A DNA stretch of 64,000 bases from Zasmidium citrigriseum. Lineage: Eukaryota; Ascomycota; Dothideomycetes; Mycosphaerellales; Mycosphaerellaceae. The notes below the pieces were generated by a model. It was not told where the DNA came from. It saw nothing but the letters and a program-made list of their open reading frames with translations, and searched no databases. Where the stretch lies: NCBI GenBank assembly GCA_002786025.1, contig NHNW01000091.1, positions 1 through 64,000 of the forward strand. Reading direction: 5' to 3'. Positions 1 through 64,000 of this stretch are shown here, one piece after another. Position numbers and translations under genes: made by a program. Each line of letters starts with the position of its first letter. Position 1 is the first letter of the stretch.

Positions 1-1860
1 GTCCCCGAACCTAAGTAGAAGAAGATAAGCTTAAGGATCGTATATATAACCCTAACCGTCCTCGTAGCGCTAGCTTTAAGGCCGAGGGTCGCGAGATCTC
101 CGAGCGAGACTTCCGCTTCGCTCGTCGCAACCGCTTAGTAGTCGCTTTAGGCGAGCCAAACTATCTAGTTCGTAGCTAAGTAATAGACCGTTAGATAGCT
201 CGTTAGATCGGCCGTAACTTAGCGGATTCGGTAACTAACGACGACTTAGTAGCTAGCTTACGGCGTACTACTCGCGGCGATAACCTAGTTGTAACTAGTA
301 GTATAAGTACTAAAGATAAAGCTCGGCACAAGCAGTTCTGCCCTAAGTACTATAGTAATAAGGTTACTTAGGGTAGCTTAGCGCTTAACGGACGTCCTAT
401 AATCTATGCTATGTAGCGCCGCTTATACTACTTACTAGACACCGAGCACGATATAATAGATACTTAGTTAGTAGAGGTCTTCCTACTCCTATAGTAGCTA
501 GGTACGAATAGCGACTTAGGGGATAAGGATACTCGGGCTATTCGTTACTTACAGGTCGCCCGTTTAGGTTAAATAATAGAGGAGGCTCGTTTAGGTAGCT
601 TAGAGCTACTAGATCGTCGTGTTACGATCGCTTAGCGTCGCGATAAGGTTAAGAATATAACCTAGTAGCGCTTAGCGTCCGTAATAACCTAGGCTTTCGG
701 TTAGATTTAAGGTAGAGGCTATAATAACTACCGCGCTTCCTTCGAGTATACCTCTCGTAAGCGACCTATCTTCGGTAGTAGTAACTACTACACTAGTTCC
801 TTAACGTACGGCTCTTACGCTAACTACTCGTAGGATAATAAGTAGACCTCGTATTCGTTCGCTAATAACTCTAAGGCGAAGCTACTTAGTCCTTGGGAAG
901 AGAGTCGTAAGAAGAAGGTAGAAGCTACGAGCTCTAAGGAGGAGGTAATTAACGACGACGATATAACGGAGGTGCTTTCGATTAACGAGGCGGGCGTTAT
1001 CTATTACTCTATAGAGCGTAGGGCGACGCTTAGAGAAGTCGCTAAGGCCTAGCGCTAGGCTTAAGTAGCTTAAGCAGCCGGTAACCTAGGCGATTCGTCC
1101 TTCAACCCTATCCTACTTAATAAGTATACTAAAGTTATTAATTCTCTAAGCGCGAATCGTAGTAGGAGCAGTACTAGGGTAAAAGCTCTAGTCCTTTCCC
1201 TAGGCTACAGCCGGTCTCTAGACTCGCTAAACTTCTTCTTTAGCCCGCTTAGAACTCCTAGCTCTAGTTCTAGTCTAACGTCTCCTATAAGTAGCGGTGC
1301 CTACTTAATAGCGCAGGTTACTAAGGAGACTAACTTCTTAAAGAACTTAAAGGATATTCGAGAGTTAGCGAAGGAGTTTAAGAAGATAATAGCTTAGCTA
1401 AAGTATTAGCTTCGCTTAAAGAAGGCTAAGGAGGAGAACGAGTAGCGTACTCGCGACTTAGGAATCGAGCTAGGTCGTCTAGAGGGCCTTAGAGCTTAAG
1501 TCTTTAACCCTATCGACGGCACCTATACTAGCGCTCGTAGTCCCGCCTTAACGCCGGAGTAGCTTATAACTAGTAACTACTCCTCCCTCTACCGCTAGTA
1601 CCTTCTAAACCGGCTTACAAACCGCCGTATTATAAACCTAGACGTTACGTTCTAGAACTTAGTAGTTAAGGAGTAGCGCTTAGTAAACGATATCTACAAC
1701 GGTCCTCTAACTAACTATATAATATTCCTCGAGATCGTAGTTTCGACGTACATTCGTTAGATAGAGAACTAGTCTCGGCGGGTTAGTAAGGGCCGTCTAT
1801 TAAAGGGTAGTTAGGTAGGCTACTTAGAGCAGCGACTTGGAGTAGCGAGATTTCCTTTGT
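1..1860 (+). pseudogene. RIP-degraded transposon reading frame, unrecognised
   Basis: One plus-strand frame (codons in phase with base 3) stays readable for most of this stretch if TAG is ignored. The stops are almost all TAG, as expected when CAG or TGG codons suffer CpA-to-TpA mutation. The decoded residues are rich in Arg, Lys, Asp, Ser and Leu, with a Ser-rich stretch near 1.2-1.3 kb and a Lys/Glu-rich, coiled-coil-like part near 1.35-1.5 kb. This would fit a gag-like or accessory transposon protein, but I recognise no family. The frame runs off the left edge of the window. CpG survives well while CpA/TpG is nearly absent, so the decay is by RIP rather than random. Confidence 0.5.
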
Positions 1861-2600
1861 TCTTTATACGAATTAGCTTGTAAACTGCCTAGCGTAGGCG
1901 GTTCCAAGCGGAGTTACGAGCAGGCCTTAGCTAGAATCTAAGGATTAATTTTTAGATAAACAAAATAAAAGCTCCTTTAGGCACTAAACTTTAGTTCCTT
2001 TCTACTTGTTTTTTAGTAATCTTTCGTGTGCGACGTAGACTATAGGAACTTGGATTGGAGGAGCGTGTCTCTAAGCGCTCTATACTTAGAGTTAGAGTAG
2101 GAGATACTTCTTTAGCAGAGGATCCTTACTACAGTCGCTTAGATCTCCGTAGGCCTATCTTAGGTTTAGCTAGTATAGGTTTAGGCTTCTTCTACATAGG
2201 CTTCTAAGCCTCCTTCTTGCTTAGTAGAGGTTAAGGGCGTATCGTATCCTTAAGTAGCCGGGGTAGTAGACTATTAGGGATAGGATAGGAGTCTTCCTTT
2301 TCCTATAGTACCTCGGGAAGTACAATAGTAGGAGCTTAAGGTTTAAGCTACGTTAGCGGATATTAGGGAAGAGCGGGCGGTTCCACTTAGGCCGGCTAGG
2401 CCTAGAACTACTACATACCTCGGTCCTTTGCTTAGGCTATAGCTTAAGAAGCCTTCTCTAATTAGGCCGGGGTCCTTTTAGGGATCCGTAGTTTCTACTA
2501 CTTAGCTTCGTATATAGCGATAGGTATATTATTATTATTGCTACTTGCTTAAGCTCTAAAATCTCTATTTCCTAAGCTACGCTGCTTGTTAGTAATCGCT
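1861..2600. other. RIP-mutated DNA between two transposon frames
   Basis: No gene, RNA or clear terminal repeat is seen here. The stretch lies between the plus-strand frame on its left and the 3' end of the minus-strand Gypsy polyprotein on its right, so it could hold an LTR or untranslated end. I found no matching copy at the other end of the Gypsy remnant (about 7.9-8.46 kb), so I do not call it an LTR. Confidence 0.4.
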
Positions 2601-5600
2601 TTTGTTACTATAGCGATACTTAGGCGATTCTTCTTAGATTTGCGATTTCCCTCCCCTACTAAGAGGTTAAGCGCGTCCTCGCGATTGCTAGGGTTATTAA
2701 TCTATCGCTTCTAAGTCGACTTAGAGATAGTAGCGAGGTTCTAATACGTTAAGCCGCGGGACTTAGCTATTCCTACTAGATCCTCGACGTCGATAAGCGC
2801 CGGATTAGGATAAGCGATATCCTACTAGTTAGGGGTGCGATTAAACTACTACTTAAAGTTGTTCGCTACCCCTCTAACTAAGCGGCTCCCGTATACTTAG
2901 TAGCGAAGTATACGCCTATTAGGCGTTTTAAGAGTATATGTCCTAAGCTAACTACGGCGTTTAACTTAGAAGGGCCCGACAAATACTACTTAGAGCTTCG
3001 ACTTTGCTAGGTTACGGACTAGTATAATATCTCCTTCCTTAAACTAGCCTTAGGTTTCCTAGAAGGTAAGGCTATTTAGCAAGCTAGCCTTCGTAGTATC
3101 TTTAAGTAGGCGTTTAGTAGCGAGGATACGGCTATCGCGAACTACTTAGTAACGAGCTAAAGGGTCCTCTATATCTAACTAGATAGGCCTAAGGTTAGGA
3201 TAATCCTTAAGCACCCTCGGGTATTAGCTAAAGGCGAGGAAATAAGGGGAAAGCTTAGTCCTCGAGTAGCTTCTAATACGATAAGTATATAGAGCCTCTA
3301 GTAAGTATAGATCCTAAGTACGGAGATCCTTACTAATATATAGCTTAGTAAGGATACCCTTAAGCAAGCCGTTAAATTTCTTAACCTTGCTATTCGTTTA
3401 GGGATAGTATAGCGTAGTTAAGCGACGTTTTACTTAGAGCATGTTGCTTAAGTACGTAAACACATTGCTTAAGAAGTTAGAGCTATTGTCGGACAATAAC
3501 TCGCTTAGCGGACCGAATATAGCGTAAATCTCTTCGTAGAGGAACTTAGCGACCGTTTTAGCTTCTTAATTAGCGGTAGCTCTTACAAGTAGCTACCTAG
3601 TAGCATAATTAATAGCTATAATAATATACTTGTAGCTATCGATAGTCTCGGGAAGGGGGCTAATAACGTTAAGTACCTAGCGCTCGAAAGGACGAAGGGT
3701 AGAGTTAATCTAATAGAACTTAGGCTCTCTAAATAGTCCTTTCTTGTAAGAACGGGTTACTTAGTACTCCTTGCAGTGCTTAGAGTAGCTTTGTATATTA
3801 TCGTGTATGTTATACTACTAACTACGAGCTTTAAGTATCGTCTTAACGCCTATAACACTAAAATAGCCGTAGTTCCGGTGTATATCTTTAAGGAAGTCCT
3901 ATCGATCGATAGGATCGATATACGGCACTTAGAAACTACTATCTAGCTTACGGTATAGGATTTCTTCGTAGAGTAGGAACTTTAGGGATTAAGAATGCAC
4001 TACTTAGCGTAACTTGCGGTCGTTAGGCTACTACCTATCCCGTAAGTAGTCTACGATAGCAGTTACGAGCTCTAACTCGAAGAATCCTCGGATCTAATAG
4101 CCTTTATCCCTCGGATTGTCCTTAGTAGCGCCTACGAACGTAGTTATAGCGTAAAACTTAAGTAGAGATATCTCTATTACTTGGAATTTAAGTAGAGGCA
4201 GTTTCTTAGCTAAGTTAGCGGGCCTAGACTCTATTAGATCTAGTCTGCGAGACAGGGTATTAGGGACGATAGCTTCTAATCCCTTACGGTAGCGAATATC
4301 TAAGCTATAGCCTTAGAACTCCTCGATCTAGCGGGCTAGTCGCTTAGTAGGCGTTTTTAAAGTACTAAGGTACTATAAGCTATAGTAATTAGTAATTACT
4401 TTAGTCTTCGTACTATTAGTAATATAGTAGTTCTACTTACGGAGCGCTTCTTTAATTGTAAGTAGCTCTTTCTCGTAGACTAGGTAATTTAACTTAGCGG
4501 CTTAGAGCTTACGCCCTTTATAAGCTACTAGGTAGGATTTCCTATCTAGACCGGCTTAGTATAGCACTACTCTAATAGCCTATTCGCTTGCATCTGTCTT
4601 AATTACGAAGGGCTCTAAGTAGTTAGGAAGCATTAGGACTAGGCTGCTACTTAGGGACTACTTAAGATTCGTAAAGGCTATAGAAGCTTAGGTATTCTAC
4701 TTAATAGGGCGCTTCTTTATAGCTCTTAGGGTAGTATCGCTCTCCTTAAGAAGGTCTAAGAGCGGAGTAGCGTGCTTAGCGAAGTCTTTAATATACCTAC
4801 GGTAAAAACTAGCTAAGCCGAGGAACTGCCTTACTTACTAGACGTTCTTAGGCTCTAGCTAATCGCGGATAATAGCGACTTTATCTTTAAGCGGCCGGGT
4901 AAAGTTCTTAGAAACCTAGTAGCTATAGAAGTCGATTTGCTTAACGCCTATATAGCTCTTCTTGTAGGCTATAAACAGCTATTCCTAGCGAAGGATATCG
5001 AATAGGATTCTAAGCAAGCGCTCGTACTCTTCGAGGGTCTTTAAATAGACTACAATGTCGTCTAAGTAGACTACAATCCTATTGTACAGGTGTAGGCTAA
5101 ACAAGCGGTTTATTAAGCTCTAAAAGGTTATAGGAGCGTTCGCTAAGCCGAAGGGTATTACATTAAATTAAAACTTCCCTTAGCGAGTATTAAAAGCCGT
5201 CTTATAGCGGTCTTGCTTAGAGACACGGATTTGCTAGAAGCCGGAGGTTAAATCCACCTTAGTAAAGTGCTTAGCGCCCTAAAAGGCGTCTAAGCAGTCC
5301 TAAATAAGCGGTAAGGGGAACTTGTCCTTTACGGTAGCGTTGTTTAAAGCACGGAAGTCTACATATATACGCTATTTGCTATTTAGCTTAGGGACTAGAA
5401 GGATAGGACTACCCTAAGGGGACTAGGAGGGTTTAACTAGTCCTCTATTAAGCAGATCCTGTACCTAACGCTAGACCTCCAAGTGCTACGTAACTCCTAA
5501 CTAGTAGGGGGACTAGTTAATCGGCTTAGAGCTACCGGTGTTAATCTTATAATTAACCCCTCGATCCTTAGGCAGCTTGTACGGCAAGCTATTACGGAAA

Positions 5601-7918
5601 AGGTCGGTATTCTTGTCGATAATCTTCTATAAGCGCGGCTTAGGGCTAGTAGGAGGTTTATTACTTAGAGACGGGGGTTTATCTACTTACTTAAGCGCGT
5701 ACATAAGTAGTTAATCCTATAGGCGTAGGTTAGCTTCTAGTGCTTCTTCTAGTTCTTTAAGTAAGCAGAGCGAATTATCCTTAGGTAGGGCGGAGAATAA
5801 GCTACATAATTACGAGTATAGAGTGTACTTAGGGCGAGATTTGTCGGTTAAGCGGGTAATGTGGACCTTTCCTTACTAGAAATCGACTTGTAGGTTCTAC
5901 TTACGGAACTAGTCGATTCTAAGCACGACGTCGTAACTAGCGAGGTTAATTACCCTAGCTATTAAGGTGTCCTTAAAGTTACGAAGGGTGTAGGGGATTT
6001 TTAACCCCTCGCTACTTAAATAAGTACGGCTATTAGGTATACGTACTATACGGCGTAGGAGTTCTACTTAGTACTAGGGAAACTATTTAGCGATCGCGCG
6101 AGAGACATATACCGTTAAAGCGCCTATGTTAAGTAAGAACAGGGCCTTCTTCTAATGTGTCTTATCGCTAAGCGATCCTAGTAGCCGCAAAAGATTAGAT
6201 CCTATAGTATTTAAGTACTACTACTTGTTAGGAAGCGAGAACAGCTCCTATACTTAGAGGAAAGGATTGCCTTAGGACTCTAAATTAGACTTAGGGGAGT
6301 CTTCGAGGTTACTTAGCGGCCCGCACCCCTCGTTAGTAGGCGGGTCGCTAGTTAGTTTTTTGACTTAGAGGGGCCTTTACTACGTCTAGTCTTACTTAGG
6401 CCGGGCTTACGGCTAGTAGAGCTACTACCCTTACCCTTCTTCTTATTATCGAACGCTTTCTTACGGGCTTAAAGTTCCTTATTTAGAGGCTTAGTATAAG
6501 TAAACTAGAAGTGCCCTACTATATTGTAGTTATAGTAGGCTCTTCTATCGCTTATAGTTGCGTTAAGTTCCTTATCTTCTTTAAGTCTGTAGGCGGAATA
6601 GTAAGATTTCTTCTTCCTGTCTAACTTAGGCTTATCGTGCCTTCGTTCTTCTACTTTAGTGTATATAATAGCGTTATCTACGAAGTAGGCACGCTCTCGG
6701 AGGTACTTAGGGGTTAGGCTAGGCTAGGTAATATCTAAGCCTTACATTATAAGCTACGTTCTAACCGCTAACTTAAGGCCACCCTAAAACTAATCTATTA
6801 TTTCAAAATTAGTTAGGCGTAGACGTATAAGTATACGAAGGTTAGTAAGCTCTTACTAAAAGTTACTTATAGAAGTAGTCTAGACTAGTCGTTTCTAAGC
6901 ACGCCTTCGGTTTACTTAGATATTCGGATCTTAGAAGCGTATTAGTATCTCCTCTAAGTACTCCTCGAGCGAGTATATAGTATCCGGATCTGCGTTGTTA
7001 GTTATATCTTCTTACTCTTACTACTAAGTAGCGGCTACTTTCTCTATATATCTACCTATCCACCTAATCTAATCCCTTAGGCTTAGTATTTGCCTAGCCT
7101 ACTTAAAGGCTCGCTATAAGTCTAAGTTACAGCGGGCTTCTCGGATCTAGTGCTTAATAGCGCCCTTAGAGGTGCCTCTATCGTACTTACGTAGCTTAGG
7201 GATATCGCTTTAGGTAAGGAGCGAGGCGTAGAGGTACTAGGCGGTTAGGTTAACGCTTCTATTCGTATCTTATACTATAAGCGGAGCGCTTAGAGCGGGA
7301 GCGACGTTTACTTCTATAGTAGCTCGTATAGTACGGGCTACTTAGAGAGGAGTATTTACTAGAGATATAGCGCTAGCTAAAGCTTAGGGTAGTAGATTAG
7401 GGACAGATTAGGTTAGGAATATAGCCGTAACAGGTACTTAGAGCGGCGTAGTTTTGGCCTAAGAGCCTAGGAGGGCGCCTATAGCCTATAGGTGCGCTAC
7501 TTAGGACTAATCCCGGGTAGCTACGTCGGCTTAGAGAAGGCGAAGAGTATTAGCTCGGGTAATATCGTTAAGTCGGTTTAGGATAGCGACGACTTCCGGG
7601 GGAAGAGTACTAGTATTTATCGAGCTTAGTAGAGTAATCTAAGAAACAGACTTACTTAGGAAGACTAAAGATCTAGCTTAGAGGCTAGGATTAAATAGGC
7701 TAGTTCTACTTAGGCCTAGGGGTATAGCTAGAGAGGGAATTCCACCTCTAACTAGAAGAGGAGTTACGCTAGTAGCTAGGTTAATTATCCTCTTATCTAG
7801 CTTAGGTAGTTCGGTAGCTATCTAGGTATCCTCGACGTATACTTAGAGCTAGTTAACTTATTTACTTGGAGGGCCGGTTAGCGCTCTAGTATTAGCGTTA
7901 GGAACGTTATTAGACATT
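2600..7918 (-). pseudogene. RIP-killed Ty3/Gypsy gag-pol
   Basis: Read on the minus strand, the order is gag, zinc knuckle, protease region, reverse transcriptase, RNase H, integrase, as in Ty3/Gypsy elements. Visible landmarks: a CX2CX4HX4C knuckle at about 6511-6537 in which Cys codons have become Tyr (TGC to TAC); the RT active site YLDDI at 5054-5068; the RT-thumb/connection motif RQFLGLASFYRRYIKDFA near 4.8 kb; a TDAS-type RNase H strand near 4.6 kb; and the integrase core from about 4.0 to 3.4 kb. Many in-frame TAG codons, each explicable as CAG or TGG changed at CpA/TpG, make it non-functional. The likely gag start is the ATG read at about 7916. LTRs could not be assigned. The copy is more heavily mutated than the element at 37.6-54.7 kb. 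Confidence 0.85.
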
Positions 7919-8465
7919 ACTTAGGTTTAGAGGGCGTTAGTAAAGATAGATAAGCGTTAATAGTCTTGAAACTAATAGTAGAAGAGTAGCTTACTTAGGG
8001 ATTAAGTAGGGCTTCGCGAAAGTCCTAGGAGTTATATCCTTACTTAGCGATCGGCTAACTTAGTATAAGACTTATTAAGCTCGTATTCTAGTTAACGATT
8101 TAGGCCTAAGACTATATTCTAAATAAATAGTATAGCCGAGGCGGCTTAGAGTTTAGGGAGTTCGCTTAGGGTTCGTTCGATCCTCGTAGAGTACGCCTAC
8201 GTGCTTAGATCGCTCCTTTGTTAGGCTCCGAAGGTAGTAATTAGTTACCTACGAGTCGTAAAGGGTCCTTAGTAGTCGAACTCTCCTTTAAACTAGCTTA
8301 GAGATCGTCGGTTCGCTACTAACTAGCTTGGAGTCTAGAAGGGCCGGAGATTTAACGAATCGACCGTGCCGACTATAGCTAAGTAGCTAGAGGGTCGTAG
8401 TACCGTTTTAGGAGGCGGTACTAAGCTCTTAGCTACTAGATGTCGTAGAACTAAGCGAGATCCGA
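7919..8465. other. RIP-mutated remnant up to the gene island
   Basis: This stretch has the same CpA/TpG-depleted composition as the Gypsy remnant beside it. It may be its 5' untranslated part or another element. No intact frame or repeat end is recognised. The RIP signature stops within about 20 bp at 8460-8480, giving a sharp edge about 400 bp upstream of the kinase start codon. Confidence 0.5.
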
Positions 8466-8479
8466 TAAGTTTTCGATAG

Positions 8480-8883
8480 TGGGCGGGCTCCAAGTAGATA
8501 TACCCGCCCGTGCTGCTATCTACACACGTAACCTAATATACACTTCAATCAAGTTATGGGCTAAATTTGACAACATCGTTTCCGCCACCACGGCACTAAC
8601 GCCCCAAGACCGCCTTCCAGAAGCACTGGACCACCGCTACCGACTCCACTGTCGACTTACTTCACCACAGCATCACCTCCTCTGCCCAACTGTGCCCGCC
8701 GGCCTGTCTGTCCGCCTATCTCTTCACATTGCCTGCTCGCGAGCAGCGCAAGCAGCAGCTGCCGCCTCGACAATAATAACCACAACTCTCCCCGCACCCT
8801 CGCCGATCCCCGCCGGCCCCTTTGGACACCTTGCCGCGACGCCCAACTTCGACGCCCTGGCGGCCAGACGGTAGCGCTGGGCC
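8480..8883 (+). promoter_or_regulatory. 5' region of the nrc-2-like kinase gene
   Basis: This 400-bp stretch is normal-composition, C-rich DNA between the transposon edge and the kinase ATG. An in-frame TAG at 8872-8874 lies just upstream of the ATG at 8884, so the coding region cannot extend further 5' without another intron. No TATA box or defined operator can be identified. The whole promoter and 5' UTR must either fit in this interval or reach into RIP-mutated DNA. Confidence 0.45.
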
Positions 8884-11123
8884 ATGACCGCCCTCGCGGC
8901 CAAGCGCAACACCTCCTCCACATCCACCATGCCCTCCGTCACCTCCGACCCGAACGGCGGCAAGCGCGTCTTCAGCGGCGCCAGCCTCAACAGCAACGGC
9001 AAGCTGAATAATACCGCCGGCCAGAAGATCAAGAACTTCTTCCGCATCAACAACAAGCACTCCCACGAGCACCCCTCTGGCCCGAACTCCGAGAAAGGCT
9101 CACTACACGGCGACGGCCAGCACGACGGCTCCCGCACCCCGCAGTCCACCCACAAGGACAAGGACGCCAAGAGCACTTTCCGCAACAGCAGGTTCATCCC
9201 ACACATTGGACGCAGCAGGAGTACTACCGTTGCTTCTGAGGGCAATCCATTGGATGATGGCATGAGCCCAACCGCACACGTTAACCCCTACTTTCAACAC
9301 CAAGGTCCGCCCGCCCTGCGGCATCATGACGACAGCAGCATACCCCCGTCTCCTCCAGACACCCCGCAAATGTCCAGGAAAGTCGCCCCTGAGAACGCGG
9401 GTCAGGATGCCACCAATGGAAAGGAAGAGCTGGCAAGGAAATTGAGAAGAGTTGCGAGTGCACCAAATGCTCAGGGAATGTTCAATGGCAAGAGTGGAAG
9501 TGGAGACAGCAGGCCGACCACCGCCGAGCAAGACATCACACCACCGCCCAAGATCAATGGCATTGGCCAGCACAACAATGGCAGTGCTTTGAGCATGGTA
9601 GAAACGGTCCCACAGAATGGCGATCTATTGCCAGTGCCCGGCATTAACGGCGCTGTGACGCCTGGAAAGTTGCGCAATAGCATTGCCTTCAGACGGACGT
9701 ACAGCAGCAACAGTATCAAGGTGCGGAATGTGGAGGTCGGCCCGAGCAGCTTTGACAAGATCAAGCTTATCGGGAAGGGCGATGTTGGTAAAGTGTACTT
9801 GGTGAGGGAAAAGAAGAGCCAGAGACTATACGCCATGAAGGGTATGACAGGAGAATGCGATTGAGAGGTAATTATATGCTGATAAATGCACAGTGCTATC
9901 GAAGAAGGAAATGATCAAGCGCAACAAGATCAAGCGAGCACTCGCCGAGCAGGAAATTTTGGCAACGAGCAACCATCCATTCATCGTTACGCTATACCAC
10001 TCGTTTCAATCGGAGGACCATCTATACCTATGCATGGAATATTGCAGCGGAGGCGAGTTCTTCCGAGCTTTGCAGACGAGGCCGAACAAGTGCGTGGATG
10101 AGGATGCAGCCAGATTCTATGCGGCAGAGGTGACAGCTGCATTGGAGTACCTCCACTTGATGGGCTTCATTTATCGAGACTTGAAGCCAGAGAGTAAGTT
10201 TCGAATTGACGTGGTGGTGGGATGAGTTGCTGATTATACGACTAGACATCCTGCTGCATCAATCGGGCCACATTATGTTGTCAGACTTTGACTTGTCGAA
10301 GCAGTCGGATCCAGGAGGTGTGCCAGGAATGATTCTCGCCGGCGGCCGCAATGCCAGTGGAGGCATCACCAGCAATCCGTCCCCGAACAACATGCCCACG
10401 ATCGACACGAAGAGCTGCATTGCCAACTTCCGAACCAACTCGTTTGTGGGAACTGAAGAATACATCGCGCCGGAGGTCATTAAAGGATGCGGACACACGA
10501 GCGCAGTTGATTGGTGGACATTGGGCATCTTGATCTACGAGATGCTGTTTGGAACGACACCTTTCAAGGGGAAGAATCGTAACGCGACATTTGCAAACAT
10601 CTTGCGTGATGAGGTGCCGTTCCCTGAGGGATCTGGCGGGCCAAATATCTCGAAGTGAGTATCATTCACCACATACTTTTGGTATCCGCTGACCAAATGT
10701 TCTAGCCTCTGCAAATCGCTCATCCGGAAACTCCTCATCAAGGACGAACTTCGCCGGCTCGGATCTCGCGCTGGAGCATCAGATGTCAAGGCACACCCCT
10801 TCTTCAGACAAACTTCCTGGGCGCTTCTTCGACATATGAAACCCCCGATCGTCCCTAACCAGGGCCGTGGTATCGATACGGTCAACTTCCGCAATGTGAA
10901 GGAGAGTCAGAGCATGGACATGGGCAACAATGCAGCACCAGGAGGAGTCAACAAGGGCTTTGGAACACCTGCAAGCAAGATGAAGGGCGTGCCATTGGAC
11001 TCTGGATTGGAAACTCCTGGAGGCGAAATTGCGGATCCCTTCGAGGAGTTCAACAGCGTCACGCTTCACCATGAAGGCGATGACAATGCTGCTGTGGTTG
11101 AGGAGACGAATGGACACCGGTAG
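8884..11123 (+). CDS. nrc-2: AGC-family Ser/Thr kinase, NRC-2/Fpk1 (flippase kinase) type
   Basis: Four exons: 8884-9841, 9894-10193, 10246-10654 and 10706-11123. The introns are 52, 52 and 51 nt, all GT-AG, and the spliced product is 694 aa. Residues 1-285 are Ser/Pro/Asn-rich and probably disordered. The kinase domain starts near residue 290 with the Gly loop GKGDVGKV (297-304), then AMK with the ATP-binding Lys 319, YRDLKPEN with catalytic Asp 415, and the magnesium-binding motif as DFD (433-435) instead of DFG. About 50 inserted residues follow, and then GTEEYIAPE (488-496). DFD plus this insertion is typical of fungal NRC-2/Fpk1 and plant AGC-VIII kinases. By family knowledge these phosphorylate lipid flippases at the plasma membrane; in Neurospora, nrc-2 represses conidiation. 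The start is the first ATG after an in-frame stop at 8872 and follows a GCC context. The C-terminal tail after residue 600 is poorly structured. Confidence 0.93.
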
Positions 11124-11702
11124 CCACGGCGATCGCTTTCATTGCCTCCCGCTGCGGTCGTAAGAGACGAGCTGGCCGCTAAGAAGTACGCGACTACAAC
11201 GCTCAGCTCGCCGGCGAAGAAGAAGGAGGATGTCAGAGACCTGAAGTGGGATTGATCCTACTGAACTGCTCCGCATAGCGACGGAGCACGACCACGACGA
11301 AAAGCGGAAGATTTGTAAATAGTGCACAGCGGACTGGGCGTTCACTCGGGTGGGAGTTTGTGAGTGGGATTTTGGGATGCGACAGAGATTATGAGGAGGT
11401 GCCGGATGGCGGGTTCCTTTTAGGACCTCTTCAGCTTTTGCAGTGAGGACGGCGAGACGTCTTTACTGCGACTACGGCATGACTGATTACGAAATGAGAC
11501 TTGAGCATTCTTCCTCCATCGTTTCGAGTCTTCTCTGTTGCATGTGATTGTGGTGGGGCTCTGTCACGTGTGCCAAGAGTTTCCGAGGGGCAAGCGCGAC
11601 AGCACGCGTCGTCGCTTCTTGCTTTGAAGTTCGTCTACATCCCACATCGACTCTCTGTGACAGACCACGACTCGAAATTTGCAGAAAGTAAAATTGACAA
11701 CC
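11124..11702. other. Intergenic: kinase 3' UTR and DAD3 promoter
   Basis: This 580-bp stretch of normal composition lies between two co-oriented genes. No coding frame is supported. It should hold the kinase 3' UTR and the DAD3 promoter and 5' UTR; no specific sites are recognised. Confidence 0.4.
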
Positions 11703-12079
11703 ATGGACGACGACATCCAATTCGACGCCGACCTTCCCTTGTCCAACAATCCCACCACTACCAACTCCCGCAACCAAAACACAAACCCAGAAGACTCCCT
11801 CTCGCCCCTCGAACAAGAAGTGCTCGATGAGTATGCGAGGCTCGTGGGGAACTTGGACGATGTGCGTAGTACCCTGTTCCTCTCTTTCCTTGCGTCCATG
11901 GGATTTTGCTAATGTATGAATGGTAGTTGGCGGGTGTTTTGAATGACCTAGCGAGTCGACCCTCAGCGGAAATTCTCGATGCGCTGAGGGGCCTGGAGAG
12001 GAAGACGAGTACGGTTTTTACGCTTTTGAAGGCGAGTGTTTATAGTATTGTGTTGAGTCAGGAGATTAAGGAGGGATGA
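11703..12079 (+). CDS. DAD3: DASH complex subunit Dad3
   Basis: Two exons, 11703-11861 and 11927-12079, with a 65-nt GT-AG intron; the product is 103 aa. The ATG lies in a good context (ACCATGG). After an acidic, Asn/Thr-rich N-terminus of about 35 residues come the family blocks SPLEQEVLDEYARL (about 36-49), LAGVLNDLASRPSAEILDAL (54-73) and ERKTSTVFTLLKASVYSIVL (76-95). The length and C-terminal block match Dad3. By family knowledge this small coiled-coil protein is one of ten subunits of the DASH/Dam1 ring, which couples kinetochores to microtubule plus ends. The coding part of exon 2 starts exactly at the conserved Leu-Ala, so the splice is well supported. The gene is convergent with the HET gene, whose stop lies about 160 bp downstream. 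Confidence 0.93.
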
Positions 12080-12136
12080 TGAGTTGGAGGATGAGTTGGA
12101 GGGGGGAAGGGGATGGGGATGGGGAGGATGGGGGAG

Positions 12137-12191
12137 GTGAGTATGCTCATTGTGTTTTGAAGGTTTGACGATGGTGCTGACTTGACTGCAG
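12137..12191 (+). other. Possible 3' UTR intron of DAD3
   Basis: A well-formed 55-nt intron candidate (donor GTGAGT, TGAC-containing branch region, acceptor GACTGCAG) starts about 57 nt after the DAD3 stop codon. If spliced, it would place an exon junction more than 50 nt past the stop, a configuration that can trigger nonsense-mediated decay in some fungi. This is seen only in sequence, with no transcript evidence. Confidence 0.4.
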
Positions 12192-12241
12192 GTGGAAATG
12201 AAGAGATGTGGATATGATACCCAAGAAATAGACGAGCACCT

Positions 12242-13816
12242 TCAACCAGCGTATGGAGCCCTTTCCAGACCATCACCCGGCCACGCCATCTTACCAGAAC
12301 GACTTGGATTTACTGAATGCGAGCGTGCTCTGTACTGAGGCCGGACATCTTGCCAGTCTCGAGTGCTGGAGGCCTTGGATTCTGGCATTTGCAGCTTATG
12401 TCTCTCCGCGCCACCTCTCGACTTCCGGCGCCACAAGACCTCGCCCAACTCCAGGAAATTGTCCATCGACGGCGTATCGTTGAAGTTCTCCGCTCCCAGA
12501 GAACCCGCAGATCCGATTGCTTGGATATAGAAGACGTCTTTGCTCTGGTCTGAGACGGTGGTCGCTTCGGCATCAATGTTTCCAGGTAGATACTGCCAGA
12601 GCCACTCATCGCCGGCCCAACTCCTTACCGTGCGCCGCGGATCGGCCTGGACTCGCTGATAACGGCCGACACGGTTTCGACGTAGTGCCATCAGGCAAGA
12701 CTTGTCCTGGCTACCTGGCTCGAGAGAAGCGCCTCTCCCACAATTCAGTTCAATGACGATGATGGCATCCGGACTGAGACTTGGGTTGCTCAGCTCCACA
12801 TACTCGGATCCAAACTCGAGCCCTTTGTTCGTCATACCGTACGCACGTCGCTTCACCAGTCCCGCCAGATGTGCCCGACCTTGCGTCTTGAAGTATGTCG
12901 GATCCGGAGCCAAGACAGACGGACAGCGGATCAGAAAACCTTCTGGGTAGAAGCCCATTTTGCCCCAATCTCCCCATTCACCCGTTCTCTCCTCGGGCAG
13001 GCTCCACGCAAAGATGGACTCATCATCAATCTGTCGAAGGATCTCCTCTTGGAGTCGGATGAAGGCATTGGATCCTTCGCCATACAGCAGCGACATTTGG
13101 ATATTAAACAGCCCAAGCAAGCAATACGCCATATCCTCCTTCCGCTTCGTGACTCGTTCGCTCGCCCAGCTCATCTTCCGCGCCACACATTGTCGAAGCA
13201 TGTGCGGCGTGTCGACAAGACACCTCTCATCGATGCCCGTTCTCGCGCTGAGAAAAGCTTTCGTCCTCGCTTCGGTCTTCCTCCCAAAAGTCCGCCACCC
13301 TTCCCCGACTTGCCCATCATGGCAAAATAGAATCTCGGACGGGAAAAGCAGTTCCTGCAAACACCACCCTCTAGTGAACCAGGAACTTCGCTCAATGGAA
13401 CCTTTCTTGATCGCCCCATCGCTTTCAGCCTCTACATCCGGCAAATAGGCCACACAATACGCTGCTTCCCGGTACCACCGTGCCATGGAATTGATACTCT
13501 CACTCAGTTCCGTGGAGCTCCTCTTATCGATACAACACGTGTCGACCCACACCCATTCCACCTGCTTCAAACCCCTCTCTTCTCCTCTGCTTCTGAGATC
13601 TTCGAGGTGATGATTGTATCTCCTTATGAACTGTCGAAACTTGTCAATCTTGAGATACCCTGCTTTCGTCTTGTCCAACCTTGTAGCATCAGAGTACTCT
13701 TCAAACGTCACTTGCTCGTGATCGTCTAGCCATCGATGCGAAAGAATAGCATAGGGTTTGATATTCTCTTCCGTGAACCATTCCAGCTCGCCCGTGAAAA
13801 TGTTGATGAGTCGCAT
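12242..13816 (-). CDS. HET-domain (heterokaryon incompatibility) protein
   Basis: Single exon, 524 aa, starting at the ATG read at 13816 (MRLINIFTGEL). The open frame extends upstream only through non-ATG codons. The N-terminal HET domain shows its three blocks: YAILSHRW (about 27-34), the central VEWVWVDTCCIDK with a SESINSMARWY helix (about 88-118), and the SSWFTRGWCLQELLFP block (about 145-160). Next comes the region usual in HET proteins without NACHT domains, with MSWASERVTKRKEDMAYCLLGLF and YGEG at about 210-245. The last 150 residues are less conserved and end in a basic tail. HET proteins drive cell death when genetically different hyphae fuse. No NACHT, ankyrin or WD repeats follow, so this is a short HET protein. 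It is intact and free of RIP although it lies between transposon blocks. Confidence 0.95.
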   Translation of the reverse strand: MRLINIFTGELEWFTEENIKPYAILSHRWLDDHEQVTFEEYSDATRLDKTKAGYLKIDKFRQFIRRYNHHLEDLRSRGEERGLKQVEWVWVDTCCIDKRSSTELSESINSMARWYREAAYCVAYLPDVEAESDGAIKKGSIERSSWFTRGWCLQELLFPSEILFCHDGQVGEGWRTFGRKTEARTKAFLSARTGIDERCLVDTPHMLRQCVARKMSWASERVTKRKEDMAYCLLGLFNIQMSLLYGEGSNAFIRLQEEILRQIDDESIFAWSLPEERTGEWGDWGKMGFYPEGFLIRCPSVLAPDPTYFKTQGRAHLAGLVKRRAYGMTNKGLEFGSEYVELSNPSLSPDAIIVIELNCGRGASLEPGSQDKSCLMALRRNRVGRYQRVQADPRRTVRSWAGDEWLWQYLPGNIDAEATTVSDQSKDVFYIQAIGSAGSLGAENFNDTPSMDNFLELGEVLWRRKSRGGAERHKLQMPESKASSTRDWQDVRPQYRARSHSVNPSRSGKMAWPGDGLERAPYAG

Positions 13817-14407
13817 CGTCGCCCCTGGTGGTGCCGAAATCAAACATAAGAAAATAACAGCACGTGCTCTCTACCAAAAACAAATACGACCGCCTCCGAG
13901 GAGCTTTATCCTCGAAAGTCATCCAATCGTTGAGCTTCTCACTGATAGTTGATCCCTCAGCCGTGTCGTCGTTGGGGCTGAGGGCAAGAGCTCTGTAAGA
14001 TCCATGGATGTCTTCGAAGCGATTTCAGCTGGCTGCCGTGTCTCCACACTCGGCAGAATGATGCTGCATGCGCGGCTGGAAGCTTTGCAGCGGCCTTGAC
14101 AAGTTCAGCTCAGTATTAGTCTATCACCGTACCCAGGCCTGATGGCTTCAGATCTTGCTTCAAGCTGTGCTCGTCTCGCCCGGCAACACGCGAGGCCGAC
14201 GGGAGTATAATACCACAGAATGGAGGATAGACGACTTGGGAAGGGAGAAGCTTGGTCACAGGAAGTCGAATTCATAGGTATCACAACAAGAACGCTGACA
14301 ATACATCAAAAGACCGTCCAAGTCAATTCCCCCAGCTCCACGCTTGATTTGTACAAGACCTTAAAACTCCACTCGCTAAACGCAATCACACATCAACAAA
14401 GGAGAAA
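13817..14407. other. Intergenic region upstream of the HET gene
   Basis: This stretch is about 590 bp of normal composition between the HET start and the downstream end of the allergen-like locus. It should contain the HET promoter. An open frame at 14220-14567 (+) has no recognisable protein and overlaps the opposite-strand gene end, so I do not call it. Confidence 0.4.
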
Positions 14408-14728
14408 TCAAGCGTCGTCGTCCTCATCCCGACCGGTTGGCCGAGGAGGGAGATGGGTCATTGTTGGTGCTGGCCGGGCGCCGGTCTCACCAGCAGGATG
14501 TCGGTTGGCGTACGCACGTGAGGTAAGGTACGTCGGGGGAGAGGCGATGCCCGTGGGTGCGCGGTGAGTGACTGGAGCGAGGGCGTGGGCGGTGTCGCGG
14601 GAGGGAAGAGGTGGAGCCAAGGGAGCGGTGCGTGGTGGTGCGGGAGCAGTTGAGGTGGAGGAAGGCCCAGCTGCGGCTTGGCCGACACCCTGAGTGGCAG
14701 CACGAGTCGGGGCAGAGGGCTGACCTTC
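14408..14728 (-). other. Open in-frame extension after the allergen-like stop codon
   Basis: Directly after the TAG stop of the allergen-like gene (14729-14731) the same minus-strand frame stays open for 106 codons, to a TGA at 14408-14410. It would encode an Ala/Pro/Thr/Ser-rich tail ending in an acidic run. The composition resembles the low-complexity linker in the last exon of the gene. It could be a 3' UTR that is open by chance in GC-rich DNA, a former coding part cut off by a new stop, or a read-through extension. The expected family C-terminus lies just before the TAG, which favours a 3' UTR. Confidence 0.3.
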
Positions 14729-15757
14729 CTAAGACATGAGGCCCTTGCGACCATCACCGTCCGCGTCCTTCATTGGGTTGATCCGGTCGAGCAGGGAGGG
14801 CTTAGCTGAGCCTGTTCTGGCGGGAGCAGCACCGGTGGCAGCAGTCTTAGCGGCAGCGGTTGGGGCTGCGTTGTTGGAGCCGTTTTGACTGGGAAAGAGT
14901 CAGCGATGTAGAAAGTGTGAAGCAGGATGTCTCTGGACTTACTCGGTGCTGCTCCCGTTAATGCCAGCAGCGCCCATCTGACTGGAGGTTGGCCTGGAGT
15001 TGTTGCCTCCCAGCGCCTTACCGACCGAGCGAGGCTCTCCTTCGAAACCGTCGTAGCGCTCTTCACGGCCGGTCAGGACGCCGCCCTGCTTCTTGAAGTC
15101 GGCCATTGACACTGCTGGGAGAGCGGAGGTAGCATGGTGCTGAGCTGCATTGTGGTGCGTCTCGTGGATGGGAATGGTCGTATGGATTATGTGGGGCTCG
15201 ACGACCTGCTTGTGGACAATTGGCTGGGAGATGTTAGCATAGTGAAGTGAGGTAGCAAGTGGCATCAGTCCCATACCTGAATCGTCTCATGCACATGGTG
15301 GTGGATGTGCTCGCCGGCGACGATTGGCAGAATCGTGTTGGTATGATGGCCCTCCACATGAACGACCTCGTCCTTGAACTTGGCAGCTTCCTCCGCCAGG
15401 CGCCTCTTAACCTCGTGCTCGTCGTCGTGATTGAAGCTGCGGTGCTCGACGGCGATGAGGTTGAAGTGATGCTGCTCCTCGAGCGTCAACTCATCGTTGA
15501 TCGGCTGGACTGAAGTGTGGTAGTGATCCTGGTGGATCTCCTTGTCTGGGCGAGGTCAGTCAATGGCTCAAGAAGATTCAGGTGCTGGACATACCAATGG
15601 CGGTGATGAGCTCCTCATGCTCAGTCTTGGTGATGGTCTCATGGGTGACAGCTGGTGCCACTCGCTCATGGACAGTGGTGTCGTGGTGGCCAGCCTTCGC
15701 CATGAAGTCCTTAACTGCCTGCTTGGCCTGCTCGATGGGTGACTTTTCGGCGGACAT
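14729..15757 (-). CDS. Hydrophilic 'allergen'-type conserved fungal protein
   Basis: Four exons on the minus strand: 15757-15595, 15545-15277, 15223-14943 and 14888-14729. The introns are 49, 53 and 54 nt, all GT-AG, and the product is 290 aa. The first half is charged and His-rich: PAVTHE at 35-40, a TEHEELITAIDKEIH segment to residue 59, a DEHEVKRRLAEEAAKFK helix near 105, and GEHIHHHVHETIQP around 135-149. A middle block reads SALPAVSMADFKKQGGVLTG followed by REERYDGFEGEPRS. The C-terminus is an Ala/Thr/Gly-rich linker ending KPSLLDRINPMKDADGDG. These blocks match a Pezizomycotina family usually annotated as allergen; its biochemical role is unknown to me. There is no signal peptide or membrane segment. 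Exon joins all fall inside conserved blocks and keep frame. It is divergent from the 534-aa gene at 17369, with which it shares a module. Confidence 0.87.
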
Positions 15758-17368
15758 GATGATGTAGGTTGCTGCTCGAGTTGGTAGGTGAAGTTGTCGG
15801 TACTGATTCAGAAAAGTGTTGTGTGCGGTAGTGATGGATGGGTCGGCAGCAAGAGAAGAGGTAATGTGGTGTGTGTATGCAGGTTGTTGATGGAGAGGAA
15901 GAAGAGATTCATCACGAAGGAAACTGACGGGGTGTTTTGTACTTGCTGTCGGAAGTCGCTGTCGCCAACGTCATCCCTACCTTCTTCTCTTCTCTGCGTC
16001 CACACGGGGCAGCAGCAGCAGCGCTGTAGGCGTTGGGCAGTTGCGATTGCACAGCACGACTTGGAAGCATCTGGGCGGCACCAGCCACAGAAGCCTCCAA
16101 GTGAAAGCGATGCTGATCTCTTGGCCCAGCCGGTAGCAGTCAGGCCATGGCACCGAATACCTCCGAGGTGCAGTCACCGAATGTCATCCGCGCGATGAGA
16201 GAAACGACGGCTTCGTCTGAGTGGACGGTCTTGAACGTTGCCACCCTCCCACGTGTCCGCCTGCAAATGCCGACCAGCCCTCATCGATCAGCGGCAGCAA
16301 CATCAAGCTTCACATGTGAGATGATGTCGTCCCGCCTACCGCAGATGGTAATTCTCGACTTCACCGCAGGGCTATCCCATTGCTCAGCCACCAAGCCAAG
16401 CCAAACCTCTTCGTCAATGCGTCGCCGTGTTTCATGTTATAGGCGTCGGGATCCATTCGGCGCTATCGAATCACCGGATGAGGGAGGTAGATGCTTGCTG
16501 TCATACGTGACAGACGTCTGGACCGATGCACGATGAGGTTCATTTTGAGTGGGGGACGTGCGCAATCGTCAGGGATCTTGATTCTCACAGGCATCAGTTG
16601 GCAAGGATGGGCTGCGAAACCCGGTTTCTGGAATCCTCCTTGTGCTTTGACTTCGATCTGATGGTTCGTTCTGTGGTCAGATTGTTGTTGCTGTTGTAGA
16701 GGCCATCGTCGAATTCCAGTGGCTCACAAAGATGCTCGTGGTCGTGAGCGTTGCAGTGAAGGAATGGTTGTGACGTCGATTTCTCCAAGCTGGTCGACAT
16801 CCAAGAACTTCACTTCCCTGCTTTGTTTCCCAACATTCTCTCGCCGTGCCGTGCCATTGTGCTGATCGCCTGTGGCTGGTGCCCTCGTGACAACGCAGAG
16901 ATGGGGCGAGAAAGAGCGATGCGGTGGTCATCGGTGCAGTGGGCCGGCAGCAAGATCCCGAAAGCCGCTCGAAGTCTGCTGCAGTTGAGCCACAACCGTC
17001 ATTCTACGCTGTCTCTCCTTGGCGACGTTTTCCTGTTGGCGATGAGATGATCCTGTGAGGCGAATGCTACAGTCATACTGTTTCTCTTCCATTGGCTGTG
17101 TCGAGTCTATTTCGTTGGAGAGGGGTCGACAATGGAGTCGGGAGGCCATCGCACGTGGCAGGCGTGGTGAAGGAAGCGTGAAGTGGGAGGAGCTCCGCGC
17201 CGCGCGCAAGACGATCCTTCTGCGTCGCCATGACGCAGTCAAACGCATTTGCCCTTTCGATGCAGACCCTGAAGTCTGTCCGACAAGCGAATGTCCATGG
17301 GCCCCGTTGGCGATACCTGCTGAGCCACTTCGTCCTGACTATACGACTTTTGCTGAGACTGCTCTCCA
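15758..17368. promoter_or_regulatory. 1.6-kb divergent intergenic region
   Basis: This non-RIP stretch lies between two genes transcribed away from each other, so it should contain both promoters. The composition is normal. Open frames here (for example 16147-16536 +) overlap others on both strands and show no recognisable protein, so none is called. No defined regulatory motif is claimed. The length leaves room for shared regulation, a small ncRNA, or an unrecognised upstream exon of either gene. Confidence 0.4.
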
Positions 17369-19028
17369 ATGTCTGCGTCGACTCCCAGACAGAGGCTGGG
17401 GAGGCTATTCAATCGACGAGATGTGAACGGTGCCGCGAACGAACCTGCCGAACATGGTCCGCCTCCAACAACCGAAAATCGAGAGAACAGACATGTTCGC
17501 CGCAAGAGTTCTCTCCGTTCGTTACGAGAGTTCGTGCAGAATACGAGTATGGTCGAATGATTTGGTGCCGAATGCTCGTCGAACTGATCAGTATTCTCCA
17601 GGCCGCTCGCTATCACGGACGAGACAACCGCAAAAACGGGGTCCATCATCGATTGAAGTCGAATATGGAGATGAGTCGGAAATTCCGCAGGTTCCTTCTG
17701 TTCACGATGCCCTCCCTCAGATAGAGCATCAACCGGACTTGACGAGCGATCTGGCCCATCTGGTCTTGACGAACGATAAGGAAAGTCGACCACGGATGGG
17801 CAGCATTCCTGATCAGCCAGTCCTCAGACGCAAAGAGAGGAAACTGTCTCGCGAGGACAGGAGAGCTTCCCCGAAAGCTCTTACCGGCCATGCAATCCAC
17901 ATCAATACAATGATGGAGCCTGAAGATGATCCATATTCGGAGCTCGTTGCTGACTGGAACATGGCCCACCATGACACGCCCTTGGTCGGGGCGCTTGCTG
18001 ATATGCCGGCTCCCTTGAAAGTGATGAAGAGTCGATCATCGGATATGTCCACTGGATCCGCAGGCTCGCGGGAAATGCCTAGCCAGCTATCTCACAAGCC
18101 TGACATTCGAGACTTCCGACGGTCGATCGAGAAGAAGGAAACGGTTGATCCAGGTCGAAGGCGAAGCTCAACCGCTCCCGGAAGATCCATTCGGAGATCT
18201 AGTCTAGACAAGCCGTTGCCCGCTCTTCCTCTTCCCCTCAACATCCATGGTCCTGGTGAATCGTATGATTCTTGGATCGAAAGAGAGCCCAGAACGGAGC
18301 GTGACTATATCGTGAAGGATTCGAAGACGCCGCCCGACCTCCAAGGTGTCGTTGATCTCCGTAACACAGAGGATACCGATGTTAGCACCACCTGGTCGCC
18401 TGCTGTCACACATGAGCAACGAGTCGTCAATACTCACGAAGTCATCCAACACGCCATCACCAGAGAGATCCACAACCACCACATCTTCCACCGCGTCCTT
18501 CCAATTATGGACATCGAAGTCCTGCCCGCTCGACATTTCATACCCACCGAGAATGGCGGTCTTGCCGAAGTCTCAGCAGAAGACGCACCAGTGGACAACA
18601 CCGAGAGGCTGCAGCAACTCATCAGCGAAGCCGTCGCCAACATGATGCCCAAGACCGAAGCGCCGGCCGGACCTAGACAGTTCAGCGCCCGCAACTTCGA
18701 AGGCACCGATGGCGATTACATGGAGTACACCACACCAGAAGGCTTCAAACGGACCGAGCAATGGTGGGTGCATCCTCCCGAAGTTGAGACCGGCGGACAA
18801 GAGGACGGCCAGACAGCGCCTTTCCATCTGAGTTCCGAAGATCCTGGTGATGATGGCCTGAGAGAACCAGTGCCCGACACTATTGCTTCATCTTCGCAGC
18901 CACATGCAAGCCCTTCGCCTTGGGGTGGTGTCATGAATCGGAAGGTCGTGTCGCCGCCACCAACTCATCATACTATCGTGCCCATTCGGATGACGCATGG
19001 AGGTGCGCCGGCTCAGCAGGTGTATTAG
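17369..19028 (+). CDS. Conserved fungal protein with PAVTHE / HRVLPI-DIEVLPARHF module
   Basis: Two exons, 17369-17546 and 17602-19028, with a 55-nt GT-AG intron (branch-like CTGAT before the acceptor); the product is 534 aa. The join restores frame from MSASTPRQRLGRLF... into the long frame. Residues 1-320 are Arg/Ser-rich and probably disordered, with basic patches such as RRKSSLRSLRE near 45. The conserved core starts at PAVTHE (326-331), continues through THEVIQHAITREIHNHHIFH and ends HRVLPIMDIEVLPARHF (to about 373). A second conserved patch is PEGFKRTEQWWVHPPE near 435. I know this core as a recurring Pezizomycotina domain without assigned function. There is no signal peptide or membrane segment. 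The core resembles residues 35-70 of the neighbouring allergen-like protein. An upstream exon cannot be excluded. Confidence 0.82.
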
Positions 19029-19676
19029 CGATGATTTGTTGATGTCGATGGATGGAGTTGTGTGAAGAGGTGGTTGTTTTCATGCAGGTTTAGCGAAGGC
19101 GTTGGTTCAGCTCTTGGATGATGAAGCGCTTTCTTGGATATCGTAGCATCTGCATGGATTAGCATGTATCACAATTGACGTGTCAGATACTCACACACTT
19201 CTTCCTTGCCCCTTTTGTGCATTGCAAAGGATCAAAAGCCCGAACCCGCCCCCAAACTATTTTCACCTGCCTTGCCGTCCGGCCCGAACGACGCCGCCCC
19301 CTGATCCTTGCCGCCCGACTTCACGTGGCGACGGAAGAGGCGTTCACGAGGAACTTCTTCTTTCGTAAGGCTAAACGAGTGAAGGAAAGGAGGATCTGAT
19401 TTCTGTTTCAATACAGTCGTTGAGGATTTGCTCCTGCTATTCTGTACAAAATAGTTCCGGTGGTAAACATGACTCGTACTCTTCGTGAAGCAGGTCTGTG
19501 ACCTTCTCTATCCTGATGAATGAGCCTCCCTGTACAAGACATGCTGTCGAGTTTGCCTGCGCCGCGCCAATGGTATCAATCAATCATTCGAAAACTTTCA
19601 TAAGAAATAATCGCTTCTGTGGCGAGCGATATTAATAATTAGACTACTCAGATAGACAAGGAGATGGCAGGTGAGT
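19029..19676. other. Convergent intergenic region
   Basis: This 650-bp stretch lies between the 3' ends of two convergent genes. The short open frame at 19175-19399 (+) shows no recognisable protein. It likely holds both 3' UTRs; nothing else is supported. Confidence 0.4.
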
Positions 19677-21023
19677 TTACAACTCGAAATCGCCAAAGTG
19701 TCCACCCCGGCGCTTGCAAGCCGTCGCGTGGGCCGTAGGCGTGACGGTGGTTGTGTAAGTCCACGTAAGAGACATTGTCTTTGTGCGGTACTCGACGGTG
19801 TAGCCGATGCGGGTGATAGTCTTTGTGACAGCTGGAGCGGTGATGGTTTGGGTCAGGACGCCTTGCTTGACGGTTGTTGGTGGGTAAGTGATCAGGGCCG
19901 TAGAGGTGGTCAGGGTGACGTCTGTGATCGTGGAGGTTGAGGCGTATACGGTGGTGGTCGTGTTGACGGCGGTTTCGGCGGTCACAGTGACTGTTGGGGC
20001 ATCTGGGGAGCGGACAGCCAGGTTGCGCTTCTCCTCCATTTGCTGTTCCTGCTCCATGCGGGCCTTTGCGGCGCGGGCGGACTCGAAGCGCTTGCGGGCG
20101 TATTCGACTGGGATGGGCTTGTCGGCGCGCTTGGAGTTGATCTTGAGGCCTCGTGGGATTGGGATGACGGTTGGGATGATGTGGCACTCTGGATCTGGGA
20201 AGTGTGGGCGTGGTGGAACGGTGCAAGATGCGGTGACTGAAGAAGTAATGACTTCTTGGGTCTTGGTCCAGCGGTTGAAGGTGCGGGTGATCATCTTCTT
20301 GCTCGTCGTCGTTTGAGGCCTTGGAGTGATTGTCTTTGTCTTGACGATACCAGGGATCGTGATCGTTTGAGTGTTTGGAATAGTGGAAGTTGTCGCGATG
20401 ACAGATGTGGCTGGAGAAAGTCAGTAAAGCTGTCAGGCTTCTTCGATGATTCTTGACTTACAAGTCGTGGTAGTAATTGGAGTCGAAGTTTGTGTATACG
20501 TAACAGTCGAAGTGTATGTAGTCGTTTCCGGGACACCGACAGACAAGAAAAAATTTCGCTGCCATGCGAATGGATCGCCGTCCGCACCATTGTTGCCAAT
20601 GGCAAGGATGCTCCAGTTGCCAGTGGTCATCTGGTTCTTGTCGATCGGGCAAGTCGACAGCTGGGAGGTATCCTGTGGAACAGTCGGCACACTGCTGCAC
20701 TCGTACTGATCGCCCGTCTCATCGTTGACGAGCAAGATCGAAGAAGTGTCGTTCTGGCAGCCCTCGAACTGAGAGACGGCGGTGAAAGAAGCGTTCGATC
20801 GCGAATCAATGAAGTAGCTGCCGCCATCCTGGAAGTCGATACCGAACGAGTAGCAGACGCCATCTTCACGCTTGAAGATCAGCTCGGGAGAATCATCGTT
20901 CCTGGTGACTTTCTCGGTGACCTCAGTCAAGGTGCTCTCCAGGGTTCCGGCAACGTCCTGAGCCACGACGGCAGAAGAAAGAGCGGCCGCAGCGGCGGCG
21001 AAGAGAAGCGAACGAGAAAACAT
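19677..21023 (-). CDS. Secreted Thr-rich cell-surface protein
   Basis: Two exons on the minus strand, 21023-20462 and 20410-19677, with a 51-nt intron (GTAAGT ... CTCCAG); the product is 431 aa. The start at 21023 gives a textbook signal peptide, MFSRSLLFAAAAAALSSAVVA, with likely cleavage before or near QDVAG. Codons further upstream in this frame contain no better ATG. Residues about 55-165 form a Cys-containing domain with YSFGIDFQDGGSYFID, a NDTSSILLVND sequon, TCPIDKNQM and AWQRNFFLSVG. It recurs in secreted proteins of filamentous ascomycetes but has no function known to me. Thr/Ser-rich, O-glycosylation-like stretches follow (TTTYTSTVTYTQTSTPITTTT, and again near the C-terminus), with a basic helix KRFESARAAKARMEQEQQMEEK between them. 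A KRR site near the end could be a Kex2 target. There is no GPI-like hydrophobic tail. A wall or matrix location is inferred. Confidence 0.85.
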
Positions 21024-21700
21024 ATCTGCAGCTATGAAAAAGCGAGCGTGGCTGCAGTGAATGAAAGAACCCGATGTACGAGAAGGCAGCTGGAAGAGGA
21101 GGGCTGAAGGAAATCGCACCGAGAGCGGAGTCGAAAGGCTTTAATGCATCACCACTTCAACGACCCGCCAACAACCGCATCGTAAGGGCCATTGCCTATC
21201 TCGTGAATGGATCTCGGCACCAAGCGTTCAGTACGGTACGGTACTTGGCACCGATTGGGCATTTTGGTGAGGATAGGAGGCCAGATTGGGATCATAGAAG
21301 GATGGTCAGCCAGTAAGCGATGTGCAGGAGGGGGCTTAGTAGCTGCAAAGACCAAGTAGAGGATCCGGATTGCTGGGCGCTGGATGGCAGAGGTTGAGAG
21401 ACACACAACGGCAGGAGTGCGGTGGCCTCGTTGCGGCCTCGTGGTTTCGCTTGCAAGGAGGGCTGTGCCGATTGTTGTCTAGGCCGCTGGCGCTCGGATG
21501 GAGTTCGTCGAACAGGAGCAGAAAATCGAGAGCCATACTAATTTAAGAGACGCCTCTTGCAGCGGTCATTATCAAACTCTGTTGGTGTTTGAGTTGCGGG
21601 CGGGCGGGATCCTCTTGACGTGCGTCAGCGGGGAGTAGCGGAGGATCGTATATACAGACTCCCGGAGTAGACTAAAATTGAGGCGGAGTGAGCGGAATAA
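21024..21700. promoter_or_regulatory. Promoter side of the secreted-protein gene, up to the transposon edge
   Basis: This is normal-composition DNA upstream of the secreted Thr-rich gene, with no supported coding frame. CpA/TpG depletion begins between about 21.71 and 21.76 kb. The promoter is therefore at most 650-700 bp long before RIP-affected DNA begins. Confidence 0.4.
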
Positions 21701-21704
21701 GTCC

Positions 21705-21724
21705 GCGCGATGACAAATTCGCGC
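21705..21724. repeat. Short hairpin at the right edge of the gene island
   Basis: GCGCGA (21705-21710) and TCGCGC (21719-21724) form 6-bp arms around an 8-nt loop, exactly where the composition turns into RIP-mutated DNA. It may mark an element end, but no partner terminus was found, so this is only positional evidence. Confidence 0.3.
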
Positions 21725-24700
21725 AATCCTTTACTGCGTTTTGCTTTTGCCTACTTTACTATGCCTTTTCTTACCTCGTTTCGTACCGCACTACTCTACG
21801 ACGTATTATACTACTCTACTATATATCGTACTAGTACTATAACTATATACATAACTAGTTACGAAACTAGTTATCTAGCTACTATATCTATACTACGCCC
21901 TCTCGACGTCCTATACTAAATTAAGGTTAAATCTACGGATAGTAAGTTTTTCGATACCTTTCTAATCTACGAAAGCCTTATTACTCCGCTAATTCTAGAA
22001 GAGATAGGGAGTACCTTTATCGAAGGCGTTAAGGACGATAGTCTTAATAAGGATATACTTAACTAGGTAGTAGACTCGTCCCTTAAGGAAGCTATACGTA
22101 TATATATAACTAGTTATATAGCTAGATATTTACTATATTAGATTACTAAGCGGGAGAAATAGCTAGAGGCTAAGGAGATTAAAGTAAGTTTTAAATAACT
22201 AGATACGTAATTAGTTAGCTAACTATATACTTATAGTTTATTAGATATAAACTAACTCCTTCTATAGTATATAGCCTTACTACTAGATATATCTAGTACT
22301 ACTACTCGTTCCCGTTCTATCCTCGTACTTACCCTAAAGAATATATATATATTATCCTTATAAAGGGTATAGATCTAGTATACTATAGATCGACGCGGAC
22401 CCCGTCTCTTCCGTTCTCTCTACTAGTACGTAAAGTAGGTAACTAGTTATAGAACTAGTTAGTTAACTAGATATAGATCTAGTACTCGCTTACTAGGGGA
22501 AAAGGATTAGGTAGTAGATATTTCGCGTAAGATACGAAACTACTCTTCTTTAGCTAGTATGTCCCTAGTAAACGTATTAAATAGCGATATAGTAGAATTA
22601 AGTACTACGAGTATATATCTAACGAACTAGCTATAAAACTATATACGTATATTAAACGGGGATACTAGGAGGAGCGTATACGCGAGTACTATAATTAGGA
22701 CCTATCCGAGTAAGATACCTCCTAGCGGAATATATTTACGTAAGTAATAAAGAAACTAACTACCTATACCTACTTACTCTAGCTAGGATCTAGAGAGCGT
22801 ATACGAAGCTACTTCGTAGAAACTAGGTCTATAATCCGTACTATTTAACCTTATACGGTATCCGTCTTTTAAGCTTCTAGGTAAGTAAATACGTAAGTAA
22901 TTTTATATCTAGTTAGCTAACTAGCTAATAGGACTATAGGGGTAACGCGGGATACTATCTATATTATCTAAGATAGGAACTACGGCGGAATCGGGATAAA
23001 GTCGATAACTATTTTTATTCGTATATTCCGCCTACGAAACTAGTTAACCTATCGCTACTTCGAGACCTAATCGACCCGGATATACGTCGATACCGCGAAG
23101 AGTAGTACCTAAAGTAATACTATAACTACGAGAGTACTAATACTACGCTTTAGGAATATAGTAAGTACTTATAAAACTAGTTACGTATCTAGATTAATAA
23201 CTAGTTAGCTATCGACTACCTAGCTAGATATCCTAGTCTTCGAAAGATCGATTATAGTATAGAGTTTTACTACCTATAGCTAATAGACTAGTAAAGGTAC
23301 CCGTATATACTCTTTACGAGTATTAGGGTCTATTAATATCTACTCGCTATACCTACGCGCGTCGAGGCTAAATATCTCTCTAACCTAAAGGATATTACTA
23401 ACCGCGTACGTAACGGTAGTATAGTAACCCTAGGTATATAACTAGATATTTAACTAGCTATATAACCGGATATATAATTAACTAATATCCTATAGCTTAA
23501 CTCCTCGGCTACGGTAAGCTAAAGGAATACCTTAAGTCTAAAGGTACGGATAACCCTAGGGGTCTATTAGTAGGACTCGTATTAAAGGCGTCTATCCGTA
23601 ACCTTCTACGATATTAGGCTACTATCTAGTATCCTTAGGGTATATATTTTATAGGCGTCGTCGTAGAATTTAATTACTAGAACGCGGCCTATCTAGATAT
23701 AAGTACTTATATATCTAGTTATAGAACTAGTTATATATCTAGCTAATTAATCCTAAGGTATATATCCGTAGAGTTTAGGACGATCGAGATACTAGTCCTA
23801 TAATTATTTACTTTACGAATAAGATAGCTAAGGTGTTTTCGTAATTAACTTACTTCTAGTACGATATATCGTATAAGCGCCTTACGCGGAACGATATTAA
23901 GGAGTATACGTTTATAACGTATAGCGAGATAACTAGGCGGCGTAAGTTATAAGTAAATATATAACTAGTTACGAAACTAATTATAATATAGTATATATAA
24001 TTAGAAGGGCGTATATATCGAACGAGAATACTAAAACATACTAGATTATATTTTCTCGGTTCTTTAAGAGTATCGGGCGCCTTAGTAAGTAGTTATATAC
24101 GTTATTATATATATACTTACGTATATACTAGGTTAGCGGCCTATACGATAGGCGTATTAAGACCTTAGTAACCTCTAGCGACTAATAAATACCTACGACC
24201 TATCGTATAGTATCTAAGTCTACGCTATAGATATAGGTCTAGCCTAGGTAAAGGGTAAGTACTTATATAACTAGATACATAACTACTTATATATCTATCT
24301 AGGCTTTAGTCTATATCTCTAGTCCCTCGACTCGAGGGAAGGATTAGACTAGGAGTAGTATATTTTATAGGTTATTATTTTCTATATAATTTATATATAC
24401 TAATATATCGAGTAGCTTATTAGCCCTACGTTTCCGCTTAGCGGAATTAGCGGGAAGATAATATCTCTTATTCGCGCTAAAAGCGCGGAGTACTACTATA
24501 AAATCCTAGATAAGATCGAGCGTAAGTATAAACGTATCTAGATACGTAACTAGTTATATATCTAGTTAATATACGTAACTAGTTAAGGGAGGTCCTAGCG
24601 TCGCTAGCTAGGTATACTATAAACGATATAAAGTAATTATACGAGGGATCTATCTTATAGAGTCGCGTATCTAAGTCGAGTAGCTCGAGTTTATATAATA

Positions 24701-27700
24701 TAATATAAATCTAGTCGAGAGTACGTATAATAAGAGTTACTCGCTTAGTCGAAGACTTTATCTCCTCCTAGCTATTTTATAGTAAGTAGTTATCTAATTA
24801 ATTATATATCTAGCTAATATTCCCTTAGGGTACGGATACTCGACGCCCGCGATATATTAGTATAGTTTATAGAGTAGCGTAGCGCGCGGTAAGACGACTA
24901 TACGATAGGCCTAGTCTAAAGTCTAGCTACTAAGATATTAAGGAAATATAAGTAGTTATCTAACTAGTTATATATATAGTTACTTACTTTAAAGTCTACG
25001 CGACGAATAAGATTATTAATAGGAATACGAAAAACTATTATACTAATAGCGACTTTAAAGACCTTTACCCTAGCGGCTAGGGTAAAGGGGGCCCGTCTCG
25101 TCGAGTAAGAGGAGTACGAGGTAGTTCCTAAGGAATATAGAAGAGACGAGGGAGTAGTCGACCTACTTAGACGGATACTAATAGTCTAACTAACCTTAAA
25201 ACTAGTTTAATAACTAGTTCGTAAACTAGTTTCTAAGCTACTTCGAGGCTAGTAACCCTACTATAGCTTACTCTAAGTATATATTAGACTAGTTCTAACG
25301 GACTCGAATTCTAGTCGCGAGAAGGGAATAACCCGTAAGTTATCTCCCCTCCTATATAGAATATACTAATATAAATAGGCTAGCCTCTAGCTAGTCTAAT
25401 CTATAAGTTAGTATATACGTAACTAGATACGTAACTAATTACGTTTACGTTTATAGCTTCTCGTAGTTTACGTATAACTAAACGCCTATATCCTAAGACT
25501 CTATAGGCCCGCCGCTAGCGCCTCTTCGTCTAGCCTCTACGTAACCGTAGTACGTATAACTAGATCCTATACTAGATATTAAACTAATTATATATAGATA
25601 AGAACGCCCGAGCCTACTACTACGAAGCCTTAGCTAACCTACTATATCCTCGTCGTATATATATTAGGAAGCTATACGTCTTCTATACTAACGGGCTATT
25701 AGGTTATAGGAGCTCTATCTATAAGCGGACGAACCCTCGTTTCCCTCGATATAGAACTCGTAAGTACTTAGGTAACTAGATATATAACTAGTTAACTATT
25801 AAGTTAGTCTTTATACGTTATAATAGGCTAATAGTATAGCTTAGTCTTTACGAGAGAGTAATTTCGAGATACTAAACTTCCCTCTAGAGGTATCTACTAC
25901 TAAGCGCTAAAAACTAATAGACGACTATAAGGAACTAGCGTAAATTCAAGTAGACGTTAATAGGGAAAAGCGCGAGTATATTAAATAGTTTAATAATCGA
26001 GAGGCGAAAAAGCGAAAGGCTACTAAGGCCGATTTAGAGCGTATAGAGCTATAATAGTACGCTACGGAATAAGAGAATCCCTAGGAGGTAGGGCTAATCG
26101 ATCCTCGACTCCTCGATATTCCGCGTATCTAGTTATATAACTAGATATATATCTATATCTTATTTCCCTCCTCGTCGACTCTATTACTATTAGCGTCTCT
26201 CTACTAGAAGCTATAGTTATAGTATACTAGATCGTCGTAAGAGTAGCCTAGAGGTAGTTAGCTAGATACGTAACTAGATATATAAGTAGATATAAAAATA
26301 TATACTTCTCTTATAATTCTCCGCGTAGTACGGATATTTTAATCCCTCCTCGCTAAGTATCGCCTTTATAGCCCGAAAGTAAGGTTTTCCTATTACTATT
26401 AGAGGGAAATTCCGCTTTAGACCCTTATAAGTACTAGCTCCTCCTAAGACTACGCTACTAATATATAGATTAGTATCTAGTTATCTATCTAGTTAGCTAA
26501 TTACTTATAGAACGTTATTAATATCGTCTTTAAGGGCCTTGTCGTTAGTAGCCTCGTTAACGTCGCTAAAAAGCTAGTTACTAGGGCTATACCCTTTATA
26601 TTAACAATTAGTTAATAAATAGGATAGTTATATAGTAGGGTACCTTAGTTTATTAGTACTATTCTCCTATAGTATCGCTTCCCGTAGGGTTTAGATAGTA
26701 ACTTTCTACTATCGCCTAACTAGATAAGTAACTAGTTATATAAGTAGATATAAAGATACTTACTTCTACTTAATCGAGGGAAGTTTTCCCTTAGCGGGAC
26801 GTTTCTTCTAGGCTATAGTCCTATTAGATAGGTTAGTACTAGTATCGTATAACGTACTTATAGAGAGAATTACTTACGACTTTATCTTAGTAGCTCCCTT
26901 TATCCTATCCTTTAGCTTTTGAATTAGAGGACTAAAGATATAAGTAGTTAGGTAAGTAGTTATCTTAATAGTTATAGTTAACTTACGTGTCTTTCCTAAC
27001 TAGGGCCTCTCGCCCTTAGAGTTACTTTTAGGCCTTAGTCTCCTCGAACTATATCTATTTATCTCTTTATAGAATAAGTATAACTAGTTATATAAGTAGT
27101 AACCGAAGTACTTATATCGATCTATATCCTTTATTAGCCGTTAGTTTCTTTAATAGCGCTTTCGACTTCTTTCTTAATATCTTCTCCGTAGAACTACCTT
27201 AAGGGGATATACTCCTAGCTACTAGTTAATAAAGAAATAAAGGTAGATATCTAACTACTTATATAGCCTTCTAGGTAGGCTATTTCGTATACTACTAGTC
27301 CGCCCTACTTTAATTTAGCGTAACTAGTTATATATCTAGATATAAGGCTACTTACTTATTTTAAGACGCTTTAGCTACTTTAGCTAAAGGCGAGTCGGGT
27401 TCCTTAGGTTTCTCGGGCTCCTTAGGTTCGTTACTATAAGATATAAGTAGATATATAACTAGATAGATAACTACTTACCTTTTAGTATTAGAAGAAACGA
27501 CTATAGCCTCTAACTTAGGAGGCGCTTTAGAAGAGCTAGCTCTTACTTTCGCCGTACCCTTATTATCGACTTCCTTTATACGCTTCGGGCCGTAGAAGGG
27601 AAGAGAGCTAAGTAAGAATTAGTTATAGAAGTATTAATAAAAGTAGCTCCCTTACTAACTAGGAGACTTATAGTTTTCCTTTATACCTATAGTCTCTTCC

Positions 27701-28620
27701 TTTACGCGTTTTACCCTATATAATTAGATACGTAAAGGGTTATATAACTAGTTATATACCTCGCCTTTTTCGTAGCTATATAGTCCTCGAATATACGTAT
27801 AAAGAACTCTATAAATCTATTAGTATAAATTATATCTCTATAACGCTCTCGATAGATACCTTTAGCTACGTTATACTCCTTAGTATTAGGCCGTCGCCTA
27901 GGCCGGCCTATATACGTATAGCGCGAGTACTAAGGCGTATAAGTAGCTATATAACTAGTTATATAACTAGCTACGTACGTCGAACTTACGAGTAGGGATC
28001 TAAATATAAGTACTAAGGCTATACGTACTCCTAAGGATAGTACTATAGAAACCGGACGGGGTACTACTAAAGAATTAGTATTATATCTAGATATTAGCTA
28101 AGTTATATACCTCGTCGTATTATCGTTCGAGTCGATATTAGAATTTAGTTCGTCGTCTCTACTAGACTACGGCTATAAGTAGACCCTCTCTCTAAGGTAG
28201 ATATATATCTAATTTAATAATTAGTTACGTATCTAGATACGTAAATAGTTACCTCTCTACCTAGCTATCTACTTAGGGTTCCTATAGTCGTAATCTAAGG
28301 ATTACCTCTCTAATTAGGCGACGCGAGGTAAAAGCCTCGTTAACCTTCTTTTAATACTATATAGTAGCCTTCTACGTAGATACGATAGCGGATACTATTT
28401 TAGAGTAGAAGTAGATAGGTAAGTAGATATATATCTAGTAAAATAGATAGGTAATATTAGAGAAGAGAAGGTCGTTATAAAATGCGACTAAGGATTTATA
28501 TTAAGCGAGTATAGCTTAGTACGCGTTCGGGCCGAGGTAGCTAACTAACGCTACTATAACTAGCTACGTATCTAGTTAGTAGCGGGGTAGTAACTAGATA
28601 CGTATCTAGTTACGTATATA
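21725..28620. mobile_element. RIP-mutated intron-rich transposon region
   Basis: Decayed coding segments are separated every 150-300 bp by short intron-like pieces that share one motif. From 21.8 to about 26.1 kb the introns read on the plus strand (GTAAGT ... TAG/AAG); from about 26.7 to 28.6 kb they mostly read on the minus strand. Two convergent decayed genes are therefore likely. The exons keep CpG but lack CpA/TpG and contain TAG stops. A minor hint is a plus-strand segment around 23.8-23.9 kb that vaguely resembles the core of MULE/KDZ-like DDE transposases (aromatic-DISYKRL), but I do not claim a family. Terminal repeats were not found. Confidence 0.55.
22184..25803 (+). repeat. Series of similar intron-like segments built from CTAGTTA/TAACTAG
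   Basis: Plus-strand candidates: 22184-22236, 22435-22476, 22740-22786, 22881-22931, 23161-23227, 23434-23495, 24085-24131, 24255-24302, 24532-24597, 24782-24828, 25411-25456 and 25760-25803. Less clear ones near 23700, 23949 and 24949 begin ATAAGT, as if the donor G had been lost by RIP in a TG context. Each is about 42-67 nt and most consist of alternating CTAGTTAT, AACTAG and TACGTA blocks. Reverse-oriented equivalents lie near 26716-26764, 26936-26986, 27310-27355 and 27435-27479. Shared sequence between introns of one gene is the mark of introner-like elements, known from Dothideomycetes, but RIP has blurred identity. Confidence 0.45.
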
Positions 28621-29940
28621 GTTTATAATCCTATACTATATTACTATATTATCTATTATTATAATAACCTTATAAGTATTTCTATATATATTTACTCTAC
28701 TAATACTATCTATATTACTATAGATACGAAGTATAAGATTAAGTAAAAGTATAATAAGCTCTATTAGATTCTACTCTTAAATATATTATAAGAAACTTAT
28801 ACTAATTTAATACTATCTAGCGCGTTAGCTACTAAATATACTATCTAACTTCTTAGGTAATTACTAGGAAAACGAAATCTTATCTCTTAAGTAGAAGTAA
28901 AAGATAGAATAATACCTATAGTAGCTAGGTAATAGTTATAGTAATAAAAGAAATACTATACTTATTAGTATATATACTATAGGGACTACCCTTAATATAT
29001 ACTAACCTCTCTTTATATAAGTAGATATATAAAATAGTAATAAGTACTTATAGAACTAGGACTTTTAGACTATACTAATATAGAAAACTATAGTAATATA
29101 ATAATAAATTATTTAATACTATCTAAGTATATTCTATATATTTATAACTACCTACGCCTTATATATACTTATACTACCTACTATTTATAATAGATACTAT
29201 ATTTTATATAATATATCTATATAGTATAACTATAATCCTTTATCTTTTAATATATTAAGGACGTTATATATAGAGAAAAGTAAGTATATTATAATATAGC
29301 TAACTAAAGGTACTACTTAATCCTTCTAGTAATTAGTATATTCTTTATAAAGTAGAAGTAAAAGAGTAAAATTAAAAGATAGTATAAAGATAAGCTAGTA
29401 CCTTATATATAGAGGAAGCTAATATAGAAAGGCTATAACGTCGTTATAATATAATTAAGTAGCTATCTACTTAAAGGGTATATTATAATATATAGAACGC
29501 TCTTAACTAAACTAAGAGTTAGAAGATAAACTAATTTCTATATTTTACTTAAGACGTATACGTCTCTTATTTAAATCTCTATTATACTATACTTATAGGG
29601 ATCTAATATACTAGGATCTATAGCTCTCTATTTCTATTCTTTATACTAAGGTACGTAACCCCTATAAAATATAGGTATTACGTCTAACCTCTTTTTCCTA
29701 GCTAGTTATATCTACTAATCTAGCTACTAAGACTAGGCTCTTAACCTTACCTTCTAATCCTACCTTTATAAATAGACTATCTTCTATAATATATAGATTA
29801 TACTAAAAAGGAGAAGATTATACTAGGAATAATAATAATAAAAGGAATTATAACTTATAATATTACTAGCCTCTATATTTAAAGGCGTAGCCTAATAATA
29901 TACTACTACCTAAAGCTAGTATATAGTATTTATACTAATA
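28621..29940. other. Very AT-rich, CpG-poor RIP-mutated DNA
   Basis: Unlike the flanks, this stretch has lost CpG as well as CpA/TpG and consists mostly of TA, AT, CT and AG steps. No frame or repeat end can be read. It could be an older element or one hit by several rounds of RIP. Confidence 0.45.
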
Positions 29941-30600
29941 AAAAGAAAATAAACATATTTAGTATTAACTAGTTTCATAACTAGTTATAGAAGTAATAGC
30001 CTATAGCCTAGTAGAGTATAGAAGTAAGGGTAGTAGCCTAGGACTAACGTAACTAGTTTAGAAACTAGTTATTAGACATAGCCTAAGCTACTAGAGCTAT
30101 CGAGGAGGAACTCCTTAGTATTCTCGTAGTTATTATCGAACCCGTAGCCTAAGATAATTAGTAATATAACTAGTTATATAACTAGATATATAACTTACTA
30201 CGAGCTACCTTAGCCTTACCCTTACCTTAATGCCCTTATTCTTAAGTAGCCTATTAGCGAGGGCGTTATTAGGCTATAAATAGTTAGCTAACTAGTTAGC
30301 TAACTAGTTAAAGTATTACTTACTACGTCCTCCGTATCGTACGGGAAGTATATCTTACCCGCCGTAGCGGCGAAGGGGATAGGGGAGTCGTCCTATAACT
30401 AGTTTAGTAACTAGTTATATATACTTTTCGTACTCTAAAAAAACTTACGTATTTTTCATCCCTATACGTAACGATAGTCGCGCGCTACTACTAGGCTATT
30501 ACCTCTAGTAGTATAGTTAGCTAATATTATTTTATTTAATAAACCTAATAGAGGTTTCTCCGAGATTTCGCCGAGAATACTAGTTATATAACTAGTTATA
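29941..30600. mobile_element. Second island of the intron-rich element
   Basis: CpG reappears, and the CTAGTTATAACTAG-type segments seen at 21.8-28.6 kb return (near 29960, 30050, 30165, 30285, 30395 and 30580). This suggests that the intron-rich element continues here after an interruption at 28.6-29.9 kb. No protein is recognised. Confidence 0.4.
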
Positions 30601-32217
30601 GAAGTTTTCTCTATATTAGTATTATCTTATATTATCTTTAGTTTCTAGCTTTTTATATATAGTAAATAGTATAACTACTATTAGAGAGGACTAAATCTAA
30701 GAAGATAAAGTAGTAATACGCTAGTTCTTTAAATACTAATCCTTATAATACTAGTTCTAGCTAAGTAGGATATTATAGTATAGTATAATACTTATAACTA
30801 TATACTTTCCTCTAAAGTTAATAGTATTACTATTATCTACTCCTATCTTATATTAACTATAAAGAGTAAAGTTATTAATAAGTAGACTAATAACTAGTAT
30901 AAGAAAAGTAATACCTATATAAGTCCTTTATAGCTTATATATAGGTTATAGTAGATAATATAAGGTATTAAAATTATAAGGTTAGAGCGTTATATATAAC
31001 TAGATAAAAAGAATTAACTTATAGCTATAAGCTATACTCTCTATCTATAAGAAAACGTTTATATAAAGTAGTTATATATAGTTTAGATTCGTATTATAGG
31101 ATAGTAGGAACGAGAGTTACGTATAGAGTTTTAAACTATAGAGAGATAGAGTTTCTAAGAGCGTAAAGAGACGCGGGCTATTTAAGATAATTTTAGGCTA
31201 CTAGTTAATATTAGGTATATAATAAGTAGAGTTAGATAAATATACGCTTATAATAATTCGTCTACTCTATTTTAATAATATACTTAGCTTTATTAGGCTA
31301 ATAGTACTACTTAACTAAGCTATTTTTTAAGATATTATATATAGTCTTATTATAGAAGTCTAAGTTTTATAGGCTAAGATAGTAATATCTTATACCTTTA
31401 CTAATACTAACTTATACCTATTAATATAATAGTTATAGAAGGGTATTAGCTTCTTAAAGAAGATTAGTAGATTACTATAACTAGTTCGTAGATACGACTT
31501 TTAGCTAGTATAAGCGCTTTTACTAAGTAAAGTAGTATAGAAGCTAAAGTATCTAATCTTATTAGTCTACGCCTTTATATACTTCTTCTTATACTACTAC
31601 TACTTCTTATAGAGGTACTTATTAAAGGCTTACTATTCCTTATTATTACTAGCTTACTCTTCTAAGTATTAATACTTCTACTTATACTCTTACTTATTAG
31701 CTATATTAATAATCTTATAGTAGAAGGTTATTACTTTCTTAGCTTCCTTTAATAATCTCTAATAGCCTATCTTATTATACTCTATACTAAGCTTATTACT
31801 ATAGGTAGCTTATACGTCTATATCTATATACTAGGTATAGAGTATAATAGACTACTTAAGCTATATTAACCTAAGAGTATTTATAAGAGTATAGTTATAA
31901 TTATAGAAGATAACTATTAGCTCTAGTAGTTATAGCTTAGTTATTATCTTAGCTAGCTACTAAAGGATCTATTAAAAGTTTTTAGCTCTCTTACTAAGTA
32001 ATATAATATAAGCTAGAGGAATTATTAATACTAACTAAGTAATACTAGTAATATAGAAGAGTAGTAGGCTATAGAGGATAGTCTTATATATTATATTAAA
32101 GATAAATATATTACTATTCTACTTCTAGATATCTAGTAAGTAAAGAAGACGTATTTAAAATAGTTATTATTATTACTATTCTTAGTTTTAGTTTAATACT
32201 AGAATCGTATAACCCGG
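30601..32217. other. AT-rich RIP-mutated DNA before the nested LTR elements
   Basis: The composition matches 28621-29940: CpG-poor, TA-rich, no open frame. It ends exactly where the inverted LTR begins at 32218, so it is the flank into which the older LTR element was inserted. Confidence 0.45.
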
Positions 32218-32565
32218 CGCCTATAGACCAACCCACCTATAGTCGCCAAGTAGATAATAGAGCTAAAGAGGGGTTACAGGCGATAGATCTTAATAGAGGG
32301 TGTAACATAGCTCTATTAGTAGGTTCGGATGTGCGGAGGTATTCGTATATATAGAGGTGCTTCCGGAGGAAGCTATAAAAGAAGAGAAGAAGTTTAGTGT
32401 ATAGGATTTCACTATATCTATCTATGTCGTATAATGTATAAGAAGCTAGTCGTGTGTGTATAAAGTAGGTGTCGTAATAATAATAAAGGTGCTCGTAGCT
32501 CGGAGGTTAAAGGTAGGCGCTAGCAGCCTCGGCATTTGCCGTAGAAGCTAGCTAGCTAGCCTATA
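32218..32565 (-). repeat. 3' LTR of the older element copy
   Basis: This 348-bp inverted copy matches the LTRs at 37592 and 54354 along its length, allowing for transitions and small gaps. It begins TATAACC and ends CCTATA; TA at both ends is what TG...CA termini become after RIP. Confidence 0.87.
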
Positions 32566-32578
32566 TTCCCTCCCTTAC
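32566..32578 (-). other. Polypurine tract of the older copy
   Basis: Read on the minus strand, TAAGGGAGGGAA sits immediately upstream of the 3' LTR, as a plus-strand primer site should. It matches 54341-54353 of the younger copy apart from CA-to-TA. Confidence 0.75.
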
Positions 32579-32689
32579 TATAAGTCTAACCCGTAGACTC
32601 ACACCTTCATGCCTAGAAATTAAACGCAATCTATTATAGAACAAAGGAAAACATTAGTTAGAAGCCTTAACCTATAGTACTATCTATAG

Positions 32690-32716
32690 CGTTTACACCC
32701 TAGCGGGGTGCGAACG
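32690..32716. repeat. Module palindrome, older copy (after module G)
   Basis: 27-nt inverted repeat: arms CGTTTACACCC and GGGTGCGAACG, centre TAGCG. It corresponds to 54203-54229 of the younger copy. Confidence 0.85.
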
Positions 32717-35700
32717 ACAAAGAGCTTACTCTAGTACATTCCCGTCCTTATCTATAGCTACACCGTCGTCGTTAATAAAATTGCCTTCTAAGATAGATAA
32801 CTCCTCGCCTTCTAGGAGTTTAGGAATAGGTGCCTCGAAAGTAGACGGTAACCTACTAAAGTCCCTATTATTATTAAAGTAGGAGTTATTACCGAAGGCC
32901 TTCTTCTCTATTCCCTAAACGACCGCCCACTTCTTATAGAATTCGTTCGCGGCCGCAGTGCGATACTTACGGAGCTAGATTAACTACCTAGAGTTAGCGT
33001 TGTTCGGTCTAGTGTTATAGTGCTCCTATAACATACGGCACATCTTATACTAGTTATTAATAACTATCGGATCGGACCACCGACGCTAAGTAATTAACGT
33101 ATCCCTAATAGGCTAAGTTAAATCTATCTTAATCGTAGCCGGAAAGCGGAAGGGGATCTTACCGAAGATATTAGCGAATCTAGAAGGTGTTACCTTTAGA
33201 GCTACGAGATCGCGGTAAGACGTATTTAGATTAGTCTAGCTGCTACTACCGGGAATCTTAAGTGCTTCTCCCTAGGGGTCTACCTTAACGAGCTAGGGGA
33301 ATAAGTTAATTCGCTCCTTAGTTTGCTTTTAGGTACCGTGTAGTAAAGAAGGTATAGAAATTCGAATATCGAGCTTGCCGTATAGAATAGGCTTCTAGTT
33401 AGTGTCGTACTTCTTAGCGTCTTTAGGTGTCTATATCTTCTTGTCGATAGTTTCGATCTTAGCTTTAGATTATAGTCCTCGGCGGTCCTTAAGTAACTTT
33501 ACCTAAGGATCCTACTTCTTACGCTTATGTATGCCGGGAATAATAATAGTGTAGTTACTAGTATCTTCGGCTAGAAGAGTAAGCGAGCCCTATATTATAT
33601 TCTGCCTACCCTTAGGCGTATATATACGCTCGATGTTAAAGTCTAAGTAGCGGAAGGCTTAAGCTCCTATATTACTCTCCTTAGTACTACTAGCCCTATA
33701 TTGATCCTTAATATAGTAGGAGTATAACATAAGGGTGGGGTAAGAGTCCGGGCGTAGTAGTATATAGAGGAGGTAGTAGATAGGGTTAGTCCTTATTAAC
33801 TACTAAATTAATCCGTAAACTATAGTACGTCCCTATCCTAGGTTATACTTCTCTCGAATTAAGCGCTAGTACTATCGATATATCCGCACCTCATCTATAG
33901 TAACGTCGTAGATTGTGTTCCTAGCTAAGGCTAGATTGTTTCTAGGGTTCTTAGCGTAGAAGGGACTCTCCTACTAGTTAAAGAGGCCTTTTAAGGTAAG
34001 GTTGCCGTTCTTCTCCTAGTTATCCTTACTTAGTTCGCCTACTACATACGATATAGCTAGGGCCAAGTTTAGAAAAGGAATCTTCCAGCTCGTAGGTATA
34101 TTATATGTTTAGGCTGTAAAGCGATAGGGACCGAGAGTATTAGAAGGGACGTTAGGGCGGTAAAGTATATCGAACTAGTTAGGGTTCTAGTAGCGGAACC
34201 TATTAAGATTGTCTTTAGTAGTAACTATAGCTCTAACCTTACTTGTTAAAGCGGCGTAGTTACCTTATCGGTTTAGTATTCCTAGGATTCTGCTTATAAA
34301 TAGCCGTAAGTAATCGTAGTAGAGCGGGCTCGCGTATTAGCGCTTGCCGTTCTCGTTATAATCCTTAAGATACTACCGGACTTAATTATTAGTAAACTTC
34401 GGCTTATTCTTGTTAGTATAATTAATCTAAGCGATTAGGGTAGTATCTACGAATCCTAGGTACTTGTTATAGATCTAAGACTTCTTATTATTAGGTAGTA
34501 ATATACCGCTATAATTGGATGCCGTAGGGGAGTTGCCGAAGGTACTAGAGGTAGGACGAGAGAAGTTACTAGAGCTAGATCGGGGAAGGTTTCCTAATCT
34601 AGTGCGAGGAAGACCGGAGTTAGTTCGGCTATAGCTACCGGAGCGAGGAGGAGTAGGTAATTGTTACGTAGGCGTAACTTAGCTAGAAGTAGGGTTGCTC
34701 TTCGGACGGTTAGGCAAGGTATTAGATACAGAGCGCTAGTAACTAGGCCGAGGAGAATTCTAACCCTATCCTAAGTTTAAAGGCGGTAGCTTCGTATAAG
34801 GGCGTAGGTTTCTAGTAGGACCTTATTAAGGTGGAGCGGCTTTCTCCTAGATCGAAGGAGGAGTAGGGTTAGTATTAGTTCGAGGACGGCCGCTAGTAGG
34901 AGGAGGTCCTCGCTACTTACTCTAATTTAAGGAGCTAGTATTAGGTACGGGTGTCTATAACTCTTCCCGGATACGAGGATCGACTAGGTGAAGGAACTAA
35001 TCTTCCGAGTATAGTCCGAGGTTATTCTTCGTTAGCTAGTCTTATACTTCTGCTAAGTTAAGATCGATAGTATTAATAAGATACTTCTTCTTACTATCGT
35101 CGATAGTATCTAGATTAGTCTACTCGACCCGATAGTTATTACTTAGGCCCCCCTTGCCTTTACGATCTATAAGTCTCTAAACAAAGGCCTTACTAATACG
35201 AGGAGCGACTACCTTCCAATCCTTATAACTAAGGATAAAGGTAGTAAATTCCTTCTATCGTTAAGGCGGTGCGCTAATGTCGAGGAAGAACTATATAAAG
35301 TAACGCTTAAGGGGTAAAGATAGCTAGGAAGCTATAGCCTTCCTTAATACTATATACCGATTACGAGCCTTTTCTCCCTATATTAATGCTTTGTCTAGCG
35401 CCTTATATTTGCGACGATTAGGCGCCACATTAGCAGCTTTCTTAACACGGTCTACTATTTCTAGTATACCGACAGACCGCCCCTCGATAAAGTAGTTAGT
35501 ACATACGTAGATAAAGTTAGTAAAGTTAGTCTTGTTCTCGTCGCTTAGAGTCTTAAGGAAGTCGCTAAGCTAATCCAAGTTCTTGTTAAGCACGCTTAGG
35601 GAGTCGTCGGTAACTAAGGGGAATTAGCGGTCGCGGAAGTCTCTAATATAGTCTATAGACCTAAGGAGTTACGACACCTTAAGCTCTCCTAGCTTTACGA

Positions 35701-36263
35701 GACTGTTAGCTAGATTAGAGCTAGTTAGTGCGGCGGGTATTAGCGCTCTACCTCTAGAGCGCGCTATAGTATCGGAGTAGGTAGAAGGTAATAGGGTTGT
35801 CGGTAGGTATTCGGTAAAGTCGGTAAGGGTGGAACTATTAATAGAGGAAGAGCTCGAAGAAGTCGGAAGGTTCGAGGTGCTAAAGGCGGTAGTATTATCG
35901 GTGTTATTAAAGTTAAGAGGTTAGCGGAACAGAAGGGGGCTTAAGTACCTATAGCGGTAGCCGGCTTTACGGGCTAAGCCGCTATAGTTATACGCGGTAT
36001 CTTTAGCAAACTATAAATATTTGCGCTTCTAAATCACTCGTACAGATTCCACGTGTTCTAATACCTCGTAACTAGCTAGCTATACTATAACACGTGCTAT
36101 ATATAGCAGTTAATCGGATAGCGGTATATCGAGAGCTAGTATCGTAAATCCGGAAGCGAAGGGGTCTAGTTCGGTTTTTAAGAGAGATAGGCGATAGCAG
36201 TATCGTCCTCGTATATATACGTAGCTTATAGAGTCGCATAGGTAGCCGGGTAGGGCGGTTAGG
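32717..36263 (-). pseudogene. Module G, older copy, RIP-degraded
   Basis: This is an inverted counterpart of 50656-54193, with the same order of segments and many additional TAG codons. The end of the frame, with its acidic LLEGEELSILEGNF-type tail, lies near 32770-32830. It adds no recognisable domain, but it shows that module G belonged to the element before the younger insertion. Confidence 0.75.
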
Positions 36264-36290
36264 CGTTCGTACCCTAGCGGGGTACGATCG
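36264..36290. repeat. Module palindrome, older copy (between F and G)
   Basis: 27 nt: CGTTCGTACCC, centre TAGCG, GGGTACGATCG. Counterpart of 50629-50655. Confidence 0.85.
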
Positions 36291-37379
36291 TGAAAGTAAT
36301 ATCCGTAGGCCAATTAGTTAACTATAGGCGTTCTAATTTAGCCCGAAATAGGTACCCTATTAAGCTCCTTCCCTACAATCCTCTAAACACCCCTAGCATA
36401 TACCTATTTATAGCGGGAGTACCTACGGGGTTAAGTAGGGATAAGAACTTAGATCTAATTATCTAGAATAGCGCTAAACTCCGGGCGTTGTCGTCGGAGA
36501 GGAGGATCTAAGCTAGCTACTGTTCGGAACGTAGCCCTCTGTCTATAGTCTAGTGCCTAAAATAGCACTAATTACGGGTCGAGTGAATTAATAAGGAGTA
36601 TCTTACGCCTATCGATTTATCGAATACGCGAGCCAGTTCGGACGATAAAGGGTAGGCTAGTAGCGGTTCTAGGAGTTCGTCTAGTATAGTCGTTAGTATA
36701 TCCGAGCCGATAGATTAAGCGGCGAGAATCTCGAGATCTAGGGGTAGGGTGTCTTCGCCGATCCTCTAGCTCCTATTATAGATCTACTATCTAACGCCTC
36801 TATATATTACCTATAGTAGCATACTTAGTAAGTATCGTCTCCTATAGCTCGATCTCTTCTTATAGTAGCTATAGTTCGGCGTCGATCTTATCGGTGTTAA
36901 AGTATAGGTGTCTATTATTATCGCGCTAATCCCTAGCGCCTCTCTATATAAGCCGGATAATAGGCGTTCGAGGACGACGCCGGGCGAGGCGTAGTTCAAC
37001 TACATCGATTCGGTATCGTTCTCTAAAGTCCGTAGGAATCGGTTAGGCTAACTACTAGGTAGCTTCTTCTTCCCGAGCTTGAATATAGCGTAGCTAAGTC
37101 CGGTTACGTTCTAAGTATTTAATTAGATCCTCAATTTCGCGTACTCGCTGCCGGCGAGTTTCCTACACTAAAAGAGAGGTAGACGGTAACCGGAGGATAT
37201 AGTTTCGTTCTATCTAGAGCTCTAGAGATTTAGTCTCGATAACTAATATTAATTTCCCGAATACGGCTATAGCGAAAGGTATAGTCTATATCGTTTAGAT
37301 ATAAGTAGCGCGTATATAGAGAGAACACGCCTTCTAGCCGAGCGGGGTTATTATAGATCGTCTAGGGATTTATTAATTG
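36291..37379 (-). pseudogene. Module F, older copy, RIP-degraded
   Basis: Inverted counterpart of 49541-50628. The C-terminal SRR-LIYRLG motif region is at about 36.68-36.73 kb and the N-terminal ERNYILRLP region near 37.19 kb. TAG codons interrupt it. Confidence 0.75.
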
Positions 37380-37407
37380 CGTTCGCACCCCGGTAGGGTA
37401 TAAATCG
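37380..37407. repeat. Module palindrome, older copy (between E and F)
   Basis: 28 nt: CGTTCGCACCC, centre CGGTA, degraded right arm GGGTATAAATCG. Counterpart of 49514-49540. Confidence 0.8.
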
Positions 37408-37587
37408 TAGAAGATACTAAGCTACTCTAGCGACATAGCGCTATTACGGAAGTTGTATTTAGGAATCGATAGTATACTTCGAAGGATCCCCGACAAAGGT
37501 AGGGAACTTGTCTCGTCTAGGTAGGGAACCGATAAAGCTAGACTAGGGTAGAAAGGGGGGGGATATAATATAATCTACCCGTATTAC

Positions 37588-37591
37588 ATAG
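37588..37591. repeat. Target-site duplication, left copy (ATAG)
   Basis: ATAG directly before the 5' LTR is repeated directly after the 3' LTR (54712-54715). The uninterrupted sequence near 49330-49340 of the younger element has it once, which supports a 4-bp duplication on insertion. Confidence 0.75.
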
Positions 37592-37949
37592 TATAGGCTA
37601 GCTAGCTAGCTTCTGCGGCAAATGCCGAGGCTACGAGCGCCTACCTTTAACCTCCGAGCGGCGAGTACCTTTATTATTATTACGACACCTGCTTTATATA
37701 CATACGACTAGCTTCTTGTACAATATGCGACATAGATAGATATAGTAAAATCCTATACACTAAACTTCTTCTCTTCTTTTATAACTTCCTTCGGAAGCAC
37801 CTCTGTACATACGAATACCTTCGTACATCCGAACCTACCAATGGAGCTGTGTTACACCCTCTATCAAGATCTATCGCCTATGACCCTTCCTTAGCTCTAT
37901 TACCTACTTAGCGACTATAGGTGGGTTGGTCCATAGGCGCTAGGTTATA
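37592..37949 (+). repeat. 5' LTR of the giant element
   Basis: 358 bp, beginning TATAGG and ending GTTATA (TG...CA after RIP). It matches 54354-54711 in length; the differences visible are C/T and G/A only, mostly at CpA/TpG. Less mutated than the internal modules. Confidence 0.9.
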
Positions 37950-38021
37950 TTTTTAGTAGTTAGTACGAGGGTAGAAGATATACCCGTCTTCTTCCGACTT
38001 CTAACCTTCGAGCATTCGATA

Positions 38022-39094
38022 ATGCGCCCTCGCGATACCGCACTCCGACAGATTCGACATAAGCAAGAGCATTTACAAGAGCAACGCTAGCGTAGCTATA
38101 TTAAGGAAAGATATAAGAGCATAAGAAATACGAGACATACGACATTCGGTATATAGGAGCTTCGGCACGAACAACCTAGTAGCATAGAACAATAGATATA
38201 ATAGTTTGGCTATAGAAACAGGCTCGAGTCTGTAGTTAGTCAAACGAAATAGGCACACACGGAAAACTAGAGATTATATTATTAGGTGGACGCATCTAAT
38301 AGGCGAAGCTCGAACACGTACTATACGAACACTCGGAACCTCTAGAAATCGGACGGGTAGCGCTATGCTTTACTACTTGGCGGAAGTAGGCATAGCGGAA
38401 ACCCTAATAACTACTTCTCGCAAACACGATAACTGCCCTCGGTAATACGCTCTCCTTTGTTAAAATTGGATGCTATCTATAGATAGCTAAGATTACGCCT
38501 CGACTCAACTGCCTTCGGGCTATTGAGATTCGAAACCGCTATAAGATAAGGCATTTGGAAGAGTCGTTCTAGGCAGGAGCTTAGAAAGGGGTAACTACTC
38601 GCAAGGCTGCGATCCCTAGGACAAGGTTTGTTAGTCTAGATCGAAGCCGCTAACTAAATCGTAGCTGCCTAACATAGTAATAGCTATTAGGCCTGTGCGC
38701 ATGAGAAGGAAGCATTAATATGCAACCTTACCTCCAGACCTCGCTAAGAAGAACTACTATTAATTAGCACCTTATACTTCTAGCAATAGCGAACTCGTTA
38801 CTAGTACTACACCCGTACTATAACTAGCACTGCCCTTGTATATTACTTTATATTACACTTCTCTGTATCCTTGCTTTCTATTACACACTTGCTGTTCAAA
38901 CTGTTTGATTTATATCCGTCTATCTATATCTACGCCCTGTTGCTATACTCGGCTTAAGGCTATGTCTTGTTGTTACCCAAGTTATAAAACCCTTACAAAA
39001 ACATTGCTTCTACCTGTTTTGATTGATAAGGACGCTTTCGTGTCCAATTTGTATCCCTCGTGTTACTGAACAAGTAACAAATCCTTATATCTTG
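38022..39094 (+). pseudogene. Module A, small unrecognised frame
   Basis: An ATG at 38022 opens a basic, Gln/Arg-rich frame (start MRPRDTALRQIRHKQEHLQE) interrupted by TAG codons. It lies between the 5' LTR and the first palindrome, where an untranslated leader would be expected, so it may be only partly coding. No family recognised. A tRNA primer site after the LTR could not be identified with confidence. Confidence 0.4.
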
Positions 39095-39121
39095 CTTTTA
39101 TACCCCGCCGGGGTGCGAACG
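39095..39121. repeat. Module palindrome 1 (after A)
   Basis: 27 nt: left arm degraded to CTTTTATACCC, centre CGCCG, right arm GGGTGCGAACG. Confidence 0.82.
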
Positions 39122-42100
39122 ATCTACTACTAGGATTCCGACTACTAGCCCCTAGGACTAGCTGCCTTCTGCTATATACTTCACTAGAGGAAGTAGTTTA
39201 AGCAGATCCAAGTTACCTCTTATAAGCAGCTCGCCGCTATAAGAGTCTAGGTTAGGAGAAGAGTCTCTAATCGATTAACCTTTAAGATAGGAAGATCCTA
39301 ACGCTAACCCCGAGTTCCGTAACCTACTAGTAGACCTTAGTCCTTCTAAGCTAAAGGTATCTACTGCCGATAGATCTTCTAGCTCTAAAGAGGTTGAGAC
39401 TCCTACCTCGGAATAGTTACTAACTAGAGCAAGTGCAAGCACTACTACTAGAGTCCCTACTCTACGCCCTCTACTTCTTAACTACGGAAGGTCTTATCGT
39501 TCCTAAATAGCTACTCTAGTTACTAGTACTAACGCTAGCAATAGTAATAGCGGAGGGAGCGGCTAGGCTACCGGGCCTTCTACTAGTACTACCTAGTAGG
39601 CCGATCCTTAGGCTATTATCTAGCAACTAGCTTTAGTTCTTCCTAACTTGCGGCCCAAAATGCCTATGCTAGGCTCAAGTAAGAATCCTCTCTTCGATAG
39701 GAAGAATGTCTCTGCCTTTATCGATCGCTTCGACAACTTAATTACCGAGTACAACCCTAACTTAACTAATGTTGAGAAGTTGTCTCGCTTCCGACTAAAT
39801 ACCGACCTACTAACTCGCCTACGTGTTACTCGAGTTCCAGGTTACGAGGAAGGGGACTATAAGAAGTTCCGTATCGAGGTTGCTCGTGAATTTGCCTAGA
39901 CCGATGCCTTTATACTCCTCGGAACACGTTAGTACCTAGAACAGCTTGCCGGTACTAGTCGTTCTATAGGGGATAACTTATCTAGCTACTGCCGCTAGTT
40001 TATTACCGTAAGTAAGAAGATTAAGAAGGCGGATATAGAGGACAATTCTCGCACTCGACTGTTCCTCTAAGGACTCCCCGATTAATTATAGCGAAAGCTA
40101 TATTAGAAGTTCAACCTATATCCCTTACGCGAGTACAGCTTCCGGGAATTCGGCAAGATCTTCGACGAAGCCGTACGCCTAATCGAAGGGAATGAAGGGT
40201 ATAACCTTACCTAAAAGGAGACGACTATGTAAATAAAGACCCTATAGAAGTCTATCGAAGACAGACAACCTATGCTAGATGTTAACTTGTCTTACATTTC
40301 GAATGTTACTCCGGCTTCTTATAATACTAAGATTAGCTTACTTACCGATCGGCTCCACCGTATAGAAATCGCTATAATGCAACGCTAGTACCTAAGTGGA
40401 GTAATGCTACTTAACTCTCAAGCTACTAATTAGATAAGGAATATCTCCGGTAGGTATAATGCGGGTGTTTTCGCTATGTAGTAAAGGAAAGCCCCCCTAA
40501 TAGGACCTACTATAGCCGACAAGTGCTAGAACTGCGGTGAGCCTAGTTACACTAGCGCTACCTACGAGATGTTTAAGATGTTCCTTAATACTAGTTACTA
40601 CTACCTGTTAGATAACAAGTAGTACTTAGGACCTAAGGGCAGTTATAACCCGAAGTCTATAATATAGCGATGGGACAGAACCAAGCCAAAGCTATATAGC
40701 ATGCTACTAGCTATTCGAATGGAATAGCCCACCGAGAAGATTACCTTTGCGGGAACTAATACTAATAAGTTTCTAGCTAAATGGAGAAGTAATAATAGCT
40801 CCATTACTAGGAACTCTACTTTAACTCCTATAGCGCCACCTACGTTATCGTCGGCTAAGGTCTACTTCGCCGAGGTTAGCGAATCTAAGGAACTATATAA
40901 TCCTGCCTTCTAGTGTGTACAACGCTCTAAGATTATCGATAAGGCTACGGATGCCTTCGATTAGTACGAACATAGATCCTTCCATGTTACTCCTAAGTAC
41001 TTACTAGATAGAGAACATTACTCTAATGCTACTACCCGCTTATAGGAGAAGGCGAGCTTAGCTCCGAAGACACGATTTGCACCTACTGGAATTCTCAAGA
41101 ACAAGGAACGCGAGCAATCCTTAGTAGCTAAGACTCGGCAACTTCGTGCTAACAACACTCCTATCGCTAACCTTCCGGAATCCCATAACTAACTTCGCCG
41201 CTCGGATCTTTAGCCTAGGGTTGAGGATATAACTAAGGATTCTCGGATACAAACTTAGACTATAGACTAGAACTATTCCTAGCGTGAAGAATCTATAACA
41301 GACAGGGGTAATAATAAGTTTAAGGATACCGCACCTCTTAACGTACTAGTTACGGCTCGCCGAGGTAAGCCTAAGAGTAAGGCATTTCTATATTACGTCC
41401 GCGCCTATAGCGGGGGAAACGACAAGTTGTTCTAGAGTAAACAGGTAATAAATGCCCCGCTCAATGTTACCGTTAGTAATATAATAACTTACAACGCTAC
41501 CTTCGCGAAGTACTAGTCGTAGAGAATCCTTAACAACTCCGAATTTATAGACGAGCTTAGGAAGTATAGGGAGACACTATAGACTAGCGCTATAGTATAA
41601 GTTGATTCACCTAACTAGCGTGTATCTATAGCCGTTTAACTTCCGTAAGAAGACATAAGATTCTCCGGACCGCCCGAGGCTAGCGAACTATACAAGGATA
41701 GCGCTAAGATTAATCTTTCTAGTGTTACTACTAATTTGGTCTTAGCTCCCAGCCCCTAGGTAATAGCTACGGTTAGCTATATCGAATATATAGTCCGTAC
41801 TTTAATTGATGAAGGGTCTAAGGGCTGCATTATAAGCTACAAACTAGCTTCCTAGCTTGGGCTTCCTATTATAGGTAATATAAACATTAATATAAGCGGT
41901 GCTAGCGGACCTTACTAGTTTAGTAGAGTTACTCGCGCTCTAAAGATTATAGTACACGGCATTACCTTCTTCTAGAATTTCTTGGTCTCGGTTTCCCCCT
42001 CTATACTATTTATTTTAGGACGCCTATAGTATCGAAAGGTTCGACTAACTAGCGTTAACTACGACAATAGCGCGTAGGAAGGAACTATTACCGATCGGCG

Positions 42101-42353
42101 AGGGAATTCCGTTTACTTCACCGGTATCTAGGCTAACATGTCTGGATGCAAACGGACTAATAATATCCTTCGTAGTCCTAGGCTAGCCCTAAAATTGTAG
42201 GGGAATCGATACCTACGCCGGTCTCCCCTATCTTAGTAGGAGCATATACTATCTATTAGGATGGTATTTATAATGAATCTTCGGATTCTTAAGGATCTTA
42301 AGATCCTCTGAAGGGCTCGCGCCCCGAGATTAGCGAAGAACTTGGGTTCTTAA
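39122..42353 (+). pseudogene. Module B: gag and protease region, RIP-degraded
   Basis: A readable gag segment (39648-39899) has the retrotransposon-gag look (FDRKNVSAFIDRFDNLITEY, then a KFRIEVAREFA helix). The zinc knuckle CX2CX4HX4C starts at 40524; Trp has become TAG, and the His and last Cys have become Tyr. A retroviral-type protease stretch (LIDEGSKGCIISYKLAS) lies near 41.80-41.85 kb. The module ends just before palindrome 2, so gag-protease and RT-integrase appear to be separate cistrons or joined by a programmed mechanism. Many TAG codons make it a pseudogene. Confidence 0.78.
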
Positions 42354-42380
42354 CGTTCGCACCCTACTAGGGTGCGAACG
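42354..42380. repeat. Module palindrome 2 (after B), perfect
   Basis: 27 nt with perfect 11-bp arms CGTTCGCACCC / GGGTGCGAACG around TACTA. It is the best-preserved copy and defines the consensus. Confidence 0.9.
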
Positions 42381-45300
42381 CGAGAATCAACTACTACGTT
42401 CCTAGATTAGATTCTCTACCTTCTAGCTCTTTAGTATCCGCGTTCGCGGTATTTGAAAGAGGGAGGGAAGTTGAAAATTCTTACCCCAACGTTACTGCCG
42501 CCGCTAAATTACTACCTAACATCGCTAAAGCTAGATTTCTCTACATTAAGGATTAGGATAACGATAATGTTAAGGGCATTCTCCTCGTAGCAACTATTAA
42601 TAAAGCGGCTCGAAGGTTAAGGAGACAAGCTTATACTCGCCCGCCTGTTAGCATGACCGCCGACGTATATACTATATATAAACGGAAGGCTAAGAAAGTT
42701 CGCCCTATTAAGGAAGATAGTTCGAGAACCGACGGATCAAAACCTAGCGGATCCCTTACCTAGCGAGACGATTGCCTAGCCTATAAAGCGACACTTCCCC
42801 CGGGAACTAGCAAATTCGATAGGAAATATCTAATTAAGAAATTTTCCAACATCCCTAAAGGAAGCCGGCTAACCTAGGAACGTCTAGATGCTATCGAGAT
42901 CGGCATAGACTTGCTTCCTCTAGAACTAGAAATGATCCACGAGATGCTCTACAATAGAGAAGTAGCTATTACCTATAGCTTCGAGCATCTAGGAAGAATT
43001 CGGGAAGAAGTAATCGGGCTACAATACATCCGGACGATACTATATACGCTATAGCAACATCCGCCTTTCCGTTTAAACCTATTACTTCGGTCTGTGGTTA
43101 AAGGCATGATTCGCGAACGGCTTAAGGCGTAGACGATCGAATCTAGCTACTCGAGCTATCGGAATCCCTACTTCCTAGTTGGGAAAAAGTCCACCGGGCC
43201 GGAGAGAACCTACCGGCTTATTAATGCTACTATTAAGATTAATAAGGTTACTATTCGAGATGCTAACTTACCCCCTAATACGGATAGCTTCTCGGAAGAC
43301 TTTGCTAGGTGCAAGATAGCGAGCTTAATCGACATCTTCTCCGGATATAATTAGGTTACTCTATATGAATCTTATAGAGACATTATAGCTTTCGACACAC
43401 TACTTAGATTGTTCCGACAGACTACTCTTCCGCAAGGAGCCACGAACTCAGTTGCTTAATTCGTAAGAGCTATTACTTAAGTACTTATAGCTTATATATC
43501 CTATCGAGCTCGGCCTTTTCTAGATAATATTAGCGTTAAGGGCCCGAAGACCGATTATAATAGGGAACATATTAAGCCTAGCCTACGGAGATTCGTCGTT
43601 AAACACATTATAGTAATCGATGAAGTCCTTGCGGATCTAGAACGAGCCGGTTATACTGTAGCTAGGAAGAAGCTCCAACTTCTTTATAAGAAGGTTAAGA
43701 TTGTAGGCTATGTAACTAATAAGTTTAGTCGCTACCCTAATGTAGTACGAGTGCGAAAGATACTAGAATAGCCTACCCCTACCTACTAGAAGGATATTAG
43801 GATCTAGATAGGACTAGTTATATACTTCCGGATCTAGGTGCCTAAACTAGCTATTCGAGGAAAGCCGCTCTTCCAACTTCTACGGAAGGATGCGGAGTTT
43901 GTCTAGGAATAGGAGCATTAGGATACTAAGGATACTATTGCCCGTCTCCTCGTCGAAGCCCTAGCTTTAAAGTTAATCGACTACTCTAAGGAAGGAGGGG
44001 GTATCGTGCTTGTAGTTAATGCTTCTAGCGAAGGTTTTGGAGTAGTCCTTATGCAATGCGATCCGAAGAACCCTAAAGTTCGACATCTAGTCCGGTTCGA
44101 ATCTAGCCTTTTTAGTCCTCCTAAGTAGAAGCATAATGCTAGAAAACGCGAATGCCTTGGAGTACTAAAAGTATTACGGAAACTAAAGCTATAGTTATTT
44201 AGTATCTACTTTATCTTAGAGGTAGATGCTAACACGCTAATGCATTAACTTAATAAGGCTTTATCGGATCTGCCGAATGCAGCTGTTACTAGATAGATTG
44301 CTTGAATCCGACTATTTACCTTCGAAGTTCGACATATGCCTAGAACTAAACACTCTGCTCCTAACAGCCTGTCTCGCAAGCTAGCTACGGAACAAGATTA
44401 CGAGGAGCTAGTAGAGGAAGAGGATGTTAAGGCTATGATCGACGACGACTTCTGCCTTACGTACCCGGTGTAGCGAACCAATCCTCCGTAGGAGGATACT
44501 AGTATTCTTAATTACTCGGAGCATTATAATAAGACTTCCTAACAACTAGCCTAGATTATAGCTAAGCGCCGCCGTCCGCGAGGAATAACACGCTAACGAT
44601 ATCGTATACTAGCATTGCAGTTAAGGAAGTTCGTAGTCTAAGGCGGTATCTTGTTCCGACAACCTTATAGGCATGCTCTATTGTAGCGTGTTATAGACCG
44701 ACCTCATATGTAGGACTAAATCTTACATGCCTTCCACGAGAAGAATAGCTACTATAGTACTAACATTATGTTTAACATAATTTAGCGGAGGTACTAGTAG
44801 GAAGGACTATATCTATCTTGCTCCAAGCATTTTAAATCATACGGCCTATGCAACTACCGGAATAGACACCCTCGGCTAGCTAAACTCCGCCTAACTATAT
44901 AGAACTTCGTTAGCGAAAGATGGGCTGCTAATCCTATCTACATTAATGCCTATAGGTGCCTACTCGTAGTAAGGGAGGCACTTAGCGGGTGGATCGAAGT
45001 TAAGTATGTTAACTACTCTTCTAAGAAAGTAATAGCCCGGATTATCGCCGACTAGCTGTATGCCGATGTCTTCTGTCGATATGGAACCCCTCTAGAGATT
45101 ATTCTTAACAATACGAAGTAGCACGCTAGTAAAGTAGCTCGTCTGCTTACTAGCCTAGGTATTAAGAGAGTTCGCATTTCCCTATACAATCCGCATTCGA
45201 ATACCTAAGTTAAAGTTAGACATCGCCTATTGCTAGATGCCCTTACCAAACTTACAAATAGTACTTTAACTAGATGGAGGAAATAGGTTCCTACTATTGC

Positions 45301-46340
45301 CTAGGCGGATCGAACGACAACTAATAGTCGAACTAGCTAATCTCCCTATACTATTATGTTCGGGTATAAAGCGGTGCTACCCATCGAAGTCGAGTACCCT
45401 ACTGCTACTATCCGAGATTAGGGTGTAGTTCGTAACCGCGGAATACTTCTATAGTATCGCGCTAAACAACTTTAGCGAATGGAAGGATTACTTAAGGAAC
45501 TCTAGGCTCGCTAGAAGTAGATAAAGGCTGCTGTAAAGTAGTACTACGATAGTCGCAACAACGTTAGCTTCGAGGAATTTCAGCCTAGCGACACGGTTCT
45601 TATGTATCGTGCCGAAGACAAGTATAATAAATCCGACAAGTTGTCCTTCCGATAGAAAGGACCCTTCCGCATTAGAGAAAGAGACATAACTAGCTTCTCG
45701 AAACTAGAACGGCTGTACTCCTATCTGCTAGAGGAATTGGATAGTACTAAAATAGATAGGACCTTCGCGTACCATCTTCTTAAGAAGGTTGTCTACCTAT
45801 TCCGTACGATAGAAGAGGATATTAACAATCCTACCCCTAATGTCGCTAAAGCTAATTAGCCGCGACTGTTTAAGGCCGAAGATAAAGATGAACCGGAAGA
45901 TGATAATGACCTTAAGGAAGAAGACCTACAGTTTACTAAGCTAGGTATCGCTTATCCGTAGTTAAGCCTCCCGCGGCTAAGCTCTAAAGAAAGGGAAGGG
46001 TACTAGAGGTACGACTAGCTAGATTTTCTTCGAAATTCTTGCTTATTACCCTGTTTGCTACATCGGCCTTATAACTAAGGGCTATGTACTTTTAGAAACC
46101 TATTACTCCCTAGATCGCGCGTAAGCCGAAGTTAACGGGGTACTCTTATACGATGTAGGCTTTCGCTTCCGCGCTAGCTCGTAGTCCTAGTCGCCGTCTT
46201 TATCTTTCTCGATATACTCCTTATAGACAGACGATAGTCTACACGTACACGCCTTTTATTACTATCTACGACGTCTTTATTACATGCCGGATCTCTGCAC
46301 GCTCCTAGGGATCACGATATCGACAATTCCCGCACTTTCA
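42381..46340 (+). pseudogene. Module C: reverse transcriptase, RNase H and integrase
   Basis: In order: an RT palm with the KKSTGPERTYRLINATIK region near 43.2 kb, LIDIFSGYN near 43.33 kb, a TLPQGATNS block near 43.43 kb and the active-site strand at 43517-43528. RNase H is near 44.0-44.4 kb (VVNASSEGFG, later VRHMPRTKHSAPNSLSRKL). A Ty3-type integrase core lies at about 44.7-45.4 kb with RYGTPLEIILNN and LYNPHSNT. The active site reads FLDN here. In the older copy it is FLDD, so a TG-to-TA change has removed the second catalytic Asp. Combined with many TAG codons, it is inactive. By family this copies the element's RNA into cDNA and integrates it. Confidence 0.87.
42454..42470 (+). other. 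Internal polypurine tract
   Basis: TGAAAGAGGGAGGGAAG shares the nine bases GGGAGGGAA with the tract that abuts the 3' LTR (54341-54353). Its place just after palindrome 2 and before RT recalls the central polypurine tracts of some retroelements. Functional use is inferred only. Confidence 0.4.
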
Positions 46341-46367
46341 CGTTTATACCCTAGCGGGGTGCGAACG
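46341..46367. repeat. Module palindrome 3 (after C)
   Basis: 27 nt: CGTTTATACCC, centre TAGCG, GGGTGCGAACG. It is present at the matching place in the older copy (57677-57703). Confidence 0.85.
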
Positions 46368-46710
46368 TCTAACGGTAGGAAACTAGCTATAGTCTCGGCA
46401 ATAGATAGGTACCGGCTATCCGCGAGCTCTTCCGGAATTGCGATTGTAGTAATAAGCAAAGGGGAGGGGCGAGGAATATAAAGTAGTCCCCTAAGGTAGT
46501 TACGAGCCGTAACTTCCGCATTAGGAATAGCGCTAGCTACGTATAACTTCCTGTTACCCTCGCGCCTTTAGCTATTCTTCTACCGCGTAACGACCGACAC
46601 TTTCAAGCGGCAACTTAATCTACGCCTCCGACTATCGGTAAAGATCGCTATTGTACTAGCTATCGCCTCCGAACCCTACGCTATTATAGCTGCCTTACCT
46701 ATTCGCTAAG

Positions 46711-47894
46711 ATGTCGGATCTCGAAGCCGTCAAATTAGTCTTGGAGACCGAGTCTAAGGAGCTCTAGTTAGAGCGTAACTATATCCTTAGCTTGCCTATA
46801 AATAGCGGCCACGAGTAAGAGGCTCGCCGATAGCGTGTCCGCGATATCGAGAACACTATCGAGCACCTTGAGACAGATCGGGATTAGATCCGCTCTACTC
46901 TAATCGGTAAATAGAATAGAATATCGGACATTATAGACGCCTTTGTCCGCGACTACCTCGCCGCTCACCTAGGAGCGACGGTTGTTCCTACTATAGTCAC
47001 CGAGGATTATATGTTTCGAGTAGTAGAACCAAGACTATAGGCCTCCCGTCTATAGTATTAGATCTTCCGCCTTATAGAACAAGGTACTAGAGGATAGCGT
47101 AACGACGATCCGGGCCCTTACTTCAATATTAACGAGATCCGCGCTAATCTAGATCTGCTTTAACGAGATATTGCTCTATAGGAACGCATCCTTAACGAGC
47201 ATACTATTATAGGAAACGCCCGTCTTCGCTAGGATGTCGATCTATAGCGTAAGCTCGAGAGTCGTCGTACTTACCACCCTCCTAGCTACTACGAATCTCG
47301 CCGCTCCATCTATCGTCTAGGCTATCGCAATAACACTACTAGCCGCACTAACGGCACTACCTACGGTCCTTAACTTCCTATTAACACTAACTTTATTATA
47401 AGAAATATCGATAGTATCGACCGACTATTCCTAAACCCTCCAAACTAGCAAGCTGCTTAGATCGACGCCTAAGTTCGCCGACTTAATACGTAAGGAAGGA
47501 ATACCCGCCGTAGTCGTACTAGTCTGGATGGCCTACTTCGGTAAGAGAGGCCCGAGAACAATCGAGTCGCTAAGGACTAGAGTCGTGCTATATAGGCTAA
47601 TCGCCGCCGCCTTAAACGCCTATAAGGATGGCACTATACGATAAGATTGCATCCCGGGAGAGTAGTACTAGGAGAAGTATAAAAGGAATAGAAAAGGGGT
47701 TTTGCTAGGGAGAATTGGACGGAAGAATTAGGAGTTAGCTTGTAGTAATAGCTACTTCTTCTCCGCGAGCCTTCTAGTTTAGAGCTCTCTAGTATAAAAA
47801 CCTTTACCCCTCCTCTCAATCGTTACTCCCGTATCCATTGCCTACGTCTTACACCTATAGGAGAAGTAATGTTAAGAATAGCTAGTTACTTTTA
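46711..47894 (+). pseudogene. Module D, coiled-coil-type protein, first of three paralogues
   Basis: An ATG at 46711 opens MSDLEAVKLVLETESKEL followed by ERNYILSLP. A Glu/Arg-rich helical region follows, then FNINEIRANLDLL (from 47122) and the C-terminal motif ESRRSIYRLG (47293-47322). TAG codons interrupt it. The same blocks recur in modules E and F. There is no enzyme motif, signal peptide or membrane segment. The family is unknown to me; the heptad-like charge pattern suggests a structural or nucleic-acid-packaging role, which is a guess. Confidence 0.65.
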
Positions 47895-47921
47895 CGATCG
47901 CACCCCGCCGGGGTGTAAAAG
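47895..47921. repeat. Module palindrome 4 (D/E)
   Basis: 27 nt: CGATCGCACCC, centre CGCCG, right arm degraded to GGGTGTAAAAG. The older copy has it at 56123-56149. Confidence 0.85.
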
Positions 47922-49513
47922 GTTAGAGCCGCCGCTACCCGGTACCTACGCCGACTCTACGCTATTAGGTAATGCTCGTAGATTGTCGGTGCATCTAAAG
48001 TTGTTACTAGAGTAACTAGGTCCGGAACTAAAGGCTTCTAATAGATTACATATAGTGATTTCCTAATTAGGCCTAGCGGCTGTCGCTAGCATAACTTCCC
48101 GCCGCTACTCGAATATTAACCTTCTTCGCGTCGCACTACGACTCGCACCTTTTGCGACGGATCCAAGCCTTCTTCCTCTAAAGCCGCGAGAGCTTTATTA
48201 AAAGCTAAACGCCTATCGCACGAGGATCGCCTCCGCCGACACCGCTAACATAAGCGATATCCGCGCTCTAAAAGAAGTCGTCCGCCTCGAGCATGCTAAG
48301 CTCCGTTAAGAGATAGAGTATCTATGCTCGAATGCCTATACTAGCCGCGGAAATCTTGCCTATATAGAAGCTACCTCGCGCCGTATCGGCGACATTTCTC
48401 GCACCCGCCGCCTACTAATAGATGTAGATAAGGAGCTAGACGATCTACTACACGATAAGACTTAAGATAGCAATCGGATAATAAACGAGTAGTAGTAGAC
48501 CTTCCTTAGTCGCTAGCATCGCCTACCCTCTACTACCGAGAGATAGTAGTATTACGCCGATACGGTCGAGCCCCGCATCCTTACTACTCGGCTAAATATC
48601 TCCGTCGTCCGCCTACTACGTATGGGCGCATAGAACTAGAGAAACGGGGAGCCTAACCCCGCCTTTAACCTTAACGAGATCTACCTATCCCTTTAAGCGG
48701 GTTATTCTAATACTTATCTGCAAGCCTGCATTATTAATAAGTATCGCGCGAATAGCGACTTCTAAGGACGCTAGACTCTTAGTATGTAGCAAGATCTGGA
48801 ACGCCGCCGCACCTAGCCTAATCCTCGCGCCTTCGATAGTCGTCGGTCTATCTTCCGTCTCGGCACCCCACCTCTAGTAATACCGGCGCCTAGCACCTAC
48901 TCGTTCCCTAGCTAGCTATAGACGGATGTTCGCTAGAGGGTCCGCTACGGTATAGTTATAAACTAGACGGAGTATAAAGCCGATCTCTCTCGCCGCTATA
49001 CTAATCTAAAGCGTCGTCGTAAGGAGGTCGATCGCATAATAGGCCTATAGCTAGTCTAGCGAGTTCGCATCCGCTAATATAATAAAGGTAACATCGAATT
49101 GCTACCGTAAGGTTATCCGCCTAGCCCGGGATAGGTACTCTAACGCCTTAAGCTTAGGGAGGTATGGATGACTTTAGGCCTAGGAATTAAGGATAGAGGC
49201 ATAGATAGGACATATAGTAGCGGCTGTTTGCTACTTATATCGAGCCTCTAACTTCAAGTCCACTAGTAAAATGGCTTACTTCTACCTTCTCCTTCTTTCC
49301 TTTATTATATCTATTTATATTCCCGTTATCTATATAATGCGGGAAGATTATATTGTATCTTCCCCTTTCCACCCTAGTCTTACTTTATTGGTTTCCTATC
49401 CGGATAAGACAAGTTCCCTACCTTTGTCGAGGATCCTCCGAAGTGTGTTATCGATTCTAGAATACTACTTCCGTAATAGTACTATGTTACTAGGGTAGCT
49501 TAGCACCTCCTAT
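47922..49513 (+). pseudogene. Module E, second paralogue
   Basis: An Arg/Glu-rich helical first half (about 48.2-48.5 kb) is followed by AFNLNEIYLSL (from 48661) and DSRRSIFRLG (48835-48864), in the same order and spacing as in modules D and F. Its tail is longer and continues to about 49.2 kb, followed by a non-coding end into which the older copy was hit by the younger insertion. TAG codons interrupt it. Confidence 0.62.
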
Positions 49514-49540
49514 AATTCACACCCCTCCGGGGTATAAACG
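49514..49540. repeat. Module palindrome 5 (E/F)
   Basis: 27 nt, more degraded: AATTCACACCC, centre CTCCG, GGGTATAAACG. Confidence 0.78.
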
Positions 49541-50628
49541 TAACAAACGAATCCCTAGACGATCTACGATAACCCCGCTCGGCTAGAAGGCATGTTCTCT
49601 CGGTATACGCGCTACTTATATCTAAACGATATAGATTGTATCCTTCGCTATAGCCGCATTCGGGAAATTAATATTAGTTATTAAGACTAAATCTCTAGAG
49701 CTCTAGATAGAACGAAACTATATCCTCCGGTTGCCGTCTACCCCTCTCTCTATGTAGGAAACTCGTCGACAGCGAGTACGCGAAATTAAGGATCTAATCG
49801 AATGCTTGGAACATAATAGGACTTAGCTACGCTATGTTTAAGCTCGGGAAGAAGAAGTCGCTTAGTAGTTAACCTAACCGATTCCTACGGACTTTAGAGA
49901 ACGATACCGAATCGATGTTGTTAAACTACGCCTCGCCCGGCGTCGCCCTCGAACGCCTATTATCTAGCTTATATAGAGAGGCGCTAGAGATTAACGCGAT
50001 AATAATAGACACCTACGCTTTAATACCGGTGAGATCGACGCCGAACTGCAACTACTGCAAGAAGAGATCGAGCTATAGGAGACGATACTTGCTAAATATG
50101 CTACTAAGGGCAATATATAGAGGCGTTAGATAGTAGATCTTTAATAGGAGCTAGAGAATCGGCGAAGATACCCTACCCCTAGATCTCGAGATTCTCGCCG
50201 CTTAATCTATCGGCTCGGACATGCTAACGACTATGCTAGACGAACTCCTAGAACCGCTACTAGCCCAACCTTTATTATTAGAACTAGCTCGCGTATTCGA
50301 CAAATCGATAGGCGTAAGATGCTCCTTATTAATTCCCCCGACCCGTAATTAGTACTGTTTTAGGCACTAGACCACCGATAGAGGGCTACGTTCCGAACAG
50401 TAGCTAGCTTAGATCCTCCTCTCCGACAATAACGCCCGGAGTTTAGCGCTATTCTAGACGATTAGGTCTAAGTCTTGTCCCCGCTTAACCCCGTAGGTAC
50501 TCCCGCTATAAATAGGCATATACTAGAGATGTTCTAAGGATTGTAGGACAGGCTTTTAACAGGGTACCCATTTTTAGCTAAATTAGAGAACCTATAGTTA
50601 ACTAGTTGGCCTCCGGATGTCGCTTTCA
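49541..50628 (+). pseudogene. Module F, third paralogue
   Basis: It starts with an ERNYILRLP block (about 49.70 kb) nearly the same as in module D. It continues with a charged helical stretch, FNTGEIDAELQLL (from 50019) and DSRRLIYRLG (50190-50219). It is the shortest of the three. An untranslated end of about 300 bp follows before the palindrome. RIP-type TAG stops are present. Confidence 0.62.
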
Positions 50629-50655
50629 CGATCGTACCCCGCCGGGGTACGAACG
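50629..50655. repeat. Module palindrome 6 (F/G)
   Basis: 27 nt: CGATCGTACCC, centre CGCCG, GGGTACGAACG. Confidence 0.87.
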
Positions 50656-53600
50656 CCTAACCTCCCTAACTAGCTACCTATACGACTCTATAGGCTACGC
50701 ATATATACGGGGACGATGTTACTGTCGCCTTTCTCGCTTAAGAACTAAACTAGACCCCCTCGCTTCCGGATTCACGATGCTAGCTCTCGATATACCGCCA
50801 TCCGATTAACTACTACATATAGCACGTGTTATAGTATAGCTAGCTAGTTACGAGGTATTAGAACACGTGGAACCTACACGAGTAATTCAGAAGCGCAAAT
50901 ATTCACAGTTTGCTAAAGATGCCGCGTGTAACTATAGCGGCTTAGCCCGTAAAGCCGGCTGCCGCTATAGGTACTTAAGCCCCCTTCTGTTCCGCTAACC
51001 TCTTAACTTTAATAACACCGACAACACTACCGCCTTTAGCACCTCGAACCTTCCGACTTCTTCGAGCTCTTCCTCTATTAATAGTTCCACTCTTACCGAC
51101 TTTACCGAATACCTACCGACAACCCTATTACCTTCTACCTACTCCGATACTATAGCGCGCTCTAGAGGCAGAGCGCTAATGCCCGCTGCACTAACTAGCT
51201 CTAATCTAGCTAATAGTCTCGTGAAGCTAGGAGAGCTTAAGGTGTCGCAACTCCTCGGGTCTATAGACTATATTAGAGACTTCCGCGACCGCTAATTCCC
51301 CTTAGTTACCGACGACTCCCTAAGCGTGCTTAACAAGAACTTGGATTAGCTTAGCGACTTCCTTAAGACTCTAAGCGACGAGAACAAGACCAACTTTACT
51401 AACTTTATCTACGCATATACTAACTACTTTATCGAGGGGCGGTCTGTCGGTATACTAGAAATAGTAGACCGTGTTAAGAAAGCTGCTAATGTAGCGCCTA
51501 ATCGTCGTAAGTATAAGGCACTAGACAAAGCATTAACATAGGGAGAAAAGGCTCGTAATCGGTATATAGCATTAAGGAAGGCTATAGCTTCCTAGCTATC
51601 TCTACCCCTTAAGCGTTACTTTATATAGTTCTTCCTCGACATTAGCGTACCGCCTTAGCGATAGAAGGAATTTACTACCTTCATCCTTAGTTATAAGGAT
51701 TGGAAGGTAGTCGCTCCTCGCATTAGTAAGGCCTTTGTTTAGAGACTTATAGATCGTAAAGGCAAGGGTAGCCTAAGCAACAACTATCGGGTCGAGTAGA
51801 CTAATCTGGATGCTATCGATAATAGCAAGAAGAAGCATCTTATTAATACTATCGATCTCAACTTAGCGGAAGTGCAAGACTAGCTAACGAAGAATAACCT
51901 CGGACTGTACTCGGAAGATTAGTTCCTTCATCTAGTCGATCCTCGTGTCCGGGAAGAGTCTTAGACACCCGTACCTAATGCTAGCTCCTCAAATTAGAGC
52001 AAGTAGCGAGGACCTCCTCCTACTAGCGGCCGTCCTCGAACTAATACTAACCCTACTCCTCCTTCGATTTAAGAGAAGCCCGCTCTATCTTAACAAGGTC
52101 CTACTAGAAATCTACGCCCTCGTACGAAGCTACCGCCTTTAAACTTAGGATAGGGTTAGAACCCTCCTCGACCTAGTTACTAGCGCTCTGCATCTAATGC
52201 CTTGCCTAACCGTCCGAAGGGCAACCCTACTTCTAGCTAAGTTACGCCTACGTAACAATCGCCTGCCCCCCCTCGCTCTAGTAGCTACAGCCGAACTAAC
52301 TCTAGCCTTCCTCGTACTAGATTAGGAAACCTCCCCCGATCTAGCTCTAGTAACTTCTCTCGTCCTACCTCTAGCACCTTCGGTAACTCCCCTACGGCAT
52401 CCAATTATAGCGGCACATTATTGCCTAACAATAAGAAGTCTTAGATCTATAACAAGTGCCTAGGATTCGTGGATGCTACCCTAATCGCTTAGATTGATTA
52501 TACTAATAAGAACAAGCCGAAGTTTACTAATAATTAAGTCCGGTAGTATCTTAAGGATTATAACGAGAACGGCAAGCGCTAATACGCGAGCCCACTCTAC
52601 TATAATTACTTACGACTATTTATAAGTAGAATCCTAGGAATGCTAAACCGACAAGGTAACTACGCTACCTTAACGAGCAAGGTTAGAGCTATAGTTACTA
52701 CTAAAGACAACCTTAACAGGTTCCGCCGCTAGAACCCTAACTAGTTCGATACACTTTACCGCCCTAACGTCCCTTCCAATGCCCTCGGTCCCTATCGCTT
52801 TACGGCCCAAACATACAACATGCCTACAAGCTAGAAGATTCCTTTTCTAAACTTAGCCCTAGCTATTTCGTATGTAGTAGGCGAACTAAGTAAGGACAAC
52901 TAGGAGAGGAACGGCAACCTTACCTTAAAAGGCCTCTTTAACTAGTAGGAGAGTCCCTTCTACGCTAAGAACCCTAGAAACAATCTAGCCTTAGCTAGGA
53001 ACACTATCTACGATGTTGCTATAGATAAGGTACGGATGTATCGATAGCACTAGCGCTTAATTCGAGAGAAGCACAACCTAGGATAGGGACGTACTATAGT
53101 TTACGGATTGATTTAGTAGTTAATAAGGACTAACCCTATCTACTACCTCCTCTATATACTACTACGCCCGGACTCTTACCCTACCCTTGTGTTATACTCC
53201 TACTACATTAAGGATTAACACATAGCTAGTAGTACTAAGGAGAGTAACATAGGGGCTTAAGCCTTCCGCTACTTAGACTTTAATATCGAGCGCATACACA
53301 CCCCTAAGGGTGGGCAGAATATAATATAGGGCTCGCTTACTCTTCTAGCCGAAGATGCTAGTAACTATACTATTATTATCCCTAGCATGTATAAGCGTAA
53401 GAAGTAGGATCCCTAGGTAAAGTTACTTAAAGAGCGCCGAGGGCCACAATCTAAAGCTAAGATTAAGACTATTAATAAGAAGATATGGACGCCTAAGGAC
53501 GCTAAGAAGTACGACACTAACTAGAAGCCTGTTCTATACGGCAAACTCGATGTTCGAATTTCTATACCTTCTTTGCTACATAGTACCTAAAAGCAGACTA

Positions 53601-54193
53601 AGGAGCGAATTAACTTATTCCCCTAGCTCGTTAAGGTGGATCCTTAAGGAGAAGCACTTGAGATTCCCGGCAGTAGTAGCTAGACTAATCTAAATGCGTC
53701 TTACCGCGATCTCGTAGCTCTAAAGGCAACACCTTCTAGATTCGCTAACATCTTCGGCAAGATTCCCTTCCGCTTTCCGGCTGCGATTAAGATGGATTCG
53801 ACCTAGCCTATTAGTAATACGTTAATTGCTTAGCGTCGGTAGTCCGATCCGATAGTTATTAATAACTAGTATAAGATGTGCCGTATGTTACAGGAGTACT
53901 ATAACGCTAGACCGAACAACGCTAACTCTAGGTAGTCAATCTAGCTTCGTAAGTATCGTACTGCGGCTACGAATGAATTCCATAAGAAGTAGGCGGTCGT
54001 TTAGGGAATGGAGAAGAAGGCCTTCGGCAATAACTCCTACTTTAACAATAATAGGGACTTTAGCAGGTTGCTAGCTGCTTTCGAGGCGCCTATTCCCGAA
54101 CTCCTAGAAGGCGAGGAGTTGTCTATCTTGGAAGGCAATTTTATTAACGACGACAGTGTAGCTATAGATAAGGACGGGAATATACTAGAGTAA
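50656..54193 (+). pseudogene. Module G, large unrecognised cargo protein
   Basis: One frame is readable from about 50.93 kb to the TAA at 54191-54193 (roughly 1,080 codons) if TAG is ignored. Its layout: a Ser/Thr-rich start (about 51.0-51.15 kb), a mainly helical part (51.2-51.95 kb), a Pro/Ser/Arg-rich linker (51.95-52.42 kb), a second folded-looking part rich in Asn, Tyr and Leu (52.43-53.4 kb), and a basic then acidic tail. The last 60 codons (54008-54193) are intact. I see no polymerase, protease, helicase, transmembrane or envelope motif. The frame is conserved in the older copy. The upstream 270 bp after the palindrome are probably untranslated. Function unknown. Confidence 0.65.
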
Positions 54194-54202
54194 GCTAGTT
54201 AT

Positions 54203-54229
54203 CGTTCGCACCCCGCTAGGGTGTGAACG
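54203..54229. repeat. Module palindrome 7 (after G)
   Basis: 27 nt: CGTTCGCACCC, centre CGCTA, GGGTGTGAACG. It lies 10 nt after the stop codon of module G. Confidence 0.88.
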
Positions 54230-54317
54230 CTATAGATAGTACTATGGATTAAGGTTTCTAATTAATGTTTTCCTTTGTTCTATGTTAGATTGCGTTTAAT
54301 TTCTAGGCATGAAGGTG

Positions 54318-54338
54318 TGAGTCTACGGGTTAGACTCA
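54318..54338. repeat. Hairpin before the polypurine tract
   Basis: TGAGTCTA, loop CGGGT, TAGACTCA: a perfect 8-bp stem just upstream of the polypurine tract. It is also present, mutated, in the older copy (about 32580-32602), so it is a conserved part of the 3' end. Confidence 0.55.
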
Positions 54339-54340
54339 TA

Positions 54341-54353
54341 GCAAGGGAGGGAA
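54341..54353 (+). other. 3' polypurine tract
   Basis: GCAAGGGAGGGAA directly abuts the 3' LTR, as expected for the primer of plus-strand DNA synthesis. It fixes the LTR boundary at 54354. Confidence 0.82.
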
Positions 54354-54711
54354 TATAGGCTAGCTAGCTGGCTTCTACGGCAAATGCCGAGGCTACGAGC
54401 GCCTACCTTCAACCTCCGAGCGGCGAGCACCTTTATTATTATTACGACACCTACTTTACACACACACGACTAGCTTCTTGTACAATATGCGACATAGATA
54501 GATATAGTAAAATCCTATACACCAAACTTCTTCTCTTCTTTCATAACTTCCTTCGGAAGCACCTCTATATACACGAATACCTCCGTACATCCGAACCTAC
54601 TAATGGAGCTGTGTTACACCCTCTATTAAGATCTATCGCCTATAACCCTTCCTTAGCTCTATTACCTACTTAGCGACTATAGGTGGGTTGGTCTATAGGC
54701 GCTAGGTTATA
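54354..54711 (+). repeat. 3' LTR of the giant element
   Basis: 358 bp and the same length as the 5' LTR, with only transition differences visible, consistent with identical LTRs at insertion followed by RIP. It keeps more CpA/TpG than the 5' copy. Confidence 0.9.
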
Positions 54712-54715
54712 ATAG
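54712..54715. repeat. Target-site duplication, right copy (ATAG)
   Basis: Partner of 37588-37591. Confidence 0.75.
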
Positions 54716-56122
54716 ATAACGGGAATACAAATAGATATAATAAAGGAAAGGAGGAGAAGGTAGAAGTAAACTATATTACTAGTAGACTCGAAGTTAGAGG
54801 CTCGATATAAGTAGCAAACAGCCGCTACTATATGTCCCGTCTATACCCCTGTCCTTAATTCCTAGGCCTAAAGTTACCTATACCTCCCTAAGCTTTAAGC
54901 GTTAGAGTGCCTATCCCGGGCTAGGCGGATAACCTTATAGTAGTAACTCGGCGTTGCTTTATTATATTAGTAGATATGAACATACTAGACTAGCTATAGG
55001 CCTATTATACGATCGACTTCCTTACGACGACGCTATAGATTAGTATAGCGACGAGAGAGATTAGCTTTATACTCCGTCTAGTTTATAACTATACTACGGC
55101 GGACCCTCTAGCGAATATCCGTCTATGGCTAGCTAGGGAACGAGTAGGTACTAGGCGCCGGTATCGCTAGAGGTAGGGTACCGAGACGGAAGATAGACCG
55201 ACGACTATCGAAGGCGCGAGGATTAGGCTAGGTACGGCGGCGTTCTAGATCTTACTATATACTAAGAGTCTAGCGTCCTTAGAAGTCGCTATTCGCGCGA
55301 TACTTATCAATAATGTAGGCTTGTAGATAAGTATTAGAATAACCCGCTTAAAGGGATAGGTAGATCTCGTTAAGGTTAAAGGCGGGGTTAGGTTCTCCGT
55401 TTCTCTAGTTCTGTACGCCTATGCGTAGTAGGCGGACGACGGAGATATTTAGCCGAGTAGTAAGGATACGGGGCTCGACCGTATCGGCGTAATACTACTA
55501 TCTCTCGGTAGTAGAGGGTAGGCGATACTAGCGACTAAGGAAGGTCTACTACTACTCGTTTATTATCCGATTGCTATCTTAAGTCTTATCGTGTAGTAGA
55601 TCGTCTAGCTCCTTATCTATATCTATTAGTAGGCGGCGGGTGCGAGAAATATCGCCGACACGGCGCGAGGTAGCTTCTATATAGGCAAGATTTCCGCGGC
55701 TAGTATAAGCGTTCGAGTATAGATACTCTATCTCTTAACGGAGCTTAGTATACTCGAGGCGGACGACTTCTTTTAGAGCGCGGATATCGCTTATATTAGC
55801 GGTGTCGGCGTAGGCGTTCCTCGTGCGATAGGCGTTTAGCTTTTAATAAAGCTCTCGCGGCTTTAGAGGAAGAAGGCTTAGATCCGTCGTAAAAGGTACG
55901 AGTCGTAGTACGACGCGGAGAAGGTTAATATTCGAGTAGCGGCGGGAAGTTATACTAGCGACAGCCGCTAGGCCTAATTAGGAAATTACTACATGTGATC
56001 TATTAGAAGCCTTTAGTTCCGGACCTAGTTACTCTAGTAACGACTTTAGATACACCGACAATCTGCGAGTATTACCTAATAGCGTAGAGGCGGCGTAGGT
56101 ACCGGGTAGCGGCGGTTCTAAC
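54712..56122 (-). pseudogene. Module E, older copy, 5' and central part
   Basis: Inverted counterpart of 47922-49333. Its 3' end was separated by the younger insertion and lies at 37408-37591. The frame is broken by TAG codons. Confidence 0.7.
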
Positions 56123-56149
56123 CTTTCACACCCCGGCGGGGTACGATCG
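56123..56149. repeat. Module palindrome, older copy (D/E)
   Basis: 27 nt: CTTTCACACCC, centre CGGCG, GGGTACGATCG. Counterpart of 47895-47921. Confidence 0.83.
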
Positions 56150-57676
56150 TAAAAGTAACTAGCTATTCTTAATATTACTTCTCCTATAGGTACGAGACGT
56201 AGGCAATAGATACAGGAGTAGCGATTGAGAGGAGGGATAAAGGTTTTTATACTAAAGAGCTCTAAACTAGAAGGTTCGCGGAGAAGAAGTAGCTACTACT
56301 ACAAGCTAACTCCTAATCCTTCCGTCTAATTCTCTCTAGCTAAACCCCTTTTCTATTCCTAACACACTCCTTTTAATGCTACTTACTTAAGACGCAATCT
56401 TATCGTACAATACTATTCTTATAGGCGCTTAAGGCGGCGGCGATTAGCCTATACGGTACGACTCTAATCCTTAGTAACTCGATTGTTCTCGGGCCTCTCT
56501 TATCGAAGTAGGCTATCTAGACTAGTACGGCTACGGCGAGTATTCCTTCCTTGTATATTAAGCCGACGAACTTAGGTATTAATCTAAGTAGCTTACTAGT
56601 TTAGAGGGTTTAGGAATAGTCTGTTAACGCTATCGATATTAATAGTAATAAAGTTAGTATTAATAGGAAGCTATAGACTATAAGTAGTACCGTTAGTACG
56701 GCTAGCGGTATCGTTGCGATAGCCGAAACGATAGATAGAGCGGCGAGAGTCGTAGTAGCTAGGAGGGTAATAGGTGCGGCGGTTCTCGAGTTCTCGCTAT
56801 AGATTAATATCCTAGCGAAGGCGGGTATTTCCTATAATAGTATGCTCGTTAAGGATACGCTCCTATAGAGTAATATCTCGTTGAAGCAAATCTAGATTAG
56901 TATAGATCTCGGCGATATTAAAGCGAGGACCTCGATCGTTATCGCGCTATCCTCTAGCGCCTACGTCTAGAAGGCGGAAGATCTAAATCTATAGACGGGC
57001 GGCTCGTAGTCTCGGCTCTACTACCCGGATTATATAATCGTTAGTAATAGCGGTTGGGACTACCGTCCTTCCTAGGTAAGCGGCGAGGTAGCTACGGACA
57101 AAGGCGTCTATAATGTCCGATATTCTATTCTCTTCGCCGACTAGCGTGGAGCGTATCTAATCCCGGTCCGACTCTAGATATTTAATAAGGTTCTCGATAT
57201 TACGGACTCGCTATCGGCGAGCTTCTTACTCTTAACCGCTATTTATAGGTAGGCTAAGGATATAGTTACGCTCTAGTTAGAGCTCTTTAGACTTAGTTTC
57301 TAAAACTAACTCGACAGCCTCGAGATCCGATATCTTAGCGGGTATATAGAATAGCTTAATAGCGGGGGTTCGGAAGTAGTAGCTAGTGTAACGACGTTCT
57401 TTACCGATAGGCGGAGGCGTAGATTAAGTTGTCGCTTGAAAGTGTCGGTTGTCGCGCGCGGTAGAAGGTAGGCTAAGTTTACGAGGAATATAGGGAGTTA
57501 TATACGGTTGGCGCTATTCCTAATACGGAAGTTACGGCTTATAACTGCCTTAGAGGACCGCTTTATGTTCCTTACTCCTTCCCTTCACTTATTACTAGAG
57601 TCGTAATTCTAGGAGTGCTCGCGGACGGCTAGTATCTATCTATTACCGGGATTATAGCCGGTTCTCTACTATTAGG
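56150..57676 (-). pseudogene. Module D, older copy
   Basis: Inverted counterpart of 46368-47894. The SRRSI-RLG motif region lies near 56.73-56.76 kb and the ERNYIL region near 57.25 kb. RIP-type stops. Confidence 0.72.
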
Positions 57677-57703
57677 CGTTCGTACCCCGCTAGGGTATAA
57701 ACG
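57677..57703. repeat. Module palindrome, older copy (C/D)
   Basis: 27 nt: CGTTCGTACCC, centre CGCTA, GGGTATAAACG. Counterpart of 46341-46367. Confidence 0.85.
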
Positions 57704-60700
57704 TAAAAGTACGGGAATTGTCGATATTAGGATTAACTAGGGGTATACGGAGGTCTAGTATATAATAAAGATATCGTAGATAGCGATAAAAGGCGTATAC
57801 GTGTAGCCTATCGTCTATCTATAAGGAGTATATCGAGGAAGATAAAGACGGCGACTAGGACTACGAGCTAGCGCGGAAGCGAAAGCCTATATCGCATAAG
57901 AGCACCCCGTCCAAGACGGCCGCTCTATCTACCCTAAAGACCCTATATTTCTCGAAGACGAAGTATCTGTAGTACTCTACCTAGAGGCAACTGCTTTAAA
58001 TCCGGCAACTTCGGCTTACACGCGATCTAGGGAGTAATAGGTTTCTAAAAGTATATAGGCCTTAGTTATAAGGCCGATGTAACAAACAGAGTTAATAAGT
58101 AAGAGTTTTTCGAAGAAAATCCAGCTAGTCGTACCTCTAGTACCCTTCCCTTTCTTTAGAGCTTAGCTACGGGAGGCTTAACTACGGATAAGCGATACCT
58201 AGCTTAGTAAATCGTAGGTCTTCTTCCTTAAGATTATTATCTTCCGGTTTATCCTTATCTTCGGCCTTAAATAGTCGCGGCTAATTAGCTTTAGCGACAT
58301 TAGGGGTAGGATTATTAGTATTCTCTTCTATCGTACGGAATAGGTAGATAACCTTCTTAAGAAGATAGTACGCAAAGGTCCTATCTATCTCGGTACTATC
58401 TAGTTCTTCTAGTAGATAGGAATACAGTCGCTCCGGCTTAGAGAAGCTAGTTACGTCCCTTTCCCTAATACGAAATAGGCCTTTCTAGCGGAAGGACAGC
58501 TTGTCGGATTTATTGTACTTGTCTTCGGCATGATACATAAGAACCGTATCGCTAGGCTAGAATTCCTCGAAGCTAACCTTGTTGCGACTATCGTAGTATT
58601 GCTTCGTAGCAGCCTTTATCCGCTTCTAACGAGCCTGAAGTTCCTTAAGTAATCCTTCTATTCGCTAGAGTTATTTAGCACGATACTATAGAAGTGTTCC
58701 GCGGTCACGAACTACTCCCTAATCTCGAATAGTAGTAGTAGGGTATTCGACTTCGATAGGCAGTACTGCTTTATGCCCGAATATAATAGTATAGGGGGAT
58801 TGGCTAGTTCGACTATTAGTTGTCGTTCGATCCGCCTAGGCAATAGTAGGAACCTATTTCCTCTATCTAGTTAGGGTGCTATTCGTAAGTTTAGTAAGGG
58901 TATCTAGTAATAGCCGATGTCTAACTTTAACTTAGGTATTCGAATAGGGATTATATAGGGAAATGCGAACTCTCTTAATACCTAGGCTAGTAAGTAGACG
59001 AGCTACTTTACTAGCGTGCTGCTTCGTATTGTTAAGAATAATCTCTAGAGGGGTTCTATATCGGCAGAAGATATCGGTATATAGCTAGTCGGCGATAATC
59101 CGGGTAGTTACTTTCTTAGAAGAATAGTTAATATACTTAACTTCGATCTATCCGCTAAGTGCCTCCCTTACTACGAGTAGACACCTATAGGTATTAATAT
59201 AGATAGGATCTACAGCCTACCTTTCGCTAACGAAGTTCTATATAGTTAGGCGGAGTTTAGCTAGCCGAGGGTATCTATTCCGGTAGTTATATAGACTATA
59301 TAATTTGAAATACTTGGAGTAAGACAGATATAGTCCTTCCTACTAGTACCTCCGCTAGATTATGTTAAATATAATATTAGTGCTACGGTAGCTATTCTTC
59401 TCGTGGAAGGTATATAAGATCTAGTCCTATACATAGGGTTGGTCTATAACACGCTATAATAGAGTATACTTGTAGGGTTACCGGAACAAGACACCGCCTT
59501 AGACTACGAACTTCCTCGACTACAATACTAGTATACGGTATCGCTAGCGTGTTATTCCTCGCGGGCGGCGGCGTTTAGCTATAATCTAGGCTAGCTGTTA
59601 GGAAGTCTTATTATAATACTCCGGGTAATTAAGAATGCTAGTATCCTCCTACGGAGGATTAGTTCGCTACACCGGGTACGTAAGGTAGAAGTCGTCGTCG
59701 ATTATAGCCTTAATATCCTCTTCCTCTACTAGCTCCTCGTAATCTTATTCCGTAGCTAGCTTGCGAGATAGGCTATTAGGAGTAGAATGTTTAGTCCTAG
59801 GTATATATCGAACTTCGAAAGTAAATAGTCGAATCTAAGCAATCTATCTAGTAACAGCTATATTCGGCAGATCCGATAAAGCCTTATTAAGCTAATGTAT
59901 TAGCGTGTTAGTATCTACTTCTAAGATAAAGTAGACACTAAACAACTATAGCTTTAGTTTCCGCAATGCTTTTAGTACTCTAAGGTATTCGCGTTTTCTA
60001 GTATTATACTTCTACTTAGGAGGACTAAAAAGGCCAGATTCGAACCGGACTAGATATCGAACTTTAGGGTTCTTCGGATCGTATTGTATAAGGACTACTC
60101 TAAAACCTTCGCTAGAAGTATTAACTATAAGTACGATACCTCCTCCTTCCTTAGTATAGTCGATTAACTTCAAAGCTAGAGCTTCGACGAGGAGACGGGT
60201 AATAGTATCCTTAGTATCCTAATACTTCTGTTCCTAGACAAACTCCGTATCCTTCCGTAGGAGTTGGAAGAGCGGCTTTCCTCGAATAGCTAGTTTAGGC
60301 ACTTAGATCCGGAAGTATATAACTAGTCCTATCTAGATCCTAATATCCTTCTAGTAGGTAGGGGTAGGCTATTCTAGTATCTTTCGCACTCGTACTATAT
60401 TAGGGTAGCGACTAAACTTATTAGTTATATAGCCTACAATCTTAACCTTCTTATAAAGAAGTTAGAGCTTCTTCCTAGCTATAGTATAACCGGTACGTTC
60501 TAGATCCGTAAGGACTTTATCGATTGCTATAATATGTTTAACTACGAATCTCCGTAGGCTAGGCTTAATGTATTCCCTATTATAATTAGTCTTCGGGCCC
60601 TTAACGCTAATATCGTCTAGAAAAGGCCGAGCTCGATAGGAGATATAGGCTATTAGCACTTAAGTAATAGCTCTTACGAACTAAGTAACTAAGTTTGTAG

Positions 60701-61096
60701 CTCCTTGCGGAAGAGTAGTCTATCGGAACAATCTAAGTAGTATGTCGAAAGCCGTAATGTCTCTATAGGATTTATGTAGAGTAACCTAATTATATCTAGA
60801 GAAGATGTCGATTAAGCTCGCTATCTTGCACCTAGCAAAGTCTTCCGAGAAGCTATTAGTATTAGGGGGTAAGTTAGTATCCCGAATAGTAACCTTATTA
60901 ATCTTAATAGTAGCATTAATAAGCCGATAGGTCCTCTCCGGCCCGGTAGACTTCTTCCTAACTAGGAAGTAGGGATTCCGATAGCTCGAGTAGCTAGATT
61001 CGATTATCTACGCTTTAAGCCGTTCGCGAATTATACCTTCAACTACAGACCGAAGTAATAGGTTTAAACGGAAGCCCGGGTGTTGCTATATACTAG
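57704..61096 (-). pseudogene. Module C, older copy: partial RT, RNase H and integrase
   Basis: Read on the minus strand it gives RT from the middle of the palm onward. The uninterrupted piece at 60462-60659 contains ARPFLDDISVKGP, with both catalytic Asp residues kept, and the IIAIDKVLTDLERTGYTIARKKL helix. RNase H (near 59.8-60.15 kb) and integrase (near 58.8-59.5 kb) follow. TAG codons elsewhere make it a pseudogene. The N-terminal RT fingers are cut off at 61096. Confidence 0.82.
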
Positions 61097-61300
61097 GCAC
61101 TAAACGTGTATGTGAACTCGTAATATGATTGTATGTGTCTAAGCTAGTATACTAAGCTAGGAAGCTATAAGGGCAAGCTAGCCTGCCCTATAGCAAATCC
61201 CCCCGGCCGAGAGAAATACACTCGGCCTCGAGTGCTCTAATTACTTAGAAAACATCTCTATATAGCTAAACACCCTTCTATTTATCCTCCGTCGTAGTCT
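61097..61300. other. Junction sequence right of the older copy, possible LTR end
   Basis: Unrelated to the element on its left. It keeps some CpA/TpG and contains a hairpin GGCCGAG / CTCGGCC near 61203-61226. It could be the terminal repeat of another element that interrupted or replaced the 5' end of the older copy, but no partner is in the window. Confidence 0.3.
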
Positions 61301-64000
61301 TAGTTTTCGTAGAAGCTAGTAGGCTTGTTTATAGTTATCGACGCGCTCGGGTCGACTGGTTTCTAGCTTACTACTTGCTCCGCGCGTACCTTATTAGCTC
61401 TAGCTTACTTGCGCTACTTACGCTTCTTGGAGAGGTCGGGCTCGGAATCGCTATCGATATTAGGTACTAGAGCCTTAGTATCTAATACGGACTTCTAGCG
61501 GCGGTAAACCTAGGCCTTAAGGGTGTCCTAGTTACGAATAATCTAGGCTAATAGGTATAGGTTCGCTTCTCCGTCGGTCTGTATCTTTCCGCTCTTAGTA
61601 ATTAACTTATCTAGCCTTACTATATCGGTAAGGATTTGCTAGCAGCGAATAATTATAGTTATACTTAGCTTCTTGCTTCTAGCGTATACGGCGATAGCGT
61701 AGATAGTATAGTATCGATTAGCTTTACTTATCTCCTATAGCTAGTTGCGTAGCTAGCGTCTAGCGAACTATTTGTCTATCTCGGCGATAAGGTCTTCGAC
61801 TTCGTAGTAGACTTCGTTTTCTCGTAGGGTATATAGTAGTTCGTCGTTCTACTCGCTTTCCCCGGCGGCGGGCGTCGACGTACTCGGGCTCTATAGCTAG
61901 GTACTATCGAGAAGCTGTAACTCTAACTCGATTGCGCCGAGATTTGGATAGTTGTATCTCTACTATTTTACTATTTGCTAGTTTCTAGAGTCGAAGTAGC
62001 CTACCTTAACTATAAGAAGATCGAGTTTCTATAAGAGGCTACGAATCTCCGGTATCTTCTTACGGTCTTAGTAGAAGTTAAGAGCTAGTAAATACACTCG
62101 AAGCACCTCCTTTACCCTGTCTAAAGTGTAGCTATCGAGCTCTTCTTCTATAACTTTAATTAGCTAGCGGGCTCGAATCTCTACGGTACGCTTAGCTTTC
62201 TAAGTATCGGAGAATCGAGCTACGTTAGACTCGTGTATAGTTAAGGTCTAGTAGCTTAGGGCTATCGACGCGGTGTCGTTGTCGGTGTCTCTAATAAACA
62301 AGAAGTCTAGGTCGTAGTACTATATATATACTAGCTATTCTTAGATACGGTCCTTAATACTTAAGGAGTCCTTAGTCTAGCGCGCCTACTCGGTATCGGT
62401 AACGTATATATGTATAGTGTGTTTAGGCTTTCGAGCATTGAATTCGAGGATAAAGTGCGCGATATTAGTGTTACCGTCTAGAATAGGGAGAGCGTACTAG
62501 GGCTAAACTTGAACAGCTACGGACATTAGCCTTATTTTAGATATCTACGAAATACGGCTCTTGAGGAGTTTGTCGACGCGCTCGAAGTCGGCTTCCTTAC
62601 GAAGCTGCTCTAGCTCTATCTCGGCGAACTATTAAGCTTAGATCTAAAGGTTTATAGTCTTCTCTAGCGCTACTTAACCCTTAGCCTCGAAGGTGAATCG
62701 AACGTCGTAGTTTAAGCTCTACTACACTTTTAGTTCGAAGCGCTTAATAGCTATAAGGAGAGCCTTTGTATCCTTAGCTAGCTGCGTGTTAGAGCTGAAA
62801 TTCTAGTTCTAGCCTAAGTCGTATATAGTCTAGAGCGGGCGCCGAAGTTTATCGAGCTATAGCTACCGCCGGTGTATCGTATAGGCGAACTACATAGCTA
62901 GCGCGTCCTTAAAGTATTTCATCCACTTTATCCGGTGCTCGACGGCTTTAATCGCTAGTAAGTACTCCTCGTGCTGTCTACCGCGCTTAAGTACTACTTA
63001 CTACGAAGCCTTAGCTTACTTCCGGCGCTCTTCTTTCTTACGGATCTCCCTAAGTAGTATAGCCTTATTATTAGAATTACCGAGGAGTATCTCTTCGTCT
63101 TCGTCTTCGTCCTCGTCTTACTCGGGAGAGGGCGCTTTCTTGCCTCTCTTCCTCGGCGTAGCGTCTAGAGTCTCGGTATTAACGACCTTAGCCTTACCTT
63201 TACCCTTCTTCGTTAGTTTTAGGCTAGCTCTAACTTCGATATCCCTTGATTTAACAGCTTTAGGTTTCTTAACGGCTAACTTCTTTACGACCTTAGCTGT
63301 CGACGCGCTCGCCTCTAAGTCCTCTTCCTCGCTTTTAGATTCTAGCGGTAGTATTCTCTCCGGAGCTAGAGGAGCTAGTTCCTTAACTCGGTTACGCTTA
63401 GCCGTTAGGTATTAGTAAGGGATATCCTTTAGTAGGACTGCGTCGAGACTATCGGGGTATAGTGCGTAGAGTACGTCGATAACCGGTAGCTACTATGTCT
63501 AGGGGTACTCCTATAGCCTTATTATAACCTATACGAAGCTATTAGAGTATTTCGTAGGGATTGTGCCGTCTACCTTTTACTAGAAGCCGATTTAGCTTAC
63601 GTATAGTATTAAGTAGAACATTGTGCTTATCTAGGCTTTACGCTCTACTAAGCCGACGTCTCTCTAGCTAGGATCTACTTCGTCTTATAGGTGCTAGGCT
63701 ACTTTTGTGTATAGCTCCTCGATTAAACCCTTAACGTCTAGATAGTCCTTTAATAAGGCTAATTCTCTAGTGTCTTTCGCTTGTATTACGGAGCTAGCGA
63801 ATAGATTGAATATTTCGCGAATAGTATCCTTACTAATGTTCTTAAGGACGTACTAGCCTTCCGAAAGCAGGTACTCGAAAAGGTAGTAGACGATGCAGAA
63901 TTCCTTAGCCTTTACGACGACGTGTGTCGTGCAAAATAGATACTAGCGCTCCTAGACCTTCGTAGCTATCGCGCCTCGGAGGAGCGTAATATCGTCGAAC
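61301..64000 (-). pseudogene. RIP-degraded transposon frame, unrecognised, runs off the edge
   Basis: A minus-strand frame can be followed through TAG codons over most of this stretch. It is Lys/Glu/Leu-rich and has an acidic run (EEDEDEDEE type) near 63.09-63.12 kb. Its character recalls gag-like or accessory transposon proteins, but no family is recognised. The plus-strand open frame at 63140-63415 is its shadow. Confidence 0.45.

What the first reader, a model, noticed from the sequence alone, without database searches (positions are those of the whole stretch)
39095..54229. One 27-nt palindrome after each of seven modules
Near-identical inverted repeats (11-bp arms CGTTCGCACCC / GGGTGCGAACG, 5-nt centre) stand at 39095, 42354, 46341, 47895, 49514, 50629 and 54203, exactly at module borders, plus five more at matching places in the older copy (32690, 36264, 37380, 56123, 57677). 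I saw none elsewhere in the window. They could be intercistronic RNA hairpins (cleavage, termination, translation restart) of a polycistronic retroelement, or DNA recombination sites through which modules were gained.
Basis: seen in the sequence. Interest (0 to 1): 0.9.

Follow-up and report, generated by a model that had tools for sequence, protein, structure and literature searches.

The report
Palindromes punctuating a polycistronic fungal retrotransposon
A fungal jumping gene that copies itself through RNA carries six separate genes instead of the usual one or two, and the same mirror-image sequence of about 27 letters stands on both sides of every one of them, apparently as a shared punctuation mark that has changed in step within each family of the element.

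Summary
In detail: all 12 palindromes stand at the stated coordinates, and no other place in the window comes close. They belong to a 17.1-kb Ty3/Gypsy-type LTR retrotransposon (copy A, LTRs 37592-37949 and 54354-54711, 4-bp target duplication) inserted into an older inverted copy B. Copy A holds six same-strand frames: gag-protease, pol, three related ~300-aa proteins and one of ~1,100 aa. Seven palindromes stand at their borders. The 114 genomic sites I collected from cut lists all fall in this element family. Two further families have palindromes at corresponding places: in one copy per family the eight-base core arms show no transversion while flanks are saturated, and the outer pairs differ on both sides, mostly CG/CG, AG/CT or AT/AT. 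Family 2 lacks one gene exactly between two palindromes. I conclude that these are selected, sequence-specific intercistronic elements. I favour RNA hairpins that separate cistrons; DNA sites of internal promoters are a close rival, and my data do not decide. Every copy read is damaged by RIP. Listings of seven literature searches showed no precedent.

The parts
37592..37949 (+). 5' LTR of copy A, 358 bp
   Evidence: 95.0% identical to 54354-54711; 4-bp target duplication ATAG outside
37950..39094 (+). Leader M1, no conserved reading frame seen
   Evidence: No consistent frame-specific conservation between families F1 and F2
39095..39121 (+). Palindrome S1 (leader / gag-pro)
39570..42311 (+). 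gag-protease frame; start uncertain (ATG at 39660 in 6 of 7 rows), inferred stop 42309-42311
   Evidence: Frame conservation F1/F2; matches residues 45-873 of P0001; weak Pfam Asp_protease_2, E 0.0032, below its curated cut-off; TGA or TAA in 7 of 7 rows
42354..42380 (+). Palindrome S2 (gag-pro / pol), intact arms
   Evidence: RNA fold -20.8 kcal/mol, z -7.5
42500..46018 (+). pol frame (RT, RNase H, integrase region); start uncertain
   Evidence: Pfam RVT_1, RT_RNaseH; 49% identical to P0001; stop codon at 46016 in 7 of 7 rows
46341..46367 (+). Palindrome S3 (pol / M4x)
46668..47625 (+). M4x frame, ~300 aa, paralogue of M5 and M6; absent from family F2
47895..47921 (+). Palindrome S4 (M4x / M5)
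48199..49269 (+). M5 frame, ~300 aa, paralogue; boundaries approximate
49514..49540 (+). Palindrome S5 (M5 / M6)
49691..50471 (+). M6 frame, ~270 aa, paralogue; boundaries approximate
50629..50655 (+). Palindrome S6 (M6 / M7)
50843..54193 (+). M7 frame, ~1,100 aa, unknown protein; boundaries approximate
   Evidence: Protein match to F2 at residues 63-400 and 653-1175 and to F3 at 597-1164; frame test clear mainly in the second half; stop at 54191 in copy A
54203..54229 (+). Palindrome S7 (M7 / 3' LTR side)
54343..54353 (+). Polypurine tract next to the 3' LTR
   Evidence: Same place in copies of F1, F2 and F3
54354..54711 (+). 3' LTR of copy A
32208..37591 (-). Older copy B, 3' part (end of M5 module, M6, M7, LTR), with S7 32690, S6 36264, S5 37380
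   Evidence: 91.5% match to A 49330-54711
54712..61090 (-). Older copy B continued (M5, M4x, part of pol), with S4 56123, S3 57677; goes on at C140:73282-76796 beyond a further insertion

Best explanation
Shown: the palindromes are conserved border elements of a polycistronic LTR retrotransposon. In family F1 each gene has one on both sides (family F3 has a gene pair with none between), the core letters are kept between families while flanks are saturated, and the outermost pairs differ between families in a mostly matched way. Inferred, most likely mechanism: in the full-length sense RNA each palindrome folds into an 11-13-bp hairpin that a sequence-specific factor (host or element-encoded) binds or cuts, so that leader, gag-pro, pol and each accessory gene can be used as separate messages. 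The family-specific outer pairs would reflect co-evolution with that factor. Because the same sequence recurs at the borders it also serves as a joint for gain and loss of whole gene modules, probably by template switching during reverse transcription.
For: Six frames in three phases, 7 palindromes at their borders. gag-pro has an inferred stop 42 nt before S2 and pol restarts beyond it, while the closest relative found, P0001, has gag-pro and pol in one 2105-aa chain, so separate frames need separate expression. Core arms, one copy per family: 0 of 96, 0 of 80 and 0 of 80 transversions between families, against 195/480, 144/400 and 168/400 in ungapped 40-nt flanks. Pair 2: 16 of 18 site classes complementary at purine/pyrimidine level, shuffle mean 10.0, 87 of 20,000 shuffles as good. 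Covariation score 0.270 against 0.194, 2 of 500 shuffles as high. Intact S2 folds at -20.8 kcal/mol, z -7.5; S7 -18.0, S6 -16.2. In F3 copy C6:25700-41900 the centre is 4 nt at S1 and S2 and 5 nt at S3, S6 and S7 (4-nt sites recur on other contigs), easy for an RNA loop and awkward for a rigid DNA dimer. Module loss in F2 exactly between palindromes; modules M4x and M6 share the half-site CGAT at their 3' ends.
Against: No RNA data. Every copy read is RIP-mutated, so several hairpins are weak as they stand (S1 -8.2 and S5 -7.0 kcal/mol, z -1.1 and -1.3). Arm changes favour neither RNA strand: pair 5-23 is U-G in 9 of 18 rows but pair 6-22 is A-C in 11 of 18. Kept core letters mean sequence, not only pairing, is selected, which a DNA site explains equally well. 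In the F3 copy read, two paralogous genes share one interval with no palindrome between, and six more F3 copies have the same spacing. Pair 1: only 13 of 18 complementary, 1,559 of 20,000 shuffles as good; pair 3: 15 of 18 against a mean of 15.2, no excess. Of one search's five measures, pairs with a change on both sides (298 of 500 shuffles as high) and further pair types (90 of 500) show no clear excess. Outside copy A one core transversion was seen (C13, S7 right arm). S7 would not be needed to end the last message.
Confidence: 0.45

Rival explanations
1. DNA dyads that serve as activator or boundary sites of internal promoters: each gene has its own promoter and a dimeric factor binds the palindrome upstream of it.
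For: Core is sequence-conserved and palindromic. By my estimates of start positions the palindromes stand some 100 to 550 nt upstream of each coding start, and S7 stands 124 nt before the 3' LTR. Matched change of outer pairs fits one trans-acting dimer per family.
Against: Half-site spacing changes by one base within F3. S7 has no gene after it. F3's second paralogue has no palindrome of its own. Outer mismatches are common in F1 and F2.
Confidence: 0.33
2. Recombination or module-capture sites are the main function (integron-like cassettes in a retroelement).
For: F2 lacks the M4x module exactly between palindromes. M4x and M6 carry the 3' half-site CGAT (CAAT in copy C90's S4); S1 left and S4 right share CTTT; F2's M6 is bordered by CG half-sites in a mostly AG/CT element. 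A 76-nt stretch around S4 is 80% alike to the S6 region of copy C13.
Against: No recombinase recognised by Pfam in the X-masked frames. The four F1 copies read in full keep one gene order. F3 has F1-like gag, pol and M4x but its own palindromes, so half-sites do not simply travel with modules. Template switching at short repeats would give the same signs without a dedicated function.
Confidence: 0.1
3. Selfish mini-palindromes that inserted into spacers, like REP elements or mitochondrial GC-rich palindromes (both recalled).
For: Short, near-identical, palindromic, at gene borders; very local change at S1 in F3.
Against: The 114 collected genomic sites all fall in this element family, and sites stand at corresponding places in three families with saturated flanks.
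Confidence: 0.06
4. RNA packaging, dimerisation or reverse-transcription signals rather than expression signals.
For: Hairpins in the genomic RNA; retroelements use palindromic dimerisation loops (recalled).
Against: One signal would do; seven placed at gene borders is not expected.
Confidence: 0.06

Closest known systems
Ty3/Gypsy LTR retrotransposons (Metaviridae)
   Same: LTRs, 4-bp target duplication, polypurine tract, gag-protease, RT and RNase H, co-linear with a protein carrying an integrase domain
   Different: gag-pro and pol are separate frames with a spacer; four further genes; a palindrome at the gene borders
Giant Gypsy elements: Ogre (plants) and Burro (planarians), as described in PMC6431247 (passages seen)
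   Same: Length over 15 kb, extra coding sequence of unknown function
   Different: By those passages Burro uses one huge polyprotein and Ogre has 1-2 extra frames and LTRs of 1.9-6.5 kb; here LTRs are 358 bp. The term 'palindrom' has 0 occurrences in that main text
Bdelloid rotifer LTR elements with ORF3 (PMC5408684, passages seen)
   Same: Accessory frames after pol
   Different: One ORF3, said there to be typically expressed from spliced messages; 'palindrom' has 0 occurrences in that main text
Integron gene cassettes with attC sites (recalled)
   Same: One gene per cassette, imperfect palindrome at each border
   Different: No integrase recognised, one gene order in four F1 copies, eukaryotic retroelement
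tRNA punctuation of mitochondrial transcripts (recalled)
   Same: Structured RNA at gene borders of a long transcript
   Different: Simple hairpin, nuclear retroelement, processing not shown here

Membership tests
Ty3/Gypsy LTR retrotransposon | Paired LTRs and short target duplication | tested here: met
   358-bp LTRs; 4-bp duplication in 5 of 5 copies with both ends fetched and compared (A, C73, C13, C90 of F1; C6 of F3). F2 ends were not settled
Ty3/Gypsy LTR retrotransposon | RT and RNase H, order protease-RT-RNase H-integrase | tested here: met
   RVT_1 9.6e-9, RT_RNaseH 3.4e-10; co-linear with P0001, whose domains include PF17921 (integrase zinc-binding, name recalled). Protease is below cut-off and integrase did not reach Pfam in the RIP-damaged frames
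Ty3/Gypsy LTR retrotransposon | Polypurine tract and tRNA primer site | tested here: inconclusive
   Polypurine tract present; sequence after the 5' LTR the same in copies of three families but its tRNA was not identified
Ty3/Gypsy LTR retrotransposon | gag-pol as one frame or linked by frameshift (usual, not universal; recalled) | tested here: not met
   Separate frames: inferred stop at 42309, palindrome, pol from about 42500
Bacterial-type intrinsic terminator | G+C-rich hairpin followed by a run of T | tested here: not met
   No T run after the seven sites of copy A (read by eye)
Integron cassette array | Site-specific integrase and gene order varying between copies | tested here: inconclusive
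   No recombinase in Pfam scans, but the frames are X-masked and RIP-damaged; same site order in four F1 copies read in full, one module fewer in F2
Dispersed mini-palindromes (REP / GC clusters) | Copies unlinked to one host element | tested here: not met
   114 of 114 sites collected fall in this element family; some of those lists were cut, so not every site was seen

The most novel reading that the evidence does not exclude
A retroelement that replaced the gag-pol polyprotein by a punctuated polycistron: a self-encoded factor (M7, or the M4x/M5/M6 family) reads one family-specific palindrome at the gene borders, and the same sites let whole gene cassettes be gained or lost. Palindrome type follows the fast-diverging 3' genes, not LTR, gag or pol: F3 has F1-like LTR, leader, gag, pol and M4x, yet its own palindromes and its own M7.
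Probability: 0.28. Interest if true: 0.9.

Novelty: new variant of a known kind. Interest (0 to 1): 0.72.

Why it matters
LTR retroelements usually solve the several-proteins-from-one-RNA problem with polyproteins, frameshifts or splicing (recalled). This family seems to have gag-pro and pol as separate frames where its closest relative found has one, and added four genes, with one conserved sequence element at the borders. If the palindromes separate cistrons, it is a new way to run a polycistron in a eukaryotic nucleus and perhaps a useful tool. The family-specific outer pairs also give a direct test for a cognate binding factor.

Tried and rejected
Reassigned stop codon: many in-frame TAG codons are shared by all rows compared, which at first looked like TAG read as sense. 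Rejected: CAG is the context most fully converted by RIP (120 CAG/CTG left against 1,513 TAG/CTA in copy A), and by eye the sites match both Q and W in P0001, as RIP predicts.

Rfam: 2 matches at E 0.17 and 0.43, both below gathering scores, taken as chance. Pol III B box: GTTCGCACCC resembles the recalled GTTCGANNCC but lacks the invariant A; rejected from recall only. Doubled carbon-repressor-like CCGGGG sites in the centre (recalled motif): too short to weigh, and the conserved core is larger.

RNA strand test by G-U pairs: undecided (see evidence against). Module M5 looked non-coding by transversion phase, but the substitution-score test gave a frame; both are reported.

Unknown proteins: M7 no homologue; the alignment of its C-terminal half from three families no homologue, no Pfam, and three phage CI repressor chains at E 0.73-0.97 in the PDB, not significant. 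M4x, M5 and M6: no Pfam; their family alignment no PDB match up to E 1. No homologue search was run for M4x, M5, M6 or gag-pro alone. Structure prediction was not run: rows would be few and heavily RIP-damaged. Papers: seven searches answered; passages seen of PMC6431247 and PMC5408684 only, otherwise titles and abstract openings in listings. The host species could not be named.
Full report
THE SITES. With RIP changes discounted they score 0-2 mismatches and nothing else in the window scores better than 4.

THE ELEMENT. The window lies on contig C140 of an unnamed 44.4-Mb genome; a HET-domain gene at 12245-13870 and RIP-type depletion of CA/TG fit a filamentous ascomycete (inference). Copy A is an LTR retrotransposon: 358-bp LTRs at 37592-37949 and 54354-54711, 95.0% identical, a 4-bp duplication ATAG, a polypurine tract, and the same post-LTR sequence in copies of three families. 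It is inserted in inverted orientation into copy B, which is in turn split by another insertion at 61091-73281.

GENES. Stops are everywhere because of RIP, so I found frames by comparing families. For each module I scored substitutions in six frames between copy A and family F2, or, for M4x, against its paralogue M6. Each of the six modules between S1 and S7 has one plus-strand frame that is best in most windows of part of its length; single windows inside gag-pro, M4x, M5 and M7 prefer another frame. Non-coding stretches lie beside the palindromes, except that M7 runs to within 9 nt of S7 in copy A. The leader before S1 shows no frame, and M7 is clear mainly in its second half. The frames fall in three phases, so this is not one polyprotein. 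gag-pro matches residues 45-873 and pol residues 1025-2075 of the metagenomic protein P0001, where they are one chain of 2105 aa. Of the 66 proteins found with pol only P0001 matched gag-pro, so the fused state rests on one relative. gag-pro has an inferred stop at 42309 (TGA in copy A, TAA in the other 6 of 7 rows), 42 nt before S2. The pol stop at 46016 is shared by 7 of 7 rows and corresponds, by eye, to the end of P0001. M4x, M5 and M6 are paralogues (identities of the other six rows to M4x 28-79%, the 79% being its F3 counterpart). M7's C-terminal half is 37% identical between F1 and each of F2 and F3. None of the four has a recognised domain.

COPIES AND FAMILIES. Family F1: the four copies read in full (A, C73, C13, C90) have seven sites each; the S2-S3 interval varies between 3987 and 4104 nt and the others by at most one base. 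One further copy, C62, shows by its listed sites an S6-S4 interval about 970 nt short and no S5; it was not read. Family F2 (about 65% identical in pol; read on C73:446000-463410 and, in part, on C43, C20 and C19) has six sites and lacks the M4x module. Family F3 (read on C6:25700-41900) has no site within 4 mismatches of the F1 palindrome but five with the shared core. Between its S3 and S6 lie M4x and a second paralogue with no palindrome between them (best score there 15 of 18, which 21 places in the copy reach, against 18 of 18 for the five true sites). Seven F3 copies, this one included, show 3087-3089 nt for that interval; the other six were not read. A pol piece finds 33 matches in the genome.

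CONSERVATION. With one copy per family, the eight inner arm positions on each side have 0 of 96, 0 of 80 and 0 of 80 transversions at shared sites; ungapped 40-nt flanks have 195/480, 144/400 and 168/400, and the outer three pairs 11/36, 19/30 and 14/30 (ungapped flanks overstate divergence). Among the other copies one core transversion was seen, in C13's S7. Taking the commonest form at each site, outer ends are CG in 11 of 14 F1 half-sites, AG in 8 of 12 F2 half-sites and AT in 9 of 10 F3 half-sites (my count). A purine/pyrimidine shuffle test over 18 site classes gives 16 matches against 10.0 expected at pair 2 (87 of 20,000 shuffles as good), 13 against 9.0 at pair 1 (1,559 of 20,000) and 15 against 15.2 at pair 3 (no excess). 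The tool's count on one copy per family gives 87.4% standard pairs against 82.3 and covariation 0.270 against 0.194, reached by 1 and 2 of 500 shuffles; cells with a change on both sides 17 against 11.4 (19 of 500); pairs with such a change (298 of 500) and further pair types (90 of 500) show no clear excess. Sites within a family are not independent, so these are indications, not probabilities.

SPACERS. A search among the 400-nt flanks of the seven sites of copy C90, palindromes left out, found nothing shared at E 0.01. Other comparisons did find some likeness: a 76-nt stretch around S4 of copy A is 80% alike to the S6 region of C13, and the 5' spacers of M4x and M5 resemble that of F3's second paralogue.

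MOSAIC. F3 shares LTR, leader, most of gag and pol and the middle of M4x with F1 at roughly 0-7% transversions, but spacers around S2 and S3 are far more diverged (up to 36%); around S1 only the palindrome's neighbourhood differs. Beyond M4x likeness is weak, and M7 is as far from F1 as F2's is (37%). So palindrome type goes with the 3' genes and not with LTR, gag and pol. I read this as selection to match a family-specific factor (inference from three families); homogenisation among sites by template switching is the alternative.

MODULE CHANGE. F2 lacks M4x precisely as a palindrome-bounded unit. In F1 the half-sites at the 3' ends of the paralogous modules M4x and M6 share the form CGAT (CAAT at S4 of C90); S1 left and S4 right share CTTT; in F2 the M6 module is bordered by CG half-sites. 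These are signs of past unit duplication or exchange at palindromes.

WHERE ELSE. From the lists, some of them cut, I collected 114 distinct sites. 107 have a partner at an element spacing. The other 7 lie by an LTR (C110, C114, C123, C124), by pol (C140, C147) or in an element fragment (C23). Sites beyond the cut lists were not seen.

MECHANISM. Shown: border position, sequence-specific conservation, family-wise change, module-bounded loss. Not shown: the level of action. For RNA: strong fold when intact, centre length varying 4-5 nt within F3, and separate frames that need separate expression. For DNA: kept letters, and positions compatible with upstream sites. Against both: F3's gene pair without a palindrome, and one more palindrome than genes in F1. 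I put 0.45 on RNA punctuation and 0.33 on DNA promoter or boundary sites; the checking of this report did not change these odds.

LITERATURE. Seven searches were answered; no listed title or abstract opening describes palindromes between genes of an LTR retrotransposon. Passages of PMC6431247 and PMC5408684 describe giant and ORF-capturing elements; 'palindrom' has 0 occurrences in either main text. Literature outside the held library was not searched.

Noticed in passing
61091-64000, on to C140:73281: Copy B is split by a ~12.2-kb insertion with 110-bp direct repeats, 91% identical, at its ends; probably another LTR-type element with short LTRs.
   Followed up: partly
47895-49514 (M5): M5 is better conserved between F1 and F2 than pol: transversions 6-8% in 5 of 9 windows, 13-14% in 2 and 23-24% in the two end windows, against 9-19% in the 19 coding windows of pol, yet without third-position bias. 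Recent exchange between families or a non-coding constraint could explain it.
   Followed up: partly
46668-50471: Three tandem paralogous genes (motif D/E-SRRSIYRLG and variants) of a protein family without a Pfam or PDB match.
   Followed up: partly
22000-32000: Extremely AT-rich stretch with CA/TG almost absent (15 CAN/NTG triplets left in 10 kb): near-complete RIP.
   Followed up: no
54300-54353: A small hairpin, AGTCTACGGGTTAGACT in copy A, just before the polypurine tract is kept in the F1, F2 and F3 copies compared.
   Followed up: no
palindromes of L020, L021, L026, L027: In the two F2 copies tabulated, 10 of 11 left arms read TTTATA while 0 of 11 right arms do and 10 of 11 right arms keep CG; C19's S2 left arm does not follow. 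Unexplained asymmetry in one direction.
   Followed up: no
12245-13870: HET-domain (heterokaryon incompatibility) gene on the minus strand.
   Followed up: no
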